DNA from: Micromonospora sp. KC723 | Lineage (GTDB): Bacteria > Actinomycetota > Actinomycetes > Mycobacteriales > Micromonosporaceae | DNA: 64,000 nt | NCBI RefSeq assembly: GCF_004348595.1 | Contig: NZ_SMKD01000003.1 | Coordinates: 1 to 64,000, forward strand | Reading direction: 5' to 3' | Part shown: positions 1 through 64,000 of the stretch, piece by piece | Position numbering within the stretch: position 1 is the stretch's first letter | Layout: the number at the start of each line of letters is the position of its first letter | Notes under the pieces: model-generated | Databases searched by the model: none | What the model was told of the DNA's origin: nothing | Seen by the model: the letters and a program-made list of their open reading frames with translations, nothing else | Translations under genes and position numbers: made by a program

Positions 1-123
1 GTAGGCCGCCAGATCGACGCCGCCCGGCATCGCACGCGGTTGCCCCACCACGGTCAGCTCGACCGGCACGCCGCCACCGGTGACGTGTTTGCCCGCCGAC
101 CAGACGGGCAGGTAGGTCGACAT
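1..123 (-). pseudogene. Histidine-kinase C-terminal fragment (partial)
   Basis: The reverse strand reads GVPVELTVVGQPR, then a few residues on GVDLAAY, and leaves the window. This resembles the stretch just before the ATP-binding N-box of NarL-type actinobacterial sensor histidine kinases (typically PVxLxVxGxPRxLPxGVDLAAYRIVQEALTN). Upstream of that stretch kinase similarity is lost in this frame, while a second frame reads DLPARLV, so a frameshift is likely. The only ATG (121-123) lies in the same CATG as the start of the forward gene, leaving no room for a sensor or dimerisation domain. A degraded or truncated kinase is therefore the best reading. The rest lies outside the window, so an intact short protein cannot be excluded. 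Confidence 0.45.
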
Positions 124-376
124 GACCGACGAACAGCGCACCGACCGGGCCAGCACCGACGAGCCGGACGGCACCCCGGCGTACGAGGCGTCGCTGCGCC
201 CGCCGGGCGACTCCCTGCGCGGCACCGACGACACCGGCGACGACTTCGCCGACCTGCCCGCCGAGGAGCACCTGTCGGCCCGGGACACCAGCCGCGCCGG
301 CTACGACGTCGACGCCGTCTCCGGGGCCGCCGACCCCGCCCAGCGGGACGCGGTCAACCCGGCCAGCGAGGTGTAG
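122..376 (+). CDS. Small acidic hypothetical protein
   Basis: An 84-residue, very hydrophilic protein rich in Asp, Glu, Thr and Ala, with no signal peptide, membrane segment or recognised domain. AGGTAGGT lies just upstream of the ATG and could serve as a weak ribosome binding site. It ends ten bases before the convergent RNase H gene. Acidic, disordered-looking proteins of this size are common in actinobacteria, but I cannot assign a function. The shared CATG with the reverse-strand fragment means one of the two starts may be wrong. Confidence 0.5.
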   Translation: MTDEQRTDRASTDEPDGTPAYEASLRPPGDSLRGTDDTGDDFADLPAEEHLSARDTSRAGYDVDAVSGAADPAQRDAVNPASEV

Positions 377-385
377 GGCAGCCCC

Positions 386-871
386 TCACCGAACCGTCGC
401 GGGAGGGCCCAACGCCGCCCGCGCCTCGGTCATCCCCCGATTGGCCAGCGCGTCCGCCCGCTCGTTCTCCGGGTGGCCGTTGTGCCCCTTGACCCACAGC
501 CAGGTCACGTCGTGCCGGGCACAGGCGGCCTCCAGCCGCTGCCACAGGTCGGCGTTCTTCACCGGCTGCTTCGCCGCGGTCAGCCAGCCGTTGCGTTTCC
601 ACCCGGCGAGCCAGCCGGTGATGCCGTTACGCACGTACGTGCTGTCGGTGTGCAGCCGAACGGCGGCCGGCCGGGTCAGCGCCTCCAACGCCTGGATCGC
701 GGCGGTCAACTCCATCCGGTTGTTGGTGGTCGGGGTCGCCTCCCCGCCGCGGAGTTCCCGTTCGTGCTCGCCGTAGCGCAGCACCGCGCCCCAGCCGCCC
801 GGACCGGGATTGCCGCTGCACGCCCCGTCGGTCCAGATCTCCACAACCCTGCCACCCGCCACGTCCGCCAC
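386..871 (-). CDS. rnhA: Ribonuclease HI
   Basis: A 161-residue type 1 RNase H, which cuts the RNA strand of RNA-DNA hybrids and removes primers and R-loops in the cytoplasm. All family landmarks are present: [15 protein letters not shown] with Asp15, NRMEL with Glu54, HTDSTYV with Asp76, and the C-terminal [12 protein letters not shown] with His130 and Asp140. The spacing matches the E. coli catalytic set (Asp10, Glu48, Asp70, His124, Asp134). The length is typical of a single-domain enzyme with no extra hybrid-binding or phosphatase domain. The gene stands alone, convergent with the small gene before it. Confidence 0.96.
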
Positions 872-1025
872 GCGCCGAACCTACCGCCCCGCCCCACCGT
901 GCTCATCACCAACCGGCCGTCCGTCGTCGCCAGCTCCGACGGGGTGCAACCCGCCCAGCGAAGCGGGGTCAACCCCAGGGACGAAGGTCGGGAGACCACG
1001 CCTCGGGCGGCAACGGTCCCGCGGC

Positions 1026-2210
1026 TCAGGACCGGAACAGCCGGGCCCGCAGCCGACCGGCGGCGTCACCGACGGCGGCCGAGGTCATCGGCAGCAGCGG
1101 ACTGGACCGCATCACCGCCAGGTCCTCCACCGGGCGGGTGTCGCCGTCGAGGAAACGCAGCACCCGCTGCGGCGGGTTGCGGTCGAACAACCGCCCGAAG
1201 AACTCCGGGCCGCCCACCCTCCCGTTGTCCAGGGCCCGCAACGCCACCCCGTCCATCCACCGGTGCCGGCCCGGGTACGCCGGGCGGGGCACCGGGTCCC
1301 GGCCGGCGGCGAGCGCGGCGGCGACCTGCGCGGCCTGCCGGCGCATCGCGGAGAAGGTGAACCCGGTCGACGGCCGGGTGGCCCCGCCCGCGGTGCCGAG
1401 GCGCACCACCCGCGCTGAGGGCCGACGGTCGAAGGGAGCGTCGGTCATCGGGATCACCCCGTTCTCCACCTCCCGTACCGCCGACCGGGTCAGATCGACA
1501 CCGAGCAGGCGGGTGTAGCCGCGCAGCGCCGCGTCGTACGCCGCGTCGTCGATCAACGCCGGAGCGAACTCGGTGTACTCCACCAGGGCGTACCGGTCGC
1601 TGACCGGCAGCACGTACCCGAAGGAGACACCCCGCGCCGGTTGCGGGGTGCGGAAGTCCATCAGCACCGCCCGATCCGGGTCGAACACCGGTGTCGCCGA
1701 CTCCACCCACCAACCCCGGAAGTGCTGCAACCAGCTGGTACGCCCCGGCCGGCGGGGCGGTCCGGGACGGGAGTCCAGCACCCACCCGGCCCGCAACAGC
1801 GCCCGGCCGTCAATGTCGCGGACGGTCACCCCGGTGCCGTCGTCGTCGAGCGCGCCGACCGCCGCGTCGCACCGGGTGACGCCGAGCCGCCGCTCGGCCT
1901 CCGCCGCCCGCGCGTAGAGCGGCGCGGAACGCAACATCGCGTACCGCAGCGGCGCCAGGTCGAGCACCCGCCGCCGCGCCGACGTGGTCACCTCCACCCG
2001 CCGCCAACTGGCGCTGAGCACCGGCTCCAGGTCGGTCCCCGGGGCGCCCCAGAACGCCCAGGTGCGGTCCTGGCCGCGCCTGCGCACCGGGTCGACGACC
2101 GCGATCCGCAGCCCGGTCAGATCGTGCCGGTCCAGCGCGGTGAGCACCAGGCAACCGGCGCCGCCGCCGCCGCCGACGAGGGCCAGGTCGACGATGTCCA
2201 CCGGGTCCAC
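1026..2210 (-). CDS. crtY: Lycopene cyclase, CrtY type
   Basis: A 394-residue flavoprotein of the lycopene beta-cyclase family, which closes the ends of lycopene into ionone rings at the membrane. The N-terminus has a dinucleotide-binding fold signature (LALVGGGGGAG at about residues 10-20). Further on come the family-typical WAFWG, SWLQHFRGWWVE, VLMDFRT, GVIPMT and GGATRPSTGFTF segments; the last is a strong cyclase marker. I chose the GTG at 2208-2210, next to the glycine-rich fold; a GTG nine bases further in is an alternative. No other carotenoid gene is nearby, so the precursor pathway must lie elsewhere. The gene is divergent from the oxidoreductase that follows. Confidence 0.88.
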   Translation of the reverse strand: MDPVDIVDLALVGGGGGAGCLVLTALDRHDLTGLRIAVVDPVRRRGQDRTWAFWGAPGTDLEPVLSASWRRVEVTTSARRRVLDLAPLRYAMLRSAPLYARAAEAERRLGVTRCDAAVGALDDDGTGVTVRDIDGRALLRAGWVLDSRPGPPRRPGRTSWLQHFRGWWVESATPVFDPDRAVLMDFRTPQPARGVSFGYVLPVSDRYALVEYTEFAPALIDDAAYDAALRGYTRLLGVDLTRSAVREVENGVIPMTDAPFDRRPSARVVRLGTAGGATRPSTGFTFSAMRRQAAQVAAALAAGRDPVPRPAYPGRHRWMDGVALRALDNGRVGGPEFFGRLFDRNPPQRVLRFLDGDTRPVEDLAVMRSSPLLPMTSAAVGDAAGRLRARLFRS

Positions 2211-2285
2211 GTTGCCACACCGGGTCGCCGCCCCGGCAACATGCCGGGGCGTAGGTTCGGTACGGAGCCGGTGGAAGGGGCACAG

Positions 2286-3344
2286 ATGGGTGAGGCGCTG
2301 CGGGTGGGGCTGCTCGGGTACGGGATCGCCGGGCGGGTGTTCCACGCCCCGCTGATCGCGGCCACCCCCGGCCTGCGGCTGCATGCCGTGGTCACCACCA
2401 ACCCCGAGCGGCGCGAGCAGGTCCGGCGGGAACACCCCGAGGTCCGCCTGGTCGACGACGCCGACCTGCTCTGGCGTACCCCACAGGCGCTGGACCTCGT
2501 CGTGGTGGCCACCCCCAACCGGCATCACGTGCCGATGGCCCGCGCCGCCATCGCGGCCGGCCTGCCCGTGGTGGTGGACAAGCCCCTCGCCGCCACCGCC
2601 GTCGACGCCCGCGCGCTGGTGGACGAGGCCGCCCGGCGGGACGTGCCGCTGACCGTCTTCCAGAACCGCCGCTGGGACGGCGACTTCCTGACCGTCCGGC
2701 GGTTGCTCGCCGCCGGTGAACTGGGCCGGGTGACCCGCTTCGAGTCCCGGTTCGAACGGTGGCGGCCGGTCGTCAAGCCCGGCTGGCGGGAGAACGCCGG
2801 GTCCGACGACGCCGGTGGCGCCCTCTACGACCTCGGCGCGCACCTGGTCGACCAGGCGGTGCAGCTGTTCGGACCGGTGCGGAGCGTCTACGCCGAGGTG
2901 GATCGGCGACGCTCCGGAGCGCGGGTCGACGACGACGCGTTCGTGGCCCTCACCCACACCGGCGGGGTCCGCTCCCACCTGTGGATGAGCGCGGTCGCCG
3001 CGCAGCTCGGGCCCCGACTGCGGATCCTCGGTGACCGGGTTGCGTACACCACGTACGGGCTCGACGCGCAGGAGGAGGCGCTGCGCGCCGGCGGCCGGCC
3101 GGGCGGCCCCGGCTGGGGCGAGGTCACCGCCGAGCGGTACGGCCGCCTCGGCGTCGACGGCGACCTGCGCGTCGTACCCACGGAACCCGGCCGCTACCAG
3201 GACTTCTACTCCCAGGTGACGGCGGCGCTACGGGCCGGAGGGCCGATGCCAGTCGACCCGGCCGACGCGGTGACCACGGTGGAGTTGATCGAGCTGGCCC
3301 ACCGCTCCGCGGCCGAGGGTGTGGTGCTCCCGGCCGGTAGCTGA
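2286..3344 (+). CDS. Gfo/Idh/MocA family oxidoreductase
   Basis: A 352-residue NAD(P)-dependent dehydrogenase of the glucose-fructose oxidoreductase/inositol dehydrogenase family. The N-terminal Rossmann fold begins RVGLLGYGIAGRVFHAPLI. The cofactor and catalytic segment is VVVDKPLAATAVDA (lysine in DKP), followed by QNRRWDGDFLTVRRL, as in YdgJ/YvaA-like members. The C-terminal half is the alpha/beta substrate domain, with DLGAHLVDQAVQLFG. The ATG follows a good GGAAGGGG site. The substrate is probably a sugar or inositol derivative but cannot be told from sequence. It is not co-transcribed with its neighbours and is distinct from the second family member at 20234-21316. Confidence 0.88.
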   Translation: MGEALRVGLLGYGIAGRVFHAPLIAATPGLRLHAVVTTNPERREQVRREHPEVRLVDDADLLWRTPQALDLVVVATPNRHHVPMARAAIAAGLPVVVDKPLAATAVDARALVDEAARRDVPLTVFQNRRWDGDFLTVRRLLAAGELGRVTRFESRFERWRPVVKPGWRENAGSDDAGGALYDLGAHLVDQAVQLFGPVRSVYAEVDRRRSGARVDDDAFVALTHTGGVRSHLWMSAVAAQLGPRLRILGDRVAYTTYGLDAQEEALRAGGRPGGPGWGEVTAERYGRLGVDGDLRVVPTEPGRYQDFYSQVTAALRAGGPMPVDPADAVTTVELIELAHRSAAEGVVLPAGS

Positions 3345-3712
3345 TCCGGGCTGGCTCGATCCACGGCCGCGGCGAGGTGACACCGCCGCGGGCGTACCGC
3401 ACACCCTCTTGAGCATCCTAGGAGGCTAGCTGAATCTGGCTGTCGCCTGGCGAGGGTGTCCCGCTCCGGACGCACCCACCGGGTGGAGACAGAGTGGATC
3501 AGCGCCGACGACCCGGGCGACTCGTGGCGAGGTCGGGCATGTCCGCCTCTGCCGGGCAGAGGGAGAACACGTGACGGCAACGAAGATTTCTCATTTACCC
3601 CTACCCCGGTGCCCATCCCTCCTAGTGTTGGCCACACCGGTGCTAGTCACGGAGTTGGCCACCCGAACGACGTCCCACGCAGACAGCGGACGAAAAGTGA
3701 GGGAAGACGCGT
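3345..3712 (+). other. Intergenic region upstream of the secreted protein gene
   Basis: About 370 bases with no convincing gene; codon usage in every frame is poor. It has lower GC than its surroundings around 3580-3640, as expected for a promoter region of the gene at 3713. A GAGGGAAG ribosome binding site sits just before that start. A short AT-leaning palindromic stretch with CCTAGG lies near 3416-3424. No clear minus-10/minus-35 pair could be fixed. Confidence 0.4.
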
Positions 3713-4198
3713 ATGAAGGCACAGACAGTTCTCGTATCGGCAGCGCTCGGCGTGGGACTCGGCACGCTCCTCCTGCCGACCGCCGCGCTCGCGGAGACGA
3801 CGGTGTCCCCGGCCACCACCCCGGTCGGTGGCACGGTCGTACTCACCGCTAGGGGCTGCAACCCGAAGGCCGGCGACGCGCTCTTCCGCGTCACCGGACC
3901 GAACCGGGACCAGAACGTCCGCTCCACCACGGCCGCGGCCGGCGGCGGGCTGAGCGCCGAACTCTTCACCGCCGGCTTCACCCTCGGCACCTACACGGTC
4001 ACCGCCACCTGCGGTGACGGCAGCTCCGCCGGCACCGCCACCTTCACCGTCACCCCCATCGGCGGCGCCCCGGCCGGCGGGGGCGGCGACGACGGCACCA
4101 CCGGCCTGCTGGCCGCGGGAGGTGCGCTGGCCGGTGCCGCCGCGCTCGGGGCAACCGTCCTGGTCCGCCGTCGGCGTCGGGCGGCCTCCGTCGCCTGA
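3713..4198 (+). CDS. Secreted, C-terminally anchored surface protein
   Basis: A 161-residue exported protein. Residues 1-27 form a signal peptide ending in LPTAALA. A single small beta-rich domain with two cysteine-containing segments (ARGCNP, TATCGDG) follows, resembling an Ig-like fold, then a Gly/Asp linker, a hydrophobic helix at about 135-152 and a final RRRRR cluster. This is the layout of a surface protein held by a C-terminal membrane anchor. The following gene is a class F sortase, so the protein may be its substrate, but no LPXTG is visible; the sequence before the helix is Gly-rich, with DDGTTG. Similar small proteins often sit beside actinobacterial class F sortases. Confidence 0.75.
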   Translation: MKAQTVLVSAALGVGLGTLLLPTAALAETTVSPATTPVGGTVVLTARGCNPKAGDALFRVTGPNRDQNVRSTTAAAGGGLSAELFTAGFTLGTYTVTATCGDGSSAGTATFTVTPIGGAPAGGGGDDGTTGLLAAGGALAGAAALGATVLVRRRRRAASVA

Positions 4199-4292
4199 CC
4201 CCGGACAGCACACACCATCCCTCGGGACGGGTGCCCGCGCCGACGGCGACCGGACGGGCACCCCGACCGATCGCCGTCGGGGAGGTGGGGCG

Positions 4293-4916
4293 ATGGCGTG
4301 GTTCACCCGTACCCGCAGCGCGGTGGCCGCGGTGACGGTGGCCGGCACAGCCGGCATCAGCCTGATCGTCGCGGGACTGACCGCCACCCCAACGGGGCCG
4401 CCGCAGCCCGGAGCGGGCGCTCACGGCGGGCACCGCATCGGCTCGCCCGGTCCGGTGCTGCCCCGCTCCACGCCGCTGCGCATCGACATCCCGGCCATCG
4501 ACGTGCACGCCGAACTCGTGCCGGTCGCCGGCGATCCGCACGGCACCCTGGAGGTGCCGCCACTGGACCGGCCCACCGTGGCCGGCTGGTACCACCCGGG
4601 GGTCAGCCCCGGCGAGGCCGGCAACGCCGTCGTGGTCGGGCACGTCGACACCCGGGACGGGCCGGCGGTCTTCTTCGACCTGGGCCGGCTACGCCCCGGC
4701 GACACCGTCCGGGTCGCCCGCGCCGACGGGCGGGTGGTGACCTTCGCGGTCGACGGCGTCGGGGCGTACCCGAAGTGGAACTTCCCCACCGCGCTGGTCT
4801 ACGGCCCGGGCGGACCGGGCGCGGCGCTGCGTCTGGTCACCTGCGGCGGGCGCTTCGACGAACGCTCCCGCGACTACTCCCACAACATCGTGGTACGCGC
4901 CAGCGCCGTGCCCTGA
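4293..4916 (+). CDS. Class F sortase
   Basis: A 207-residue membrane-anchored transpeptidase. Residues 10-30 form an N-terminal signal anchor, followed by a Pro/Gly/His linker and the sortase beta-barrel from about residue 60. Catalytic features are VVVGHVDTRDGPAVFF (His117), RLVTCGG (Cys184, the TLxTC-type site) and nearby arginines before YSHNIVV. Short length and lack of a C-terminal extension fit class F, a mainly actinobacterial class with poorly known substrates. The ATG follows GGAGGTGGGG. It lies 94 bases after the secreted anchored protein, which suggests a functional pair. The transpeptidase role is known from the family; the partner is inferred from position. Confidence 0.88.
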   Translation: MAWFTRTRSAVAAVTVAGTAGISLIVAGLTATPTGPPQPGAGAHGGHRIGSPGPVLPRSTPLRIDIPAIDVHAELVPVAGDPHGTLEVPPLDRPTVAGWYHPGVSPGEAGNAVVVGHVDTRDGPAVFFDLGRLRPGDTVRVARADGRVVTFAVDGVGAYPKWNFPTALVYGPGGPGAALRLVTCGGRFDERSRDYSHNIVVRASAVP

Positions 4917-4988
4917 CCTCCGCCCTGCCGCCGCCCCGCACGCCCGTACTACGGTGAGCCCTCGACACGGCGAGGCGGAGGTGCGCGG

Positions 4989-6098
4989 GTGGGGCGGCGA
5001 ACGGTGACGGCAGGGATGCTTCCCGGACTGGGATCACTGGTCGGACGGCTGCTCGGGCGCGTCGACGAGACACCGCCGAAGGCCTCCCGGCGGGGGAACC
5101 CGGACGCCGTGGTCGACTGCGCCGTCTACGTCAACGGCCACCGCGAGCCGGGCCGCCCGCACTACGCCGACGCGTACGCACGCGCTCGGCGGGACCGCCA
5201 CACGTTCGTCTGGCTCGGCCTGCACGAGCCCGGCACGGCCGTGATGGCCGCCGTCGGCCAGGTCTTCGGCCTGGACGACCTGCTCGTCGCGCAGGCCCTC
5301 GCCGACGGGCACCGTCCCGCCGTGCAGCGGCACGGCGCGGTGACGCTGCTGGTGGCGCGCACCGCCGGGTACGTCGCACACGCCGAACTCACCGCCAACT
5401 CCGAGGTGGTCGACACCGGGGACGTGATGGTCTTCCTCGGCGACCGGTTCGTCGTCACCGTCCGGCACGGGGCCGCCGGCGCGCTGAGCGCCGTCCGGGA
5501 GGAGATCCAGCGTCGCCCGAAGGTGCTGGCCGAGGGGCCGTGGGCGGTCGCGTACGCGGTCACCGACCGGATGGTGGACCTCTACCTGGAGGTCGCCGCC
5601 CACCTGGAAGACGACCTGGAACGGGTGGAGGAGAGTGTCTTCGCCCCCGACCGGCACGCCGACATCCAGCACATCTACCAGCTCAAGCGGGAGGTGGTGG
5701 AGTTCCGGCGGGCGGTGCTGCCGCTGGCCGAGCCGATGCGCGCCCTGCTCGCCGGGCGCGACGGCGGACCGCCGCCGGGGCTGCGCCGGTGGTTCGTCGA
5801 CGTCGAGGGGCGGCTGGCCCGGGCCGTCGACCGGGTCGCCGCGTACGACGAGTTGCTCACCTCGATCGTGCAGTCCCGGCTCGCCCAGCTCGCCGTCGAG
5901 CAGAACAACGACATGCGCAAGATCGCGGCATGGGCGGCGATCGCCGCCACCCAGACCGCGGTCGCCGGGGTGTACGGGATGAACTTCACACACATGCCGG
6001 AACTGACCTGGAGGTACGGCTACCCGGCGGCACTGCTGGTGATGGCGACCGCGGGGGTCACCCTGTACCGGCTGTTCCGCCGCTCCGGCTGGCTCTGA
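4989..6098 (+). CDS. CorA-like divalent cation transporter
   Basis: A 369-residue inner-membrane channel-type transporter of the CorA family, which conducts Mg2+ and sometimes Co2+ or Ni2+ as a pentamer. A large N-terminal cytoplasmic alpha/beta domain is followed by long helices (about 190-310) and two C-terminal membrane segments. The first ends in the signature YGMNF (GMN at residues 330-332), followed by the loop THMPELTWRYGY; the second ends with a basic tail. The family MPEL motif in the periplasmic loop is intact. The GTG start is preceded at a good distance by GGAGG. The gene appears to be monocistronic. Confidence 0.9.
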   Translation: MGRRTVTAGMLPGLGSLVGRLLGRVDETPPKASRRGNPDAVVDCAVYVNGHREPGRPHYADAYARARRDRHTFVWLGLHEPGTAVMAAVGQVFGLDDLLVAQALADGHRPAVQRHGAVTLLVARTAGYVAHAELTANSEVVDTGDVMVFLGDRFVVTVRHGAAGALSAVREEIQRRPKVLAEGPWAVAYAVTDRMVDLYLEVAAHLEDDLERVEESVFAPDRHADIQHIYQLKREVVEFRRAVLPLAEPMRALLAGRDGGPPPGLRRWFVDVEGRLARAVDRVAAYDELLTSIVQSRLAQLAVEQNNDMRKIAAWAAIAATQTAVAGVYGMNFTHMPELTWRYGYPAALLVMATAGVTLYRLFRRSGWL

Positions 6099-6516
6099 CC
6101 CCGTCCCGGCCGGGCCCGCCGGCCGACAAGCCGCGCCGCGAGGTCGGCCCGTGCCAGCCGTGACGAGCCGCCCCCGCCGCGTCACCGGTGTCCGGTTGCC
6201 GTCGGCCCGGGCGCGATGTCCGGTCTGACCTGCGGAGACGGCGTGGTCCGGGCCACTCCGGCGGTGGAATCGGTCCGGGGGCCCCGGCGTTGTACATGGC
6301 ATACCGCCGGCGCTCTCGCGCCCGGCACCCGGCACAGCCCCGTGGAATGCGGGCCCCGCCGGATCGGTTACACCCCCCGGACGCCCGAGCAGGCCCCGCC
6401 GCCAGACGTCCGCACCGCCCGCGCAGGCCACGCCACCGGGCACACGATCTCTTCCCCTTCGCGGCACCGCCCCCCAGCGGCCGCCGCACACCCCCGACCG
6501 GAAGGTTCGATCCACC
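6099..6516 (+). other. Long leader/promoter region of the C39-like gene
   Basis: About 420 bases with no gene I can support. Short open frames exist, but their composition (Arg/Pro/Gly-rich) is that of non-coding GC-rich DNA. The region probably holds the promoter and untranslated leader of the secreted C39-like protein, whose ATG follows GGAAGG. No riboswitch or clear hairpin terminator was recognised. Confidence 0.35.
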
Positions 6517-7170
6517 ATGCGTACCGACCTGATCCGCAACACCACCCTGACCATCGCCGCCCTCGCCGCCACCACCGTCGGCATCGCCGGCCCCGCCATC
6601 GCCGCCCAGGCCACCCCGGCCGAGAAGGCGACCACGATCACCACCGACCGCAGCAACCACGGCGAGCGTGAGCTGAAGGTCGACTACGAAGCCCAGCCGA
6701 ACTTCTACTACTGCGGCCCCGCCGCCACCCGCAACGCCCTGTCCGTCATCGGCAAGAACATCGACGTCGACGCCATGGCCAGGCAGATGGGCACCACCGA
6801 GAACGGCACCAACAGCATCAACGACATCACCCCGGTCCTGAACAAGGAGACCGGCGCCAACACCTACCACTCGGTGGAGATCAAGGACACCAAGGCCGAC
6901 GACAGGCAGACCGGCACCCTGCGCGCCGACATCGTCCGCACCATCGACAACGGCCACGCCGTCGTCGCCAACATCGCCGGCAGCGCCACCGACACCGACG
7001 GCGGCGTCCACTCCTACGAAGGCGGCCACTACATCGCCGTCACCGGCTACCGCGACAACGGCGACACCGTCACCATCGCCGACTCCGCCAACCCGGCCAC
7101 CGCCAGCTACGACATCCACGTCGACAGCCTCGCCGACTGGATCGCCAGCCGCGGCTACGCCACCTCCTGA
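6517..7170 (+). CDS. Secreted C39-like cysteine peptidase
   Basis: A 217-residue exported protein with an N-terminal signal peptide (about 1-31, ending GPAIAAQA). The mature part resembles the peptidase C39-like (papain-fold) domain. The pieces are NFYYCGPAATRNAL (Cys66 as nucleophile at the helix start), EGGHYIAVTGY (His171) and VTIADSANPA (Asp189 as the third residue), in the order expected for the family. It is free-standing, not fused to or beside an ABC exporter, so it is unlikely to be a bacteriocin leader peptidase. Such stand-alone actinobacterial proteins are usually secreted or wall-associated and of unknown substrate. Codon use is extremely C-ending and regular, suggesting good expression. 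A strong hairpin follows it. Confidence 0.8.
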   Translation: MRTDLIRNTTLTIAALAATTVGIAGPAIAAQATPAEKATTITTDRSNHGERELKVDYEAQPNFYYCGPAATRNALSVIGKNIDVDAMARQMGTTENGTNSINDITPVLNKETGANTYHSVEIKDTKADDRQTGTLRADIVRTIDNGHAVVANIAGSATDTDGGVHSYEGGHYIAVTGYRDNGDTVTIADSANPATASYDIHVDSLADWIASRGYATS

Positions 7171-7184
7171 CCCACCGACCGACA

Positions 7185-7210
7185 GGGCCGGCCCCACCCG
7201 GGGCCGGCCC
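7185..7210 (+). terminator. Hairpin terminator after the C39-like gene
   Basis: A perfect 11-base-pair inverted repeat (GGGCCGGCCCC / GGGGCCGGCCC) with a four-base loop lies 15 bases after the stop codon. There is no long T-run, as is usual in high-GC actinobacteria. Confidence 0.7.
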
Positions 7211-7260
7211 TTCGGCGTACCCGCCCGCGTCGGCGCTGGTCGACGGGGCAGGATAAGGCC

Positions 7261-7680
7261 GTGGCGAGACGTGGACCCCGGCGAGGACCGACCGACGACC
7301 CGGGCCGGCCCTGCCCCTGCGGCCCCGGTCTGCCGTACGCCGACTGCTGCGGCCCGTTACACCGGGGCGACGGGACGGCCGGCACGGCGGAGGCGTTGAT
7401 GCGTTCCCGCTACAGCGCCTTCGCCGTCGGCGACGCCGACTATCTGCTGCGCAGCTGGCACCCCTCGACCCGGCCCGGTCGGCTCCGACTCGACCCTGCG
7501 CAACGGTGGACCCGACTGGAGATCGTGGACACCGAGCGGGGCGGCCTTCTCGACAGCACCGGCACCGTCGAGTTCCGCGCCCACTACCGGCAGGCGGGGC
7601 GGCCCGGAACCGTCGACGAACGCAGCCGTTTCGTGCGTGCCGACGGCCGCTGGGTGTACCTCGACGCCCTGCCCGGCTGA
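7261..7680 (+). CDS. YchJ family protein with SEC-C zinc motif
   Basis: A 139-residue YchJ-like (UPF0225) protein. The N-terminal SEC-C type metal site is CPCGPGLPYADCCGPLH, with Cys18, Cys20, Cys29 and Cys30. The domain marker ALMRSRYSAFAVGDADYLLRSWHPSTRP follows, and an NTF2-like region contains GTVEFRAHYR and ERSRFVRADGRWVYLDA. The protein is cytoplasmic and of uncertain function; family members are linked only loosely to metal or protein binding. The GTG start is chosen because it begins the conserved block. The gene converges with the MFS transporter, with only 17 bases between the stops. Confidence 0.88.
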   Translation: MARRGPRRGPTDDPGRPCPCGPGLPYADCCGPLHRGDGTAGTAEALMRSRYSAFAVGDADYLLRSWHPSTRPGRLRLDPAQRWTRLEIVDTERGGLLDSTGTVEFRAHYRQAGRPGTVDERSRFVRADGRWVYLDALPG

Positions 7681-7697
7681 CCCCGCGACGCCGTCGG

Positions 7698-8921
7698 TCA
7701 CCTCGGGCCGTCCCGCACCGCCAGCACAGGGCCGCGCGCCGGACGGATGCCCAGCCAGGCCGCCACCACCAGGTACGGCACGGCCGCGACCACGAAGGCG
7801 ACGGCGTTGTCGGTGACCCCGGCGACAAGGGCGTACCCGCCGTAGACGGCGATCACGGTGAGGTCGGTGGCCATCCCGGCGACCGAGGTCACCGTGGCCC
7901 GGCTGGGGTCGGCGATCCGCGCCTGCAACCGCGCGTCGGCCAGGACGGTGGCCACCTGGAAGGCGCAGAAGGCGGCGCTGAGCAACGCGAATCCCGCCGG
8001 GTGCCGAAGCCCGGCCCCGGCGGCGAGCGCTGCCGCCGCGAACGCCAGCAGCCCGGCGTAGCCACGGGTGGTCAGCCGCTCGGCCGGGGCGGCGAGCAGC
8101 CCACCGAGGGTCACCCCGGCCCAACCGAGCAGCAGCAACAGCGGCACGGAGGACTCCGCGACCCCGGTGTCCCGGGCCAGCAGCGGGGTGTACTCCTCCA
8201 GGGCCCCCCAGACGGCGGTCACCCCCGGGACGAGCAGCAGCGCGGAGCGCACCCGCCGATCGGCGCGAGCCTCGGCGAGGCCGGCGCGCAGGCTCGCCAG
8301 CCAGCCCAGGTCCGCGCCCTCCTCCCCCGCCGTGGGTGCCCGGGCCTCGCGGTGTTCGGGCAGCGCGGCGGCCACGGCGGCGGCGAGCAGCGTGGCCAGC
8401 ACGCTGGCCACGCCGACGGCCGGGTAACCGCCGGCGGCGAACACCGGCCCGGCCAGGACGATCGAGGCGAGCACCCCGAGCACACCGGCGGTCTTCGCCC
8501 GGCCCATGGTGCGGGCGTACCGGCCGGCCGCGCCCAGGCGGTCGAGTTCGGTGAAGACCAGCGCCTCGACAGCGCCCGAGCCGAGCGCACCGCCGGCTCC
8601 CCAGCAGACGAAGCCGAGAGCGAACGCCGGGTACGAGGGGGCCAGCAGCCAGAGGGCGAACCCGGCGCCGGCGAACAGCGGCGCGAGGACGACCAGCAGG
8701 CGGCGGGAGACCGCGTCCGCGAGTGCCCCGGAGGGCACCTCCAGCAGGATGCCGGTCACCGACCAGATGACGAAGAGCGAGGAGATCTGCCCGACCGACA
8801 GGCCGGTGTCGCTGAACAGCAGCGTGTACAGCGGGTAGAGCAGGATGAGGTCGCCCAGGAAGGCGTACGCGTAGAGGGTGCCCGCCAGGCGGCGGACCCC
8901 GGGTGCGGAGCTGGTGGTCAT
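7698..8921 (-). CDS. MFS transporter
   Basis: A 407-residue integral membrane protein with about twelve predicted hydrophobic helices, split by a central cytoplasmic loop (about 195-215, charged). The first half has the family loop FVIWSVTGILLEVPSGALADAVSRR, a variant of the 2-3 loop motif found in EmrB/YwoG-like and other drug or metabolite efflux members. It is a single-component secondary transporter; the substrate cannot be told from sequence. The ATG is preceded by GGAAAGG. It lies downstream of a mechanosensitive-channel-like gene on the same strand but is separated from it by a strong hairpin. Confidence 0.85.
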   Translation of the reverse strand: MTTSSAPGVRRLAGTLYAYAFLGDLILLYPLYTLLFSDTGLSVGQISSLFVIWSVTGILLEVPSGALADAVSRRLLVVLAPLFAGAGFALWLLAPSYPAFALGFVCWGAGGALGSGAVEALVFTELDRLGAAGRYARTMGRAKTAGVLGVLASIVLAGPVFAAGGYPAVGVASVLATLLAAAVAAALPEHREARAPTAGEEGADLGWLASLRAGLAEARADRRVRSALLLVPGVTAVWGALEEYTPLLARDTGVAESSVPLLLLLGWAGVTLGGLLAAPAERLTTRGYAGLLAFAAAALAAGAGLRHPAGFALLSAAFCAFQVATVLADARLQARIADPSRATVTSVAGMATDLTVIAVYGGYALVAGVTDNAVAFVVAAVPYLVVAAWLGIRPARGPVLAVRDGPR

Positions 8922-9081
8922 GGGGGCCTTTCCACGGAACCGGTGGGACGCGTCTCGTGCGCGTCCGACCGGTGGTCCGCGGCCTCGGCCCTCAGGGCCG
9001 GATCACCATCGCCAGGTCATGGTCGAATGCTAGCCGGAGATCCCCGGCCCGGGTGTCCCCTGGGCCCGGCGAACACGCGGC

Positions 9082-9108
9082 GGGGTGGGATCCGAACGAT
9101 CCCACCCC
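9082..9108 (-). terminator. Hairpin terminator after the channel-like gene
   Basis: A perfect 11-base-pair stem (GGGGTGGGATC / GATCCCACCCC) with the loop CGAAC lies 20 bases past the stop codon of the reverse-strand gene at 9129. Its position fits termination of that transcript before the MFS gene. Confidence 0.75.
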
Positions 9109-9128
9109 TACCCGGCGGCGTCGTACGG

Positions 9129-10136
9129 TCAGCGGCCGGAGGCGTCGCCGCCCGCAGGTGGGATGACCATGGTGGCGTCGCTGTCGTCCGTGCCGGATCC
9201 GTCGTGCGTCGCCTGCCGGGGCACGACCGCCGGGCCCGCGGGGCGGGTGGCGTCGACGCCACCGGCAGGGGCCACCGGTCCGGTCGGCTCGGGCACGTCG
9301 TGGGACGGCACGACCTGGGTGGCGTCGACGTCCCCGACCCGCGGCACGACCTGGGTGGCGTCGGGGTCGGCGGCGCGCGGCACGACCTGGGTGGCGTCGG
9401 GGTCGGCGGTCGGGGTCAGGTGGGCCCGGACGTCACGTCTGCCGGCCCGGTAGGCCCGGGCGTGCGTGGCGATCAGCCGGGACTCCTGCTCGGCCCGGCT
9501 GAGCCACGACTCCCAGCGGCTCTGCATGGGGCGGATGAGGCCGCCACCGACGCCGACGACGAGGATGCCGCCGGCCGTGGCGAGCACGGCGACCAGCACC
9601 GGGGTGGTCACCGCGGTGGCGACGCCGATCTGGTTGAGCGCGGCGATGACGCCCAGGCCGAGGAGGAACGCCGAGGCGATGGTGGCGAGTACCCGGCCGT
9701 AGGAGAGGCCGCCGAGGGCGCTGCTGATGAGGTCCTTGACGGCGTGGGCGATGGCCGCGGCGACCACCACGATGAGGATCGCGACGAAGGCGCGCGGCAG
9801 CCAGGCGATCACCCCGGCGATCAGGTCGGAGATCGGGTTCGGTCCCCAGATGCCGAAGGCGAGCTGGAGGGTCACCAGCAGAACCCCGTAGTAGGCCAGT
9901 TTGGCGACGATGTCACTGGCGTCGTACCCGGAGCGGGAGAGAGCGGTCCTGATGCCGCCCCGCTCGACCGCCCGGTCGAAGTGGACCCGCTCCAGGACCC
10001 TGTCCACGATCTTCAGGACCGCCTTGGCCGCCAGCCAGCCCACCACCAGGATCGCCAGGAAGGCGAGCGCCTTGGGCAGGAACAGCAGCACGGCGCGGAA
10101 GGTGTCGCCCACCGCGTCGCCGAAGTTGTCTGTCAT
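9129..10136 (-). CDS. Mechanosensitive-channel-like membrane protein with Thr-repeat tail
   Basis: A 335-residue protein. Membrane helices lie at about 15-42, 80-97, 105-130, 150-168 and 178-200, with the helix-loop pattern of small 'TM helix' proteins related to the MscS superfamily (FDRAVERGGIRTALSRSGYDASDIVAKLAYYG). The conserved MscS beta domain is absent. From about residue 205 the cytoplasmic tail is disordered and carries repeats: DPDATQVVP at 245-253 and 257-265, DVDATQVVP at 269-277, DATRPA near 295 and DSDATMVIP at 318-326. Each has one threonine in an acidic context, like phosphothreonine/FHA-recognised motifs. A Ser/Thr kinase gene lies 0.95 kb upstream on the same strand. The ATG at 10136 is preferred over an upstream start because it begins the conserved MTDNFGDAV. 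Confidence 0.8.
   Translation of the reverse strand: MTDNFGDAVGDTFRAVLLFLPKALAFLAILVVGWLAAKAVLKIVDRVLERVHFDRAVERGGIRTALSRSGYDASDIVAKLAYYGVLLVTLQLAFGIWGPNPISDLIAGVIAWLPRAFVAILIVVVAAAIAHAVKDLISSALGGLSYGRVLATIASAFLLGLGVIAALNQIGVATAVTTPVLVAVLATAGGILVVGVGGGLIRPMQSRWESWLSRAEQESRLIATHARAYRAGRRDVRAHLTPTADPDATQVVPRAADPDATQVVPRVGDVDATQVVPSHDVPEPTGPVAPAGGVDATRPAGPAVVPRQATHDGSGTDDSDATMVIPPAGGDASGR
9306..9404 (-). repeat. Tandem 36-bp coding repeat (DATQVVP)
   Basis: Three consecutive copies of a 12-codon unit encode D-x-DATQVVP plus a short spacer. The DNA of the core (ggcacgacctgggtggcgtc on the forward strand) is identical in the copies, so the array probably grew by recent in-frame duplication. Two more degenerate copies follow towards the C-terminus. 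Confidence 0.85.
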
Positions 10137-10208
10137 GCGTGCTCTCCACACGTCCGTCGGTCTGGTCGGCCTCGACCTACCCGGACCCGCCGGTGGGGAA
10201 ACGCCGGA

Positions 10209-11054
10209 TCAGGAGGGCCGGCAGGCGTACGCCACCTCGGTGCCGGCCTGCGGGGAGGCGGGCGTGACGATGGTGACGGTGGCGGTCTCCCGGGCGGTGC
10301 CGACGCCGCTGAACGTCCACTGGAGAGTCAGGGTGGCGCTGCGCTGTCCCCAGCCGACCCGCTCGGTCAACAGCGCGCCCGGCGGTGCGCCGGAGCGCTG
10401 CCACCGGTACTCGATCACACCGGCCCGCCCGTTGGTGCGCACGGTGGCGACCACGTCCACGGTCACGTCGCACCGCTGTCCCGCCGGTCGTGGCACGGCC
10501 ACCGTCACGCCGGTGACCTCCAACGGGGCGAGCCGCTGCCACAGCCAGAAGCCGACGACGGCGACCAGCACGGCGGTCAGCAGCGCCGACAGCGCGGAGA
10601 CCAGCCTCCGCCACAGCGGTCGTCGGCGCGGCGGCGGCCAGGTGGGCCAGGCCGGCGCGGCGGGCGGGGTGGTGGGCACCCCGGGTCCGAAACGCGTCTC
10701 GGCGGCCGGCCCGGCCGGGGGTGCGCCCCGTCGGATGCCCGCCGCGCCGCCGGGCGTCCGGGTGGCGGTGGGCTCGGGGTACCCGGTCCAGGGCTGGCCG
10801 GGCGGCATGGGGTGGGTGCTCGCGGCCGGCCGGGTCGCGTCGAGGCCGGCGCTGTGCCCGTTCCGGTCCACCCAGCCGGTCGGGTCGCCGCCCAGACGCG
10901 CCGTCTCATCGACCGTACCCAGGTGCGCCGTCTGGTCTGTCGGGCCCAGGCGCGCCGTCTCGTCGGTCGTGCCGAAACGCACCGTCTCGTCGGTCCCGTC
11001 GCGGGGCACGCCGAGGCGCACGGTCGGCTCGCTCGGTTCGTCCGGTCCGGTCAC
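10209..11054 (-). CDS. Single-pass membrane protein with Thr-repeat N-terminus
   Basis: A 281-residue protein with no recognised family. The N-terminal cytoplasmic part carries a nine-residue-period repeat: EPTVRLG (9-15), DETVRFG (22-28), DETARLG (31-37), DQTAHLG (40-46) and DETARLG (49-55), then a Pro/Gly-rich linker. A basic patch (RRRPLWRR) precedes one membrane helix at about 151-172. The outer domain of about 110 residues has two cysteines (QRCDV, YACRPS) and beta-strand-like patterns ending in TATVTIVTP. The topology mirrors that of the neighbouring kinase. Each repeat holds one threonine flanked by acidic residues, which suggests phosphorylation by that kinase. The role is inferred from position and motif only. 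Confidence 0.75.
   Translation of the reverse strand: MTGPDEPSEPTVRLGVPRDGTDETVRFGTTDETARLGPTDQTAHLGTVDETARLGGDPTGWVDRNGHSAGLDATRPAASTHPMPPGQPWTGYPEPTATRTPGGAAGIRRGAPPAGPAAETRFGPGVPTTPPAAPAWPTWPPPRRRPLWRRLVSALSALLTAVLVAVVGFWLWQRLAPLEVTGVTVAVPRPAGQRCDVTVDVVATVRTNGRAGVIEYRWQRSGAPPGALLTERVGWGQRSATLTLQWTFSGVGTARETATVTIVTPASPQAGTEVAYACRPS
10890..11030 (-). repeat. Nine-residue repeat array D-E-T-A-R-L-G
   Basis: Five copies of a seven-residue core with two-residue spacers, most closely spaced between residues 22 and 55 of the membrane protein. The DNA copies differ, so the amino-acid pattern appears to be maintained rather than just duplicated. Confidence 0.75.
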
Positions 11055-11092
11055 CCGGTGTCACCTCCCGTCGGAAACTGTCGCCGGATCGC

Positions 11093-12745
11093 CTAGCCGA
11101 GAGGGCAGTCCGACTGGAGCGACACGTGGGTCGGGCCGGCCGGAGCCGACACGTGCCCGGCGGCGTCGACGGCGACGACCTCGACCGGGATACGGGTGGT
11201 CGACTCCGGCGCCGGGAGGTCACCGAAAGTGCCCCGGAAGGCCCCACCACCCGTGCTCGTCATCCGTACCGTCTGGACGACGCCGTCCAGCGGGTAGCGG
11301 AAGAACAGCCGCAGGTCGTCGGCGGCGGTCCGGTCGTCGGAGGCGGTCGCGGTGACCGTGCTGGACTGCTCGCCCAGAAGGCAGTCACCCGGATACAGGA
11401 CGGTGGGGCTGACGTCCATCTTGCCGACGACCGGCGCGGTGACGTCCGCCGGCGGAGGCGGGCTCGTGCTCGCCGGAGGGCTCGGCGGCGGAGGCGGCAC
11501 CGTACGGGCCCGGCTGGGGGTCGCGGTGGCCGACTGCGTCCGGTTGGCCGACGGGCTGGCCGACTCCGGTCCCGGAGTCGGCACGGGGGTCGGGCTCTGG
11601 CTGGGTGACACGGCGGTGATGGGGGGCGCCGCGACGGGCAGCGTCGGGTCGACCGTGGCGAGCGCCGAGACGCGGGGCGCGGGAGCGCCGTCGACGAGAG
11701 CCAGGGCGGGAGGGTGTCGGGCGGCGTAGGTGAAGCCGGCCCCGCCGAGCAGCAGGGCCGCGACGAGTCCGCTGCCCAGCAGCGCGGCGCGGGTGCTGCC
11801 GCGCCGCGGGAACAGCCAGGAGCCGCCGAAGCCCGTGGTCGCCACGCTGGTGGCGCCACCGGAGCCGTCGGGGAACGGGAACAACGCGGCCAGCAGTGCG
11901 GCACGGCGGGCCAACTGCCGCAGGCCCTGCTCCTCCCAGTCCTCGCCGTACGCGGCCACGGCGGTGCGTTCCAACTCGGCGAGGAAGGCGTGCGCGGTCT
12001 GGGGCCGGTCGGCCGGCCGCTTGGCCATGCCGTCGCGCAGCAGGTCGTGCATCGGCCGCGGGGCCGGGTCGAGCGGAACCGGCGCGAAGGTGTGCTGGTC
12101 ACGCAGGGTGAACAGGTCCTTGCCGTCGTACGGTGGGTGACCGGTGAGGCACTCGTAGAAGGTGGCGGTGGCGGCGTAGATGTCGCAGGCGGGACTGGCC
12201 GGCGCCCCGGCCCACTGCTCGGGCGCCATGTAGCGGGGGGTGCCACTGACCGAGGCGCCACCGCCCCGGCCGGCCTGCACGGCGATGCCGAAGTCGGCGA
12301 GCTTGCTGCGCCCCTCGACGTCCACCAGCACGTTCTCCGGCTTGTAGTCGCGGTGCACCACCCCCCGGGCGTGCGCGGCGGCCAGCCCGGCGAGCGAGCC
12401 CTTGAGGACGCAGAGGGCCGCCTCCGGCTCGGTGGGGCCGTGCGTGCGCAGCATCTGCCGCAGCGACACCCCGTTGACCAGCTCCATCACGATCGCCGCG
12501 CCGAGCGGCGACTCGGCGTACTCGTAGAGCCGGCAGACGTACGGATCGTCGACCTCGACGAGCAGCAGCGCCTCCTCCCGGAACGCCACCCGGAAGGAGG
12601 GATCGTCGCCGACGGAGCTGTTGAGGTACTTGATGGCGACGGGTACGCCGCTCGCGTCGTGGGTGGCGAGCAGGACGCGGCCGGACGCGCCGGCGCCGAG
12701 CTCGCGCACGGGCGTGTAACCGGACAGCTGCCAGTCGGCGGTCAC
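11093..12745 (-). CDS. Transmembrane serine/threonine protein kinase
   Basis: A 550-residue PknB-like receptor kinase. The N-terminal catalytic domain (about 8-265) is complete: glycine loop GAGASGRV, ATP lysine in VAIK (Lys39), catalytic HRDYKPENV (Asp133, with Tyr in place of the usual Leu), DFG at 151-153, activation loop with GTPRYMAPEQ and DIYAATATFYECLTG. A juxtamembrane region, one helix (about 320-341), a long Pro/Ser/Thr-rich outer linker and a final beta-sandwich-like domain with two cysteines (about 445-550) follow. No PASTA repeats are present, so it is not the cell-wall PknB itself. Two genes just downstream on the same strand encode proteins with acidic threonine repeats, which are candidate substrates. 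Confidence 0.93.
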   Translation of the reverse strand: MTADWQLSGYTPVRELGAGASGRVLLATHDASGVPVAIKYLNSSVGDDPSFRVAFREEALLLVEVDDPYVCRLYEYAESPLGAAIVMELVNGVSLRQMLRTHGPTEPEAALCVLKGSLAGLAAAHARGVVHRDYKPENVLVDVEGRSKLADFGIAVQAGRGGGASVSGTPRYMAPEQWAGAPASPACDIYAATATFYECLTGHPPYDGKDLFTLRDQHTFAPVPLDPAPRPMHDLLRDGMAKRPADRPQTAHAFLAELERTAVAAYGEDWEEQGLRQLARRAALLAALFPFPDGSGGATSVATTGFGGSWLFPRRGSTRAALLGSGLVAALLLGGAGFTYAARHPPALALVDGAPAPRVSALATVDPTLPVAAPPITAVSPSQSPTPVPTPGPESASPSANRTQSATATPSRARTVPPPPPSPPASTSPPPPADVTAPVVGKMDVSPTVLYPGDCLLGEQSSTVTATASDDRTAADDLRLFFRYPLDGVVQTVRMTSTGGGAFRGTFGDLPAPESTTRIPVEVVAVDAAGHVSAPAGPTHVSLQSDCPLG

Positions 12746-12886
12746 GCTGCGGTCCCCCCGGTCTGCCGGGAGCGGTCGAGGATCAGTGCCACGCTGATCA
12801 TTCTCACCCGGACGGTGATCGGGGCCATCGGCGCATCGGCTGTTTTCCCGGCGTTCGGACAGTCGTGGCCGCGGATGGGTTTCGGA

Positions 12887-13408
12887 CTACCCCCGGGGCC
12901 GGTGCCGCGGCCCCTCGACTACCGGTGGGGCGAGGTGGGGCGCCACGTCGGCGATCCGTTGCCGCATCGGGCGTCGGCGCAGCGCGGCGACCGCCTCGTC
13001 GACGAGCCGACTCAGCGGGTACGACAGCTCGGCCTCGAAGCGTTCGGCCGCGGCGGCGGTGGCGGCCCACTCGGCGTCCAGGGCCGGCAGCAGCGACCGG
13101 GCCCGCGCGGTGAGGCGCACGACGCGCTGTCGGGCGTCCGCGCCGGGGGCGAGCGTGACCAGTCCGTCCCTGGCCATCTGCGCGACCGTCTGGCTGGCGG
13201 CGGAATGGGTGACGCCGGTGGCCGTGGCCAGCGCCCGGATGGACGCCGGGCCGGTGTCGACCAGGGTGCGCAGCACCGGGGCGTACCGGGGCCGGAAACC
13301 AGGCAGGCCCAGGCCGGCGTAGACGGCGGCCACGTCGTGGTCGAGCAGTTCGAGCAGATGCCGCAACCGGGTGCCGAGGATCGCGGGGCCGGAGATCGGG
13401 ATGGGCAT
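12887..13408 (-). CDS. MarR family transcriptional regulator
   Basis: A 173-residue winged-helix regulator. The DNA-binding core (about 40-110) includes RYAPVLRTLVDTGPASIRALA, the recognition-helix region THSAASQTVAQMARDGLVTL, and the wing DARQRVVRLT. The C-terminal helices would form the dimer. The ATG at 13406-13408 is preferred because it begins the conserved part and puts the start just beside a palindromic site shared with the divergent peptidase gene. MarR proteins usually repress themselves and a divergent neighbour until a ligand binds, so control of the proline iminopeptidase is likely but inferred. Confidence 0.88.
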   Translation of the reverse strand: MPIPISGPAILGTRLRHLLELLDHDVAAVYAGLGLPGFRPRYAPVLRTLVDTGPASIRALATATGVTHSAASQTVAQMARDGLVTLAPGADARQRVVRLTARARSLLPALDAEWAATAAAAERFEAELSYPLSRLVDEAVAALRRRPMRQRIADVAPHLAPPVVEGPRHRPRG

Positions 13409-13416
13409 GTGCCGTA

Positions 13417-13436
13417 ATGTAACAGCACTGTTGTAT
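13417..13436. promoter_or_regulatory. Candidate MarR operator
   Basis: ATGTAACAG-CA-CTGTTGTAT is an imperfect 9+9 palindrome (7 of 9 positions match) lying between the divergent MarR and peptidase starts, 8 bases from the MarR start codon. It is AT-rich compared with its surroundings. MarR operators are typically palindromes of about this length. Confidence 0.6.
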
Positions 13437-13454
13437 CTCCTGGGAGGTCCGGCC

Positions 13455-14402
13455 ATGGACGAGTGGTATCCGCCGATCGAACCGTACGACCACGGAATGC
13501 TCGACGTCGGCGACGGCCACCGCGTGTACTGGGAGGCCTGCGGCAACCCGGCCGGCAAGCCCGCCCTGGTCGTGCATGGTGGACCCGGTTCCGGTTGCGG
13601 CGCCGGCGTCCGCCGGTTGTTCGACCCGGCCCGCTACCGGGTGATCCTGTTCGACCAGCGCAGCTGCGGTCGCAGCACCCCGCACGCCGCCGACCCGGCC
13701 ACCGACCTGCGGCACAACACCACCCACCGGCTGGTGGCCGACATGGAGGTGTTGCGGGCGCACCTGGGCGTGCAGCGCTGGCTGCTGCACGGCGGCTCGT
13801 GGGGATCGACACTGATCCTGGCGTACGCCGAGCGGCACCCGGAACGCGTCTCGGAGATCGTCATCGCCGCCGTCACCAGCACCCGGCGATCGGAGATCGA
13901 CTGGCTGTACCGGGGCGTGGGCCGGTTCTTCCCCCAACAGTGGGAACGGTTCCTCGCCGGGGCCGGCGTCGACCGGCACGGTGACGTCGTCGGGGCGTAC
14001 GCCCGGCTGCTGGCGGATCCGGACCCGGCGGTGCGGGACCGGGCGGTCCGCGACTGGTGCGCGTGGGAGGACGCGGTGGTGTCGGCGGAGGGCGGCGGCA
14101 CCCCGTACGGCGACCGGCCGTCGCCGGCCCGCACGGCACTGGCGCGGATCTGCGCCCACTACTTCTCGCACGGCGCCTGGCTGGCCGAGGGCACGCTGAT
14201 CCGCGACGCCGGCCGCCTCGCCGGCATTCCCGGGGTGCTGATCCACGGGCGACTCGACCTGGGCAGCCCGCCGACCACGGCCTGGGAACTGCACCGCGCC
14301 TGGCCGGGCTCCGAACTGATCATGGTCGAGGACGCCGGACACCTGGGCACCCGGGAGACCCGGCGACACCTGCGCCGGGCGTGCGACCGCTTCGCCGGCT
14401 GA
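13455..14402 (+). CDS. Proline iminopeptidase (alpha/beta hydrolase, S33)
   Basis: A 315-residue cytoplasmic alpha/beta hydrolase that matches prolyl aminopeptidases, which release N-terminal proline from peptides. Seen in order: the N-terminal signature EPYDHGMLDVGDGHRVYWEACGNPAGKP, with the oxyanion segment VVHGGPGSG at about 39-47, FDQRSCGRSTPH, the nucleophile elbow GGSWGSTL (Ser115), cap-domain helices, HGRLDLGSP (Asp268) and DAGHLG (His296). Length is typical. The ATG follows GGGAGG. It is divergent from the MarR gene and probably under its control. Confidence 0.92.
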   Translation: MDEWYPPIEPYDHGMLDVGDGHRVYWEACGNPAGKPALVVHGGPGSGCGAGVRRLFDPARYRVILFDQRSCGRSTPHAADPATDLRHNTTHRLVADMEVLRAHLGVQRWLLHGGSWGSTLILAYAERHPERVSEIVIAAVTSTRRSEIDWLYRGVGRFFPQQWERFLAGAGVDRHGDVVGAYARLLADPDPAVRDRAVRDWCAWEDAVVSAEGGGTPYGDRPSPARTALARICAHYFSHGAWLAEGTLIRDAGRLAGIPGVLIHGRLDLGSPPTTAWELHRAWPGSELIMVEDAGHLGTRETRRHLRRACDRFAG

Positions 14403-14651
14403 ACCGCGAGGACGCCCCCGGCGCATCCGCTCGTAGCGCCGCCCCCGCCTCAGCCGCGGTCCCGGTTGACCTCCTCGAACGCCATCACGTCAGCCAGCAG
14501 TCGGCGCACCGCGCGGGACCCGGGTTCGGTGGACGTCGGCCGCGTTCTTCCCGCTCCGTTGTGGACGGCCACCCGTTCCTCCCGTCGAGCGCGGCGAGGA
14601 GGGGCCCGGGTCGCCGACTAGACTCGCGTCGACCGATTCCTGGGCGGGTGC

Positions 14652-15488
14652 ATGGCGGATCTCTCGTACGACGTTCTGCGGCGGCTCGTGGCCGCCCTCT
14701 GCCTGATCGCCGCCGCCGCGGTGCCGGCCGAACCGGCGGCCGGCACCGGTCCCACCTCGCTGGGCGTACTCCAGATGAACCTGTGCAACAGCGGTCGCGC
14801 CGGCTGCTACACGGGCCGGGCGATCTCCCGGGCCGCCGAGGTGATCCGCGCCGAGACACCACGCCTGATCACCCTCAACGAGATCTGCCAGGACGACCTG
14901 CCCGCCCTGGAGCGCGTGCTGGCGGACGTCCACCCCGGGGGCAGGGTCGTGGCGGCGTTCCAGGCCGCCGGTGACCGACCGAGCGGCGACGTCACCCGGT
15001 GCCGCGACGGCCAGCCGTACGGCATCGGCTTGCTGGCGCATCTCGCGGCGCCGCACCGGGGGCACACGGTCCTCGGCGGGACCTACCCGGTCCAGGACGT
15101 CAAGGATCCCGAGATGCGGGCCTGGCTCTGCGTCCACGCGCCCGGCGTCGCCCATGCCTGCACCACGCACCTGGCCGCCTTCGACCGGGCGGTCGCACTC
15201 GCGCAGTGCCGCCACCTGATCGACCGCGTCGTGCCGCAGATCCGCCGTCGCGCCGGGTACCTGCCGACCGTGCTCGCCGGCGACCTGAACCTGCGGACCG
15301 GCGGCTCACCCGACGTGCGGGCCTGTGTGCCTGCGGGCCACCTGCGGGTCGACGACGGAGGCGTGCAGCAGATCGTGGTGACGACCGACATCACGGTCGA
15401 CGGCCTGCGGCCGGTCGGCATGAACGGCGCGACCGACCATCCAGGGCTGCTGGCCGCCGTCACCGTCGATCACGATCCGGACCGCTGA
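14652..15488 (+). CDS. Secreted endonuclease/exonuclease/phosphatase-fold protein
   Basis: A 278-residue protein with an N-terminal hydrophobic export signal (about 10-30). The mature part follows the EEP (DNase I-like) pattern: QMNLCNSG (Asn43), ITLNEICQDD (Glu77), THLAAFD, VLAGDLNLR (Asp and Asn of the metal and phosphate site) and a final ATDHPGLLAAV (catalytic His). Several cysteines (about 45, 52, 79) fit a disulfide-bonded extracellular enzyme. It could be a secreted nuclease or phosphodiesterase; the substrate is open. The ATG is the only in-frame start that keeps the whole signal peptide. No operon partner is evident. Confidence 0.8.
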   Translation: MADLSYDVLRRLVAALCLIAAAAVPAEPAAGTGPTSLGVLQMNLCNSGRAGCYTGRAISRAAEVIRAETPRLITLNEICQDDLPALERVLADVHPGGRVVAAFQAAGDRPSGDVTRCRDGQPYGIGLLAHLAAPHRGHTVLGGTYPVQDVKDPEMRAWLCVHAPGVAHACTTHLAAFDRAVALAQCRHLIDRVVPQIRRRAGYLPTVLAGDLNLRTGGSPDVRACVPAGHLRVDDGGVQQIVVTTDITVDGLRPVGMNGATDHPGLLAAVTVDHDPDR

Positions 15489-15623
15489 CCGCCGCGCTGC
15501 GCCCCGGATGGGCGTCCCCGCCGACACGGGCGAGGCACCTTGTCGTGGTTTGACCGGCGTGTACCACTCCGGCACCGCGCCTGGTGGTGCGACGATGGCC
15601 AGGTCGTCGATCGAGGGGGCAAC

Positions 15624-16037
15624 GTGGCTTCGGAGCTCAACCCGTATCTGAACTTCGCCGGCAACGCGCGCGAGGCGATGGAGTTCTACCAGCAGGTGTT
15701 CGGCGGGGACCTGTCACTGACCACGTTCGGCGAGTTCGGCACCGACGACCCGGCCGTCGCCGACCAGATCATGCACGGCATGCTGCGCACCGCCGGCGGG
15801 CACGTGCTGATGGCCTCGGACATGCCACCCGGCATGGAACTCCGACGCGGCAACGCCCACAGCGTCTGCCTCAGCGGCGACGACGCCGACGAGCTGCGCC
15901 GCTGGTGGCGGCAGCTCTCCGCCGGCGGGGTGGTGAGCATGCCGCTGGAGATGCAGATGTGGGGCGACGAGTTCGGGCAGTGCGAGGACCGCTTCGGCAC
16001 CCCCTGGATGGTCAACATCAGCCAGTCGCCGACCTGA
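15624..16037 (+). CDS. VOC family protein (PhnB/glyoxalase-like)
   Basis: A 137-residue single-domain vicinal oxygen chelate protein of the PhnB-like type. Signs are LNPYLNFAGNAREAMEFYQQVFGG at the start, MLRTAGGHVLMASDMPP in the middle, and the C-terminal QMWGDEFGQCEDRFGTPWMVNI, which is highly characteristic. These small cytoplasmic proteins form dimers and are often of unknown substrate, with some linked to resistance or methyl transfer. The GTG start is chosen because it begins the conserved block 6 bases after GAGGGGG. Confidence 0.88.
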   Translation: MASELNPYLNFAGNAREAMEFYQQVFGGDLSLTTFGEFGTDDPAVADQIMHGMLRTAGGHVLMASDMPPGMELRRGNAHSVCLSGDDADELRRWWRQLSAGGVVSMPLEMQMWGDEFGQCEDRFGTPWMVNISQSPT

Positions 16038-16081
16038 CCGGGACTGTTTGACCGGCGGCGGGACCGGAAAGAGTGCCGGGC

Positions 16082-17656
16082 ATGAAGTGGACCGGTCGAG
16101 CCGTACCCGTCGTCGTCGCCGCCCTCGCGGGCCTCGCCGCCCGCGACCTCCTACAGCGCGACCACGCGCTGCTGCGCACCTTCCCGGTGATCGGCCGGGC
16201 CCGCTACCTGCTGGAGTCGATCGGGCCGGAACTGCGGCAGTACATCGTCGCCGGCAACAACGAGGAGCGCCCGTTCACCCGCGACCAGCGACGCTGGATC
16301 TACGCCTCGGCCAAGCAGCAGAACAACTACTTCGGCTTCGGCACCGACAACGACATCGAGTACACCCCCGGCTATCCGATCATCAAGCATCGCACCTTCG
16401 GCCGGGCGGTGCCGCCGTCGGCCCCCGCGGCGGGTCACGACGTGCGCCTGCCGGCGGCGAAGGTGCTCGGCGGGGCGCGCGGGCGGGCGAAGGCGTTCCG
16501 GCCCCCGTCGGTGGTCAACATCTCCGCGATGAGCTTCGGTTCGCTGTCCGGCAACGCGGTGGCGGCGTTGAACAGGGGCGCGGCGCTGGCGGACTGCCTG
16601 CAGAACACCGGCGAGGGCGGACTGTCGCCGTACCACCGCAACGGCGGCGACCTGGTCTTCCAGCTCGGCACCGCGTACTTCGGCTGCCGCGACTCCCGGG
16701 GCCGGTTCGACCTTGCCCGGCTCAAGGACCTGGTGGCCGGGGCGCCGGTGCGGGCGCTGGAGGTGAAGCTCAGCCAGGGCGCGAAGCCGGGACTGGGTGG
16801 GCTGCTGCCCGCGGCCAAGGTGTCGGCGGAGATCGCCGCGACCCGGGGCGTCCCGGTGGGCGAGGACTGTGTCAGCCCGTCCCGGCACGCCGAGTTCTCC
16901 GACTGCGACAGCCTGCTGGACTGGGTGGAGCTGCTCGCCGCCGAGACCGGCCTGCCGGTGGGCATCAAGTCCGCCGTGGGTGACCTCGGTTTCTGGGAGG
17001 AGCTGACCACACTGATGCGCGACACCGGGCGCGGCGTGGACTTCGTGACCGTGGACGGCGGTGAGGGCGGCACCGGCGCCGCGCCGCTGATCTTCACCGA
17101 CACGGTGTCGCTGCCGTTCCAGCAGGGCTTCGCCCGCGTCTACAAGACCTTCGCCGAGCGCGGTCTGCACCAGGACGTGGTCTTCGTCGGGTCCGGCAAG
17201 CTGGGGCTGCCGGACAACGCCGTCGTCGCGTTCGCGCTCGGCTGCGACATGGTCAACGTCGGCCGGGAGGCGATGCTGGCGGTCGGCTGCATCCAGGCGC
17301 AGAAGTGCCACACCGACACCTGCCCCACCGGCGTGGCCACCCAGAACAGGTGGCTGGCCCGGGGGCTGGACCCGAAGCTGAAGTCGGTGCGGGCCGCCAG
17401 CTATGTGCGTACCCTACGGCGGGATCTCGTCAAGGTCGCCGAGGCGTGCGGGGTGGAGCACCCCGGGCTGATCGACACCGACACGGTGGAGATCCTCGAC
17501 GGGCGGACCTCGTCCAGACCGCTCCGGGAGGTCTACGGCTACCGGCCCGGGTGGGGGCTGCCGTCAGCCGCCGACCGGGCGGAAATCGTCGCGCTGATGA
17601 CCGGGGAGGCGCCCCGGGGCGGCAGCGCTCCCCCGTCGGTCACCGCGGTCGGCTGA
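16082..17656 (+). CDS. FMN-binding glutamate synthase family protein
   Basis: A 524-residue protein similar to the synthase domain of glutamate synthase (GltB-like, stand-alone). An N-terminal hydrophobic helix (about 7-22) may attach it to the membrane. The FMN-barrel core shows NISAMSFGSLSGNAVAALNRG, NTGEGGLSPYH, KLSQGAKPG, VTVDGGEGGTGAAP and the 3Fe-4S cysteines CIQAQKCHTDTC (Cys403, Cys409, Cys414), followed by PTGVATQ. The amidotransferase domain of full GltB is missing, so it is not a complete glutamate synthase. Some stand-alone members are archaeal-type synthases; most are uncharacterised. I use the ATG at 16082 because the GGAAA site is too close to a GTG nine bases upstream. Confidence 0.88.
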   Translation: MKWTGRAVPVVVAALAGLAARDLLQRDHALLRTFPVIGRARYLLESIGPELRQYIVAGNNEERPFTRDQRRWIYASAKQQNNYFGFGTDNDIEYTPGYPIIKHRTFGRAVPPSAPAAGHDVRLPAAKVLGGARGRAKAFRPPSVVNISAMSFGSLSGNAVAALNRGAALADCLQNTGEGGLSPYHRNGGDLVFQLGTAYFGCRDSRGRFDLARLKDLVAGAPVRALEVKLSQGAKPGLGGLLPAAKVSAEIAATRGVPVGEDCVSPSRHAEFSDCDSLLDWVELLAAETGLPVGIKSAVGDLGFWEELTTLMRDTGRGVDFVTVDGGEGGTGAAPLIFTDTVSLPFQQGFARVYKTFAERGLHQDVVFVGSGKLGLPDNAVVAFALGCDMVNVGREAMLAVGCIQAQKCHTDTCPTGVATQNRWLARGLDPKLKSVRAASYVRTLRRDLVKVAEACGVEHPGLIDTDTVEILDGRTSSRPLREVYGYRPGWGLPSAADRAEIVALMTGEAPRGGSAPPSVTAVG

Positions 17657-17659
17657 GGC

Positions 17660-18362
17660 TCACTCCTCGATCGCGCCACCGACCGCGCGCAGATGCTCCC
17701 GGAACGTCACCGTCGGGTCCGCCGCCCGCCGGGCCAGGTACGCGTCGAACCGTACCTGCTCGCGCAGGGAGACACCGGCGTGGACCCGTTCGGCCTGCCG
17801 CCGCTCGGTGTCCCGGATCGACGCGGCGAGGTCGCACAGTTCCCCGATCGGTTGGCACGAACAGCACCCCGTCGTCGTCCCCGAGGGCCAGGTCGTGGTC
17901 GTCCACCGTCCACCGTCCCACCCGCGCGCGGGCGAGGGCGTGCGGTGGACGCGGATCGAGCCGCAGCGGGCCGGTGGGGATCGTGCCGAGGCTGAACACC
18001 GGCAGCCCGATCGTCCGGATGTCGGCGGTGTCCCGGTGCAGGCCCCAGACCACCACGCCGGCCAGGCCGGCGGCCTGCGCCTCCCGCACCACGAGGTCAC
18101 CGACACAGCTCTCGTCGGTGCGTCCGGCGTTGTCGACGACGAGACCATCGCCCGGTGCTGCCCGGTCGACAGCCTCCAGGAAGATGTCGACGCTGCCGAC
18201 GTGCCGGGTCGGGGTGACCCGGCCGGCCAGCCGCCCGCCGGGAACGACCGGCCGGACGGCGGCGGGCGCGCAGCGCACCGGCAGCCCGGCACGCAGGCAG
18301 GCATCAGCGACGTGGGCGGTGGTCAGCGAGGCGAACCGTCGGCACAACTCAGCACTGCTCAT
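17660..18362 (-). pseudogene. RraA-like aldolase gene with a frameshift
   Basis: The gene starts with MSSAELCRRFASLTTAHVADAC and reads as a clear RraA/HMG-aldolase-like protein through GDGLVVDNAGR, VVVWGLHRDT and LGDDDGVLFVPT. Near 17850-17860 the reading frame breaks. The rest of the protein (IGELCDLAASIRDTERRQAERV ... AVGGAIEE, with a stop at 17660) continues in another frame. The span is 703 bases, one more than a multiple of three, so a net one-base insertion (or two-base loss) explains it. It may be true decay or an assembly error. RraA-like proteins act on hydroxy-keto acids or, in E. coli, modulate RNase E. It is convergent with the FMN-protein gene. Confidence 0.85.
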
Positions 18363-18528
18363 CGCCTGACGGTAGGGCGGCGTACCCGCCCCCGTGGCGG
18401 TCCACTTCCACACCACCGGCCTGCGACCGGCTCGCGCCGCCGTCGACGGCGCGAGCCGTCGCCCCGTCCGAACATCGCCCTACGGGACCCTGCCGCCTGC
18501 GAGTTCCGGAAGGGTCACCCGGCGACGT

Positions 18529-19281
18529 TCAGGATCGGGTCGGCCCGGACAGCACCGCCGGTTGTCGGACGTCGTGGGTACGCAGCTGCCCGCACATGCC
18601 CCAGCGTGCGGCTTCACCGGCGGGGGAACCCAGCAGCATGGACTGCCGTAGGTGGTGGCCGTCGCCGCGTTCGAGGGCGTCGAGGATGTCGGCCGTGTGC
18701 CGGGTTTCGCGTTCGACGGTTTCCTTCCAGGTTTGCCGCCAGGCGGCGATCCTCGGTCTCACCAGCGCCACGGCACTGGCGTACAGCTGCTCCAGCGGCG
18801 CGAGGTCTCCCGCGTCCGCGCTGGCCACCAACCGCTGGAACCCGCTGACGGCCAGATCCCGCCGTCGTCGCACAGCTTCGTCGATCTCCCCGGCCGGCGC
18901 GTTCGCCGGTAGCGCCGCCGCGGCCGTGTAGCGGGCGGCGTCGGCGACGATCTCGGGTGGAAAGGTCATCACCGCGTCACCGGCCTCGGGCAGGCCGGCG
19001 TTCTGCATCACGACGACGACCTGCAGGCTGCCGTGGTTGACGGCGCGGTGGATGGTGCCCGGGGTGAACCAGACGGTCATCCCGGCGGCCAGCGGCGTCG
19101 ACCGGAACCCGGACGCGTCGAGGGTCTGCAGTTCGCCTTCGCCACCGGTGACGACGTACGCCTCGGTGGAGGCGGTGTGCAGATGGGGGGTGCCCCCGGC
19201 CAGGCCGTCGGCGCAGGGACTGGAGTACACCGACAGCCTGCTCACGGAGGTGCCGCCGGGAAACGGCGGGGTGCGGTTCAC
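18529..19281 (-). CDS. Cupin-domain protein
   Basis: A 250-residue protein. The N-terminal half is a cupin: GGTPHLHTASTEAYVVTGGEGELQ supplies the metal-binding histidines and glutamate, and FTPGTIHRAVN the second motif. The C-terminal half (about 120-220) is helical, with EAVRRRRDLAVSGFQRLV and LEQLYASAVALVRPRIAAWRQ, and has no recognised family. The GTG start overlaps the stop of the DUF6807 gene by four bases (GTGA), so translation is coupled. As third gene of a dehydrogenase-DUF6807-cupin operon, it probably acts on, or senses, the same sugar-like metabolite. Confidence 0.8.
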   Translation of the reverse strand: MNRTPPFPGGTSVSRLSVYSSPCADGLAGGTPHLHTASTEAYVVTGGEGELQTLDASGFRSTPLAAGMTVWFTPGTIHRAVNHGSLQVVVVMQNAGLPEAGDAVMTFPPEIVADAARYTAAAALPANAPAGEIDEAVRRRRDLAVSGFQRLVASADAGDLAPLEQLYASAVALVRPRIAAWRQTWKETVERETRHTADILDALERGDGHHLRQSMLLGSPAGEAARWGMCGQLRTHDVRQPAVLSGPTRS

Positions 19282-20240
19282 GCCGGCTCCCCGGTGGGCG
19301 AGGGGGCCGTCCACCGGTCCAGGGCCTGGCGGCCCTGGTCGGCGAGGGCCGTGGTGCCGTCGGTGCCGTGGTCGCCGCTGGCGACGAGCACCGCGTACCG
19401 GAAGGTGATGGTCTGCTCGGGCGCGAAGGGCAGTTCCTCACTGAAGAAGGGTGCCGGGCACAGGCAGGCGAACTCCTCGGTGCGAACGAACCACTGCGGG
19501 GGGTGCTGCGGGTTGGCGGTGTCGTCGATCATGATGACCGTCGACGAGGTCCCGGTCTCGTCGTGGCGACCGCGGAAGGCCAACCACCCGGACCGGGTAC
19601 CCCGCAGGTCGTCGCCGCCGGTGCCGAAGGGCGACTGGACGGTGCCGCCGGTGAAGGAGCGTGGGCCACGCCAGAACAGGCCACCGTAACCGGCGTTCTC
19701 GCGGCCCTTGGTGGTCGGTGAGCCGATGTTCAGGGTCGCGCCGGACACGTTCGTCATGGTGGTTTCGAAGATCAGCACCCAGCTGGTGGCATCGAGGACG
19801 GTCGCCGTGAGGCTGCGGTGTTCGGTGATGACCTGGCGCCCCTGTTGGGAGATCCAGTCCAGGCGGTGGGCGATGTCGGCGCGGGCGTCCGTGGCGGCCA
19901 GCGCGGTCATGCCACGGTGGACGGCGCTGCCGTTGTTGTCCAGTTGCACGTAGGAGCGACCGCGCAGGTAGGTGGGGCCACCCCAGAAGTTGTGCTCCCC
20001 CACGTTCGGCAGCGACCAGGCGATGCCCTTGTGCCACACGTGGTCGTGCGGCCGGAACAGCGAGACGACGTCGCCGGCCAGGGTACGGATCGGGTGCAGG
20101 TACGGCTTGGGCGATTCCAGCTGCGCGGTGTCCGGCCGGTACACGTAGCTGAACAGCGCCACGTCGCCGGCCCGGACGTCGACGGCGCGTCCCACGGCGT
20201 GGTCGAGGTGGAAGGTCATCGGACGGTCGTTGTTCACCAT
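19278..20240 (-). CDS. DUF6807 (PmoA-like) family protein
   Basis: A 320-residue cytoplasmic protein of the DUF6807 family, often labelled PmoA-like by annotation pipelines but unrelated to methane monooxygenase. Markers are RPYLHPIRTLAG-like (here KPYLHPIRTLAGDVVSL), RPHDHVWHKGIAWSLPNVG and NFWGGPTY, then a galactose-mutarotase-like beta-sandwich with SPTTKGRENAGYGGLFWRGPRS. The His-rich RPHDHVWHKG segment may be a metal or active site. Homologues usually neighbour Gfo/Idh dehydrogenases in sugar-catabolic operons, as here. Its ATG overlaps the end of the dehydrogenase by seven bases and its stop overlaps the cupin start, so all three are one transcript. Confidence 0.85.
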   Translation of the reverse strand: MVNNDRPMTFHLDHAVGRAVDVRAGDVALFSYVYRPDTAQLESPKPYLHPIRTLAGDVVSLFRPHDHVWHKGIAWSLPNVGEHNFWGGPTYLRGRSYVQLDNNGSAVHRGMTALAATDARADIAHRLDWISQQGRQVITEHRSLTATVLDATSWVLIFETTMTNVSGATLNIGSPTTKGRENAGYGGLFWRGPRSFTGGTVQSPFGTGGDDLRGTRSGWLAFRGRHDETGTSSTVIMIDDTANPQHPPQWFVRTEEFACLCPAPFFSEELPFAPEQTITFRYAVLVASGDHGTDGTTALADQGRQALDRWTAPSPTGEPA

Positions 20241-21316
20241 GGGGTTCCTGTTCCGTTCATGCGCGTGGCGAAGGGGTGCTCGGCGTCGATCTGGCCGCTT
20301 CGAATCGGCTCACCGGTGAACGCCGAGGCGTACAGCGCGGCGGCGAACTCCATCGTGCGGCGGGTGTCGACGAGCCCGACCGGTGGTGCGGCGCCGGCGT
20401 CGAGGGCATCGTAGACGGCGGCGAGCTGCCCGGGGTGGCCGCTGACGGCCTCGGACCGGGTGGCGACCCACTCGGTGCGCACGTCCTCGTGGCCCGGGAC
20501 GGCGGTGACCGTCCAGTCGTCGTCGGTGTAACCGTAGAGGTGCTCCACCTCGACGGTGGCGTACTCGAAGTCGAACCGCAGTGCCGAGGTCTGCCGAGGC
20601 GAGACCACCGAGTTGACGACCGACGCCACGGTGCCGTCGGCGAAGGTGACCAGCGCCATCGACACGTCCTCGGTGTCGACGCGGCGGGCGCGCCGGGCGG
20701 CGACGGCGGTCACCGACTCCCAGGGGCCGAGCACCGACAGCAACAGGTCGAACTGGTGGATGCCGTGACCCATGGTCGGTCCGCCGCCTTCGGTCTCCCA
20801 CCTGCCCCGCCACGGCACCTCGAAGTAGGCGTCGTCCCGGAACCACAGCGTGTGGCAGATGGCCAGTAGACAGCGGCCGAGCCGGCCGGCGGCGGCCATC
20901 TCGCGAAGCCGGATGGCGCCGGCCCCGAAGCGGTGCTGGAAGACGGTGGCGAAGTGCGCACCGGACGCCCGGGAGGCGGCGGCGAGGGTGTCCAGCTCGG
21001 CGAGCGACAGCGCCGGGGGCTTCTCGACCAGCACGGTGACGCCCGCCCGCAGACACTGCAGGGCCAGCGGCGCGTGCGAGACGGGTGGCGTGCACACGTG
21101 GATCACGTCGAGTCGCGCGTCGGCGAGCAGCTCCGCGAGGTCCGTGTAGACCTTCGGCACAGCCCACCTGGCGGCGAACTCTCGCGCCCGGTCGGGGTCG
21201 ACGTCGACCACCGCGACCAGTTCGGCACGCTCGTCGTACGCACGCAGCGCCTGCGCGTGCGCGTTGGCGATGCCGCCGGTGCCGACGATCGCGGTGCGGT
21301 ATCGGGGTCGAGGCAT
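20234..21316 (-). CDS. Gfo/Idh/MocA family oxidoreductase (operon leader)
   Basis: A 360-residue dehydrogenase. The N-terminal Rossmann motif is TAIVGTGGIANAHAQAL. The cofactor site is VLVEKPPALSLAELDTL with the catalytic EKP lysine; FQHRFGAGAIRLREM and GGGPTMGHGIHQFDLLLSVLG follow, where the His in GIHQFD corresponds to the family's catalytic region. It should oxidise or reduce a sugar or cyclitol using NAD(P). The ATG follows GAAGGAG. It is the first gene of the three-gene operon with DUF6807 and cupin proteins and differs clearly from the family member at 2286. Confidence 0.9.
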   Translation of the reverse strand: MPRPRYRTAIVGTGGIANAHAQALRAYDERAELVAVVDVDPDRAREFAARWAVPKVYTDLAELLADARLDVIHVCTPPVSHAPLALQCLRAGVTVLVEKPPALSLAELDTLAAASRASGAHFATVFQHRFGAGAIRLREMAAAGRLGRCLLAICHTLWFRDDAYFEVPWRGRWETEGGGPTMGHGIHQFDLLLSVLGPWESVTAVAARRARRVDTEDVSMALVTFADGTVASVVNSVVSPRQTSALRFDFEYATVEVEHLYGYTDDDWTVTAVPGHEDVRTEWVATRSEAVSGHPGQLAAVYDALDAGAAPPVGLVDTRRTMEFAAALYASAFTGEPIRSGQIDAEHPFATRMNGTGTPW

Positions 21317-21704
21317 GAGGGGTGCTGCTCCTTCGGTGCGGGGGGTGGCCGCTGCGCGGAGGTCGTCTCGTCGAACAGAGCGACGACAACTCCGACCTGG
21401 GCTTCGCCGTCGGCGACGTCTGACCGACCACAACCGTCGGCACGGTGTGTGACGCCGGCCTCGCCCCAGGTCGCGACGTCGCCGCCGCCGGGTACGACGA
21501 TATCGGCTCGGTCACCGACGTCGTGCCGCCCCTTCGCGGGCGCCCGTCCGGTGGCGGCGCGAGCTGGGGCACGGATGATGGCGCCACCCGGTAGGGGCGG
21601 CGCCATCATCCGGGGGTCGGGGCAGACGACCTCCACGGCGTGCTGGTGGGTCTGCTCGGGCCGCGGTGCGGCCACGGACCGCGGGTGCCAGGTGAGCGTC
21701 GTGC
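21317..21704 (-). other. Promoter region of the dehydrogenase operon, with terminator
   Basis: About 390 bases between two reverse-strand genes. It should hold the promoter of the operon beginning at 21316 and the end of the polyester-hydrolase transcript, marked by the hairpin at 21572-21612. Other open frames here look like GC-rich shadows. No operator could be assigned. Confidence 0.4.
21572..21612 (-). terminator. Strong hairpin terminator
   Basis: A perfect 14-base-pair inverted repeat (CGGATGATGGCGCC / GGCGCCATCATCCG) with a 13-base loop lies 93 bases past the stop of the polyester-hydrolase gene. It is the longest perfect stem noticed in the window. Confidence 0.75.
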
Positions 21705-23048
21705 CTATGGGCTCACACAGGCGAGCACGGGGGTGCTCGGCGTGCCTCCGCCGATGAACCCGAACGTGGTCGACGTCCCCGGCTGGAGGGAGCCGTTGTA
21801 CGACACGTTACGCACGGTGACGGCCGAGCCGCTGGTGGTCAGCGTGCCGTTCCAGACCTGGCTGATGCTCTGCCCGCTGCCCAGCGTCCATCGGACGGTC
21901 CACCCGTTGATCGGCGAGTTGCCCGCGGTCACCGTGACCTCTGCCTGGTAGCCACCGGGCCACGAGTTGGTGGTGCGGTAGGTGGCGCGGCAGGCGCCAT
22001 CGGGCGCCGGCGTGGTGGGGGTCGCCGACGGGCTCGTCGAAGGAGTCACCGACGGGCTCGTCGTCGGGGTCGGCGGCGCGGTGGTGGTGGGTGGACTGGT
22101 GGGCGCACCGGGCGGCGTCAGCGGGCACGTGCTGCGGTACTGGGTGATGCCGGTGCGGTCCGTCAGCGGGCACAGGAACTGGCTGTAGCGGGTGTCGTTG
22201 TCGACAAAGATCTTCAGCCACGGGATGACCACCCGCATCATGAGCGGGTTGTTCGAGGTCGGGAAGCCGTGGCCGGCACCGGCGAACTCCAGGTACGCGC
22301 TCTCGGTGCTGGCCGGTATCCCGTTGTACAGGGTGCTGATGCTGGCCGGGGTGGTGGTGCCGTCGTTCTGCCCGGCGATGAGCATGGTCGGTACCCGGGT
22401 GTTGGTCAGGTTCTGCGACGGGCTGAACGGCGCCAACCCGACCGCGGCCTTCAGCGAGGGACGCCGCAGCGCCGCGGACATCGCGCCACCACCACCCATG
22501 GAGTGGCCCATCACCGCCGCGCGACTCGCGTCGACCCGGTTGCGTACCGGGCTCTGCTGGGTCAGGTAGTCCAGGGCGGCCAGCAACTGGGTGCCCCGGG
22601 CGGTGTCCCAGTCGTTGCGGTTGATGGTGTCCACCCCGATCACGACGAACCCGAACGAGGCCAGCCAGTGGCCCATCCAGGCCCCCTCGGCGGCCCAGGT
22701 GGCGGTGTAGCCGGGCACGATGGCCACCGCGCCGAAGGTCCCCTGACTGGTGTCGGTCGGGTGGTAGATCACGCCGCCGCCGAAGCCGTTCCCGGCCGGC
22801 ACGGTCACCTGTGTGGTGGCGAAGGTGCCGCGCGAGGCCCGCACACTCTCGGCGGTGGGGTCCGGGCCCCGCTGGTAGGGATTGTCCGCGGCCGAGGCCG
22901 GACGGATCACCGCCACGATCGACAACGCGCAGAGCGCGACCGTGGCCAGGACGCCGGCCCGCCTCACCAGCCGACGCGAGGGACGGACCGCGGGCCGGTT
23001 GGCCCGCGAACCGCTTGGTTCATGGTGTTCGATTCCGTTCTGGGGCAT
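21705..23048 (-). CDS. PETase-like polyester hydrolase (cutinase) fused to CBM2
   Basis: A 447-residue secreted enzyme. A long twin-arginine-like leader (RRLVRR at 25-30, cleavage near ASA-AD at about 54) precedes an alpha/beta hydrolase that aligns closely by eye with actinobacterial cutinases and PETase: NPYQRGPDPT, AIVPGYTA (oxyanion Tyr114), GHSMGGGG (Ser183), QNDGTTTP (Asp229), GAGHGF (His260) and NDTRYSQFLC. Cys293 and Cys308 match the conserved C-terminal disulfide. The PETase-specific second disulfide is absent and His182 replaces PETase's Trp, as in ordinary cutinases. A Pro/Thr linker (310-350) leads to a CBM2 module (Cys353 to Cys445, with NSWPGG and INGWTVRW). It probably cleaves plant cutin or similar polyesters while bound to cellulose. 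Confidence 0.9.
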   Translation of the reverse strand: MPQNGIEHHEPSGSRANRPAVRPSRRLVRRAGVLATVALCALSIVAVIRPASAADNPYQRGPDPTAESVRASRGTFATTQVTVPAGNGFGGGVIYHPTDTSQGTFGAVAIVPGYTATWAAEGAWMGHWLASFGFVVIGVDTINRNDWDTARGTQLLAALDYLTQQSPVRNRVDASRAAVMGHSMGGGGAMSAALRRPSLKAAVGLAPFSPSQNLTNTRVPTMLIAGQNDGTTTPASISTLYNGIPASTESAYLEFAGAGHGFPTSNNPLMMRVVIPWLKIFVDNDTRYSQFLCPLTDRTGITQYRSTCPLTPPGAPTSPPTTTAPPTPTTSPSVTPSTSPSATPTTPAPDGACRATYRTTNSWPGGYQAEVTVTAGNSPINGWTVRWTLGSGQSISQVWNGTLTTSGSAVTVRNVSYNGSLQPGTSTTFGFIGGGTPSTPVLACVSP

Positions 23049-23196
23049 TGCGAGGTGCCTCCTTGTCGGCTGTCAGGTGCGAGCGTGGGGCGGTGACGTT
23101 CTCTTCCGGAGGGCGTGACCGCGGCGCGCCTCCCGCCCGCCACGAGCCCCGGCTGGGTGGCCAGGGCTCGCGGCCAGGATGGAGCGGACGGGCCGG

Positions 23197-24699
23197 CTAC
23201 GGCAGCCAGCGGATGTGGGGGTTGAGGCGACCGTTGCGGTCGAAGACGGCCATGTTGTCCCACTCGTTGCCCGAGTTGGTGATGTCAGCCGGGTCCCAGC
23301 CGTTGCCGGGCACCGCGTACCAGGTGGGCTCCCAGTAGAAGATTCCGATGGCGCCGGCGTTGCGGGCGGTGTTCTGCACCGCGGCGAAGTTCGCCTGCTG
23401 CCCGGCCGGCGTCGTCTCGTAGCCCGAGCAGCCGCTGGTGACCACGTTCCGGGTGCTGTCGGAGTTGGCCGTGGTCTGCGGGTAGGCGGTCTCGGCGATG
23501 ATGACCGGCTTGCCGTACCGGGACCGCATGTCCGACACCACACCGGCCAGGTTGGACAGGCTGCCGTGCCAGAAGCAGTAGTACGACAGGGCGGTGATGT
23601 CCCACTGCACGCCCTGCGCCCGGATACCGTCGTAGAACCACCGGGCGCCGCTCTCCACGTTCGCGGTGTGGATGATCACCTGAGTGCCACTGTTACACGC
23701 CTTCGTCGCGTTGTAACCCGCCTTCAGCAACCGCCCCAGATTGGTGAAGTTGTTGTTCACCACCCGACCGTCGTCCCACAACATCCCTGTGTTGATCTCG
23801 TTACCGATCTGCACACTGTCCGGCACCGTGCCCTGCGCCCTCAGGCTCGTGCACACGTCGTACGTGTAGTCGTACACGTCCGTGGTCAACCGGTCGATCC
23901 CATGACCCGCCCACGCCGCCGGCTTGAACTGCTTTCCCGGATCCGCCCACGTGTCCGAGTAGTGGAAGTCCACCATCAACTTCAGGCCCTTGGCCTTCAC
24001 CGTCCGGGCGTACTGCAACACCTTGTCCTTGTTGTTGTAACCACTACGCGGGTTGTTCCAGATCCGCAACCGCACATAGTTCACGCCCGCGCTCTTGAGA
24101 ATGTCCAACGCATCACCCTGGACACCATTGGCGTAGTAGTGCCGGGCCCCGAGATCGAGGGCCCGCTGTCCGGTCGACACGTCCGCACCCTGCATGATCG
24201 AGGTGTTGCCACCACCGTCCGCGGTGGTGACCTCGAGGTAGTCGACGTTCGCGAGCCCGCCGGAGGTCGTCGCGGCCAGCCGCACGGTGTTGGTTCCCGC
24301 GGCCAACTGCACGCTCAGGCCCTTGGTTGCCCAGCTGGTCCACGCGCCGGTGGCCTCGAAGCCGAGCGCGGACTGCACCACGGCGCCGTTGACGCTGACG
24401 TCCGCCGGCCGGCTCGCCGTGCTGCCGTTGGCGAACCGGACAGCCAGGTTGGCGGTGCCCGCCGCGGGCGCGGTCACCGTGAACGTGACAGCGGCACCGA
24501 CGGCGTTGGTCGTGTCGCAGAAACCGCTGCCGGAGTATCCGGAGTGGTTGGAGGCGACCGCCCCACCACACACGGCGGGTGACGACTCCGCCTCGTAGCG
24601 GTTGGTGGCGGCATGCGCACTGAGCGCCAGCACGACGGCGGTGCCGGACAGAGCCGTCGTCACCGCCATGACTGCCGAAAGTCTCGTCAACGGTTTCAT
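23197..24699 (-). CDS. GH53 endo-beta-1,4-galactanase with CBM35-like domain
   Basis: A 500-residue secreted enzyme. A signal peptide (1-31, ending AHA) is followed by a beta-sandwich carbohydrate-binding module (about 33-158; RYEAESSPA, SGSGFCDTTNAVG, VDYLEVTTA), CBM35/CBM6-like. The GH53 barrel follows: QGADVSTGQRAL, GVNYVRLRIWNNPRSG, LMVDFHYSDTWADPGKQFKPAAW, QIGNEINTGMLW (acid/base Glu301) and VIIAETAYP (nucleophile Glu403). The family hydrolyses beta-1,4-galactan side chains of rhamnogalacturonan I. A TGAAACCGTTGAC-like sequence, similar to operators elsewhere in the locus, spans the first codons. The gene is probably regulated with the polysaccharide locus. Confidence 0.93.
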   Translation of the reverse strand: MKPLTRLSAVMAVTTALSGTAVVLALSAHAATNRYEAESSPAVCGGAVASNHSGYSGSGFCDTTNAVGAAVTFTVTAPAAGTANLAVRFANGSTASRPADVSVNGAVVQSALGFEATGAWTSWATKGLSVQLAAGTNTVRLAATTSGGLANVDYLEVTTADGGGNTSIMQGADVSTGQRALDLGARHYYANGVQGDALDILKSAGVNYVRLRIWNNPRSGYNNKDKVLQYARTVKAKGLKLMVDFHYSDTWADPGKQFKPAAWAGHGIDRLTTDVYDYTYDVCTSLRAQGTVPDSVQIGNEINTGMLWDDGRVVNNNFTNLGRLLKAGYNATKACNSGTQVIIHTANVESGARWFYDGIRAQGVQWDITALSYYCFWHGSLSNLAGVVSDMRSRYGKPVIIAETAYPQTTANSDSTRNVVTSGCSGYETTPAGQQANFAAVQNTARNAGAIGIFYWEPTWYAVPGNGWDPADITNSGNEWDNMAVFDRNGRLNPHIRWLP

Positions 24700-25200
24700 C
24701 GATGCCCCCTGGAGATGTCCATGGCGAGGTCCGTTCTCGGGTCAAAGGGGCCCACCCACGGCACGGCGGCCGGGGCGGGCGGTTGGCGTGCGGAGTTGAC
24801 GGAACAGCCACGCCGAGAGGGCCGACCGCCCGTCAAGCCAGACCCCTGCGTGAGCCGTGGCACGAGGCGCTTCCGGTGGGTGGCCGGCCGCCCCCGGCAC
24901 TGACGGGACCGGGGATGAGGCCCACGTCCTCGCATCGCAGGTGCACCTCTTCACTTCCATGACCGTGGCCACCGCGCCCGGCCTGCCGCGCGGAACCAGG
25001 ACGGCAGCCCGGTACCCCGTGGCCACATCATCGGTCCGCCATCACGTAACAGCCCTGTCACCGCCTGGCGACGGTCACATGTATCACACATCCTGTCCGG
25101 CGGACATGGAACTGTCAATCGATGGATGTCCACGCCGTCGCGGTCGGCCACCGCCCGCGGAAGGGCACGACGAACCCATCCGGCCGTGCGAGGTGGACGG
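24700..25200 (-). other. Intergenic region upstream of GH53
   Basis: About 500 bases between the PaaX-like gene and the galactanase, both on the reverse strand. It should hold the galactanase promoter: a TTTGACC element can be read on the reverse strand at about 24746-24752. No gene is supported; the open frames are Arg/Pro-rich. An AT-leaning patch at 25070-25130 lies just downstream of the PaaX-like stop. Confidence 0.35.
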
Positions 25201-26181
25201 TCACGCCCCCGCGACGTCCACCGTGCTGCGGAGGGCTCCGGCCCTCAGTTCGGCGACGGTGTGCGCCCGGATCCGAGAGTGCTGCTCCCCGCCGGCGACG
25301 TGGGCGGCGACGGCTCGTATGTGTTCCTGAGCCGGTTCGGCCAGCCCGTCGTACACCGCCACGAACAGCTCCCGAGCGCGGGCGCGCGGCCAGCCCGACG
25401 GCATCAGCTCGACCGGGAGCAGGGGGTCGAGCACGGGGAACCGGCGGTACGTGTCCATCATCTCGGTGCGGGCCCGTACCGCCTCGGCGCCGGTGACACC
25501 GCCGGCCGTCATCCGGCGCAACAACGGGCTCCACCGCCGGATGAAGGCCCGGTACTGGGCGGAGATGCCCGCGACGTCCCAGGCGTCGACCGGGCTGCGG
25601 GAGGCGCCCGTGTCCAGTTCGAGGTGCCGCGCGCGGAACACGCTCGTCGTGCCGAACGCCACCGCCGCCAGCACCGCTCTCGCCGCCGCCGTCATCGGGC
25701 GCGGCGACACCCAGACGCCGTCGTAGAGCGGGGCGTACCCCCGCCACCGCAGGTCGTCCCGCAGCGCACGCCGTTGCGCGCTCTCCTCCTTGGGCATGGA
25801 GAAGGCGACGATGGTCCACCTGCCGTCCCAGGACTCACGATCCGCGGCGAACGCCGCGATCTCGGCACCTCCGGCCGAGAGGTTGACGGCGGCGGGCCGC
25901 GTCAGGCGGTATGAGCTGTGCCGTCCCCGCCGGCTACCCTCCAGCACCCCGCGGCGGGCCAGCCTGCTGATGGCCGTGCGAGCGGCGCCGCTGGTCACGC
26001 CGAACTCGCCGAGCAGGGCCACGATCGCCGCCGAGGGCAACCAGGCACGGTTGTCCATGGTGTAGTCCGCGACGAGGGTCACCGCCAGCCCCTGGGGTGA
26101 GTTGGCCTGCCTACGCGGCAGCCGCACCGATGCGACAGGCACGTCGGGGAAGATCTCCTCGATGTCGAAGGTTCTGACCAC
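25201..26181 (-). CDS. PaaX family transcriptional regulator
   Basis: A 326-residue regulator. The N-terminal winged-helix domain includes WLPSAAIVALLGEFGVTSGAARTAISRLARRGVLEG, and the RGRHSSYRLT wing is typical of PaaX proteins. The PaaX-type central ferredoxin-like domain follows (WDGRWTIVAFSMPKEESAQRRALRDDLRWRGYAPLYDGVWVSP) and a C-terminal helical domain with FPVLDPLLPVELMPSGWPRARARELF. I place the start at GTG 26181 with GGAG upstream; an upstream in-frame start would add Arg-rich sequence without family character. PaaX in E. coli senses phenylacetyl-CoA, but actinobacterial homologues control varied catabolic genes. It is divergent from the sugar ABC operon and upstream of GH53, both plausible targets. 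Confidence 0.85.
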   Translation of the reverse strand: MVRTFDIEEIFPDVPVASVRLPRRQANSPQGLAVTLVADYTMDNRAWLPSAAIVALLGEFGVTSGAARTAISRLARRGVLEGSRRGRHSSYRLTRPAAVNLSAGGAEIAAFAADRESWDGRWTIVAFSMPKEESAQRRALRDDLRWRGYAPLYDGVWVSPRPMTAAARAVLAAVAFGTTSVFRARHLELDTGASRSPVDAWDVAGISAQYRAFIRRWSPLLRRMTAGGVTGAEAVRARTEMMDTYRRFPVLDPLLPVELMPSGWPRARARELFVAVYDGLAEPAQEHIRAVAAHVAGGEQHSRIRAHTVAELRAGALRSTVDVAGA

Positions 26182-26753
26182 GGCGTACTCCGGCGAGCAT
26201 CGGGGGCACAGGGCGGTACCGACTGTAGTGCGGACGCTCACCACAGGACACGCCCGCCACCGTGTGATCGAACCCTGCCGAAGCCGACCACGCGGACGCC
26301 TCGCCACGACCCGTCGCCAGGGCACTGCTCGCCGCGGCCGGGCTCTTGACGCGGTCCCGCGGGCGTGGCACTTTCAGATCACCAGCTCATAGAACGATAT
26401 CTGTTCACCTTGTGTCGGTAACCGCGATGGCGTGCGCGCCGCGTACGCCGAAGGAGACCACATGACGGCATAGATTCTGGCCGGCCAAGCCTACTGAGGC
26501 CGGTCGGCGCGCCGGCCGGCGGCTCCAGGAACCACGCGCGGATCGTCGATGACATCTTGGCGGGTGCCTCCGTCGACCGCGTAGCGCTGGGGTGCCCGGC
26601 CAGGGTCGTTACGCGTCAACCGCCCTAGGCCGTGCGCGTACGTCAGGAGGACGCGGGTCGTCGACCGGGCAGCTCGGCAGGGCGACAGGGGTCCGCGGCA
26701 CACCGCCACGCAGCGCCGGACGGGCGCACCGCTTATAGCAGACGGAGGATCAC
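26182..26753 (+). promoter_or_regulatory. Long divergent control region of the sugar ABC operon
   Basis: About 570 bases between the PaaX-like and ABC transporter genes. The AT-leaning block TAGAACGATATCTGTTCACC (26390-26409) contains a GAAC-GTTC imperfect palindrome, a possible regulator site. A TTGAC element lies at 26346. At 26462-26473 a three-codon frame, ATGACGGCATAG, follows an excellent GAAGGAGA ribosome site and would make only Met-Thr-Ala. The remaining 280 bases up to the lipoprotein gene show no supported gene, so the operon may have a long leader. Confidence 0.45.
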
Positions 26754-28028
26754 ATGCAATTTTTGAAACGATTCATAACTGTCGCTGCCGTCGCGTCACT
26801 CGCGCTGGCCAGCGCCGGCTGCGGTGACGACGGGGGCGACTCGGCCGGGTCCGGTCCCGTCACCTTGCGGTACTCGTGGTGGGGCAACGCCGATCGTGCC
26901 GCGTTGATGCAGAAGGCGATCGACCTCTTCCAGACCAAGAACCCGAACATCAAGATCACGCCGAGCTTCCAGGAGTACGAGGCGTACTGGCAGAAGATGG
27001 CGACGGAGACCGCCGGGAACAACGCACCCGACGTGTTCCAGATGGACTTCTCCTACCTGCGCGAGTACGCCGACCGCAACGCCCTCTACGACCTGAAGAA
27101 GCAGGAGGGCGACGCGCTGAAGCTCGACGACCTGCTCGAGGGGCTCAAGGGCGCCGGCGAGGTCAAGGGCGGGTTGTACGGCGTCCCCGTCGGCGGCAAC
27201 ACCTGGGGGTACATGTACAACCCGGCGGCGTTCGCGCAGGCCGGCGTGCCGGAGCCGAAGCCCGGCTGGACCTGGAACGACTACCGGACCACGGTGGCGA
27301 AGATCACCCAGGCCACCAAGGGCAAGGTGTACGGCGGCGGCAACTACGTCGGCAGCTACTACAACCTGGAGTTGCAGCTGCGGCAGGAGGGCGGGCTGCT
27401 GTACACCGAGGACGGCAAGCTCGGCTTCGACAAGGCCCGACTGGCGAAGTTCTTCAGCGAGGGCAAGGCGCTCGCCGACGCCAAGGCCGTGCTGCCGATC
27501 GAGAAGAGCGTCCAGATCAAGCCGCAGCACGCGCTGGAGCTCGACCTGATCGCCGGCGAGATTGGCTGGGACAACTTCATGGCCCGGTACGCGGCCAGCA
27601 CCAAGGCACAGCTCAAGCTGGGGCCGGTGCCGTCGGACAACCCGAACTCGTCGGGCCAGTACCTCAAGCCCGCCATGCTGCTCAGCGTCTCCAAGAAGAC
27701 CAAGCACGCGGAGGCGGCCGCCAAGCTGATCTCCTTCATGATCAACGACCCTGAGGTCGGCAAGATCTTCGGCGCCAACCGCGGCCTGCCGGCCACCAAC
27801 GCGCAGCGCGCCGCGGTCCAACTGGAGGGCCCGCTCGCCACCGTCGCCGCGTACGAAGAGGGGCTCAAGGAGCAGCTCACCAAGGCGCCGCCCGCGCCGC
27901 CGAAGGGCGCCGGCACCCTGGAGCAGGCGTTCATCCGGATCGCCGAGGAACTACAGTACGGCCGGATCAGCGTCGACGAGGCGGTCAACCAGTTCTTCAC
28001 CGAGGTCGAAGAGACCCTCGAGTCCTGA
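26754..28028 (+). CDS. Sugar ABC transporter substrate-binding lipoprotein
   Basis: A 424-residue extracellular solute-binding protein of family 1. The lipoprotein signal ends LASAGC (Cys23, the lipidated residue), followed by an acidic linker and the YSWWGNADR start of the mature fold. Other family features are DVFQMDFSYLREYADR, GVPVGGNTWGYMYN, IGWDNFMARYAAS and a C-terminal lobe with ISFMINDPEVGKIFGANRGLP. It should bind an oligosaccharide outside the membrane and deliver it to the two permeases that follow. ATG with GGAGG. The first of four coupled genes; position in the pectin locus and the YesL-like fourth gene suggest a pectic oligomer (inference). Confidence 0.92.
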   Translation: MQFLKRFITVAAVASLALASAGCGDDGGDSAGSGPVTLRYSWWGNADRAALMQKAIDLFQTKNPNIKITPSFQEYEAYWQKMATETAGNNAPDVFQMDFSYLREYADRNALYDLKKQEGDALKLDDLLEGLKGAGEVKGGLYGVPVGGNTWGYMYNPAAFAQAGVPEPKPGWTWNDYRTTVAKITQATKGKVYGGGNYVGSYYNLELQLRQEGGLLYTEDGKLGFDKARLAKFFSEGKALADAKAVLPIEKSVQIKPQHALELDLIAGEIGWDNFMARYAASTKAQLKLGPVPSDNPNSSGQYLKPAMLLSVSKKTKHAEAAAKLISFMINDPEVGKIFGANRGLPATNAQRAAVQLEGPLATVAAYEEGLKEQLTKAPPAPPKGAGTLEQAFIRIAEELQYGRISVDEAVNQFFTEVEETLES

Positions 28029-28030
28029 CG

Positions 28031-28987
28031 ATGACAACGATCACGTCGACCCAGCGCAGCGAGGTCGGCAGCACCGGACCGGCGGGCCCCCGCAAGCGGG
28101 CCCGCCGGTCCGGCGACGGCGTGGCGGGCTACCTCTTCCTCTCGCCGTGGATCATCGGGATCCTGCTGCTGACCCTCGGTCCGATGGTGACCTCCCTGTA
28201 CCTGTCGTTCACCGACTACGACCTCTTCGATTCCCCGGAGTGGGTCGGCCTCGACAACTACCAACGGATGTTCGAGGACGCCCGGTGGCTCAAGTCGGTA
28301 CGCGTCACCGCGCTGTACGTGGTGCTCTCCGTACCGGTCAAGCTGGCCTGCGCGCTGGCCGTCGCCATGCTGCTCAACAACGAACGGCGCGGGCGCGCCT
28401 TCTACCGGGCGGCGTTCTACGGCCCCTCGCTGATCGGCGCGAGCGTCAGCCTGGCCATCGTCTGGAAGGCGATGTTCAGCGACGACGCCGTGATCGACCG
28501 GCTGCTACGCGCGATCGGCGTCAACACCGGCGGCTGGGCCGGGAACCCCGACTTCTCACTGCTCATGCTCGTGCTGTTGGCCGCCTGGCAGCTCGGCGCT
28601 CCGATGGTGATCTTCCTCGCCGGGCTCAAGCAGGTGCCGCGGGAGCTGTACGAGGCGGCCGAGGTGGACGGCGCCGGCCCGTGGCGGCGGTTCCGGTCCG
28701 TCACGCTGCCGATGATCTCCCCGGTGATCTTCTTCAACCTGCTGCTGGAGACCATCAACGCGTTCCAGGTCTTCACGTCCGCGTACATCGTCGGCGGGCC
28801 CAACGGCCAACCGGCCGGCACCACACTGTTCTACACCATCTACCTCTTCGACCGCGGCTTCGGCGACTACCGGATGGGGTACGCCTCGGCCATGGCGTGG
28901 ATGCTGCTGGCCGGCGTCGGGCTGGTCACGCTCGTCCTCTTCCGCACCGCTCGGGGCTGGGTGTACTACTCGGGGGACAAACGATGA
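28031..28987 (+). CDS. Sugar ABC transporter permease (MalF-like)
   Basis: A 318-residue inner-membrane protein with about six helices after a basic cytoplasmic N-terminus. The permease loop that contacts the ATPase is ELYEAAEVDGAGPWRRFRSVTLPMISP, the EAA motif of carbohydrate uptake (CUT1) systems. Two bases separate it from the binding-protein gene and its stop overlaps the next start (ATGA). It forms the channel with the second permease. No ATPase gene is nearby; actinobacterial CUT1 systems often share one MsiK-type ATPase encoded elsewhere. Confidence 0.93.
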   Translation: MTTITSTQRSEVGSTGPAGPRKRARRSGDGVAGYLFLSPWIIGILLLTLGPMVTSLYLSFTDYDLFDSPEWVGLDNYQRMFEDARWLKSVRVTALYVVLSVPVKLACALAVAMLLNNERRGRAFYRAAFYGPSLIGASVSLAIVWKAMFSDDAVIDRLLRAIGVNTGGWAGNPDFSLLMLVLLAAWQLGAPMVIFLAGLKQVPRELYEAAEVDGAGPWRRFRSVTLPMISPVIFFNLLLETINAFQVFTSAYIVGGPNGQPAGTTLFYTIYLFDRGFGDYRMGYASAMAWMLLAGVGLVTLVLFRTARGWVYYSGDKR

Positions 28988-29820
28988 GACCAAGACTGTC
29001 CACCGTAGCCTGGCACGCCGGTGCCATCGCGCTGCTCGCCGTCGTGCTCTACCCGATCCTCTGGGTCCTGGCGGCGACCTTCAAGCCCACCGAGGACATC
29101 ATCGGCAGTCTCCAACTGCTGCCCACCCGGGTCACGACGACCAACTACGACCGTGCGGTGGAGGGCATCGCCGGCATCAGCGTGGGGCGCTTCTTCTGGA
29201 ACTCGACGCTCCTGGCGGTGCTGTCCGTCGTGGGCACGGTGGCGTCGTCGGCCCTGGCCGCGTACGCGTTCGCCCGGCTGCGGTTCCGCGGCCACGGGGT
29301 CATGTTCGTCCTCATGATCTCCACGCTGCTGCTGCCGTTCCACGTGCTCATCATCCCGCAGTACGTGGTCTTCCAGAAGCTCGGCCTCGTCGACACCTAC
29401 GCGCCGCTGCTGCTGGGGAAGTTCCTCGCCGCCGAGGCGTTCTTCGTCTTCCTCATGGTGCAGTTCATGCGGGGCATCCCGTACGAACTGGACGAGTCCG
29501 CGAAGATCGACGGCGCCGGCCACTGGGCCATCTTCTGGAACATCCTGCTGCCACTGTCGCGGCCCGCCATCATCACCACGTCCATCTTCACCTTCATCTG
29601 GACCTGGAACGACTTCTTCGGACCCCTGATCTACCTCAGTACCCCGGAGAAGTACCCGCTGCCGTTGGCGCTGCAGCTCTTCATCGACGAGACCGCCGGC
29701 TCCGACTTCGGCGCGCTCATGGCGATGTCGATGCTCGCGCTGGTACCCGTCATCCTGTTCTTCCTGTTCTTCCAGCGTTTCCTCGTCGAGGGCGTCTCCA
29801 CGTCGGGCCTGAAGGGATGA
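28984..29820 (+). CDS. Sugar ABC transporter permease (MalG-like)
   Basis: A 278-residue membrane protein with six helices. The EAA loop reads ELDESAKIDGAGHWAIFWNILLPLSRPA, and the C-terminus (FFLFFQRFLVEGVSTSGLKG) is typical of MalG-type permeases. The ATG overlaps the first permease's stop by four bases, and its own stop overlaps the YesL-like gene in the same way, so the four genes are translationally coupled. Confidence 0.93.
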   Translation: MRPRLSTVAWHAGAIALLAVVLYPILWVLAATFKPTEDIIGSLQLLPTRVTTTNYDRAVEGIAGISVGRFFWNSTLLAVLSVVGTVASSALAAYAFARLRFRGHGVMFVLMISTLLLPFHVLIIPQYVVFQKLGLVDTYAPLLLGKFLAAEAFFVFLMVQFMRGIPYELDESAKIDGAGHWAIFWNILLPLSRPAIITTSIFTFIWTWNDFFGPLIYLSTPEKYPLPLALQLFIDETAGSDFGALMAMSMLALVPVILFFLFFQRFLVEGVSTSGLKG

Positions 29821-30398
29821 GACGCTTCGCGCTCTTCGCGGAGTGTCTGACGGCCGGTCTGCTGGTCGCGCTGTCGATCCTCCCGGTCGTCACGCTGCTG
29901 CCCGCGCTGGCGGCCGGCTGCGCGCACATCCGCGCGCACGTCGACGGCGAAACCACCGCCATCCGCGCGTTCTTCACCCGAGCCGGCGCGGCGTACCGGG
30001 GCAGCCTCCCGCTGTCGCTCGGCGTCGCGGCCGGTTACGCGGTCCTCGCCGGCGACGTGCTCATCCTCCGCGCCGGGGTGCCCGGCGGTGCTCTCGTCGC
30101 CGCCGCCTGCGTCGTCGCCGCCGTGGCGCTGTCGGTGGTCGTCCTGCGCGCCGCGGCCGCCTGGTCGCCGGGCGCGGCCTGGACGACGTTGGTACGTCAC
30201 GCCGCCCGCCGCGCCGTCACCGGCGACCCCTCCGGTTCGCTGCTGCTGGTCATGGCGCTCGGCGTGCTGGTCGTCGTCACCTGGCAACTGCTGCCGCTCG
30301 TGGTGCCGATGCTCGGCTGCCTGCTCATGGCGGCCGTGGCGGTCGAACGCCGCCACGACCGCCACGCAGACCCGGTCCTGCGCCGCGCCCCCGTGTGA
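29817..30398 (+). CDS. YesL-like (DUF624) membrane protein
   Basis: A 193-residue protein with about five hydrophobic helices and the family layout of YesL/DUF624: an N-terminal helix ending in LPVVTLLPALAAGCAHIRAHVDGE, then RAFFTRAGAAYRGSLPLSLG. In Bacillus subtilis yesL lies in the rhamnogalacturonan operon beside an ABC transporter; the role of the protein is unknown, perhaps an accessory to the transporter. The four-base overlap with the MalG-like permease strongly supports co-expression. It converges with the lyase gene. Confidence 0.75.
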   Translation: MRRFALFAECLTAGLLVALSILPVVTLLPALAAGCAHIRAHVDGETTAIRAFFTRAGAAYRGSLPLSLGVAAGYAVLAGDVLILRAGVPGGALVAAACVVAAVALSVVVLRAAAAWSPGAAWTTLVRHAARRAVTGDPSGSLLLVMALGVLVVVTWQLLPLVVPMLGCLLMAAVAVERRHDRHADPVLRRAPV

Positions 30399-30448
30399 CG
30401 GCGGAGGCGGCCGGCGGCACGTCATGACCTCATCCTGGACAACCCTCG

Positions 30449-33178
30449 TCAGGGCAGGTGGTCGCCGACCAGCGCGAGGCACTGGATCGCGGCGAGGGCG
30501 TACTGGGCACTGGCGTTGGTGGACACGAAGCTGGCCTCGTCGACCGGCTTGAGCACAGCCGTCCCCTCGACCCGCGCCGGACGGAAGTTGAGGTTCCGCG
30601 GGTAGCCGGCGTGGCCGGTGTGGAACTCCTGCCAGGCACGGGCCGCCAGCGTCGCGTCGCCGAGCTTCGCGGCGGCGTACGCGGTGAGCCGGGAGTGCGC
30701 CTGACGCAGGTTGAGGTTGCCCAACGACTGTCCGACCTCGGCGGTCTGCTCGGCGGCGGTGCCGTTGTAGAGCCGGCAGTACTGGAGCCACGCGTTGGTG
30801 AACTCCGGCAGGTCGACCAGGTCGATCAGTTCGCTACAGATCTCGACCAGGCCGAACACCGCGCCGAGTGACCCGACCGACACCGCCGGTTGGGCGGGGG
30901 CGAACGTCCCGGTCTCCAGGTCGTAGCGGCCGCTGCCCTGGATGAAGCCGTGGGGCATGGCGGCGATGGTGCGCGCGGTGTTGAGCAGTTTCGTCCGGGC
31001 GATCGGGTCTCCCCCGCGTTCCCACTCGGTGAGCCAGGCCGCGGCCAGGCCGCTCCAGTCGGTGCCGGTGCTGATGGACAGCGCGCGCGGGTCCGGCTCG
31101 TAGGGCTCGGTGCGGATCTTGCGGATCGGGTCGAGGACCAGGAAGGTCCGGTCGGAGTCGACCAGGTCACGCATCAGGTCGCCGACGCGTTCGTCGGCGG
31201 TGAGGAAGTAGTAGAAGCGCCGGTACGCCGCGGAGCTGATCCGCAGCTGTTTGGCGCTGTCGGCCCAGTGCAGCACTCCGTGCCGGGTGCCCAGGTCGCG
31301 GTACTTGCCGAGGTGGTAGACGTCCACCTCGCCGGTGTGCCGGGTCATCGCCTCGGCGAACCGGAACACGTCGGCCCGGCCGGAGCGCAGGTAGTGGTAC
31401 CACAGCCACAGGTCGGGCGACAGTTCGGAGTTGGCCCAGGCGTACCCGCCGACGTCGTACCGCCACACGTGCCGGTCGGCGTCGTAGCTGTGCATGACGT
31501 CGCCGTAGTTCCAGAACCCGTACCACGAGCGCTGCTCCACCTGGTTGCGGTGGTAGTCGACCAGGAAGTCGAGGCGGTCCTCGATCTCGCGGCGGGCCGG
31601 GGTGCTGCGGTCGACGGGGCTCCAGTCGCCGAAGACACCGGCGGCGTGCAGGCTGGCCGGCGGGGCGACGATCAGCGGCGGCGTCCGGGTGGCGTCGGCG
31701 AGCTGCGCGAACCGCTCCGCCGACGGCGTGGCCGCCAGCGCCCAGAACGACAGCTCGGTGGTGCGGGCGATCCCGTACGGCCGGCCGAAGCCGGGCTCGT
31801 AGTCCTCGTACGTGATCTCCAGGCCTTCGAGCTGCTCGGGGTAGGTGTCCTGCCCCATCCCGTCGTGGTAGAAGCGCAGGTCCATCGGCGCGGCGTCGGG
31901 TGACCAGAGCCAGACGGTCACCTCGGCGGTGTCGCCGGCCGCGCCCCGGATGTCGAGCTGGCTCGGGTGCAGTTGCCAGAAGTCCTTCATGCCGAACGCG
32001 AGTCCGCCGGAGACGCCGCCGACGTACCCGAGACCGGCGGCGCGACGGCCGGTGTCGACCTGGATCCAGCCGTGCCCGGCGCTGGTGCGCTTGCGGATGT
32101 CGAAGCAGCCGTCGGAGAGCTGCCGGAGGCTGTAGTCGCCCCAGGTGGGGATGAGGTGCAGCCGGCTCGACACGCGAGTGTCCCAGGTGGACACGCTCGG
32201 GGTGGGGCGCCCGGCAATCTGCGCCTGCCGTACCGCCGCGCCGGGGTCACGCCGCAGGCCGGTGATGCCCCGGACCGCCTCGCTCAGCACGCCGTCGCCG
32301 TCCCCGGCGAACCGGATGTGCCGGTCGTGGGGCTGGTCGGTCATCGGCACCTGGAAGCGGACGCCCAGGCCGCTGATGAAGTCCTTCCTCTCGTCGCCGT
32401 CGAAGACGAACGTGTGCACCATCCGGATGCCGTCGCTGCCCGCGTAGAGGTACAGCCGAATCGTGAACGGCAGCCAGTGGCGGCGGCCCCGGAAGACCCG
32501 GTGCCGTCCCTCGACGCGTACGACCGCGCGCACCGGACCGCGCTGTTCGACGGTCACCGCCCGGACCTCGCCGGTGAACCGCTCGGTGCGGACGACGGCC
32601 GGAGCGTCGTCGGCGTTGTCCCTGCGCAGGCACACGAGCGTGCCGTTCGCGGCGACCGTGCGGCCGGCGCGGACGATCGACGGCACCAGGACGTAACCAC
32701 CGCGGGCGATCGTGCACTGCACGACGCCGGTGTCCACCTGGATCGCCCTGGCGGTCTCGGTGACCCGCAGGGGTTTGGCCGGCGCGGCGGCCGCGCCGGG
32801 GCGCAGCAGGTACGCCTCGGCGGGTGGGGCCTCGGTGCCGATCGCGTGGGCGGTCCACTTGACCGAGCCGTCCGGCCAGAAGCCGATCGGCCAGGACTGC
32901 ACGGGCACGGCCGTGCCCCCGGCGGTGGTCAGCGACAACTCCTGACCCTGCGCGAGGGTGCCGCGTGGCCAGGGCACGCCCCAGGTGCTGCCGACGAGCG
33001 CCCCAGGCGCGCCGCCCTCGAGCCAGCGCAGCGGCACGGCGGCCGGCTCGGCGGCGGTCTCGGTGACGGTGGCGGCCCCGGCGGGGGCCGCGGCAGCCGG
33101 CCGGGAGAGAGGTAGCCGGGTCGCGGCGCCGGCGACCGCGGCGCCCATCAGGAGACTGCGTCGGGGCAGTTGGGACAT
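30449..33178 (-). CDS. Exo-rhamnogalacturonan lyase-like protein (PL26/PcRGLX type)
   Basis: A 909-residue protein with a Tat-type leader (LPRRSLLMGAAVAG, residues 4-17) and an Ala-rich stretch to about 45. The body matches exo-rhamnogalacturonan lyase proteins of the PcRGLX type: an N-terminal RIFT-barrel region (VPLRWLEGGAPG, GVPWPRGTL, QSWPIGFWPDGSVKWT), a central beta-sandwich with LYLYAGSDGIRMVHTFVFDGDE, and an alpha/alpha-barrel with WYGFWNYGDVMHSYDADRHVW, YAWANSELSPDLWLWYHYLRSG and RHGVLHWADSAKQLR. The family cleaves the rhamnose-galacturonate backbone from chain ends by beta-elimination. An operator-like sequence lies 45 bases upstream. Assignment is from recalled motifs; a search should confirm it. 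Confidence 0.78.
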   Translation of the reverse strand: MSQLPRRSLLMGAAVAGAATRLPLSRPAAAAPAGAATVTETAAEPAAVPLRWLEGGAPGALVGSTWGVPWPRGTLAQGQELSLTTAGGTAVPVQSWPIGFWPDGSVKWTAHAIGTEAPPAEAYLLRPGAAAAPAKPLRVTETARAIQVDTGVVQCTIARGGYVLVPSIVRAGRTVAANGTLVCLRRDNADDAPAVVRTERFTGEVRAVTVEQRGPVRAVVRVEGRHRVFRGRRHWLPFTIRLYLYAGSDGIRMVHTFVFDGDERKDFISGLGVRFQVPMTDQPHDRHIRFAGDGDGVLSEAVRGITGLRRDPGAAVRQAQIAGRPTPSVSTWDTRVSSRLHLIPTWGDYSLRQLSDGCFDIRKRTSAGHGWIQVDTGRRAAGLGYVGGVSGGLAFGMKDFWQLHPSQLDIRGAAGDTAEVTVWLWSPDAAPMDLRFYHDGMGQDTYPEQLEGLEITYEDYEPGFGRPYGIARTTELSFWALAATPSAERFAQLADATRTPPLIVAPPASLHAAGVFGDWSPVDRSTPARREIEDRLDFLVDYHRNQVEQRSWYGFWNYGDVMHSYDADRHVWRYDVGGYAWANSELSPDLWLWYHYLRSGRADVFRFAEAMTRHTGEVDVYHLGKYRDLGTRHGVLHWADSAKQLRISSAAYRRFYYFLTADERVGDLMRDLVDSDRTFLVLDPIRKIRTEPYEPDPRALSISTGTDWSGLAAAWLTEWERGGDPIARTKLLNTARTIAAMPHGFIQGSGRYDLETGTFAPAQPAVSVGSLGAVFGLVEICSELIDLVDLPEFTNAWLQYCRLYNGTAAEQTAEVGQSLGNLNLRQAHSRLTAYAAAKLGDATLAARAWQEFHTGHAGYPRNLNFRPARVEGTAVLKPVDEASFVSTNASAQYALAAIQCLALVGDHLP

Positions 33179-33222
33179 GGCGCACTCCACGTGGTGGGGA
33201 TCCGCGGCGGAAGACCTGCTAT

Positions 33223-33234
33223 GGAAACGCTTAC
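33223..33234 (-). promoter_or_regulatory. Candidate LacI-type operator (lyase/DUF2264 divergent region)
   Basis: On the reverse strand GTAAGCGTTTCC, matching at 10 of 12 positions the GTAACCGTTTAC site before the dehydrogenase gene at 40.1 kb. It lies between the divergent lyase and DUF2264 genes, in an AT-rich dip. Confidence 0.55.
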
Positions 33235-33336
33235 CATCCTGTGCAGGAAATCAGATGCGTCGATACGCTGTCAATACCGTGCGGCGGCGATCCGCTCCTG
33301 TTGCCAGGCACGTTGATCACCCTGTGAAGGTGCCCT

Positions 33337-35289
33337 ATGCTCCAACGCATCGGTACAAACGTTTTAACCAGGCTCCCACCTGGTAACGGCTGGTCATCGC
33401 CGTACACCGGGTGGACCAGGGCGCACTGGGAGGCGGTGGCCGACCACCTGCTGGACGCGGTCGTGCCCCACGCGGTGCCGGGTTTCGCCCAGTACCGGCT
33501 CCCTGGCCGGCCCGGCGGCGCGGGCCTGACCAGTGACGGCCTGGAGGGTTACGCGCGGACCTTCCTGCTCGCCGCCTTCCGTATCGCGGGCGCGGGCGGC
33601 GACGTGCCGGGGCAACTCATCGAGCGGTACGCGGACGGCCTCGCCCACGGCACCGATCCCGGCGACCGGTACGCGTGGCCGGCGCCGGCCGACTGCTCCC
33701 AGCAGATCGTGGAGGCGGCCTCGATCGCGTTGGCGTTGCACGAGACCCGCCGCTGGCTGTTCGACCGGCTCGACAGCCGGGTGCGGGAGCGGGTGGTCGA
33801 CTGGCTCGCCGGCTTCGCGGGCAGACGGACGTGGCAGAGCAACTGGGTGCTGTTCCCCGTCGTGATCCAGCAGTTCCTGGCCGGCGTCGGCGGACCGCAC
33901 GAGCCGGCCGAGATCGCCGGCGGGCTCGACCAGATCGAGCAGTGGTACGTCGGGGACGGCTGGTACACCGACGGCGCCGGACGCTGCTTCGACTACTACG
34001 CCGGTTGGGCGATGCACCTGTACCCGCTGATGTGGGCGCGGATGTCCGGCGACCGGGAGCGCGGCTTCCGGTACCGGGAGCGGCTGCGCGCCTTCCTGGA
34101 GCAGTACCAGCACATGTTCGCGCGCGACGGCGCACCGGTGCACCAGGGCCGGTCGCTGTGCTACCGGTACGCCGCCGTCGCCCCGCTGTGGCTGGGCGAG
34201 TTGACGGACGCCAGCCCGCTGCCCGCCGGGCGCACCCGCCGGATCGCCAGCGGCGTGCTGCGGCACTTCGTCGAGCGGGGAGTGCCGGACGAGCGCGGGC
34301 TGCTGGGCCTTGGCTGGTACGACGACTTCCTCCCGGCCGTCCAGCACTACTCCGGGCCGGCCTCGCCGTACTGGGCCGGCAAGGGCTTCCTCGGCCTGCT
34401 GCTGCCCGGGGACCATCCGGCGTGGACGGCCCGGGAGAGCGCCGCGCCGATCGACGACGGTGACCGGACCGTCGCGATGCCCGGCCCCGGCTGGCTGCTG
34501 CACGCCACCCGGCACGACGGCCTCGTCCGGGTGGTCAACCACGGCAGTGACCGGGCCCGCCACCTCGCGGCCGACGGGCTGGAGGATCCGCACTACGCCC
34601 GCTTCGGGTACGCCTCGCACGCCGCTCCGGAGGCCGGCGAGGACGCCCGCCTGCGGGCGGTGGACGGCCATCTCGCCGTGGTGGCGCCGGATGGCACGCT
34701 CTCGCGGCGGCGGAGGATCGAACCGATCGCCGTGTTCGACCGGTTCGCCAGCTCCGCCTACGAGGACGCGCTGCCCGCCGGTCCGGTCCGGGTGGAGACC
34801 GCCTCGATCGTGCGCGGGCCGTGGGAGGTCCGCGTGCACCGGGTCACCGCGCCGCCGGGCTGCGGGGTGCGCGAGGGCGGGTACGCGCTGGCCGGCGACC
34901 GCCCGCCGGCCGACCAGACCGGGCCCGGGTGGGCGTGCGTGCGGCGGCCGGACGGGCTGGCCAGCACCGTGGTCGCCCTGCACGGCCTCCGTGCGGCCGC
35001 CGTGGCGAGGTCGGTCGACTCGAACGCGTACGGCGCCTGCTCCGCCACCCCGTACCTGACGGCGACCGAACACCCGGGTGGGAGCGCGCTGTACGTCTCG
35101 CTGGTGACGCTCACCGGGGACCGCGTCGTTCCGGACGCGCTGCGGGAGTCGGTCGTGACGGTGGTCGACGGGGACAGGGCCGGCGTGCGGTTCCCGGACG
35201 GGGAACGCGTCGAGGTGGTGCTGGGCACCGCGCGGTCCTACGTCCGCTACCCGGTGGCGGGCCCGCCGGTGCGCTGGTCACCGGCTTGA
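33337..35289 (+). CDS. DUF2264 domain protein (GH154-related)
   Basis: A 650-residue protein with no signal peptide, hence probably cytoplasmic. The N-terminal two thirds match DUF2264: SPYTGWTRAHWEAVADHLLDAV, LEGYARTFLLAAFRIAG, NWVLFPVVIQQFLAGVG, WYTDGAGRCFDYYAGWAMHLYPLMW, HQGRSLCYRYAAVAPLW and SPYWAGKGFLGLLLP, an alpha/alpha-barrel pattern. A C-terminal beta domain follows. Some relatives are placed in glycoside hydrolase family GH154 (beta-glucuronidase), so it may trim imported uronic-acid oligomers. The ATG has GAAGG eight bases upstream. An operator-like palindrome lies within codons 6-11. Divergent from the lyase gene and followed by the LacI gene. Confidence 0.82.
   Translation: MLQRIGTNVLTRLPPGNGWSSPYTGWTRAHWEAVADHLLDAVVPHAVPGFAQYRLPGRPGGAGLTSDGLEGYARTFLLAAFRIAGAGGDVPGQLIERYADGLAHGTDPGDRYAWPAPADCSQQIVEAASIALALHETRRWLFDRLDSRVRERVVDWLAGFAGRRTWQSNWVLFPVVIQQFLAGVGGPHEPAEIAGGLDQIEQWYVGDGWYTDGAGRCFDYYAGWAMHLYPLMWARMSGDRERGFRYRERLRAFLEQYQHMFARDGAPVHQGRSLCYRYAAVAPLWLGELTDASPLPAGRTRRIASGVLRHFVERGVPDERGLLGLGWYDDFLPAVQHYSGPASPYWAGKGFLGLLLPGDHPAWTARESAAPIDDGDRTVAMPGPGWLLHATRHDGLVRVVNHGSDRARHLAADGLEDPHYARFGYASHAAPEAGEDARLRAVDGHLAVVAPDGTLSRRRRIEPIAVFDRFASSAYEDALPAGPVRVETASIVRGPWEVRVHRVTAPPGCGVREGGYALAGDRPPADQTGPGWACVRRPDGLASTVVALHGLRAAAVARSVDSNAYGACSATPYLTATEHPGGSALYVSLVTLTGDRVVPDALRESVVTVVDGDRAGVRFPDGERVEVVLGTARSYVRYPVAGPPVRWSPA
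33354..33367. promoter_or_regulatory. Possible LacI-type operator inside the DUF2264 start
   Basis: TACAAACGTTTTAA has a perfect AAACGTTT core and sits just after the start codon. It agrees less well (7 of 12) with the other sites of the locus. It could act as a roadblock operator. Confidence 0.35.
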
Positions 35290-35318
35290 CACTGCTGACC
35301 GTGGAGCCGATCATTTCC

Positions 35319-35330
35319 GTAACCGTTTTC
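35319..35330 (+). promoter_or_regulatory. Candidate LacI-type operator before the LacI gene
   Basis: GTAACCGTTTTC lies 23 bases before the LacI start, identical at 11 of 12 positions to the site at 40113-40124. The position suits autoregulation. Confidence 0.6.
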
Positions 35331-35352
35331 TGAAAATCCCGACGGGGTGGCG

Positions 35353-36420
35353 ATGGCGCGGCGGGCGAGCGAAGCTGCCGGAGACCGGCGGCGGTCCACG
35401 ATCCGCGAGGTCGCCGACCGGGCCGGGGTGTCCGTGGCGACCGTCTCCCGGATCCTGACCGGCAGCTACCCGGCCGCCCCGTCGACCCGGGCGCGGGTGA
35501 TGCGTGCGGTCAAGGAGCTGGACTACGTCGCCAACGCGCACGCCCGGGCACTGGCTGGTACCCCGAGCAAGAGCATCGCGATCGTGCTCAACTCGGTGAT
35601 CTCGCCCCACTACGCCCACGTGGCCCAGGGCGTCGAGGCCCAAGCCGCCGCCGAGGGCCGGTTGTGTTTGATCGGCACCACCGGCGGCGACCCGGAGCGC
35701 GAGCTCGCGATGGTCAAGTTCATGCGGGAACAGCATGCCGAGGCGGTCATCCTGGTCGGCAACGTGGTGGCCGACGACAAGTACCGGGAACGGATGGGCC
35801 AGTACGCGCGCGCGCTGGCCGCGATCGGCTCCCGGCTGGTGCTGTGCGGGCGCCCGTCGCTCGGCCCCGACGTGCCCGCGATCCTCGTGGAGTACGACCA
35901 CGTGGGCGGCGCGTTCGCGGCCACCAGCCATCTCCTGTCCGCAGGGCACCGGCGGATCCTGTGCCTGGGCTACCGCGCCGGCTACACCACGGTCGAGGGG
36001 CGGCTGACCGGGTACCGGCAGGCGTTGGCCGCGCACGGCGTGCCGCACGACCCCACCCTGGAGGTCGAGGGCACGATGGAACGGCACGAGGGCTACCGGA
36101 TGATGACGGAACGACTGGCCGCCGGCGACCGCGACTTCACCGCCGTCTTCGCCATCAACGACCTCATCGCCGGCGGCGCATACCGGGCGCTCGCCGAGCG
36201 TGGACTGCGGGTACCCGACGACGTGTCGATGGTCGGCTTCGACGACCTGCCGCCCGCGCCCGACCTCAACCTGACCACCGTGCACCTGCCCCACGAGGAG
36301 GTCGGGCGCACCGCCGTGCGCCTCGCGCTGGAGCACGAGGCACGCGGCGGCGCACCGCCACACGTCACCCTCGGCACGCACCTGGTCGTACGGGACTCGG
36401 TCCGTCCGCTCCTGAGGTGA
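35353..36420 (+). CDS. LacI family transcriptional regulator
   Basis: A 355-residue regulator. The N-terminal helix-turn-helix is TIREVADRAGVSVATVSRIL (about 18-37), with the hinge helix ANAHARALAGTPS. The periplasmic-binding-protein-like sensor domain follows (SIAIVLNSVISPHYAHVAQGVEAQA, AVFAINDLIAGGAYRALAERGLRVPDDVSMVGFDD), typical of sugar sensing. The ATG is chosen over a GTG six bases upstream by spacing to the GACGGGG site. It lies between the DUF2264 gene and the second ABC transporter, and similar palindromic sites occur before itself, the lyase/DUF2264 pair and the dehydrogenase/transporter pair, so it is the likely local repressor. Confidence 0.93.
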   Translation: MARRASEAAGDRRRSTIREVADRAGVSVATVSRILTGSYPAAPSTRARVMRAVKELDYVANAHARALAGTPSKSIAIVLNSVISPHYAHVAQGVEAQAAAEGRLCLIGTTGGDPERELAMVKFMREQHAEAVILVGNVVADDKYRERMGQYARALAAIGSRLVLCGRPSLGPDVPAILVEYDHVGGAFAATSHLLSAGHRRILCLGYRAGYTTVEGRLTGYRQALAAHGVPHDPTLEVEGTMERHEGYRMMTERLAAGDRDFTAVFAINDLIAGGAYRALAERGLRVPDDVSMVGFDDLPPAPDLNLTTVHLPHEEVGRTAVRLALEHEARGGAPPHVTLGTHLVVRDSVRPLLR

Positions 36421-36435
36421 CGCCGGGCGCGCGGC

Positions 36436-38076
36436 TCAGGTGGCAGCGGCGTACTCGGTCGCCAGTTCCTCGGCGAGCTTGTCGCCACCGGCCTGCTTCC
36501 ACTGGCTGACCGCGTCCTTCCACGCGGAGACCGGCTTGCGGCCGAAGACGATGGCCGACACGGCGTCGCCGACGATCCGGTTCAGCTCGGCTCCCTTGCT
36601 GCTCTGCGTCGCCGAACGCAGGCCGACGGCGGGGTCGGCCACGCTCTTCGGCAGCACCGCCTTCTCCCACTCGTGCACGGCGCGGGCCGCCTCGGGGTGC
36701 CCCGGCAGGTACAGCACGGCCGGCGCGACCCCGATGTACTTGACCGGCAGGTTGGTGTTGTTCTCCACACCGGACAGCTCGGTGGGCACGATGCCGCCGG
36801 CCTCCTTGGTGAAGTGCACTCCTTCGACACCGTAGTTGGCCAGCTCGTACTCGGCGGTGCCGAACGGTGCGCTGAGGTAGTCGCAGACGCGAAGGAGCAG
36901 CTTGATCCGGTCGGGGCTAGCCTTCTTGAAGGCCACGTGGCCGAAGAATCCGGTGCCGCGCCAGGGCGTGGGGGTGGGCCCGTACGGCCGGCCGAGGTCG
37001 AGCTGGAACCGGCCATTGATCTTGGCAAGGGTGTTGGGGGCCACCGCGCCGAACCCGTCGCTGATCGACACCACGGTGCCGCTGTGCCAGAACGTCTGCA
37101 GGTCGGTGGCGCTGAGCGTGAGGCTGTCCGGATGGTAGGCCCCGGCCTCGGCGAGGCGGCGCATGACACCGAGCGCCTCCTCGAACTGCGCGGTGGTGAG
37201 CGTGCTGACGAACTTCCCACCGTCCACCCGCCACTGGTTGGGCGCGCCGAGCGAACCGGCGTGGTAGGTGATCGCCCCAGCGCCCGCGAACAGGGACTTG
37301 GAGCCCCCGATGCCCCACCGCCGGCCGCCGGTGACCTCCCGCATCGCGGCCACGTACCCCTCGGTGTCCCACTGGACCGGCACACCGGCCTGGTTCAGGG
37401 CGGTGCGGTTGACGAACAGGCTGTTGCCCGGTGCCGGCCGCTCCAACGGCACGCCGTAGATCCGGCCGTTGATGCGGCCCATCGCCTTCCAGGCGCGCGT
37501 CGGGATGTTGGCGAGGTGGGGATACTCCCGCACCGCGTCGCCGCTGACCAGGTCGGAGATGTCGGCGCACTGTGCCTGGATGAACTCGGCCGCGCGGGGT
37601 AGCGCCAGCTGACTGAACATGATGATGTCCGGCAGGTCGTCGCCGGAGGCCATCAGCGTGGTCATCTTCTGGCCGTACTCGGCGTCGGGAATGACCACGA
37701 GCTTCAGGTTGACGTTGAGCGCCTTGTTGATCGCCTGCCAGAACCGGTTGGCCTCCGCGGGTTTGGGCGGGGCGCCGTAGGTGATGACCATCGCGGTGAC
37801 GTCGGAGCCGTCACCGACGGTGTCGTTCACCGACCTGGCCACCTGCTGCGGGTAGGTCAGGTACAGGGCTTGCACGCCCTCGTCGTCGCCGGGCGCGTCC
37901 GGCCGCGGACCGGCGAACGGCACGTACGCGGGCCACGGCGCCAGATCCTTGCCGGCGTTGCCGACATCGCGTCTGGCCCCGTCACCACAGCCGGTGAGCA
38001 GCGGCCCGGCGACACCGGCCAGCGCGCCCGCGCCGGCCAGCCTCAACAACGACCGTCGGTTGACATGAGCGGACAT
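36436..38076 (-). CDS. ABC transporter substrate-binding lipoprotein (LplA/YtcQ-like)
   Basis: A 546-residue exported lipoprotein. The leader has both a twin-arginine motif (NRRSLLRLAG) and a lipobox, LLTGC (Cys30). The mature part is of the long LplA/YtcQ type: ITYGAPPKPAEANRFWQAINKALN, DDLPDIIMFSQL, GRIYGVPLERPAPGNSLFVNRTALNQAGVP, and an extended C-terminal lobe. In Bacillus the homologous YtcQ and LplA systems take up rhamnogalacturonan- or pectin-derived oligomers, which fits the neighbouring lyase. ATG with GGAGGGA upstream. It is the last gene of the reverse-strand transporter operon and lies convergent to the LacI gene, 15 bases away. Confidence 0.9.
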   Translation of the reverse strand: MSAHVNRRSLLRLAGAGALAGVAGPLLTGCGDGARRDVGNAGKDLAPWPAYVPFAGPRPDAPGDDEGVQALYLTYPQQVARSVNDTVGDGSDVTAMVITYGAPPKPAEANRFWQAINKALNVNLKLVVIPDAEYGQKMTTLMASGDDLPDIIMFSQLALPRAAEFIQAQCADISDLVSGDAVREYPHLANIPTRAWKAMGRINGRIYGVPLERPAPGNSLFVNRTALNQAGVPVQWDTEGYVAAMREVTGGRRWGIGGSKSLFAGAGAITYHAGSLGAPNQWRVDGGKFVSTLTTAQFEEALGVMRRLAEAGAYHPDSLTLSATDLQTFWHSGTVVSISDGFGAVAPNTLAKINGRFQLDLGRPYGPTPTPWRGTGFFGHVAFKKASPDRIKLLLRVCDYLSAPFGTAEYELANYGVEGVHFTKEAGGIVPTELSGVENNTNLPVKYIGVAPAVLYLPGHPEAARAVHEWEKAVLPKSVADPAVGLRSATQSSKGAELNRIVGDAVSAIVFGRKPVSAWKDAVSQWKQAGGDKLAEELATEYAAAT

Positions 38077-38104
38077 GCGGTCCCTCCTCTCTAGAGGGTG
38101 ACAT

Positions 38105-38983
38105 CTATGCCTTGAGGGCCCCGGTGAGGACACCCTTGACGAAGTAGCGCTGGAGGAACGGATAGACGACCACGATCGGCGCGGTGGCGAGCACCACCAC
38201 GGCCATCTGTGTCGACTGTGGCGCGGCGGTGGCCACGGCCTCCCCGGTCATGTCCGCGCCTCCGGTCACGTACTGCCGCAGGACCGTGCCGATCGGCCAC
38301 TTCGACTGGTCGTTGAAGTAGATGATGGCCTCGAAGAACCGGTTCCAGTACGCCACCGCGTAGAACAGACCGACGACCGCCAGCACCGCCTTCGACAGGG
38401 GCAGCACCACCCGCCACAGCATGGCCAGGTCCCCGGCGCCGTCGATGCGCGCCGCCTCCAGCAACTCCGCCGGAATGGACTGGAAGAAGCCGCGCATCAC
38501 GACCAGGTTGAAGACGTTGACCAGGAACGGCAGGATCAGCGCGGCGTACTGGTCGAACAGTCCGGTGGTGCGCACCACCAGGAACAGCGGGATCATTCCC
38601 GGCGGGAAGAGAAACGTGAACAGGACCAGCAGCAGGACCGGCCGGCCGCCGTACACCCCCGGCCGGCTGAGCGCGTACGCCAGGAAGACCGTGCAGGTCA
38701 GGCTCAGTGCCGTACCGACGACGGTGACGCCCGCGCTCACCAGCAGGGCGCGCGTCACGACACCGCCGTCGAGGATCTCGGTGTACGCGTCGAAGGTGAT
38801 CCGCCGCGGCCACACGACCCAGCCGCCGTTGGCGATCACGTCCTGGGGCGCGGCGAGGCTCGTCGCCACGACGGTCCAGATCGGGAACAGCACGAGCAGC
38901 ACGACCACGGCCAGCGCGACCGCCTTCGCCGCCCGGATGGCCGGCCCGGGTCGCCCCTGCCAGGCAGGGTACGCATGCCTCAT
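38105..38983 (-). CDS. ABC transporter permease (LplC/YtcP-like)
   Basis: A 292-residue six-helix permease. The EAA loop is ELLEAARIDGAGDLAMLWRVVLPLSKAV, and the C-terminus ends YFVKGVLTGALKA, typical of LplC/YtcP proteins. The ATG at 38983 overlaps the upstream permease stop by four bases, so the two are coupled. It forms the channel with the LplB-like permease for the 36436-38076 binding protein. Confidence 0.92.
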   Translation of the reverse strand: MRHAYPAWQGRPGPAIRAAKAVALAVVVLLVLFPIWTVVATSLAAPQDVIANGGWVVWPRRITFDAYTEILDGGVVTRALLVSAGVTVVGTALSLTCTVFLAYALSRPGVYGGRPVLLLVLFTFLFPPGMIPLFLVVRTTGLFDQYAALILPFLVNVFNLVVMRGFFQSIPAELLEAARIDGAGDLAMLWRVVLPLSKAVLAVVGLFYAVAYWNRFFEAIIYFNDQSKWPIGTVLRQYVTGGADMTGEAVATAAPQSTQMAVVVLATAPIVVVYPFLQRYFVKGVLTGALKA

Positions 38984-39981
38984 CGCTGGTACACCCCCTG
39001 CTCGCCGAGGCGGTGCGCCACCTTGTTCGCCGTGTAGACGAGAACGACGCCGATGACGCCCTTGAACAGCCCGGCCGCGGCGGCGTAGCCAAACTCGCCG
39101 TTGGCGAAGCCGGTGAAGTACACGAACGTGTCGAGCACCTCCCCGACCTCCGGGCCGACCGCCTGCCGCTGCAGGAAGAACTGCTCGAAGCCGACGTCCA
39201 GGAACTCGCCGAGCCGCAGCACGAGCAGCAGCACCAGGACCGGCCGGATACCCGGCAGGGTCACGTGCCACAGCCGCCGCCACCAGCCGGCGCCGTCCAG
39301 CGCCGACGCCTCGTACTGCTGCTCGTCCACCTGGGACAGCGCGGCGAGGAAGATGATGGTGGCCCAGCCGCACTCCTTCCAGAGCACCTGCACGACCACC
39401 AGCGGCTTGTACGCGTCCGGGTTGCCGATGACGTGGAGAGAGCCCAGACCCAGGTCACCCAGCCACCCGTTGACCACGCCGGCCCCGCCGAGCATGTGCT
39501 GGAACAGCGCCACGACGATCACCCACGACAGGAAGTGCGGCAGGTACACCACGCTCTGCACGAACCGCCTGACGACGTTGCCGACCAGGCTGTGCAGCAG
39601 CAGCGCCAGGGCCAGCGGCGCGGGGAAGAAGAAGACGATCTGGAGCGCGGCGATCACCACCGTGTTGCGGACGGCGTTCCAGAAGCCCGGGTCGCCGAAC
39701 ATCTGCCGGAAGTTCGCCAGCCCGACCCATTCGCTGCCCGCGATGCCCAGGAAGGGCACATAGTCCAGGAAGGCCAGCGTGTTGCCGAACAGCGCGCCGT
39801 AGTGGAAGACCAGGAAATAGGCGACGCCGGGGACCATCAGCAGCAGTAGCAGCCGGTCCCGCCGGATCCGCTGGCGGTGGCCGCGCCGCGACCTTCGGCC
39901 GGCGCGGCGGGTATCGCGGCCGGTGAGGGCGGTGGGACGCCGCCCGACGTCGGACGACCGCGGTGCATCGATCGCGCTCAC
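38980..39981 (-). CDS. ABC transporter permease (LplB/YteP-like)
   Basis: A 333-residue membrane protein with a basic Arg-rich cytoplasmic leader (about 1-43) and six helices. LplB-type signatures are LLLLMVPGVAYFLVFHYGALFG, NTVVIAALQIVFFFPAPLALALLL and the EAA loop QYEASALDGAGWWRRLWHVTLPGIRPV. It is first in the operon of three; no ATPase gene is present. Operator-like sequences lie in the 170-base region shared with the divergent dehydrogenase gene. Confidence 0.92.
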   Translation of the reverse strand: MSAIDAPRSSDVGRRPTALTGRDTRRAGRRSRRGHRQRIRRDRLLLLLMVPGVAYFLVFHYGALFGNTLAFLDYVPFLGIAGSEWVGLANFRQMFGDPGFWNAVRNTVVIAALQIVFFFPAPLALALLLHSLVGNVVRRFVQSVVYLPHFLSWVIVVALFQHMLGGAGVVNGWLGDLGLGSLHVIGNPDAYKPLVVVQVLWKECGWATIIFLAALSQVDEQQYEASALDGAGWWRRLWHVTLPGIRPVLVLLLVLRLGEFLDVGFEQFFLQRQAVGPEVGEVLDTFVYFTGFANGEFGYAAAAGLFKGVIGVVLVYTANKVAHRLGEQGVYQR

Positions 39982-40045
39982 GTCGGCGGCCCCTCCCCGT
40001 GACCATGACTCTCGTCATCTGGCCGTAACAAGGTGGGATGAAGAT

Positions 40046-40055
40046 AAAGCGCTTA
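40046..40055. promoter_or_regulatory. Possible LacI-type operator before the transporter operon
   Basis: AAAGCGCTTA contains a perfect AAGCGCTT palindrome, the classic LacI-family core, 65 bases upstream of the permease start on the reverse strand. It matches the other sites less well (8 of 12) and could bind the same or another LacI protein. Confidence 0.45.
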
Positions 40056-40112
40056 CGTGGATGAGTCAACCACTGGACCTTGCCTGCCTTCGATACGTAG
40101 GCTCCACTGTGA

Positions 40113-40124
40113 GTAACCGTTTAC
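40113..40124 (+). promoter_or_regulatory. Candidate LacI-type operator before the dehydrogenase gene
   Basis: GTAACCGTTTAC is palindromic at 5 of 6 position pairs and lies 29 bases before the GTG start. Its near-twin is upstream of the LacI gene. Confidence 0.6.
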
Positions 40125-40152
40125 ATCGACGAACTCAACCGGAGGACGGTCC

Positions 40153-41160
40153 GTGCCGGAACGCCCTGTCGCGCTCCTCGCCATGCAGCCCTGGGCGCTG
40201 CCCGACCTCTTCCCGCCGGACGTGCTGAACCGGCTGCGGACACTGGCACGGCTCGCACCGGCCACCGTCCTCACGTCGTTCCGGACCGTGGAGGCCACCG
40301 CCGCGCTGCGCGACGTGGACGTCCTGCTGACCGGCTGGGGCTGCCCGCGCATCGACGACGCGGTCCTGGCCGCGACGCCGCGGCTCGGTGCCGTGATCCA
40401 CACCGCCGGTTCGGTGAAGAGACACGTCGACCCGGTGGTGTTCGCCCGGGGCATCGCCGTCTCGTCGGCCGCGCAGGCGAACGCGGTGCCGGTCGCCGAG
40501 TACACGGTCGCCGCTGTCGTCTTCGGCGCCAAACGGGTGCTCTCCCGCGCCCACTGGTTCGCCCACGACCGCACCGCCGGTGACTGGCGCTCCGGCGCCG
40601 GCACCGGGCTCTACGGCCGCACGGTCGGAGTCGTCGGCGCCTCCCGCACGGGCCGGCTCGTCCTGGAGCGGCTCCGGGACTTCGACGTACGACTGCTGCT
40701 GGCCGACCCGTACCTCACCGCCGAACAGGCCCGTGCCGTCGGCGCGGAGCTGGTCGACACCGACGCGCTGTGCCGCCGCGCCGACCTGGTCACCCTCCAC
40801 GCGCCTGCGCTGCCGCAGACCCGTCACCTGCTCGACGCTCGGCGGCTCGGTCTGCTCCGGGACGGCACCGTGTTGATCAACACCGCCCGGGGGTCGCTGG
40901 TGGACACCGTCGCCCTCACGGCCCACTGCGTCACGGGCCGCATCGAGGCCGTGCTCGACGTCACCGACCCCGAACCGCTGCCCGCCGACCATCCGCTCCT
41001 GCACCTACCCAACGTGCTGGTCACCCCGCACCTGGCCGGGTCGCAGGGACACGAGCTGCGCCGCCTGGGCGAGTTCGCGGTGGCGGAGGTCCGGCGGCTG
41101 GTCCGCGGCGAGCCGCTGCTCGGCGCCATCCACGGCGCGGATCTGCACCGGATCGCGTAA
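40153..41160 (+). CDS. D-2-hydroxyacid dehydrogenase family protein
   Basis: A 335-residue cytoplasmic NAD-dependent dehydrogenase. The cofactor loop is VGVVGASRTGRLVLERL (GASRTG at 162-167, where the usual GxGxxG has Ser in the second glycine place), with Asp185 (LLADPY) for the NAD ribose. Catalytic residues of the family are in place: Arg246 (NTARGSLVD), Glu274 (DVTDPEPLP) and His293 (VTPHLAGS). The substrate is unknown; the location in the pectin locus suggests a sugar-acid derived hydroxy or keto acid. The GTG start has GGAGGAC upstream. Divergent from the LplBC transporter operon and probably under the same LacI control. Confidence 0.9.
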   Translation: MPERPVALLAMQPWALPDLFPPDVLNRLRTLARLAPATVLTSFRTVEATAALRDVDVLLTGWGCPRIDDAVLAATPRLGAVIHTAGSVKRHVDPVVFARGIAVSSAAQANAVPVAEYTVAAVVFGAKRVLSRAHWFAHDRTAGDWRSGAGTGLYGRTVGVVGASRTGRLVLERLRDFDVRLLLADPYLTAEQARAVGAELVDTDALCRRADLVTLHAPALPQTRHLLDARRLGLLRDGTVLINTARGSLVDTVALTAHCVTGRIEAVLDVTDPEPLPADHPLLHLPNVLVTPHLAGSQGHELRRLGEFAVAEVRRLVRGEPLLGAIHGADLHRIA

Positions 41161-41352
41161 CCAGCGTTCCCGACCGGGTTTCCGGGGTCGGTCCACCGGA
41201 CCGCTGCCGCTGATCGAGCCGCGCGGACAGCCGGGAACTTTCTGGTTCCACCACCCGACTACCCGACCGGGAGACGGCGACCGGGCAGCCCCCTGGCTCG
41301 AAGGGCACGAGCCATCCCGATCCCACACCTTCGTACCCGATCGGAGCAGCCG

Positions 41353-42795
41353 ATGTCCGTGACCCAACTTCCCGGCGACCCGCCGCAGGCCTCCCCCACC
41401 GCGGCACCGGCCCGCCGGCCCACGCCCCTCGCCGCGTTGCTGGCCCGCCTGCACTTCTACGCCGGCATCATGGTCGCCCCGTTCCTGCTGGTCGCCGCCC
41501 TGACCGGTCTCGCCTACACGATCAACCCACAACTGGACCAGGCCCTCTACGGCGACCAGCTCACCGTGGCCGCCGTCGGCGACCGGTCGAAGCCCCTCGC
41601 CGAGCAGGTCACCGCCGCCCGTGCCGCGCACCCAGACGGCACCCTCGCCAGCGTGCTACCCGGCGCCGGCGAGCAGACCACCCGGGTGGTGTTCTCCCGG
41701 CCCGACCTGGGCGACAAGCAGCACACCGTCTACGTCGACCCGTACACCGGCGAGGTCAGGGGTCAGCTGACCACCTGGTCGGACGCCACCCCGGCCACCA
41801 CCTGGCTGGACGACCTACACCGCAACCTGCACCTGGGTGACCTCGGCCGGCACTACTCCGAGATCGCCGCCAGCTGGCTGTGGATCCTCGTCCTCAGCGG
41901 GACCATCCTGTGGTGGCGCCGCCGAGGCGCCACGCGCGCCCGGAGCAGACACCTGCTCGTGCCGGATCTGTCCGTCCGCAAGGGGGTGCGGCGCACCCGT
42001 GGCTGGCACGCCACCACCGGCGTCTGGCTCGCCGTCGGCCTGCTCTTCCTCTCCGCCACCGGACTGACCTGGTCCCGGTACGCCGGCGACAACTTCAGCG
42101 CCGCGCTGGGCGCCCTGAACGCCGGCCGTCCACCGCTCTCCACCGTCCTCGACGGCGCACCCCCCGCCACCGGCGGCGAGCACCAGCACGGCGGTCCCGA
42201 CACCGCAACCGAGGCGGACCCGGCGACGTACGACCGGGCGCTGGCCATCGCCCGCGACGCCGGCCTGGCCGGCCCCGTCGAGATCACCCCCGCCGAGGCA
42301 CCCGGCACCGCGTGGACCGTCGCCCAGACCGACAACACCTGGCCCGTCGCCCGCGACCGCGTCGCCGTCGACCCCGCCACCGGCACCGTCACCGCCCGCA
42401 GCGACTTCGCCGACTGGCCCCTGCTCGCCCAACTCAGCGACCTCGGCATCCAGGCCCACATGGGCGTGCTGTTCGGCCCGGTCAACCAGCTCCTGCTCGC
42501 CGCGCTCGCCCTCGGCCTGCTCTGCGTCATCACCTGGGGCTACCGCATGTGGTGGCAACGCCGCCCCACCCGCGCCGACCGCCGCCTCCCGCTCGGCGCC
42601 CCGCCCGCCCGCGGCGGCGTCCGCGGCCTGCCCTGGTGGGCGCTGCTGCTCGGCGTGCCGGTCACCGTGGCAGCCGGGTGGGCGCTGCCCTGGTTCGGCG
42701 TCACGCTGCTCGGCTTCCTCGTCGTCGACGTGATCCTCGGCGCGGTCGCCCGCCGCCGTGCCGGCGCGGTGGCGCCCACCTCGCCCGGCGGCTGA
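41353..42795 (+). CDS. PepSY-associated transmembrane protein
   Basis: A 480-residue integral membrane protein of the PepSY-TM (PiuB-like) family. Helices lie at about 37-55 (LHFYAGIMVAPFLLVAALTGLAY), 178-196, 219-238, 384-402 and 437-465. PepSY-like outer domains lie between: VVFSRPDLGDKQHTVYVDPYTGEV and VAVDPATGTVTARSDFADWPLLAQLSDLGIQAHMG. The second outer loop is His-rich (GGEHQHGGPD). Family members are associated with iron or other metal or flavin-linked reductase systems. Here it lies convergent to the cobalt-uptake genes, but no partner reductase is adjacent. Confidence 0.88.
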   Translation: MSVTQLPGDPPQASPTAAPARRPTPLAALLARLHFYAGIMVAPFLLVAALTGLAYTINPQLDQALYGDQLTVAAVGDRSKPLAEQVTAARAAHPDGTLASVLPGAGEQTTRVVFSRPDLGDKQHTVYVDPYTGEVRGQLTTWSDATPATTWLDDLHRNLHLGDLGRHYSEIAASWLWILVLSGTILWWRRRGATRARSRHLLVPDLSVRKGVRRTRGWHATTGVWLAVGLLFLSATGLTWSRYAGDNFSAALGALNAGRPPLSTVLDGAPPATGGEHQHGGPDTATEADPATYDRALAIARDAGLAGPVEITPAEAPGTAWTVAQTDNTWPVARDRVAVDPATGTVTARSDFADWPLLAQLSDLGIQAHMGVLFGPVNQLLLAALALGLLCVITWGYRMWWQRRPTRADRRLPLGAPPARGGVRGLPWWALLLGVPVTVAAGWALPWFGVTLLGFLVVDVILGAVARRRAGAVAPTSPGG

Positions 42796-42846
42796 CCCCC
42801 GGCCGCCTCGGAGTGGCACACCCCACCACGGTGGGCGGTGGCCCGG

Positions 42847-43689
42847 TCAGGTCGCCCGCTCCGGTTCGTCGGTGAGCAGCGCGGCAAGCTCAGCGGCGGA
42901 TCGGGGCCGGCTTCCGGCCAGCCCGGGGATCCGGTCGAGGAGCCGGTGCACCAGTGGGGCCCAGGCGGGCAGCAGGTACGCCGCCGCGAGGAGTCGCGGG
43001 TCGGCCAGCCCCTCCGCCGCCGGCACGGTACACACACCGCCGCCGCTGACCACGGCCACCGTGTCGGCCCAGCGAAAGGCGAGATCGACGTCGTGGGTGG
43101 ACAGCACGACCGTCGTGCCGGCGGCGTGCAGGTCGTCCAGGGTGGAGAGCAGCGCCTCCACGGCGACCGGGTCGAGCCCGGCGGTCGGCTCGTCGAGGAT
43201 GAGCAGCCGGGGTCGCATCGCGACCGCGCCGGCGATGGCCACCCGCTTGCGCTGGCCGTAGGAGAGCAGGTGGGTGGGGCGGTCGGCGACCGAGGTCACG
43301 CCGAGCGCCGCGAGGGCCTGGTCGCAGCGCCGCCGGACCTGCTCGGGGGGCAGCCCGAGGTTGACCGGTCCGAAGGAGACGTCCTGCCGGACACTGGCGG
43401 AGAAGAGCTGGTCGTCCGGATCCTGCAACACCAGCTGCACCTGTTGGCGTACCGCCCGCAGCCCGGCCCGGGTGTGCCGCACCCGGCTGCCGGCGATCGT
43501 GACATGGCCGCGGCGGGGCGTCAACGAACCGGCCGCCAGCCGGAACAGGGTCGTCTTGCCGCCACCGTTGGGCCCGACCACGGCCAGCCGCCGGCCCGGC
43601 TCGACGCGAAGGTCGACCCCGGTCAGGATCGGACGCTCCGGCTGGTAGGCGAAGTGCACCCCGGCGAACTCCAGCAGCGGGCCGGTCAC
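42847..43689 (-). CDS. cbiO: Cobalt ECF transporter ATPase
   Basis: A 280-residue ABC ATPase. Walker A is GPNGGGKTT (39-47), the Q-loop is VLQDPDDQLFSASVRQDVSFGP (typical of ECF/CbiO ATPases), the signature LSYGQRKRVAIAGA, and Walker B LLILDEPTAGLDP, followed by the switch STHDVDLAFRW. The C-terminal tail is longer than average. The GTG start overlaps the CbiQ stop by four bases (GTGA). Last gene of cbiMNQO; it supplies energy for Co2+ uptake. Confidence 0.93.
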   Translation of the reverse strand: MTGPLLEFAGVHFAYQPERPILTGVDLRVEPGRRLAVVGPNGGGKTTLFRLAAGSLTPRRGHVTIAGSRVRHTRAGLRAVRQQVQLVLQDPDDQLFSASVRQDVSFGPVNLGLPPEQVRRRCDQALAALGVTSVADRPTHLLSYGQRKRVAIAGAVAMRPRLLILDEPTAGLDPVAVEALLSTLDDLHAAGTTVVLSTHDVDLAFRWADTVAVVSGGGVCTVPAAEGLADPRLLAAAYLLPAWAPLVHRLLDRIPGLAGSRPRSAAELAALLTDEPERAT

Positions 43690-44429
43690 CACCCGGCCTC
43701 CACGACGACGGTGGCAGCGACGACCGACACGAGCAACCCCACCGTCGCCGCCACGAACGGCGGCGACACCCGGAGAACCTCCACCTGCACCGCGAGCGAC
43801 CCGGTGTACCCCCGCAACGCCAACCCCTCCTCCAGCCTGCGTGCCCGGTGGAACGCCCGGACGAACACCGCGCCCGCCTGCCCGGCGAGCGACCGGTAGG
43901 TGGTGCGCCAGGTCCGGAACCCGAGCCGCGCCGCCTGCGCCTCGCGGACCGCCCGCACGCTGTCCACCAGCAGGAAGAGCATCCGGTACGTCAGCGCGGC
44001 GACCTCGCTGACCGCCGGAGGAACCCCCAGCCGGTGCAGCCGGGGCAGCACGTCCGACAGCGGCGTGGTGGCGCTGAACAGCAGTAGGCAGGCCAACGCC
44101 GCCACCGAGCGGCCGGCGGTCTGCGCCGCCAGCGCCCATCCGGCCGGGTCGACCGTCAACCGCGTCGCCGCCGGCACCGTCACCAACAGCGGCACGGTCG
44201 AGGTCGCCACGAACAGCAGCGGCACCCGCGCCGCGCGCAGCACCAGGACCGGTGACACCCGGGCGGGCCCGACCAGCAGCAGCGTCGCCGCCGTGCCGGA
44301 CAGCGCCGCACCCGGCCACGGGGGCAGGCTCACCGCGCAGGCCAGCAGCCCGAGGGAGAGCAACGCCTTCTCGGCCGGGTGCCGCGAGCGCCACGCTCCG
44401 GTGTGCGCCGCGACATCGAGGGCGAACAC
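43686..44429 (-). CDS. cbiQ: Cobalt ECF transporter transmembrane component
   Basis: A 247-residue membrane protein, the T-component that couples CbiM/N to the ATPase. Helices early (ALLSLGLLACAVSL) and late (FVAATVGLLVSVVAATVVV) flank the cytoplasmic coupling helices with the Ala-Arg-Gly type motifs (EAQAARLGFRTWR, RRLEEGLALRGYTG). It starts immediately after the CbiN stop, with no spacer, and overlaps cbiO. Confidence 0.92.
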   Translation of the reverse strand: MFALDVAAHTGAWRSRHPAEKALLSLGLLACAVSLPPWPGAALSGTAATLLLVGPARVSPVLVLRAARVPLLFVATSTVPLLVTVPAATRLTVDPAGWALAAQTAGRSVAALACLLLFSATTPLSDVLPRLHRLGVPPAVSEVAALTYRMLFLLVDSVRAVREAQAARLGFRTWRTTYRSLAGQAGAVFVRAFHRARRLEEGLALRGYTGSLAVQVEVLRVSPPFVAATVGLLVSVVAATVVVEAGW

Positions 44430-44750
44430 CTACTCGCCCGGCTGTTCGACAGCGGCGTCCCGCTGCCGCTGCCGCGTCCGGGCGACTCCGAAGTAGTATC
44501 CGAGGAACCCCGCGCCCAGCGCGGCCTGGAGCGCGAACAGCGCCGACTCCACTTCACCCGACGGCGGTTCGTAGATCGGCGCGAACCACGGCTCGTAGTC
44601 CGGGTGCTCGTCCACGATGGCCTGTTCGGCCAGCGCGTCGGACCCGGCGAACGGTTCCTCCCCCGACCCGAGGCCCAGCGCCAGCGGTGCCACCGCCAGG
44701 GCCAGCACCGCGAGCAACAGCAGCAGGTTCACCCGCGAGAAGCGCTTCAT
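44430..44750 (-). CDS. cbiN: Cobalt transporter accessory protein
   Basis: A 106-residue protein with two membrane helices (about 8-26 and 66-85). The outer loop between them carries the CbiN signature [49 protein letters not shown]-like sequence, with many acidic residues. CbiN helps load cobalt into CbiM. Its ATG overlaps the cbiM stop by four bases. Confidence 0.93.
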
Positions 44751-45427
44751 GACCGCACCTGCGCCGGTGTCCCGAGCACGCCGAGCCGGCGCAGGTCGTC
44801 TCCGCTGGTACGGGTCAGCAGCCGGACCACCAACACGGACAGCAGTCCCTCGCTGATGGCCAACGGGATCTGGGTCACGGCGAAGATCCCGCCGAACTTC
44901 ACCAGCGCGCCGGCGAACCCGGTCGACTGATCCGGGAACGCCAGCGCCAACTGGACGCTGGTGACGCAGTACGTGGCCAGGTCACCGAGGGCCGCGGCGG
45001 CGAAGACCGCCACGTCCAGTCCGCCACCGGCTCGGCGGATCAGCACGTAGACCCCGTACGCCACCCAGGGTCCGACGACCGCCATCGAGAAAAGGTTGGC
45101 GCCCAGCGTGCTCAGCCCGCCGTGGGCCAGCAGCACCGCCTGGAACAGCAGCACGATGCCGCCCAGCACACTCATCACCGGCGGCCGGAACAGCACCGCC
45201 CCCAACCCGGTGCCGGTCGGATGCGAGCAGGAACCGGTGACCGACGGGATCTTCAACGCGGACAGCACGAACGTGAACGCGCCAGCCGCCCCGAGCAGCA
45301 GTTTCGTCTCTGGGTCCTGCCGAACCTGGCGTACCAGGGTCCGGCTGCCGTGGACAACGAACGGTGCGGAAACCACGAACCACGCCGCGGCCTGCACCGG
45401 GGGTAGGTACCCCTCGGCGATGTGCAT
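44747..45427 (-). CDS. cbiM: Cobalt ECF transporter substrate-binding subunit
   Basis: A 226-residue membrane protein. The start [10 protein letters not shown] gives the essential N-terminal Met-His that coordinates cobalt, so the ATG at 45427 is firm. Other markers are [34 protein letters not shown], with the metal-binding His, and [22 protein letters not shown], the classic CbiM signature. The first gene of cbiMNQO. Its transcript carries a cobalamin riboswitch 40 bases upstream, so uptake is expected to be shut down when B12 is plentiful. Confidence 0.95.
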
Positions 45428-45464
45428 CGACGACCTTCCTCTCCAGCACCTCGTGGATGAGATC

Positions 45465-45635
45465 ACCTGTCAAGGCCGGTCTCCTGGCTCCCGGATCGAC
45501 GCTCACTCCGGCCTTCCCGGGCCCGGGTGGGCCCAGTGGCGTCATCAGAGATCGCTACCCGGTCACAGTGGCGAGGGCCGCGCCGGTCTCCCACCGGCTT
45601 CCCGTGCACCTTGACGGCGGGAAGGCTATCGGGCG
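45465..45635 (-). ncRNA. Cobalamin riboswitch upstream of cbiMNQO
   Basis: On the reverse strand the conserved B12 elements occur in order: GGGAAGCCGGTGGGAGACCGG, CCTCGCCACTGTGACC (B12-box region), GCCACTGGGCC, GGGAAGGCCGG and GAGCCAGGAGACC, ending just before cbiM. This is a typical adenosylcobalamin-sensing aptamer for cobalt uptake genes, acting in actinobacteria mostly at translation initiation or by termination. The exact ends are approximate. Confidence 0.93.
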
Positions 45636-45751
45636 GGCATTCCCGGGGCAAGGGGCCGGTGCCGGCCGCGGCGCGGACGAGGGCGGTCCACGGCCACGTG
45701 ACCGTCGACGACCGGTGAGACGAAGTCGACACCCCGACCCGACATCTGGTG

Positions 45752-45780
45752 TTGCCTGCTCGATGGTGGCGGCATATATG
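45752..45780 (+). promoter_or_regulatory. Candidate promoter of the nrdAB transcript
   Basis: TTGCCT and TATATG are 17 bases apart, a good sigma-70 type pair in otherwise GC-rich DNA. The expected start site, near 45787, is about ten bases before the riboswitch. Confidence 0.55.
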
Positions 45781-45796
45781 GTGTCCCACGCAGCTG

Positions 45797-45985
45797 GTTC
45801 GGTCCTCCCGTGGCGGGGTGACCGAGGCAAGAGGGAACCCGGTGCGAGTCCGGGACTGCCCCGCAGCGGTGAGTGGGAACGACCGCCGTCACCACGCACT
45901 GGGCCCGACCGGGCCTGGGAAGCGACGGCCAGTAGGCGACCGGGACCCCGGTCTGGCCCGCGAGTCCGAAGACCTGCCAGCGCGC
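45797..45985 (+). ncRNA. Cobalamin riboswitch upstream of nrdAB
   Basis: The conserved elements are GAGGGAACCCGGTGCGAG, TCCGGGACTGCCCCGCAGCGGT, CGCACTGGGCC, CCTGGGAAGCGACGGCCAGTAGG and GAGTCCGAAGACCTGCC, in the order of a full-size adenosylcobalamin aptamer. A switch at this place is established for Streptomyces class Ia nrdABS, where B12 represses the B12-independent reductase. It is followed by about 125 bases up to the nrdA start, which could hold an expression platform. The GGAGAG site for nrdA lies outside the aptamer. Confidence 0.93.
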
Positions 45986-46110
45986 CGTGCGCGTTCGCGG
46001 GCGGCGGTCGGAGGTCGCGCGGGACGACCGACGCCAGCGCCGGGTCGTCCCCATGGGCCCGTTGGCGTCCTCCCGCGTCCGAGGACCATCGGAGACGGCG
46101 AGGAGAGACC

Positions 46111-48501
46111 ATGACGGTCGTGGAGGACAGGCCGGCGTCCGGTGCGGGCGCACCGGAGCAGCGCCGGCAGGTGATGCAGGTGCGCAAGCGCAACGGCGAC
46201 AGCGAGCCGGTCGACGTCAACAGGATCGTCGAGGCGGTCGAGCGGTGGGTCGCCGACCTGGACCAGGTGGACCCGCTGCGGGTCGCCACCAAGACGATCA
46301 GCGGCCTGTACGACGGGGCGACCACCGCCGAGCTGGACAAGCTGTCGATCCAGACGGCGGCGGAGTTGATCGGCGAGGAACCGCAGTACTCCAGGCTGGC
46401 GGCGCGGTTGCTGTCCGCGTACGTGGACGGGGAGGTCCGCGGGCAGCAGGTGGCCAGCTTCAGCCAGTCCATCCGGTACGCCCACGGCCTGGGCCTGATC
46501 GGCGACGAGACCGCCGCGTTCGTCACCCGCAACGCGCGCAAGCTGGACGACGCCGTGGACCCGACGGGTGACCTGCGGTTCGAGTACTTCGGGCTGCGCA
46601 CCGTCGCCGACCGGTACCTGCTGCGCCACCCCGAGTCCCGGCTGGTGGTGGAGACACCACAGTACTGGCTGCTGCGGGTGGCCTGCGGGTTGTCCGAGAC
46701 GCCGGCCGAGGCGATCGGGTTCTACCGGCTGATGTCGTCGCTGGCGTACCTGCCCAGCTCGCCGACGCTGTTCAACTCCGGCACCCGGCACACCCAGATG
46801 TCGTCGTGCTTCCTGGTCGACTCGCCCCGCGACGAGTTGGACTCGATCTACGAGCGGTACCACCAGGTGGCGAAGCTGTCGAAGTTCTCCGGCGGCATCG
46901 GCATCTCCTGGTCACGGGTACGCGGCCGGGGCGCGCTGATCCGCGGCACCAACGGCCGGTCGAACGGCATCGTGCCGTTCCTCAAGACCCTCGACGCCGG
47001 CGTGGCGGCGGTCAACCAGGGCGGGCGGCGCAAGGGCGCGGCCTGCGTCTACCTGGAGCCGTGGCACCCGGACATCGAGGAGTTCCTCGAACTGCGGGAC
47101 AACACCGGCGAGGAGTCCCGGCGTACCCACAACCTGAACCTGGCCAACTGGATCCCGGACGAGTTCATGCGCCGGGTGGAGGCGGACGAGCACTGGTCGC
47201 TCATCGACCCGTCCGACGCGCCGGAGCTGCCCGACCTCTACGGCGAGGAGTTCGACGCCGCCTACCGGATCGCGGAGAAGAAGGCGGTCCGCACCGTCAG
47301 GGCCCGGGACCTGTACGGCCGGATGATGCGGACCCTGGCGCAGACCGGCAACGGGTGGATGACGTTCAAGGACCCGTCGAACCGGCTGTCCAACCAGACC
47401 GGTGTCCCGGGCAACACGATCCACCTGTCGAACCTGTGCACCGAGATCCTGGAGGTGAACAGCGACACCGAGACCGCGGTGTGCAACCTGGGATCGGTCA
47501 ACCTCGGCGCCCACGTCACCGCCGACGGTGTCGACTGGGAACGGCTGCGGTCCACGGTCCGCACCGCGGTGGTGTTCCTCGACCGGGTGATCGACATCAA
47601 CTACTACCCGGCCGGGCAGGCCGCGGCGTCGAACCCCCGCTGGCGACCGGTCGGGCTCGGCCTGATGGGCCTGCAGGACGCCTTCTTCACCCTGCGCCTG
47701 CCGTTCGACTCCCCGGCCGCGAAGGAGCTGTCCACCCGGGTGCAGGAGGAGATCTTCCTGACCGCCCTGGAGACATCCGCCGGATTGGCCGAGCGGTTCG
47801 GCCCGCACCCGGCGTACGCCGAGACCCGCGCCGCGCGGGGCGAGCTGCACCCGGACCTGTGGGGCGCCGAACCCGCGCAGCGCGAGCGGTGGGCGGCGCT
47901 GCGATCGGCGATCGCGGCACACGGCCTGCGTAACTCGCTGCTGGTCGCGATCGCCCCGACCGCGACGATCGCCTCGATCGCCGGTTGCTACGAGTGCATC
48001 GAGCCGCAGGTGTCCAACCTGTTCAAACGCGAGACCATGTCCGGCGAGTTCCTTCAGGTCAACACGTACCTGGTCGGTGAGCTGAAGGCGCGCGGGCTGT
48101 GGACACCGGAGATCCGGGACCAGATCAAACGCGCCGAGGGGTCGGTGCAGGGAATCACCGGCCTCCCCGCCGACGTGCGGGAGCTGTTCCGCACCGCCTG
48201 GGAGCTGCCGCAGCGGGCACTCATCGACCTCGCCGCCGCCCGCGCGCCGTTCGTCGACCAGTCGCAGTCGTTGAACCTGTTCCTGGCCGCGCCGACCATC
48301 GGCAAGCTGTCGTCGATGTACCTGTACGCCTGGAAGTCCGGGCTGAAGACCACCTACTACCTGCGTTCGCGTCCCGCGACGCGGATCCAGCAGGCCACCG
48401 TCGCCGTCGCCCCGGCGGTCACGCCGCTCGTCGTCGCCGGCGACGACGAGGCGCTGGCCTGTTCCCTGGAGAACCCCGAGAGCTGCGAGGCCTGCCAGTG
48501 A
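46111..48501 (+). CDS. nrdA: Ribonucleoside-diphosphate reductase alpha subunit (class Ia)
   Basis: A 796-residue large subunit that reduces ribonucleotides to deoxyribonucleotides. The N-terminal ATP-cone (VRKRNGDSEPVDVNRIVEAVERW) provides allosteric control. Catalytic residues line up with E. coli: Cys233 (SSCFLVD), Asn441, Cys443, Glu445 (SNLCTEI) and Cys458 (AVCNLGSVNL). The C-terminal redox pair is SCEACQ. The ATG follows GGCGAGGAGAG. The mRNA carries a B12 riboswitch, so the enzyme is a backup for the B12-dependent class II reductase expected elsewhere in the genome. The nrdB start overlaps its stop. Confidence 0.95.
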   Translation: MTVVEDRPASGAGAPEQRRQVMQVRKRNGDSEPVDVNRIVEAVERWVADLDQVDPLRVATKTISGLYDGATTAELDKLSIQTAAELIGEEPQYSRLAARLLSAYVDGEVRGQQVASFSQSIRYAHGLGLIGDETAAFVTRNARKLDDAVDPTGDLRFEYFGLRTVADRYLLRHPESRLVVETPQYWLLRVACGLSETPAEAIGFYRLMSSLAYLPSSPTLFNSGTRHTQMSSCFLVDSPRDELDSIYERYHQVAKLSKFSGGIGISWSRVRGRGALIRGTNGRSNGIVPFLKTLDAGVAAVNQGGRRKGAACVYLEPWHPDIEEFLELRDNTGEESRRTHNLNLANWIPDEFMRRVEADEHWSLIDPSDAPELPDLYGEEFDAAYRIAEKKAVRTVRARDLYGRMMRTLAQTGNGWMTFKDPSNRLSNQTGVPGNTIHLSNLCTEILEVNSDTETAVCNLGSVNLGAHVTADGVDWERLRSTVRTAVVFLDRVIDINYYPAGQAAASNPRWRPVGLGLMGLQDAFFTLRLPFDSPAAKELSTRVQEEIFLTALETSAGLAERFGPHPAYAETRAARGELHPDLWGAEPAQRERWAALRSAIAAHGLRNSLLVAIAPTATIASIAGCYECIEPQVSNLFKRETMSGEFLQVNTYLVGELKARGLWTPEIRDQIKRAEGSVQGITGLPADVRELFRTAWELPQRALIDLAAARAPFVDQSQSLNLFLAAPTIGKLSSMYLYAWKSGLKTTYYLRSRPATRIQQATVAVAPAVTPLVVAGDDEALACSLENPESCEACQ

Positions 48502-49541
48502 CCATGACCCACGCACCCCACACCACCGGCACCGGTCAGCGGCACCTGCTGCTCGACCCCGGCATGGACCTGACCCTGCGCCCGATGCGCTACCCGCACT
48601 TCTTCGACCGGTTCAAGGACGCGATCAAGAACACCTGGACCGTCGAGGAGGTCGATCTGCACTCCGACCTCGCCGACCTGGCCCGGCTCTCCCCCGCCGA
48701 GCAGCACCTGGTGTCCCGGCTGGTGGCGTTCTTCGCCACCGGCGACACCATCGTCGCCAACAACCTGGTGCTCAACCTGTACCAGCACGTCAACTCCCCC
48801 GAGGGCCGGCTCTACCTGTCCCGGCAGCTCTTCGAGGAGGCGGTGCACGTCCAGTTCTACCTGAACCTGCTCGACACCTACGTGCCCGACGAGAGGGAAC
48901 GCTTCGCCGCGTTCGCCGCGATCGAGAACATCCCGTCGATCCGGCGCAAGGCCGAGTTCTGCTTCCGCTGGATCGACTCCGTCTTCGCGCTGCGCGAGCT
49001 GAGGACCCGGGCGGACCGCAGGACGTTCCTGCTGAACCTGATCTGCTTCGCCGCGTGCATCGAGGGCCTGTTCTTCTACGGCGCCTTCGCCTACGTCTAC
49101 TTCCTGCGCTCGCGTGGCCTGCTCAACGGGCTCGCCTCCGGCACCAACTGGGTGTTCCGCGACGAGTCCATGCACATGGCGTTCGCGTTCGACGTGGTCG
49201 ACACCGTCCGGCGCGAGGAACCGGAGCTGTTCGACGACGAGATGGTCGCCCAGGTACGCGACATGCTCGCCGAGGCCGTCGAGTGCGAGGCCCAGTTCGC
49301 CGAGGACCTGCTCGAACAGGGCGTCTCCGGGCTGTCCCTGACGGACATGCGCGAGTATCTGCAGCACGTGGCGGACCGCCGGCTCGCCCAGCTCGGCATC
49401 GCACCACTGTACGGCTCGACGAACCCGTTCGCGTTCATGGAGTTGCAGGACGTCCAGGAGTTGTCGAACTTCTTCGAGCGGCGGGTGTCGGCGTACCAGG
49501 TGGGCGTCACCGGCAGCGTCACCTTCGACGACGACTTCTGA
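48498..49541 (+). CDS. nrdB: Ribonucleoside-diphosphate reductase beta subunit (class Ia)
   Basis: A 347-residue radical-generating subunit. Iron ligands and the radical tyrosine match E. coli in spacing: Asp83 (ATGDTIV), Glu114 and His117 (FEEAVH), and Tyr121 (VQFY). The second ligand set includes Glu in ACIEGLFFY and FRDESMHMAF. The C-terminal FDDDF tail is the peptide that docks to NrdA. The GTG at 48498 overlaps the nrdA stop (GTGA), giving coupling; an ATG six bases later is an alternative. No nrdS regulator gene follows. Confidence 0.95.
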   Translation: MTMTHAPHTTGTGQRHLLLDPGMDLTLRPMRYPHFFDRFKDAIKNTWTVEEVDLHSDLADLARLSPAEQHLVSRLVAFFATGDTIVANNLVLNLYQHVNSPEGRLYLSRQLFEEAVHVQFYLNLLDTYVPDERERFAAFAAIENIPSIRRKAEFCFRWIDSVFALRELRTRADRRTFLLNLICFAACIEGLFFYGAFAYVYFLRSRGLLNGLASGTNWVFRDESMHMAFAFDVVDTVRREEPELFDDEMVAQVRDMLAEAVECEAQFAEDLLEQGVSGLSLTDMREYLQHVADRRLAQLGIAPLYGSTNPFAFMELQDVQELSNFFERRVSAYQVGVTGSVTFDDDF

Positions 49542-49695
49542 CCGCCGGCCGGGGTGGACGGTCCTACCGGGGCGGCCCGCGCCTTTGGGCTGGCATCCGC
49601 CAATGCCCTGTACCCGCGCCGCCAGCAGCGGTGACGTCGGGGACAGCTACGACCGGACGGCCGGCAGCCCGAGCGGGGCACGCTGCTGCACGCCG

Positions 49696-49832
49696 CTCGT
49701 CGCGGTCATCGTCGGCGTGACCCGCAACCGTCGGGCCTACCTCGCCGAGGCGCAGGCCCGGTGTTCGCCGCCGAGCAGAGCAAGGAGGAGGAAGCCCGGC
49801 GCCGGGCCACCGAGGAGCGGCTGCGATCGCCC
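49696..49832 (+). pseudogene. Sensor histidine kinase relic
   Basis: Forward-strand fragments read LVAVIVGVTRNRRAYLAEAQAR in one frame, then, after loss of one base in a run of G near 49761, VFAAEQSKEEEARRRATEERLR in another. A second lost base gives RIA before similarity ends. The pattern RNRRAYLAExxxR...EEEARRRxxEERLRIARELHD is typical of the membrane exit and dimerisation helix of actinobacterial NarL-family kinases. The phosphorylated histidine and ATPase domain are gone. About 150 bases on either side, 49542-49899, show no other gene. Confidence 0.7.
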
Positions 49833-49899
49833 CGCAGGCGGTGCGGGTCGGAACACAGAAGCCGCACCCGCGCGACTCGTGACCGGTGGGTCGGGGTAG

Positions 49900-50565
49900 G
49901 TGTGCCGGACGACGACCCGTCGCGTCGTTCGCACCGCCCATCCGCAGGTTCCAGGCGCGCCGTACTTCGTCCCGGCCGCGTCCCACCCCGAGTTGGCCGG
50001 GCACCGGTCCCTCTTCGTCGACCTGCTCGGCCACGGGCTGAGCGACCGCCCGGCGGCTTTCGGCTACACGCTGGAGGAGCACGCCGCCGCCCTGGCCACG
50101 GCGCTGGACCACGCGGGGGTCCGGGCGGCGAACGTGGTGGCCCACAGCATGGGCGACGGGGTGGCGGTGGTGCTCGCCCACCACCGGCCCGACCTCGTCG
50201 GCCGGCTCGTGCTGGTGGAGGCGAACCTGGAGCCGAGCCCGGCGCCGAGGGTCGGCGGCAGCGGCATCAACGCGTACACCGAGGAAGAGTTCCTTGCCGG
50301 CGGTCTCGCCGAGGCCCTCGACCGGGTCGGACCGCTCTGGGCGGCCACCATGCGGCAGATGCTGGAGCGCCGGCCGATCCCCCGGACCTTCGTCCAGGGC
50401 GAGCGGGGCCTTCCGGTGCGCGACCCGGATGGACTGACCGCTGCCGGCGTACGGGTCGTGACGGTGCCGAACGCCGGTCACGACGTCTTGCTCGACAACC
50501 CGGAGGAGTTCGCCCGGGTGGCCGCCGCCGGTCTGGCCGGGCCCCGAGTGCCCGGGTCGCGGTGA
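49900..50565 (+). pseudogene. Internally deleted alpha/beta hydrolase
   Basis: The 221-residue frame is a clear alpha/beta hydrolase from about residue 18: GAPYFVPAASHPELAGHRSLFVDLLGHGLSDRP, nucleophile elbow VVAHSMGDG (Ser103), VLVEANLEP and NAGHDVLLDNPEEF with the catalytic His. Upstream, TTRRVVRTAH looks like a true N-terminus, but the strand with the oxyanion HG motif that should precede GAPYF is missing, as is part of the cap domain. Without the oxyanion loop it is unlikely to be active. It may still be translated, but its start has no good ribosome site. It lies next to the kinase relic, in a decaying stretch. Confidence 0.55.
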
Positions 50566-50784
50566 GCAGGTCCGCGGGGGTGGCGGGGCGGCGAAGACCC
50601 GTCGGACGCGTTCGGCCTCGATCGGGTGGCGTCCGTCAGCGGGTCCGTCGGGCCGCCGGGCGGGACGTACGGTCGGTGGGAGACCGTGGACGGCCTCTCC
50701 GTTCCGGCCACGTCGCGTTCCCGGCACCGCCCGGGTCCGCCGTCCCCGCCTGGCGGGCGGGCGCCCCAGCGAGGAGGTGTGCGG

Positions 50785-51012
50785 GTGGAAGCGTCGGTCA
50801 GCAGAACCGGTGCCACCGGCACAGGCGCCCGCGTGGTCCGTTCGATGGCGGTCGCGGTCCCGGCGGTGTTGGTGATTCTGGTACTCCGGCGCGCCCGCCG
50901 GCACGCGATGGGCGACGCCGGGCACACCACCGACATCGACGACTGGTACCCGGTCGACGAGACGGGAGAGTTTCCCGGGGGAGAGACCGCCGTCGCGCGC
51001 ACCAGCCGGTAG
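50785..51012 (+). CDS. Small membrane protein
   Basis: A 75-residue protein with one hydrophobic helix (VRSMAVAVPAVLVILVLRRARR, about 16-35) and an acidic tail (DDWYPVDETGEFPGGET). No known family. The GTG start is favoured by the GAGGAGG site seven bases upstream; longer frames add Arg/Pro-rich sequence only. It lies 217 bases before the cytochrome oxidase gene, on the same strand, but no link is evident. Confidence 0.55.
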   Translation: MEASVSRTGATGTGARVVRSMAVAVPAVLVILVLRRARRHAMGDAGHTTDIDDWYPVDETGEFPGGETAVARTSR

Positions 51013-51229
51013 GGCACCTAACCCGGCGAGCCGGGTGATCACCGCCGGGGCAGGGCCGGTGCGGATCCGAGATGTCGCCGCCGGCTGCCCGGTCGTCCTG
51101 TGGATCCGGCGTGGCGGTCAGGTACATCCGGCTCGCTGAACCCAGGTGTGCCGGTAGTGTGGGCATTACCCCGTTTAGCAGCAGAAGGGGCATTCGCCCT
51201 ATCTCCGATACCACGATGAGGCGAGCGAG

Positions 51230-53233
51230 ATGTCAGAGCGGACGGCACAGCCGGCACGAGACCACGGGCCGGCGGTGCTCGTTCCCGCCATGTCCGGCGG
51301 CTATCCGGGGCCGCTGCGGCGGCCGGTGCCCGGCGCATCGCTGATCAAGTTCCTGGCCACCACCGACCACAAGCAGATCGGACTGCTGTACCTGCTCACC
51401 TCGTTCGGGTTCTTCGTCGCCGCCGGGGTGGAGGCGATGCTGATCCGCGCCGAGTTGGCCAGGCCGGGGCTGCAGTTGCTCTCGGCCGAGCAGTACAACC
51501 AACTGTTCACCTCGCACGGCGCCGTGATGCTGCTGCTGTTCGCCACCCCGGCGGCGTTCGGGTTCGCCAACTACGTCGTGCCGATCCAGATCGGCGCACC
51601 CGACGTCTCGTTCCCCCGCCTCAATGCCCTCGCGTACTGGCTGTACCTCTTCGGCGGGCTGCTGGTCATGGGCGGGTTCATGACGCCAGCCGGCTCGGCC
51701 GACTTCGGCTGGACCGCCTACACCCCGCTGAGCAGCGTCGAGCACTCCCCCGGCGTCGGCGCGAACATGTGGGTCGTCGGGCTGGTCATCTCCGGCCTGG
51801 GCACGATCCTCGGTGCGGTCAACCTGATCACCACGGTCCTCACCCTGCGGGCTCCGGGGATGACCATGTTCCGGATGCCGATCTTCACCTGGAACATGCT
51901 GATCACCAGTCTCCTGGTGGTCCTGGTCTTCCCCCTGCTCGCCGCGGCCCTGCTGGCGCTGATGGCCGACCGGCTGCTCAACGCCCACGTCTACGACCCG
52001 GCGACCGGCGGGCCGATGCTCTGGCAGCACCTGTTCTGGTTCTTCGGCCACCCCGAGGTGTACATCATCGCGCTGCCGTTCTTCGGCATCGTCACCGAGG
52101 TCATCCCCGTCTTCTCCCGCAAGCCGCTGTTCGGCTACAAGGGCATGGTCGGTGCCACGATCTTCATCGCCGGCTATTCCATGATCGTCTGGGCTCATCA
52201 CATGTTCACCACGGGACAGGTGCTGTTGCCCTTCTTCGCCGCCACCACGTTCCTCATCGCCGTGCCGACCGGCGTGAAGTACTTCAACTGGCTCGGCACC
52301 ATGTGGAAGGGGCAGCTGACCTTCGAGACACCGATGCTGTTCGCGATCGGTTTCCTCGTCACCTTCCTGCTCGGCGGGCTGACCGGAGTGCTGCTGGCGA
52401 GCCCGCCCGTGGACTTCCACATCCACGACAGCTACTTCGTCGTCGCCCACTTCCACTACGTCGTGTTCGGCACGGTGGTCTTCGCCCTCTTCGCCGGCAT
52501 CTACTTCTGGTTTCCCAAGATGACCGGCCGGCTCATGGACGAACGCCTCGGAAAGATCCACTTCTGGACGATGTTCACCGGCTTCCACGGCACGTTCCTG
52601 ATCCACCACTGGCTCGGGGCGCAGGGCATGCCCCGCCGCTACGCCGACTACCAACCCCAGGACGGCTTCACCTGGATGCACATGTTCTCCACCATCTGGT
52701 CGTTCGTGCTCGGCGCGTCCACGCTGTTCTTCATCTGGAACGCGTGGAAGTCCTGGCGCTACGGCGCCAGGGTCACCGTCCAGGACCCGTGGGGCTTCGG
52801 CAACTCCCTGGAGTGGGCCACCAGTTGCCCGCCCCCACTGCGCAACTTCGACACGATGCTGCGCATCCGCTCCGAACGGCCCGCCTTCGACGCCAAGTAC
52901 GGGTCGCACGTCGCGGACCTCGGCCGCGACCTGCCCCAGCGCGACGTCAAACCCCGGCAGACCCTGCGCGAGGAGCTACACCACGAGCAACGGGTTCCCG
53001 AGCCACCGAGCCAGCAGGGTGCCTACGGTCCTCGCGAGGCGACCGACTACCAGCCCGCCCCCGAGTCCGGGGCCCGACCGGTGGAGGTGCCCGACCCCGA
53101 CGACATCCGGCGGCCCAGCTTCGACCAGACCGACGAACCGGAACGCGACCCCTGGGGTGGACAACGCAGCCCCACGGATCCCGACGACCGATGGCGACGT
53201 CCAGAGGGCGGCGCCGACACCGAAGGGCGGTAG
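51230..53233 (+). CDS. ctaD: Cytochrome c oxidase subunit I
   Basis: A 667-residue heme-copper oxidase core subunit with about twelve helices, which reduces O2 and pumps protons. Heme and copper ligands are visible: FTSHGAVML (heme a His), [12 protein letters not shown] (CuB His and cross-linked Tyr), WAHHMFTTG (two CuB His) and [11 protein letters not shown] (heme a3 and a His). The core ends near residue 545 ([16 protein letters not shown]). A hydrophilic tail of about 110 residues rich in Pro, Asp, Arg and Glu follows, longer than usual. No ctaC, ctaE or qcr genes are adjacent, so this is a lone or second copy. Confidence 0.95.
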
Positions 53234-53418
53234 CACCCCACGCCTCGACGGATCGGACGCCCGGCAGCCGCCCTCGTGCGGCGGGTCGCGCAGCACGCGC
53301 CGCTGCCGCGGGCCGCCCGCCCGAGGTGGATCGGGGCGCGCGGCCTGCGAACAGCAGCGGTCGGGCAGCGTACGCCCGTCAGGCGCACAGTGCGTGGACG
53401 ACCCGACGGGTCGGTCTC

Positions 53419-53446
53419 CCGCCGGGACGGTGCCCCGTCCCGGCGG
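53419..53446 (-). terminator. Hairpin terminator after the CE12-like gene
   Basis: A perfect 12-base-pair stem (CCGCCGGGACGG / CCGTCCCGGCGG) with the loop TGCC lies 7 bases past the reverse-strand stop. It may also stop readthrough from ctaD, whose stop lies 186 bases upstream on the other strand. Confidence 0.75.
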
Positions 53447-53452
53447 ATCGCG

Positions 53453-54688
53453 TCACCTCAGGTAGGCGGCGAGGCCGATCTGCTGGTTGCGCACAGCGCC
53501 GGCCACGACGCCGGCGATCTGGCGTGCGCCGGCCGCCTCGAAGTGGGTGTGGTCGTTGCAGAAGAACGCGCCCACCGCGCCCTGGGTGTAGTCGCCGTTG
53601 TTCGGGCACAGACCGAGCCGGTTGTAGAGCGTGTAGCTCAACCGGTGCAGGTCGATGACCGGCACGTTGCCGTTCGCGGCGGCGGCGTCGAACGTCTCGG
53701 TCAGGAAGCCCCGGTTGCCGACCGCCGTGTTCCCGTCGCACCTGATCGCGGCGACGGGCGTGAGGAAGACCGGGTTAGCGCCACGCTCGCGGGCCGCCCG
53801 GGCCATGACCCCCAGCAGCTCCTTGTACCGGGCCGACCCCACGTGCCGGGGGCAGGTGCTCGTCCCGTCGTTGATGCCGAACTGGATGAACAGGTAGTCG
53901 CCCGCCTTCATGCCGGTCGACCGGTCGAGCATGGCCCGCCAGCGGCTCGAGTAGGTGGCCGGACTGACGATGCACTCACCGGCGGAGTTCTTGTTGCTGG
54001 TGACGTTCGGGTCGTACAGCCAGGTCTGGATGCTGCGGCCACCGACCGCGCTGTTGACCACCGTGACGCCGCTGGTGAAGTACGGGGCGAACTGGCCACC
54101 CCAGCCGGCCGGGCAGGCGGCGCCGCCGGACGGGTTGGCCATGGTGGAGTCGCCGGCCAACCAGACGGTGACCCGGCCCGGCGGCGCCGAGCTGGGCGAC
54201 GCGGGTGGGCTGCTCGGCGACGCCGGTGGGGTCGACGGCCCGGCGCAGGGCGACACGGTGGGCGTGGGGGGTGTGCCCCCGCACACCGTGCCGTTGAGCG
54301 TGAACGTCGACGGCACCGGATTCGTCGTGGTCCAGGAGCCGTTGAACCCGAAGTTCACCGTCGCGTTGGTCCCGATGGCGCCGTTGTGGCCGGCGTTCCT
54401 GGCCGTCACCGCGGTGCCGCTCTGGGTCACCGTGGCGTTCCACGCCTGGATGACATTCTGGCCGGTGGCGAAGCTCCAGGTGAGTGTCCAGCCGTTGATC
54501 GCGTCACCGTGGTTGGTGACGGTGACGTCCGCGCCGAAGCCGCCCGCCCACTGGTTGGTCACCCGGTACTCCACCCGGCATCCGGCCGCGGCCGCGACCG
54601 CGAGCTGACCGGTCACGACGTAACCGCCGGCCAGGGTCGCCAGCACGGTCGCCATCAGTGCCGCGAGCTGACGTGTCGACACACGCAT
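53453..54688 (-). CDS. CBM2 - rhamnogalacturonan acetylesterase-like SGNH esterase
   Basis: A 411-residue secreted enzyme. A signal peptide (about 1-35) precedes a CBM2 cellulose-binding module (Cys37 to Cys136; [25 protein letters not shown]), a Pro/Ser linker (139-171) and a CE12-like SGNH esterase: [10 protein letters not shown] (Ser181), GGRSIQTW (Gly), FGINDGT (Asn272) and [12 protein letters not shown] (Asp378, His381). The family removes acetyl groups from the rhamnogalacturonan backbone so that lyases can act. The ATG follows GAGGGGAG. It is 11 bases downstream of the next esterase gene and so probably in one operon with it. Confidence 0.88.
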
Positions 54689-54699
54689 GACTGCTCCCC

Positions 54700-56166
54700 T
54701 CACCCGGTCACCAGTTGCCACTGCTGGTTCGTGCCGCCGTTGTCGCCGCGTTGCGCCAGCGCGGTCCCCTCGGCGGTGGATCCGCCCGGGACCTCGAGCA
54801 GCTTTCCGCTGTTGCGGTTGACGAGCTTGACGTGACCGTCGGCGGTGACGCTCTGCCAGTGCTGGTTGGTGCCGCCGTTGTCGCGGTACTGGATGACGGC
54901 CGCGCCGTCGCTGGTGGAGCGGGCGTTCACGTCGAGCACCTTGCCGCTGGCGACGTTGACGAGCTTGCTGAACCCGCTACCGGCGTCCACGAGCTGCCAC
55001 CGCTGGGCGGCCGCGCCGGTGTCGGTGGCCTGGACCGCCGCCGCGCCGTCGGCGGTGGAGTTGCCGCTGACCGACAACACCTTGCCGCTGTTGCGGTTGA
55101 CCACCTTGTACTGGCGGGCCGGTGTGGTCGTGCCGAGACGGGCCGCGACGATCGGGGTGAGCCGGTCGGCGATCATCTGGTGACCGCGGTCGTTGGGGTG
55201 CACGGCGTCGCCCAGACCCTCGGCGGTCAGCCAGCCGTCGGTGTTGACGAAGTAGACGTTGCGGTCACCGGAGTTGTTGACCGCCTGCACGGCGGCCTGG
55301 GTCTCCGTCACGTACCGGCCCCGGAAGGTCTTCAGCGCCAGGATCGCGGCGTTGGGGTACTTCGCGCGGATGTTGCGGATGAACGCCGTGTACGACGCCT
55401 GGAAGGTGGGGCCCGACACGCTGTGCCCCACGTCGTTCGTACCGAGGTTGATGACCACCGCGTCGGCCCGGTAGCGGGAGAAGTCCCACGGCGTGGAACT
55501 GCCCGCGTCGATGTTGAAGTACCGTCGCTCCATCCCCCAGCAACCGTCCGGCGCGGCGACCAGGCAGGCTCCGCCGATGGCGATCTGGGTGTGCTCCACA
55601 CCGAGCCGTTCCCCGACCAGCCAGGCGTAGTCCGTGATGGCCAGCTTCGAACTGCCGGTGCCCGCGGTGATCGAGTCGCCGACGAACTCGACCAGCTTCG
55701 GCGCGACCGGCAGCGCGTACGTGCGGGCTCCGGAGTCCAGGACCAACCCGGTGAACACGGCGTCACCGTTGTACGAGCCGGCCCGCTGCCGGTAGGAGAC
55801 CACCAGTGTGTGGTTGCCGGCGCGCAGCGGGGTGGGGGTCAGGTTCACCGTCCCGCTGACGTTGCGATAGTTGACGAAGGGGCCACCGTCGATGCTGGCC
55901 CAGAACTCCACCGCGTTGCGCTGCTTGAGCCGCACCGTCGTGCCGGTGAAGCCGGTGCGCAGGTACGCTCCGGCCCAGTTCGACGCGAACGCGGCGGTCG
56001 AGCTGCGGTCCCACCGGCCGATGAAGGAGATGTTCGGGTCCGAGGTGGACCCGTCTCCGGGCGCGGCGTGGGCGGGAGCCGCCACCGCGACGGTCGCGGC
56101 GGCCGCGACCGCCATCGCGACGACGGTACTGGCGATTGTGCGGAACAGGCGTTTGGATGGCCCCAT
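54700..56166 (-). CDS. CE2-like acetylesterase with ricin-type lectin domain
   Basis: A 488-residue secreted protein. A signal peptide (about 1-35, PAHA) precedes a jelly-roll domain (about 46-147; [36 protein letters not shown]) typical of CE2 enzymes, and an SGNH domain: [13 protein letters not shown] (Ser165), [17 protein letters not shown] (Asn), [20 protein letters not shown] (Asp320, His323). A C-terminal ricin B-type module (about 350-488) has three QxW-type repeats with NRNSGKVL cores. The family deacetylates polysaccharides. ATG with GGAGGAC. A GGAAAGCGCTTGCC site lies 35 bases upstream. Confidence 0.88.
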
Positions 56167-56200
56167 GTGATCGTCCTCCCGATGCCCTCCGGAAACGGCC

Positions 56201-56214
56201 GGAAAGCGCTTGCC
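56201..56214. promoter_or_regulatory. LacI-type operator candidate before the esterase genes
   Basis: GGAAAGCGCTTGCC is palindromic at 6 of 7 position pairs with a perfect AAGCGCTT core. It lies 35 bases upstream of the esterase start and may link this operon to a LacI-type regulator. Confidence 0.5.
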
Positions 56215-56393
56215 GTACGATAGAAAGCGATGGAAGTCGATGTCGATCGGGTGGTCGCCCGGCGGTCGATTCGCTGCGCCGGGCGGCATACGCGCGCTGG
56301 ACCGACCTCCGGGCAAGGTCATCCGACCAGGTGGTGAGGTGCGCGGGGCGTACCCGAGGCACGCCCCGCACGTGCCGGCGACGCGATGGCGGG

Positions 56394-58385
56394 TTACGGG
56401 GCGGGCAGGCTCCACTGCTGGTTGCTACCGCCGTTGTCGGACCACTGCACAACGGCTGCGCCGTCGGCGGTGGATCGTTGGTACACATCCAGCACCTTGC
56501 CACTGTGGCGGTTGACGAGCTTGACGTAGTCGCCACTGCTGACCCGTTGCCAGTGCTGGTTGGCGCCACCGTTGTCGCTGTACTGGATCACGGTCGCCCC
56601 GTCGGCGGTGGATCGGGCGTCGACGTCGAGCACCTTGCCGCTGTTGCGGTTGACCAACTTGACGTAACCGCCGCCGGCGTCCACGACCTGCCACTGCTGA
56701 CTGGCGGCACCGGTGTCCGACTGCTGGACGATCGGGGCACCGTCCGCCGTGGAGGCGCCACTGACCCCGATGACCTTGCCGCTGTTGCGGTTGACCAGCT
56801 TGACGTGACCGCTCGGCGCCGGTGTCGTCGGTGCCGGGCTCGCGCCGTCGGCGCGCAGGACGTACGTGGTGACGCTCTGCGCGGGCAGGTCCAGCGAGGC
56901 GGTGCCGCCGGACACGGCCGGCAGCCCGATCGCGGCCAGGTTCTCGGTGGCGCTGGTGCGATAGGCGCTGCTCGCCGTGAGGCTGCCGACCGGTAGCCGC
57001 ACGTCCACGCTCTGGGTGGTGGTGGTCAGGTTGTTGACCACGAGTGTCCAGTTGCCGTTGAGCAGCGTGGCCATGATCTGCACCCCGCTCGGCGCGCCGG
57101 CCACCGGGTAGCGGACGGATCCGGGGCGGACGAACTTGCTGTACTGCCCGAGGGTGTGGAACCGTTTGGTCAGGTACAGGTTCTGGTTGCCGTTGCTGGC
57201 GTAGTTCGGGTCGAAGTAGATCAGCCCGTCGTTGTAGCCGGTGCTGTTGATGGTGGTCGCGCAGGACGGGTTACCGCCGGGGCTGCAGCCCATGACCTTC
57301 GACAGCGCCGTCCACCAGTGGAAGGCCGAGTCGTTGGCGATCGTGAGGTCCCGGTGGATGATGCTGGCCATCGGCAGAGCGCCGGTGATGGTCGGGTCGT
57401 ACTGCGCACCGTAGGTGTTCCCGCTACTGCTGTTCCAGCAGCAGATCTCGGTGGCCCAGGTCGGCTTGCCGTACCGGCCGGCCATCGCCGGCACCTGCGC
57501 CAGGGTCGAGTCGCCGGGGAAGTCGTAGGTGTGGTGGGCGAGGTTCGCCACGTACTGCGCGGTGCCGGGCTGCCCGATCCACTGCGGCACCTCCGACAGG
57601 AACCGGGGTAGCTTGTCGGTCTCGTCGGCGCTGATCCGCGCGAACGGAGCCCGCGACGCCAGGGTCTGCCCGACCGCCCGCACCACGTCGTCGCGCTGGT
57701 CCGCCGCGACCAGCATGCCCTCCTGTGTGCACTGGGAGAAGGACACCGCCGGCTCGTTCATCGGACTGACGTAGTTGATCCGCACCCCCTCGGCGTTGAA
57801 GTGCGTGACGATGTCGGCCAGATAGTTGGCGTACGCCTGCTCGGAGCCGGCCTTCAGCCTGCCGCCGCAGGTCCTGCCGTTGCTGGTCCACACCGCCGGA
57901 GCGCTGTTGACGAACCCGACGATGTCCGGCACCCCGTACTGCGCGGCATGACGCAGGAACGTGGTGCCACCCGGGTCACGACTCCAGTCGTACCGTCCAG
58001 GCGACACCTGGAACGTCTGCGGCGCCCGGTCGCCGGCCTGCACCCCGACCCCACCACCGCCGATGTTGAACCGGTACGCCGACAACTGGATACCGCTGGC
58101 GCCGAACAACAACTCCGCCACCCGCTGCTGATTCGCCGTGGAGAAGCGGGCGAGATCATTGACCCACCAGGCACCGGACGCCCCGATGTTCTGGATCGTC
58201 TGTGCCGGCGCCGACGACACCTGGGCGACCGCGGCCGCCGCAGCCGGTGCGGTGACCACCGCCACGGCCACACCGGCGGCCAGCGCGGTCGCCGCGGCGG
58301 CGACCGCGACTCGCGGGGGGACTCGGCGGACCTGGCTGTCAGCGGTGCGATGCCGGTGTCTGCGACCGGCTCTGAGCTGAGACAC
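56394..58385 (-). CDS. GH30 endo-beta-1,6-galactanase-like enzyme with ricin domain
   Basis: A 663-residue secreted glycoside hydrolase. A basic Tat-like leader and Ala/Val-rich helix (about 20-53) precede the GH30 domain: IQNIGASGAWWVNDLARFS, YRFNIGGGGVGV, YVSPMNEPAVSFSQCTQEGM (acid/base Glu211), HHTYDFPGD and TWATEICCWN (nucleophile Glu313). The GH30 side beta-domain ends near 525 (SVTTYVLRA). A ricin-type module (about 535-663) has three VNRNSGK repeats. The sequence around the two glutamates resembles beta-1,6-galactanases of subfamily 5, which would cut arabinogalactan side chains; other GH30 activities are possible. GTG start with GAAGGAG. Confidence 0.85.
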   Translation of the reverse strand: MSQLRAGRRHRHRTADSQVRRVPPRVAVAAAATALAAGVAVAVVTAPAAAAAVAQVSSAPAQTIQNIGASGAWWVNDLARFSTANQQRVAELLFGASGIQLSAYRFNIGGGGVGVQAGDRAPQTFQVSPGRYDWSRDPGGTTFLRHAAQYGVPDIVGFVNSAPAVWTSNGRTCGGRLKAGSEQAYANYLADIVTHFNAEGVRINYVSPMNEPAVSFSQCTQEGMLVAADQRDDVVRAVGQTLASRAPFARISADETDKLPRFLSEVPQWIGQPGTAQYVANLAHHTYDFPGDSTLAQVPAMAGRYGKPTWATEICCWNSSSGNTYGAQYDPTITGALPMASIIHRDLTIANDSAFHWWTALSKVMGCSPGGNPSCATTINSTGYNDGLIYFDPNYASNGNQNLYLTKRFHTLGQYSKFVRPGSVRYPVAGAPSGVQIMATLLNGNWTLVVNNLTTTTQSVDVRLPVGSLTASSAYRTSATENLAAIGLPAVSGGTASLDLPAQSVTTYVLRADGASPAPTTPAPSGHVKLVNRNSGKVIGVSGASTADGAPIVQQSDTGAASQQWQVVDAGGGYVKLVNRNSGKVLDVDARSTADGATVIQYSDNGGANQHWQRVSSGDYVKLVNRHSGKVLDVYQRSTADGAAVVQWSDNGGSNQQWSLPAP

Positions 58386-58739
58386 GGAGACTCCTTCGGT
58401 CTGCGATGGCCATGATCGACGTAGCGACACCGGTGACAACACACCGACCGGCGACGGGCGGCGCGTCGGCACAGCGCCCTCGGAGCGTCGGGCTCCCCGA
58501 CGAAAGCCGCTCGGCATCCGGCACCACGATGCGAAGCTCATCGATTGACACTTCCGGTCCCCACGGAGACACTGGCTGTTATATCCGGGGAGCGAGAACG
58601 CTAACACCCGCCAAAAGTGAAGACAATCCTCGGAACGGGATGTTTCGCCCATCGCCACAACCGTCGTGGCTGATCTTTCCGGGGGTGACCGGCGGGCGTC
58701 GGCCACGGATCGACCGAGGACAGTGACATCGCCGCCCAC
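58386..58739 (-). other. Promoter region of the GH30 gene
   Basis: About 350 bases between the GH30 start and the LysE stop. The AT-rich segment 58545-58630 is the likely promoter. It includes GTTAGCGTTCTC on the reverse strand, only loosely like the LacI-type sites elsewhere. No gene is supported. Confidence 0.4.
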
Positions 58740-59333
58740 CTAGCTGAGAGCCAGCGACACCCCGAGGGACGCCATCACCGCGGCGATCGCCCCGTCCACG
58801 ACCCGCCACGCCGCGGGTCGGGCGAGCAGCGGCGCCAGCCGGCGCGCGCCGAGCCCCAGTCCGGCGAACCACAACAGGCTGGCCGTTGCCGCCCCGGCTC
58901 CGAACGCCCACCGGTTCGGGTCCTGGTGGGCAACCGTGCCGAGCAGCACCACCGTGTCGAGGTAGACGTGCGGGTTGAGGAACGTGAACGCCAGGCAGGC
59001 CAGCAGCGTCGCGCGCAGCGTGGCCGGCGGACGGTCCAGCGGGGTGAGGGCGGCTGGCCGCATGGCCCGGCGGGCCGCCAGTACCGCGTACCCGAACAGG
59101 AACGCGGCGCCGCCCCACCGCACCGCCGCCAGGAGGGTGGGCGCGGCCGTCAGAGCCGCGCCCAGGCCGGCGATGCCGGCGGCCATCAGCACTGCGTCGG
59201 CGGCCGCGCAGATCGCCACGACCGGCAGGACGTGTTCACGGCGCAGCCCCTGGCGCAACACGAAGGCGTTCTGCGCCCCGATCGCGACGATCAGCGCGAG
59301 GGAGAAGCCGAACCCGGCAAGCATCGAACCCAT
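58740..59333 (-). CDS. LysE/ArgO family amino-acid exporter
   Basis: A 197-residue membrane protein with six predicted helices. Family marks are FGFSLALIVAIGAQNAFVLRQGLRREHVLPV near the start and FLNPHVYLDTVVLLG in the middle. It should export lysine, arginine or related basic amino acids. The ATG at 59331-59333 is preferred over a TTG nine bases upstream. The gene is divergent from an ArgP/LysG-like regulator, the classic arrangement. Confidence 0.93.
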   Translation of the reverse strand: MGSMLAGFGFSLALIVAIGAQNAFVLRQGLRREHVLPVVAICAAADAVLMAAGIAGLGAALTAAPTLLAAVRWGGAAFLFGYAVLAARRAMRPAALTPLDRPPATLRATLLACLAFTFLNPHVYLDTVVLLGTVAHQDPNRWAFGAGAATASLLWFAGLGLGARRLAPLLARPAAWRVVDGAIAAVMASLGVSLALS

Positions 59334-59402
59334 GGTCGCCAAGCTAGGGCGATCGGCTTCCGCACTCCAGCTAAAGTTACTTCAGCAGCATTAGAATGCC
59401 TT

Positions 59403-60287
59403 ATGGCCCTCGACCCGGCGCAGCTCGCGACGTTCCAGGCGGTCATCGAGCACGGCAGCTTCGACGCCGCCGCGCGGGTCCTGCACGTCACCCCCTCCGC
59501 GGTCAGCCAACGCATCAAGGCATTGGAGCAGGCCGTCGGGCAGGTGCTCGTACGCCGGGCACGGCCGTGTGTGCCGACGGACGCCGGACGGCCCCTGGTA
59601 CGTCTCGGCGGCCAGGTGGCGCTACTGGAGCACGAGGCCCTCGCCGCCGCGCACGGCGCGCTCGGCGGCGACGCCCGCACCCGCGTGGCCGTCGTTGTCA
59701 ACGCCGACTCCCTCGCCAGCTGGTTCCTGCCGGTGCTGACCGCCCTGCCAGACGTGATCTTCGAGCTGCACACCGACGACGAGGGGCACACGGCCGAGCT
59801 GCTGCGCGACGGCACCGTGATGGCCGGGGTCACCACCGAACGGGTCGCCGTGCAGGGATGCCGCGTGCGACGACTGGGCGCGATGCGCTACCTCGCCGTC
59901 GCCGCACCCGCCGGTCACACGGCGTGGTTCGCCGGGCGCGACCCGGCGAGGGCGTTCGCCACCGCACCCATGATCCGCTTCAATCGCAAGGACACCCTGC
60001 AACACCGCTTCGCCCGGGCGATCACCCGCCACGACGTCGACCCTCCCACGCACTTCGTACCCGTGTCGGCAAGCTTCACCGAGGCGATCCGGCTCGGCCT
60101 CGGTTGGGGGCTGGTACCCGAGGCTGCCGCCCGCACCGACATCGCCGCCGGTCGCCTCGTCGAGCTGACCGGCGGCGAGCACCACCTCGACGTGCCGTTG
60201 TACTGGCAGTACTGGCGTCTGGAGTCGACGGTGCTGTCGGCGCTCACGGCGGCGGTCCGGACGGCCGCCGCCGCCGCACTGCGCTAG
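59403..60287 (+). CDS. LysR-type regulator, ArgP/LysG-like
   Basis: A 294-residue regulator with a winged helix at the N-terminus (DPAQLATFQAVIEHGSFDAAARVLHVTPSAVSQRIKALE) and the ArgP-type effector domain: VAVVVNADSLASWFLPVL, APMIRFNRKDTLQHRFAR and GLGWGLVPE. In Corynebacterium and E. coli these activate the divergent exporter when lysine or arginine is high. The 69-base gap to lysE contains an AT-rich stretch (GCTAAAGTTACTTCAGC) that suits a binding site. Start ATG 59403. Confidence 0.93.
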   Translation: MALDPAQLATFQAVIEHGSFDAAARVLHVTPSAVSQRIKALEQAVGQVLVRRARPCVPTDAGRPLVRLGGQVALLEHEALAAAHGALGGDARTRVAVVVNADSLASWFLPVLTALPDVIFELHTDDEGHTAELLRDGTVMAGVTTERVAVQGCRVRRLGAMRYLAVAAPAGHTAWFAGRDPARAFATAPMIRFNRKDTLQHRFARAITRHDVDPPTHFVPVSASFTEAIRLGLGWGLVPEAAARTDIAAGRLVELTGGEHHLDVPLYWQYWRLESTVLSALTAAVRTAAAAALR

Positions 60288-60295
60288 CTAACTCG

Positions 60296-61831
60296 TCATC
60301 CCACTTCGCCGGACGGGGCGGTGAGGGTCACGCCGAGGCGCGCCGGGACGCCGAAGTTGGGTGTGCCGTCGGCGTTCCAGGTGAACCGCTGCGCCCGGGT
60401 CGAGCGGTTCATGTCGCAGCCGCCGCCGGCCGAGCTGTTGGCGTGGTAGACGATCCAGTCCTCGGTGCCGTCCGGGGACTTGAAGAAGCCGTTGTGGCCG
60501 GGCGCGTAGACGCCGTTGGCGTCGTTGCGCTGGAACACCGGGTTCGGATGCTTGGTCCACGAGGCCGCACTCATCGGGTCGCTGCCGGTGAGGGTCAGCA
60601 GGCCGAGCTTGTAGTCGGGTCCCCAGCAGGCGCTGGCGGAGTAGACGATCATCGTCCGGCCGTTGTGGTACAGCGGTTCGGGACCCTCGTTGACCGGTGC
60701 GGTCTGCCGCTCCCACGCCAGGGTCGGGGAGCTGATCCTCACCCGGGGACCGGTCAACGTCCACGGGTTGCTCAGCCGTTGGATGAAGTTGCTCTGCCCG
60801 GCCCCGTCACCGCCGTAGGTACCCATCAGGTAGGTGTTGCCGTTGACCTGGAGGACGCTGGCGTCCAGCTGCCAGTCGTTGCCCAGATCCGCCTTGAACG
60901 TGTAGGGCCCCATCGGGTCGGTGCCGGCGCTCTCCAGCACGTGCAGCCGCTGCGTCGGGTTGAAGTCGGCCACGTTCTGCCCGGCCACGTAGTACAGGTA
61001 CCACCGTTGACCACTCGGGCCGTTGAGCAGATGGAACTCCGGCGCCCACATGTTGCAACAACCGTTGGCCCGCCCGGCGAGGTTGAACACCACCTGGTCA
61101 GTGGCGGTGGCCAGGCCGCCGAGGGTACGCGACCGGCGCATCGTGATCGTCGAGTTCCAGGTCGTCGTGGCCAGGTGGTAGTAGCCGTTGTGGTACTGCA
61201 GCCAGGGGTCCGGCCCGTTGAGCTTGATCGGGTTGGCGAAGGTGTTCGGCGACGGGGTCCCGGTCGGCCCGCCGCCGGCCACGTTGACGAGTTGCCACTG
61301 CTGGTTGTCGCCGCCGTTGTCGGTGTACTGGGAGATCCGCGCACCGTCGACGGTGGACCGTTCCCACACGTCCAGCGCCTTGCCGCTGTTCCGGTTGATC
61401 ATCTTGACGAAGCCGCTCGTGGTGTCCAGCACCGAGAACTGCTGGTTCGTTCCGTTGAGGTCGCTCCACTGCACCACGTTGGCGCCGTCGGCGGTGGAGA
61501 AGTTGTAGACGTCCAGCACCTTGCCGCTGTGCCGGGCGCGGATCCGGTAGTAGCCGCCACCCGAGCTGACGAACTGGAACTGTTGGCTCGTCTGGCTACC
61601 ACGGGTGGCCTGCACCAGCCCCGCGCCGTCAGCGGTGGATCCCCCGCTGACGCTCACCGCGAGCCCGCTGTGCCGCGACACGATCTGGTACCAGGCGTTC
61701 GGATCGATCGTCACCGCGTACGCGTTGCCGTGGCCCACCACGACGGCCGACGCCACGGCGACGGTGCCGACCACGGCCAGTGTCACGGCTCGCCACAGTC
61801 GCCGAGGCCGGACCGCGTCAAGTCTGCTCAT
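60296..61831 (-). CDS. Ricin-domain GH43 arabinan hydrolase-like enzyme
   Basis: A 511-residue secreted enzyme. A signal peptide (about 1-40, GNAYA) precedes a ricin-type module (about 42-182) with QQFQF, NQQF and NQQW repeats, a Gly/Pro linker and the GH43 five-bladed propeller (about 198-511): NGPDPWLQYHNGYYHLATT (base Asp208), NMWAPEFHLL, NDWQLDASVLQVNG (modulating Asp) and APVNEGPEPLYHNG (acid Glu). It probably cuts alpha-1,5-arabinan or arabinofuranosyl side chains; the exact linkage is open. ATG with GGAAGGA. It is convergent with the ArgP gene, 8 bases apart. Confidence 0.88.
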   Translation of the reverse strand: MSRLDAVRPRRLWRAVTLAVVGTVAVASAVVVGHGNAYAVTIDPNAWYQIVSRHSGLAVSVSGGSTADGAGLVQATRGSQTSQQFQFVSSGGGYYRIRARHSGKVLDVYNFSTADGANVVQWSDLNGTNQQFSVLDTTSGFVKMINRNSGKALDVWERSTVDGARISQYTDNGGDNQQWQLVNVAGGGPTGTPSPNTFANPIKLNGPDPWLQYHNGYYHLATTTWNSTITMRRSRTLGGLATATDQVVFNLAGRANGCCNMWAPEFHLLNGPSGQRWYLYYVAGQNVADFNPTQRLHVLESAGTDPMGPYTFKADLGNDWQLDASVLQVNGNTYLMGTYGGDGAGQSNFIQRLSNPWTLTGPRVRISSPTLAWERQTAPVNEGPEPLYHNGRTMIVYSASACWGPDYKLGLLTLTGSDPMSAASWTKHPNPVFQRNDANGVYAPGHNGFFKSPDGTEDWIVYHANSSAGGGCDMNRSTRAQRFTWNADGTPNFGVPARLGVTLTAPSGEVG

Positions 61832-62296
61832 CGAGGTTCCTTCCGTCGGAGAGTTCGGGCGAAGGACTGGGTTGGCGTAGACAATCAACCGCGGCGGCGT
61901 CCCTTCGCTGGAGTCCGCCGGGTGCGAAGGCGCAGCAGAGCCGTGTCCGGCTCGACCACGCACGTGACAGGCGTACGGGCCGGCGGCGGCTAGCCCGCAA
62001 GCGCCTCCTGCCCGACCGACGTCGGTGCCGCTCCCGCGCCGAGACACGGCGTCGACCTCGACATCGGTTTCCCGCGCGGTGAGGGATCCTCACCTTGGGG
62101 GTGCACCTCGGAGAGACCCAGCGGCTGCTCCGGGCCGTGAGCGCGAACCTCGGTGTCTGATGTGGTTACGCGTGGCGTCCTTGCACCGCTGCAAGCAGCA
62201 TGCAGCGACACTCGGCACGACGCAAGAGAAGCCCGTCGCCCACCTGAACGGTTCTCCGCATCCCCCGCGTCTGGCCGTGCCGCCGGGCGGACGGCG
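61832..62296 (-). other. Intergenic region upstream of GH43
   Basis: About 465 bases between two reverse-strand genes. No gene is supported. A near-perfect palindrome, GGTGAGG-GAT-CCTCACC (62078-62094), is either a weak terminator for the regulator gene or a binding site. The GH43 promoter must lie at the lower end. Confidence 0.4.
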
Positions 62297-64000
62297 TCAC
62301 GACAGCTGCGCCCGGGCCAGTCCGGTGAGGTGGAAGCGGCGTACCAGGGCCGCCCGGTTGGTGACACCGAGCTTGCTGAACACGTGGGACAGGTGCATCT
62401 CCACGGTCTTCTGGGTGACGAACAGCCGGGCCGCCACCTGACGGTTGGTCAGCCCCTCGCTGACCAGCGTCGCGACCTGCGTCTCCCGCTTGGTGAGGGC
62501 CGGGTGCCCCGGTTGACGGCGGGCCTTCCGGGCGTTGGTCGAGCCGCCCGCCAACAGCCGCCGCCGCTCGGTGTTCGCCTGACGGGCGAAGAGGCGGGCA
62601 CCGCACCGCTCGAAGAGCTCCTCGGCCAGCCGCAACGAACTGCCGGCACGGTCCGGCTCGCCGTCGGCCACCAGTGCCCGGCCAGCGACGACGTGGGCGT
62701 GCGCCGCGTCCAGCGGCATCCGCGCCCGGACGAGTGCCTCCGCCGCGGCCTGCGCCGCGGTGACCGCGGCGGCCGGGTCCCGCAACGCCAGCACCCGGGC
62801 ACCGGCGGACGCGGCCAGCGCGCTCCGGCCCGGCTGCCCGAGTCGCCCGGCCGCCTCGCCGGCGCGCGCCGCCCACTGGGCCGCCGCGGCGGGATCGTCC
62901 CCGGCCAGCGCGGCCCGGGTCAGCAGCTCGTACCAGCCGACCTGCGACCAGGGCTCCAGTTCGGGCAGGCTGGCGGCCGAGGCCGCGGCCAGGCAACCGG
63001 ACGGGTCCCCCAGGGCGAGCCGGGTCTCCGCGTAGGCGTTCAGCGCGAGGGTGCCCGGCAGACCCACCGCCGGCGGGTCCACGGTGGGCGGCGCCGCCGC
63101 CGGACCGTAGCCGGTGCCGCCGACCCCGGTCCAGACCTCCAACAGTCCAGCCGTCGCCGTGGCCACGGCATGCAGTTCCCGACACTGCGTGTTGGACGCC
63201 AGCCGCAGTGTCGTGGCACAGTCGGCGGCCGCCTCCGCGAGCCGCCCGGCCCACCGGTGGGCCAGGATCCGCGCGCAGAGCAGGTGGAGCAGGGCGACAT
63301 AGCGCCCGGCCCCGTGGGAGACGTCGACGGCGCGGCTGAGGTGGTGCGCCGCGGAGTCGAAGCGGTCCAGCAGGATCTCGCTCCACCCCACCCAGACGGC
63401 GCTCTCCGGCCCCTCGCCCAGGTCTCCGTCCAGTGTCGCGTCGAGCGACGCGGCGGCCTGATCCGTCTCGCCGCTGGCCGCGCGATTGCCTCGCAGGTGG
63501 CTCGCGGCCGCGAGCAGGCCCAGCGCGTGCGCCCGTACCGCGCCGGACACGGTGCCGGCCGCGGCGTGCCGGGCAACGCCGAGCGCGGCGGCCGCCCAGC
63601 GGCGAGCCTGGCCCGCCCGGCCGCTGGTCAGCTCCACCCCGGCCAGGGCCAGGGCCAGGGCTGCCCGGTCTCCCGGCCGGCCGCCGTCGGGCGGCGTCAG
63701 GCCGGCACGCAGCAGCGCCCGGGCCTCCTCCCGCCGGCCGAGCTGGCGTTCGAGTTGGGCGCAGAGCAGGATCGCACCGGCACGTGTCGGGGATGGGTGG
63801 CCGTCCAGCATCCGCAGGGCCTCGTGCACCGCCGCCCTCGCGGTCCTCGGATGGCCGGCCGCGCCCAGTGCCCGGCCCAGCCGCAGGCGGAGGGCGATCC
63901 GGTGCTCGGTGGTCTCCGCGGTGGCCGGGAGCAACCGGATGGCGGCGGCGAGCCACCGGACGGCCGTGTCGGGCGCCCGGTCGACCAGCGTATCGGCCGC
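62297..64000 (-). CDS. LuxR family regulator, C-terminal part
   Basis: The frame stays open to the window edge, so at least 567 residues of a larger protein are present. The visible part is a long alpha-helical, TPR-like region (Ala/Arg/Leu-rich repeats such as ARALLRAGL and LAEAAADCATTLRLA), followed by a linker and a C-terminal LuxR helix-turn-helix: LTKRETQVATLVSEGLTN, VTQKTVEMHLSHVFSKLGV. This is the layout of LAL/MalT-type regulators, whose N-terminal AAA ATPase would lie outside the window. Target unknown; the neighbouring GH43 gene is a candidate. Confidence 0.88.
   Translation of the reverse strand, partial: AADTLVDRAPDTAVRWLAAAIRLLPATAETTEHRIALRLRLGRALGAAGHPRTARAAVHEALRMLDGHPSPTRAGAILLCAQLERQLGRREEARALLRAGLTPPDGGRPGDRAALALALAGVELTSGRAGQARRWAAAALGVARHAAAGTVSGAVRAHALGLLAAASHLRGNRAASGETDQAAASLDATLDGDLGEGPESAVWVGWSEILLDRFDSAAHHLSRAVDVSHGAGRYVALLHLLCARILAHRWAGRLAEAAADCATTLRLASNTQCRELHAVATATAGLLEVWTGVGGTGYGPAAAPPTVDPPAVGLPGTLALNAYAETRLALGDPSGCLAAASAASLPELEPWSQVGWYELLTRAALAGDDPAAAAQWAARAGEAAGRLGQPGRSALAASAGARVLALRDPAAAVTAAQAAAEALVRARMPLDAAHAHVVAGRALVADGEPDRAGSSLRLAEELFERCGARLFARQANTERRRLLAGGSTNARKARRQPGHPALTKRETQVATLVSEGLTNRQVAARLFVTQKTVEMHLSHVFSKLGVTNRAALVRRFHLTGLARAQLS

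What the first reader, a model, noticed from the sequence alone, without database searches (positions are those of the whole stretch)
21705..23048. PETase-like polyester hydrolase naturally fused to a CBM2 module
The catalytic domain shows PETase/cutinase family signatures (NPYQRGPDPT, PGYTA, GHSMGGGG, NDTRYSQFLC), with Ser183-Asp229-His260 and the conserved C-terminal disulfide, and a CBM2 cellulose-binding module follows a Pro/Thr linker. Most known actinobacterial cutinases are single-domain; engineered CBM fusions are used for polyester binding, so a natural one is of interest. Its placement beside a galactanase and pectin genes suggests that the native substrate is cutin close to cellulose.
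Basis: partly seen in the sequence, partly recalled or inferred. Interest (0 to 1): 0.62.

Follow-up and report, generated by a model that had tools for sequence, protein, structure and literature searches.

The report
PETase-like enzyme with cellulose-binding module
An actinobacterium carries a secreted relative of plastic-degrading PETases that naturally bears a cellulose-binding module; such modular PETases turn out to be common in its family and often sit beside, or are fused to, enzymes that digest hemicellulose, which makes it testable what PETases do in nature.

Summary
The gene is real: 21705-23048 (-), 447 aa, signal peptide, PETase-family domain (Ser183-Asp229-His260, Cys293/Cys308), Pro/Thr linker, CBM2. 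Nearest solved chains are 9xv7 and 9xv6, "C3 cluster PET hydrolase" (84.9 and 83.7% identical). So the polyesterase-family reading holds; dienelactone hydrolase is rejected. The natural fusion is no rarity in its clade: of 123 in-clade genes examined (this one included), 110 carry an appended C-terminal domain (70 ricin-type, 33 CBM2, 2 CBM35, 5 unassigned), swapped between close relatives; 25 more distant, classical-type genes have none. 9xv6 is identical to the catalytic domain of a gene that carries CBM35. The clade lacks the clamp Trp of the classical group (0 of 110 against 25 of 25). Context points to hemicellulose and pectin at least as much as to cutin: seven relatives are single GH10-PETase polypeptides; GH62 or GH10 lies within about 1.5 kb of 40 of the other 103 modular genes and of 0 of 37 single-domain ones. 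The window copy follows a GH53 galactanase; the 9xv6-identical gene, in another genus, also adjoins GH53. Native substrate (cell-wall polysaccharide esters or cutin/suberin) and PET activity of this protein are untested.

The parts
21705..23048 (-). CDS, 447 aa: signal peptide - PETase-like catalytic domain - Pro/Thr linker - CBM2
23058..23064 (-). AAGGAGG ribosome-binding site, 9 nt before the ATG
   Evidence: sequence read directly
22890..23048 (-). N-terminal signal peptide, residues 1-53 (RR..., hydrophobic core, ...ASA|ADN); cleavage point inferred
   Evidence: sequence; no signal-peptide program was run
22116..22889 (-). catalytic domain, residues 54-311, PF12740; 84.9% identical to PDB 9xv7, 83.7% to 9xv6
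22500..22502 (-). codon of nucleophile Ser183 (GHSMG); Ser in 110 of 110 modular genes aligned
22362..22364 (-). codon of Asp229
22269..22271 (-). codon of His260
21996..22115 (-). Pro/Thr/Ser linker, residues 312-351
21708..21995 (-). CBM2, residues 352-447; Cys353/Cys444; Trp363 and Trp399 align with two Trp of the C. fimi Cex CBM2, the third is Tyr417 (counted by hand)
23197..24699 (-). upstream same-strand neighbour: CBM35-GH53 (endo-galactanase family), 148 nt gap
21572..21612 (.). 18-bp perfect hairpin after the PETase gene, possibly a transcription end (no T-run)
   Evidence: z -6.8 for the 70-nt stretch; no terminator by consensus scan

Best explanation
A secreted modular serine esterase of the 'C3 cluster' branch of the PETase family. 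Shown by sequence: signal-peptide-like N-terminus, Ser183-Asp229-His260 domain, linker, CBM2. Inferred: the CBM2 docks the enzyme on cellulose in plant cell walls and the catalytic domain cuts ester bonds within reach, working together with the neighbouring secreted galactanase (GH53). The most likely native targets are esters in the hemicellulose/pectin matrix (hydroxycinnamoyl or acetyl groups, or cutin/suberin joined to it) rather than free cutin alone; hydrolysis of PET and other synthetic polyesters would be a side activity of the open cleft.
For: Domains and triad. The two nearest solved chains are named PET hydrolases, and 9xv6 is 100% identical over 255 aa to the catalytic domain of L041, which in its genome carries CBM35 and is followed on the same strand by GH53. 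Clade-wide: 110 of 123 in-clade genes carry an appended domain. Seven GH10-linker-PETase polypeptides in two separate parts of the tree. GH62 or GH10 (55% identity or more to a reference from L193) within the fetched flank, about 1.5 kb, of 40 of the 103 other modular loci and of 0 of 37 single-domain loci. Pfam on 101 upstream ORFs: GH62 in 39, GH10 in 8 (seven of these are the fusions themselves); in 70 control ORFs neither is among the 25 families shown. Upstream ORF on the same strand in 82 of 94 without the fusions, against 17 of 35. Clade-specific cleft changes. The window's CBM2 is 64-76% identical to 31 of 32 other PETase CBM2s (the last, L184, 42%) but 48-63% to seven CBM2s elsewhere in its own genome, so it probably belongs to the lineage and is no recent graft.
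Against: No activity data for this protein. The GH62 linkage is concentrated in one clade of ricin-type genes (37 of 39 cases) and is not seen at the window, so it bears on this protein only through kinship. The GH53 linkage is seen in two genomes only. More than half of the modular loci show neither GH62 nor GH10 nearby. CAZymes are abundant in these genomes; the 148-nt gap to GH53 may form a hairpin (z -1.3, not beyond shuffles), so co-transcription is not shown. Many cutinases also live among plant-wall enzymes (recalled), so context does not exclude cutin. No match to a feruloyl- or acetyl-esterase Pfam model above its cut-off. The third CBM2 Trp is Tyr.
Confidence: 0.6

Rival explanations
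1. It is a cutinase/suberinase in the strict sense: the catalytic domain opens the cutin polyester and the CBM2 holds it at the cuticle-cellulose boundary.
For: Many solved members of the family are named cutinases. [quoted passage not shown] CBM2 and pectin-enzyme neighbours fit a plant-surface setting.
Against: The partners fused or closely linked across the clade are largely xylanase, arabinofuranosidase and, at the window, galactanase. The Trp and Phe at the two cleft positions of the classical type are replaced (0 of 110 modular genes keep either).
Confidence: 0.33
2. It is foremost an aromatic (feruloyl-type) ester hydrolase on arabinoxylan or pectic galactan, built like known xylanase-esterase fusions.
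For: GH10-PETase single polypeptides have the layout recalled for xylanase-feruloyl esterase and xylanase-acetyl esterase enzymes. Ferulate on arabinose of arabinoxylan and on galactose of pectic galactan (recalled) would explain both the GH10/GH62 and the GH53 partners. A feruloyl esterase, PET46, degrades PET (PMC10495362, passages).
Against: No direct test; acetyl esters would fit the same context. Esterase PF00756 scores 21.8 bits, just under its cut-off of 22.
Confidence: 0.3
3. Dienelactone hydrolase or other non-polyesterase alpha/beta hydrolase.
For: DLH matches at 33.6 bits.
Against: PF12740 scores 296 bits over the whole domain; 84.9% identity to a chain named PET hydrolase; Ser nucleophile in GHSMG.
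Confidence: 0.02
4. A decaying or unexpressed copy.
For: A second, broken PETase remnant exists in the same genome, so decay does occur in this lineage.
Against: The window copy is full length with a strong ribosome-binding site, intact triad and cysteines.
Confidence: 0.03

Closest known systems
PDB 9xv6 / 9xv7, 'C3 cluster PET hydrolase' (catalytic domains)
   Same: 84-85% identity; 9xv6, through the identical L041, has the same letters at all 11 triad and cleft columns compared
   Different: chains of 266 residues without a module; the gene with 9xv6's catalytic domain (L041) carries CBM35, the window's carries CBM2
PDB 9xv5/9xv8 ('Lipase') and 9o9w ('poly(ethylene terephthalate) hydrolase')
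   Same: same clade; 9xv5 is 99.6% identical to L123, a ricin-bearing gene with GH62 upstream; 9o9w is identical over 254 aa to L165, an in-clade single-domain gene
   Different: L123 and L165 are 69 and 64% identical to the window's catalytic domain; other module or none
Classical single-domain actinobacterial cutinases/PETases (LCC, TfCut2, PHL7 type; grouping of LCC and TfCut2 from recall, L089 tested)
   Same: PF12740 family, Ser-Asp-His, C-terminal cysteines
   Different: single domain; Trp and usually Phe at two cleft positions where the window has Phe208 and Gly261; no Glu121 insertion
PET hydrolase candidate 407 with CBM35 (Erickson et al. 2022, PMC9772341, passages)
   Same: a natural carbohydrate-binding module on an enzyme screened as a PET hydrolase
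   Different: described among that paper's groups 2-4, apart from its conserved-core groups 5-7; its kinship to the window protein was not tested here
Engineered cutinase-CBM fusions (LCC-ICCG with CfCBM or TrCBM, reviewed in PMC10577388, passages)
   Same: PETase domain plus type-A CBM
   Different: man-made; the window protein is natural

Membership tests
PETase family (PF12740) | whole-domain match above the curated cut-off | tested here: met
   296 bits against cut-off 28
PETase family (PF12740) | GxSxG nucleophile, Asp, His; C-terminal disulfide cysteines | tested here: met
   Ser183, Asp229, His260, Cys293/Cys308
PETase family (PF12740) | hydrolysis of PET or other polyesters | not testable with these tools
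   84.9% identity to a chain named PET hydrolase is suggestive only
NCBIfam equivalog NF051441, bis(hydroxyethyl) terephthalate hydrolase | score above the curated cut-off of 520 | tested here: not met
   335 bits
classical single-domain (LCC/TfCut2-type) cutinase | Trp of the substrate clamp and Phe next to the catalytic His (role recalled) | tested here: not met
   Phe208 and Gly261 in the window; Trp in 0 of 110 modular genes against 25 of 25 classical, Phe in 0 of 110 against 21 of 25
'C3 cluster' PET hydrolases | close sequence kinship to the named members | tested here: met
   84.9 and 83.7% identity; groups with L041, whose catalytic domain is 9xv6; the original definition of the cluster could not be read
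CBM2 | family HMM and terminal cysteine pair | tested here: met
   94 bits, Cys353/Cys444
CBM2, cellulose-binding type | three surface Trp (recalled) | tested here: inconclusive
   two of three (Trp363, Trp399); the third is Tyr417, against C. fimi Cex
dienelactone hydrolase (PF01738) | Cys nucleophile (recalled) and best family score | tested here: not met
   Ser183; 33.6 against 296 bits
feruloyl/acetyl esterase families (Pfam Esterase PF00756, AXE1 PF05448) | family HMM above cut-off | tested here: not met
   PF00756 21.8 bits against 22; AXE1 not listed at E 0.001 for the window protein
feruloyl/acetyl esterase (by activity) | release of ferulate or acetate from wall polysaccharides | not testable with these tools
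   bench test needed

The most novel reading that the evidence does not exclude
The modular (C3) branch of the PETase family is not a cutinase group at all but a branch of plant-wall carbohydrate esterases, working on feruloyl or similar esters of arabinoxylan and pectic galactan as the esterase partner of GH10, GH62 and GH53 enzymes (in seven genes physically fused to a GH10 xylanase); their activity on the aromatic polyester PET is a by-product of that aromatic-ester specificity.
Probability: 0.3. Interest if true: 0.75.

Novelty: new variant of a known kind. Interest (0 to 1): 0.55.

Why it matters
What PETases do in nature is often taken to be cutin hydrolysis. Here a whole branch, including proteins already crystallised under the name PET hydrolase, is mostly modular in nature and tied by gene order and by protein fusion to hemicellulases. 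That gives concrete substrates to test, ready-made natural CBM-PETase pairs for polyester binding, and a warning that constructs of the bare catalytic domain may lack the native binding module.

Tried and rejected
Locus L039 is nonetheless a genuine homologue and was used; it duplicates L140 and was dropped. Single-sequence structure prediction gave pLDDT 37 and was not used. The consensus promoter/terminator scan found nothing. Long open frames L121, L162, L051 and L146 looked like giant fusions: in L121 and L162 the GH62 lies in another frame; the extra length in L051 and L146 does not read like a protein to my eye (not scanned whole); the long frames of L196-L198 hold only PETase-type matches by Pfam. 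Module labels in the tree were set by a script: L163 is called ricin there but its central gene has a CBM2 tail, and the five GH10 fusions with unassigned tails stand under GH10fus; the tallies rest on Pfam. L045's CBM2 is truncated and L126's ricin domain is short; both are counted as modular. Limits of the counts: the family search scored 7 candidates per genome, so gene numbers are lower bounds; all its listed matches of 60% identity or more were fetched; of the class-wide matches 28 new loci were fetched, five of them modular and 23 single-domain, and two further matches at 61% (G440:C37, G650:C78) were not. L156 is cut by a contig end: among the 13 in-clade genes without module, left out of the linkage test. 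Nine of 110 modular loci had no scorable upstream ORF (101 scanned). Pfam tallies show 25 of 43 and 25 of 72 families. My first same-strand and linkage figures (89 of 101; 47 of 110) counted the seven GH10 fusions as neighbours; one search gives them without (82 of 94; 40 of 103). Fisher's p values (4e-7 and 1e-5) treat related loci as independent and are descriptive only. The cluster paper of Seo et al. was not available; I know it only through mentions in PMC11219463 and PMC12283258 (passages) and recall.

Full report
What is there. The window carries an intact 447-codon gene at 21705-23048 (-) with AAGGAGG nine bases before its ATG. Pfam gives PETase PF12740 (residues 53-309, 296 bits) and CBM_2 PF00553 (353-439, 94 bits). 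Ser183, Asp229, His260, Cys293/Cys308 and, in the CBM, Cys353/Cys444 are in place.

What it is closest to. Among solved structures the best matches are 9xv7 and 9xv6, named "C3 cluster PET hydrolase"; identity over 258 residues is 84.9 and 83.7%. The dienelactone hydrolase family scores 33.6 bits. The NCBIfam equivalog for BHET hydrolase is matched at 335 bits, below its cut-off of 520. The CBM2 aligns with that of C. fimi Cex (1exg); two of three Trp are kept and the third is Tyr417 (position counted by hand from the sequence).

Is the fusion unusual? Not within its clade. In the window's family, 252 of 354 genomes have a catalytic-domain match at E<=1e-40; in its genus, 113 of 160 (these counts include the single-domain type). 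That the genus is Micromonospora is an inference: L039, from M. matsumotoense, and G275, a genome of the window's genus, share a contig length of 60348 and the gene. I fetched all listed family matches of 60% identity or more, two at 58-59%, and 28 loci from a class-wide search (75 of 394 genomes match at E<=1e-60). After dropping duplicates, 148 catalytic domains including the window's were aligned: 110 with an appended C-terminal domain, 13 of 60% identity or more without (one, L156, cut by a contig end), and 25 single-domain genes below 60%. One modular gene, L184, is also just below 60% but groups with the modular clade. Pfam types of the 110: 70 ricin-type, 33 CBM2 including the window's own, 2 CBM35, 5 unassigned (L039 left out). 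A careful tree of 69 separates modular from single-domain genes with 100/100 support; the quick tree of 148 keeps the 25 classical genes apart (SH-aLRT 100) and places the 13 without module among the modular ones. The module changes between close relatives: in the four-gene group that holds the window, two genes have CBM2 (the window's and L043) and two CBM35 (L041, L042). The window's CBM2 is 64-76% identical to 31 of 32 other PETase CBM2s (L184: 42%) and 48-63% to seven CBM2s elsewhere in its genome, out of some thirty hits there, so it has probably been with the PETase for long.

A link to the laboratory. 9xv6 is 100% identical over 255 residues to the catalytic domain of L041, which carries CBM35. 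9xv5 ("Lipase") is 99.6% identical to L123, a ricin-bearing gene with GH62 upstream; 9o9w is identical over 254 residues to L165, an in-clade gene without module. These PDB chains are 266-269 residues long, the length of the catalytic domain. I found no mention of native modules of this clade in the passages that I read. An enzyme called "C3 N1377" gave halos on BHET plates, fewer than Mipa-P, and none on PET plates in cell-free form, in PMC12283258 (passages); whether it is one of these chains I cannot tell.

A different cleft. At the position of the Trp found in 25 of 25 classical-type genes the 110 modular ones have Tyr 58, Gly 25, Phe 21, Ala 5, His 1; the 13 in-clade genes without module have Tyr 8, His 5; the window has Phe208. 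The Phe beside the catalytic His (21 of 25 classical) is Gly 64, Leu 41, Ser 2, Asn 2, Met 1; the window has Gly261. A one-residue insertion, Glu121, is present in 107 of 110 against 0 of 25, but also missing in 10 of the 13 in-clade genes without module. His at 236 and Phe at 240 (25 of 25 classical each) are mostly Tyr (96) and Leu (94); the window has Ser236 and Leu240. That these columns are the substrate clamp of IsPETase and LCC is from recall; the Trp-bearing motif of one classical-type gene (L089) and of its solved relatives is printed.

What it works with. Upstream of the window gene, 148 nt away on the same strand, lies a CBM35-GH53 protein. L041 is also followed on the same strand by GH53, about 74% identical. 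No other GH53 was found in the fetched flanks of the 149 loci or in the other larger neighbourhoods, eight in all. A PaaX-like regulator related to the window's (25201-26325) stands in the flank of L043 (69%), L123 (64%), L118 (62%) and L184 (59%). Across the clade, seven genes encode GH10-linker-PETase in one frame: L068, L109, L115, L125 and L132, whose tails Pfam does not assign, and L167 and L170, which end in a ricin domain; they lie in two separate parts of the tree. Of the other 103 modular loci, 40 have GH62 (39) or GH10 (L049) upstream within the fetched flank; of 37 single-domain loci, none. Pfam on 101 upstream ORFs of modular loci: GH62 39, GH10 8 (seven being the fusions), GDSL esterases 9, CBM2 7, polysaccharide deacetylase 3, GH26 2, GH5 2, and GH53, GH27, GH54-type and GH127 one each, among the 25 families shown. 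In 70 flank ORFs of single-domain loci neither GH62 nor GH10 is among the 25 families shown; GH1 is in 4, carboxylesterases in 4 and CBM2 in 2. The upstream ORF is on the same strand in 82 of 94 modular loci without the fusions against 17 of 35. The GH62 stop lies 164-405 nt before the PETase domain, signal peptide included. In L192 and L193 the upstream gene is a GH10-ricin-GH62 enzyme. Against this: 37 of the 39 GH62 cases fall in one clade, so independent origins are few; 63 of 103 non-fused modular loci show neither; and the window itself has neither beside it.

Reading. Shown: a PETase-family esterase of a largely modular clade, with a signal-peptide-like N-terminus and a CBM2. Inferred: it is secreted, the CBM2 targets cellulose, and the enzyme serves plant-wall breakdown. 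The clade's commonest partners act on arabinoxylan (GH10, GH62), and the window's on pectic galactan (GH53). Both polymers carry ferulate and acetyl esters (recalled), so polysaccharide-bound esters are an economical common target; cutin or suberin remains open. [quoted passage not shown] PMC13234336 (passages) lists xylan, suberin and cutin as natural substrates; a feruloyl esterase that degrades PET is known (PMC10495362, passages).

Print record. My ten full-text searches (open-licence PMC papers only, listings cut at 7-20 papers) and the passages read in eight papers showed no description of CBM2- or ricin-bearing PETases of this clade nor of GH10-PETase fusions; one CBM35-bearing candidate, enzyme 407, is described by Erickson et al. 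(PMC9772341).

Also seen. The genome holds a broken remnant of a second PETase on contig C87, with pieces of the catalytic domain and the end of a CBM35 (L005 1384-1840), so this lineage probably had more than one modular PETase.

Noticed in passing
L005 1384-1840 (own genome, contig C87): Broken remnant of a second PETase gene: parts of the catalytic domain with internal deletion and frame loss, and 24 residues of a CBM35 end 83% identical to L042.
   Followed up: partly
window 53453-62047: Second plant-polysaccharide cluster: GDSL esterase with CBM2 (53453-54721), CE2-type esterase with ricin domain (54700-56415), GH30_2 with ricin domain (56394-58739), GH43 with ricin domain (60296-62047).
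   Followed up: partly
window 30449-35289: PcRGLX-type rhamnogalacturonan lyase and a DUF2264 protein, with ABC importer genes at 26754-29820 and 36436-39373: looks like a pectin-use region.
   Followed up: no
L190 7254-8716: The GH53 next to the CBM35-PETase gene has a CBM35 match after its catalytic domain, the reverse of the window's CBM35-GH53 order.
   Followed up: no
window 21572-21612: Perfect 18-bp hairpin with 5-nt loop behind the PETase gene, z -6.8, no T-run; possibly a two-way terminator.
   Followed up: partly
L068, L109, L115, L125, L132 (C-terminal about 85 aa): Five GH10-PETase fusions end in a short Cys-bounded domain that no Pfam model matched (for L068 and L115, for all five).
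   Followed up: partly
L083, L136, L146: Some modular PETases read GHSAGG instead of GHSMGG at the nucleophile.
   Followed up: no
L043, L118, L123, L184 and window 25201-26325: A PaaX-like regulator recurs near modular PETase genes (59-69% identical to the window's), although PaaX is known (recalled) from phenylacetate control; it might sense an aromatic product.
   Followed up: no
window 17640-21433: Minus-strand set RraA-like, cupin, DUF6807, GFO/IDH/MocA oxidoreductase directly after the PETase gene; looks like a catabolic operon of unknown substrate.
   Followed up: no
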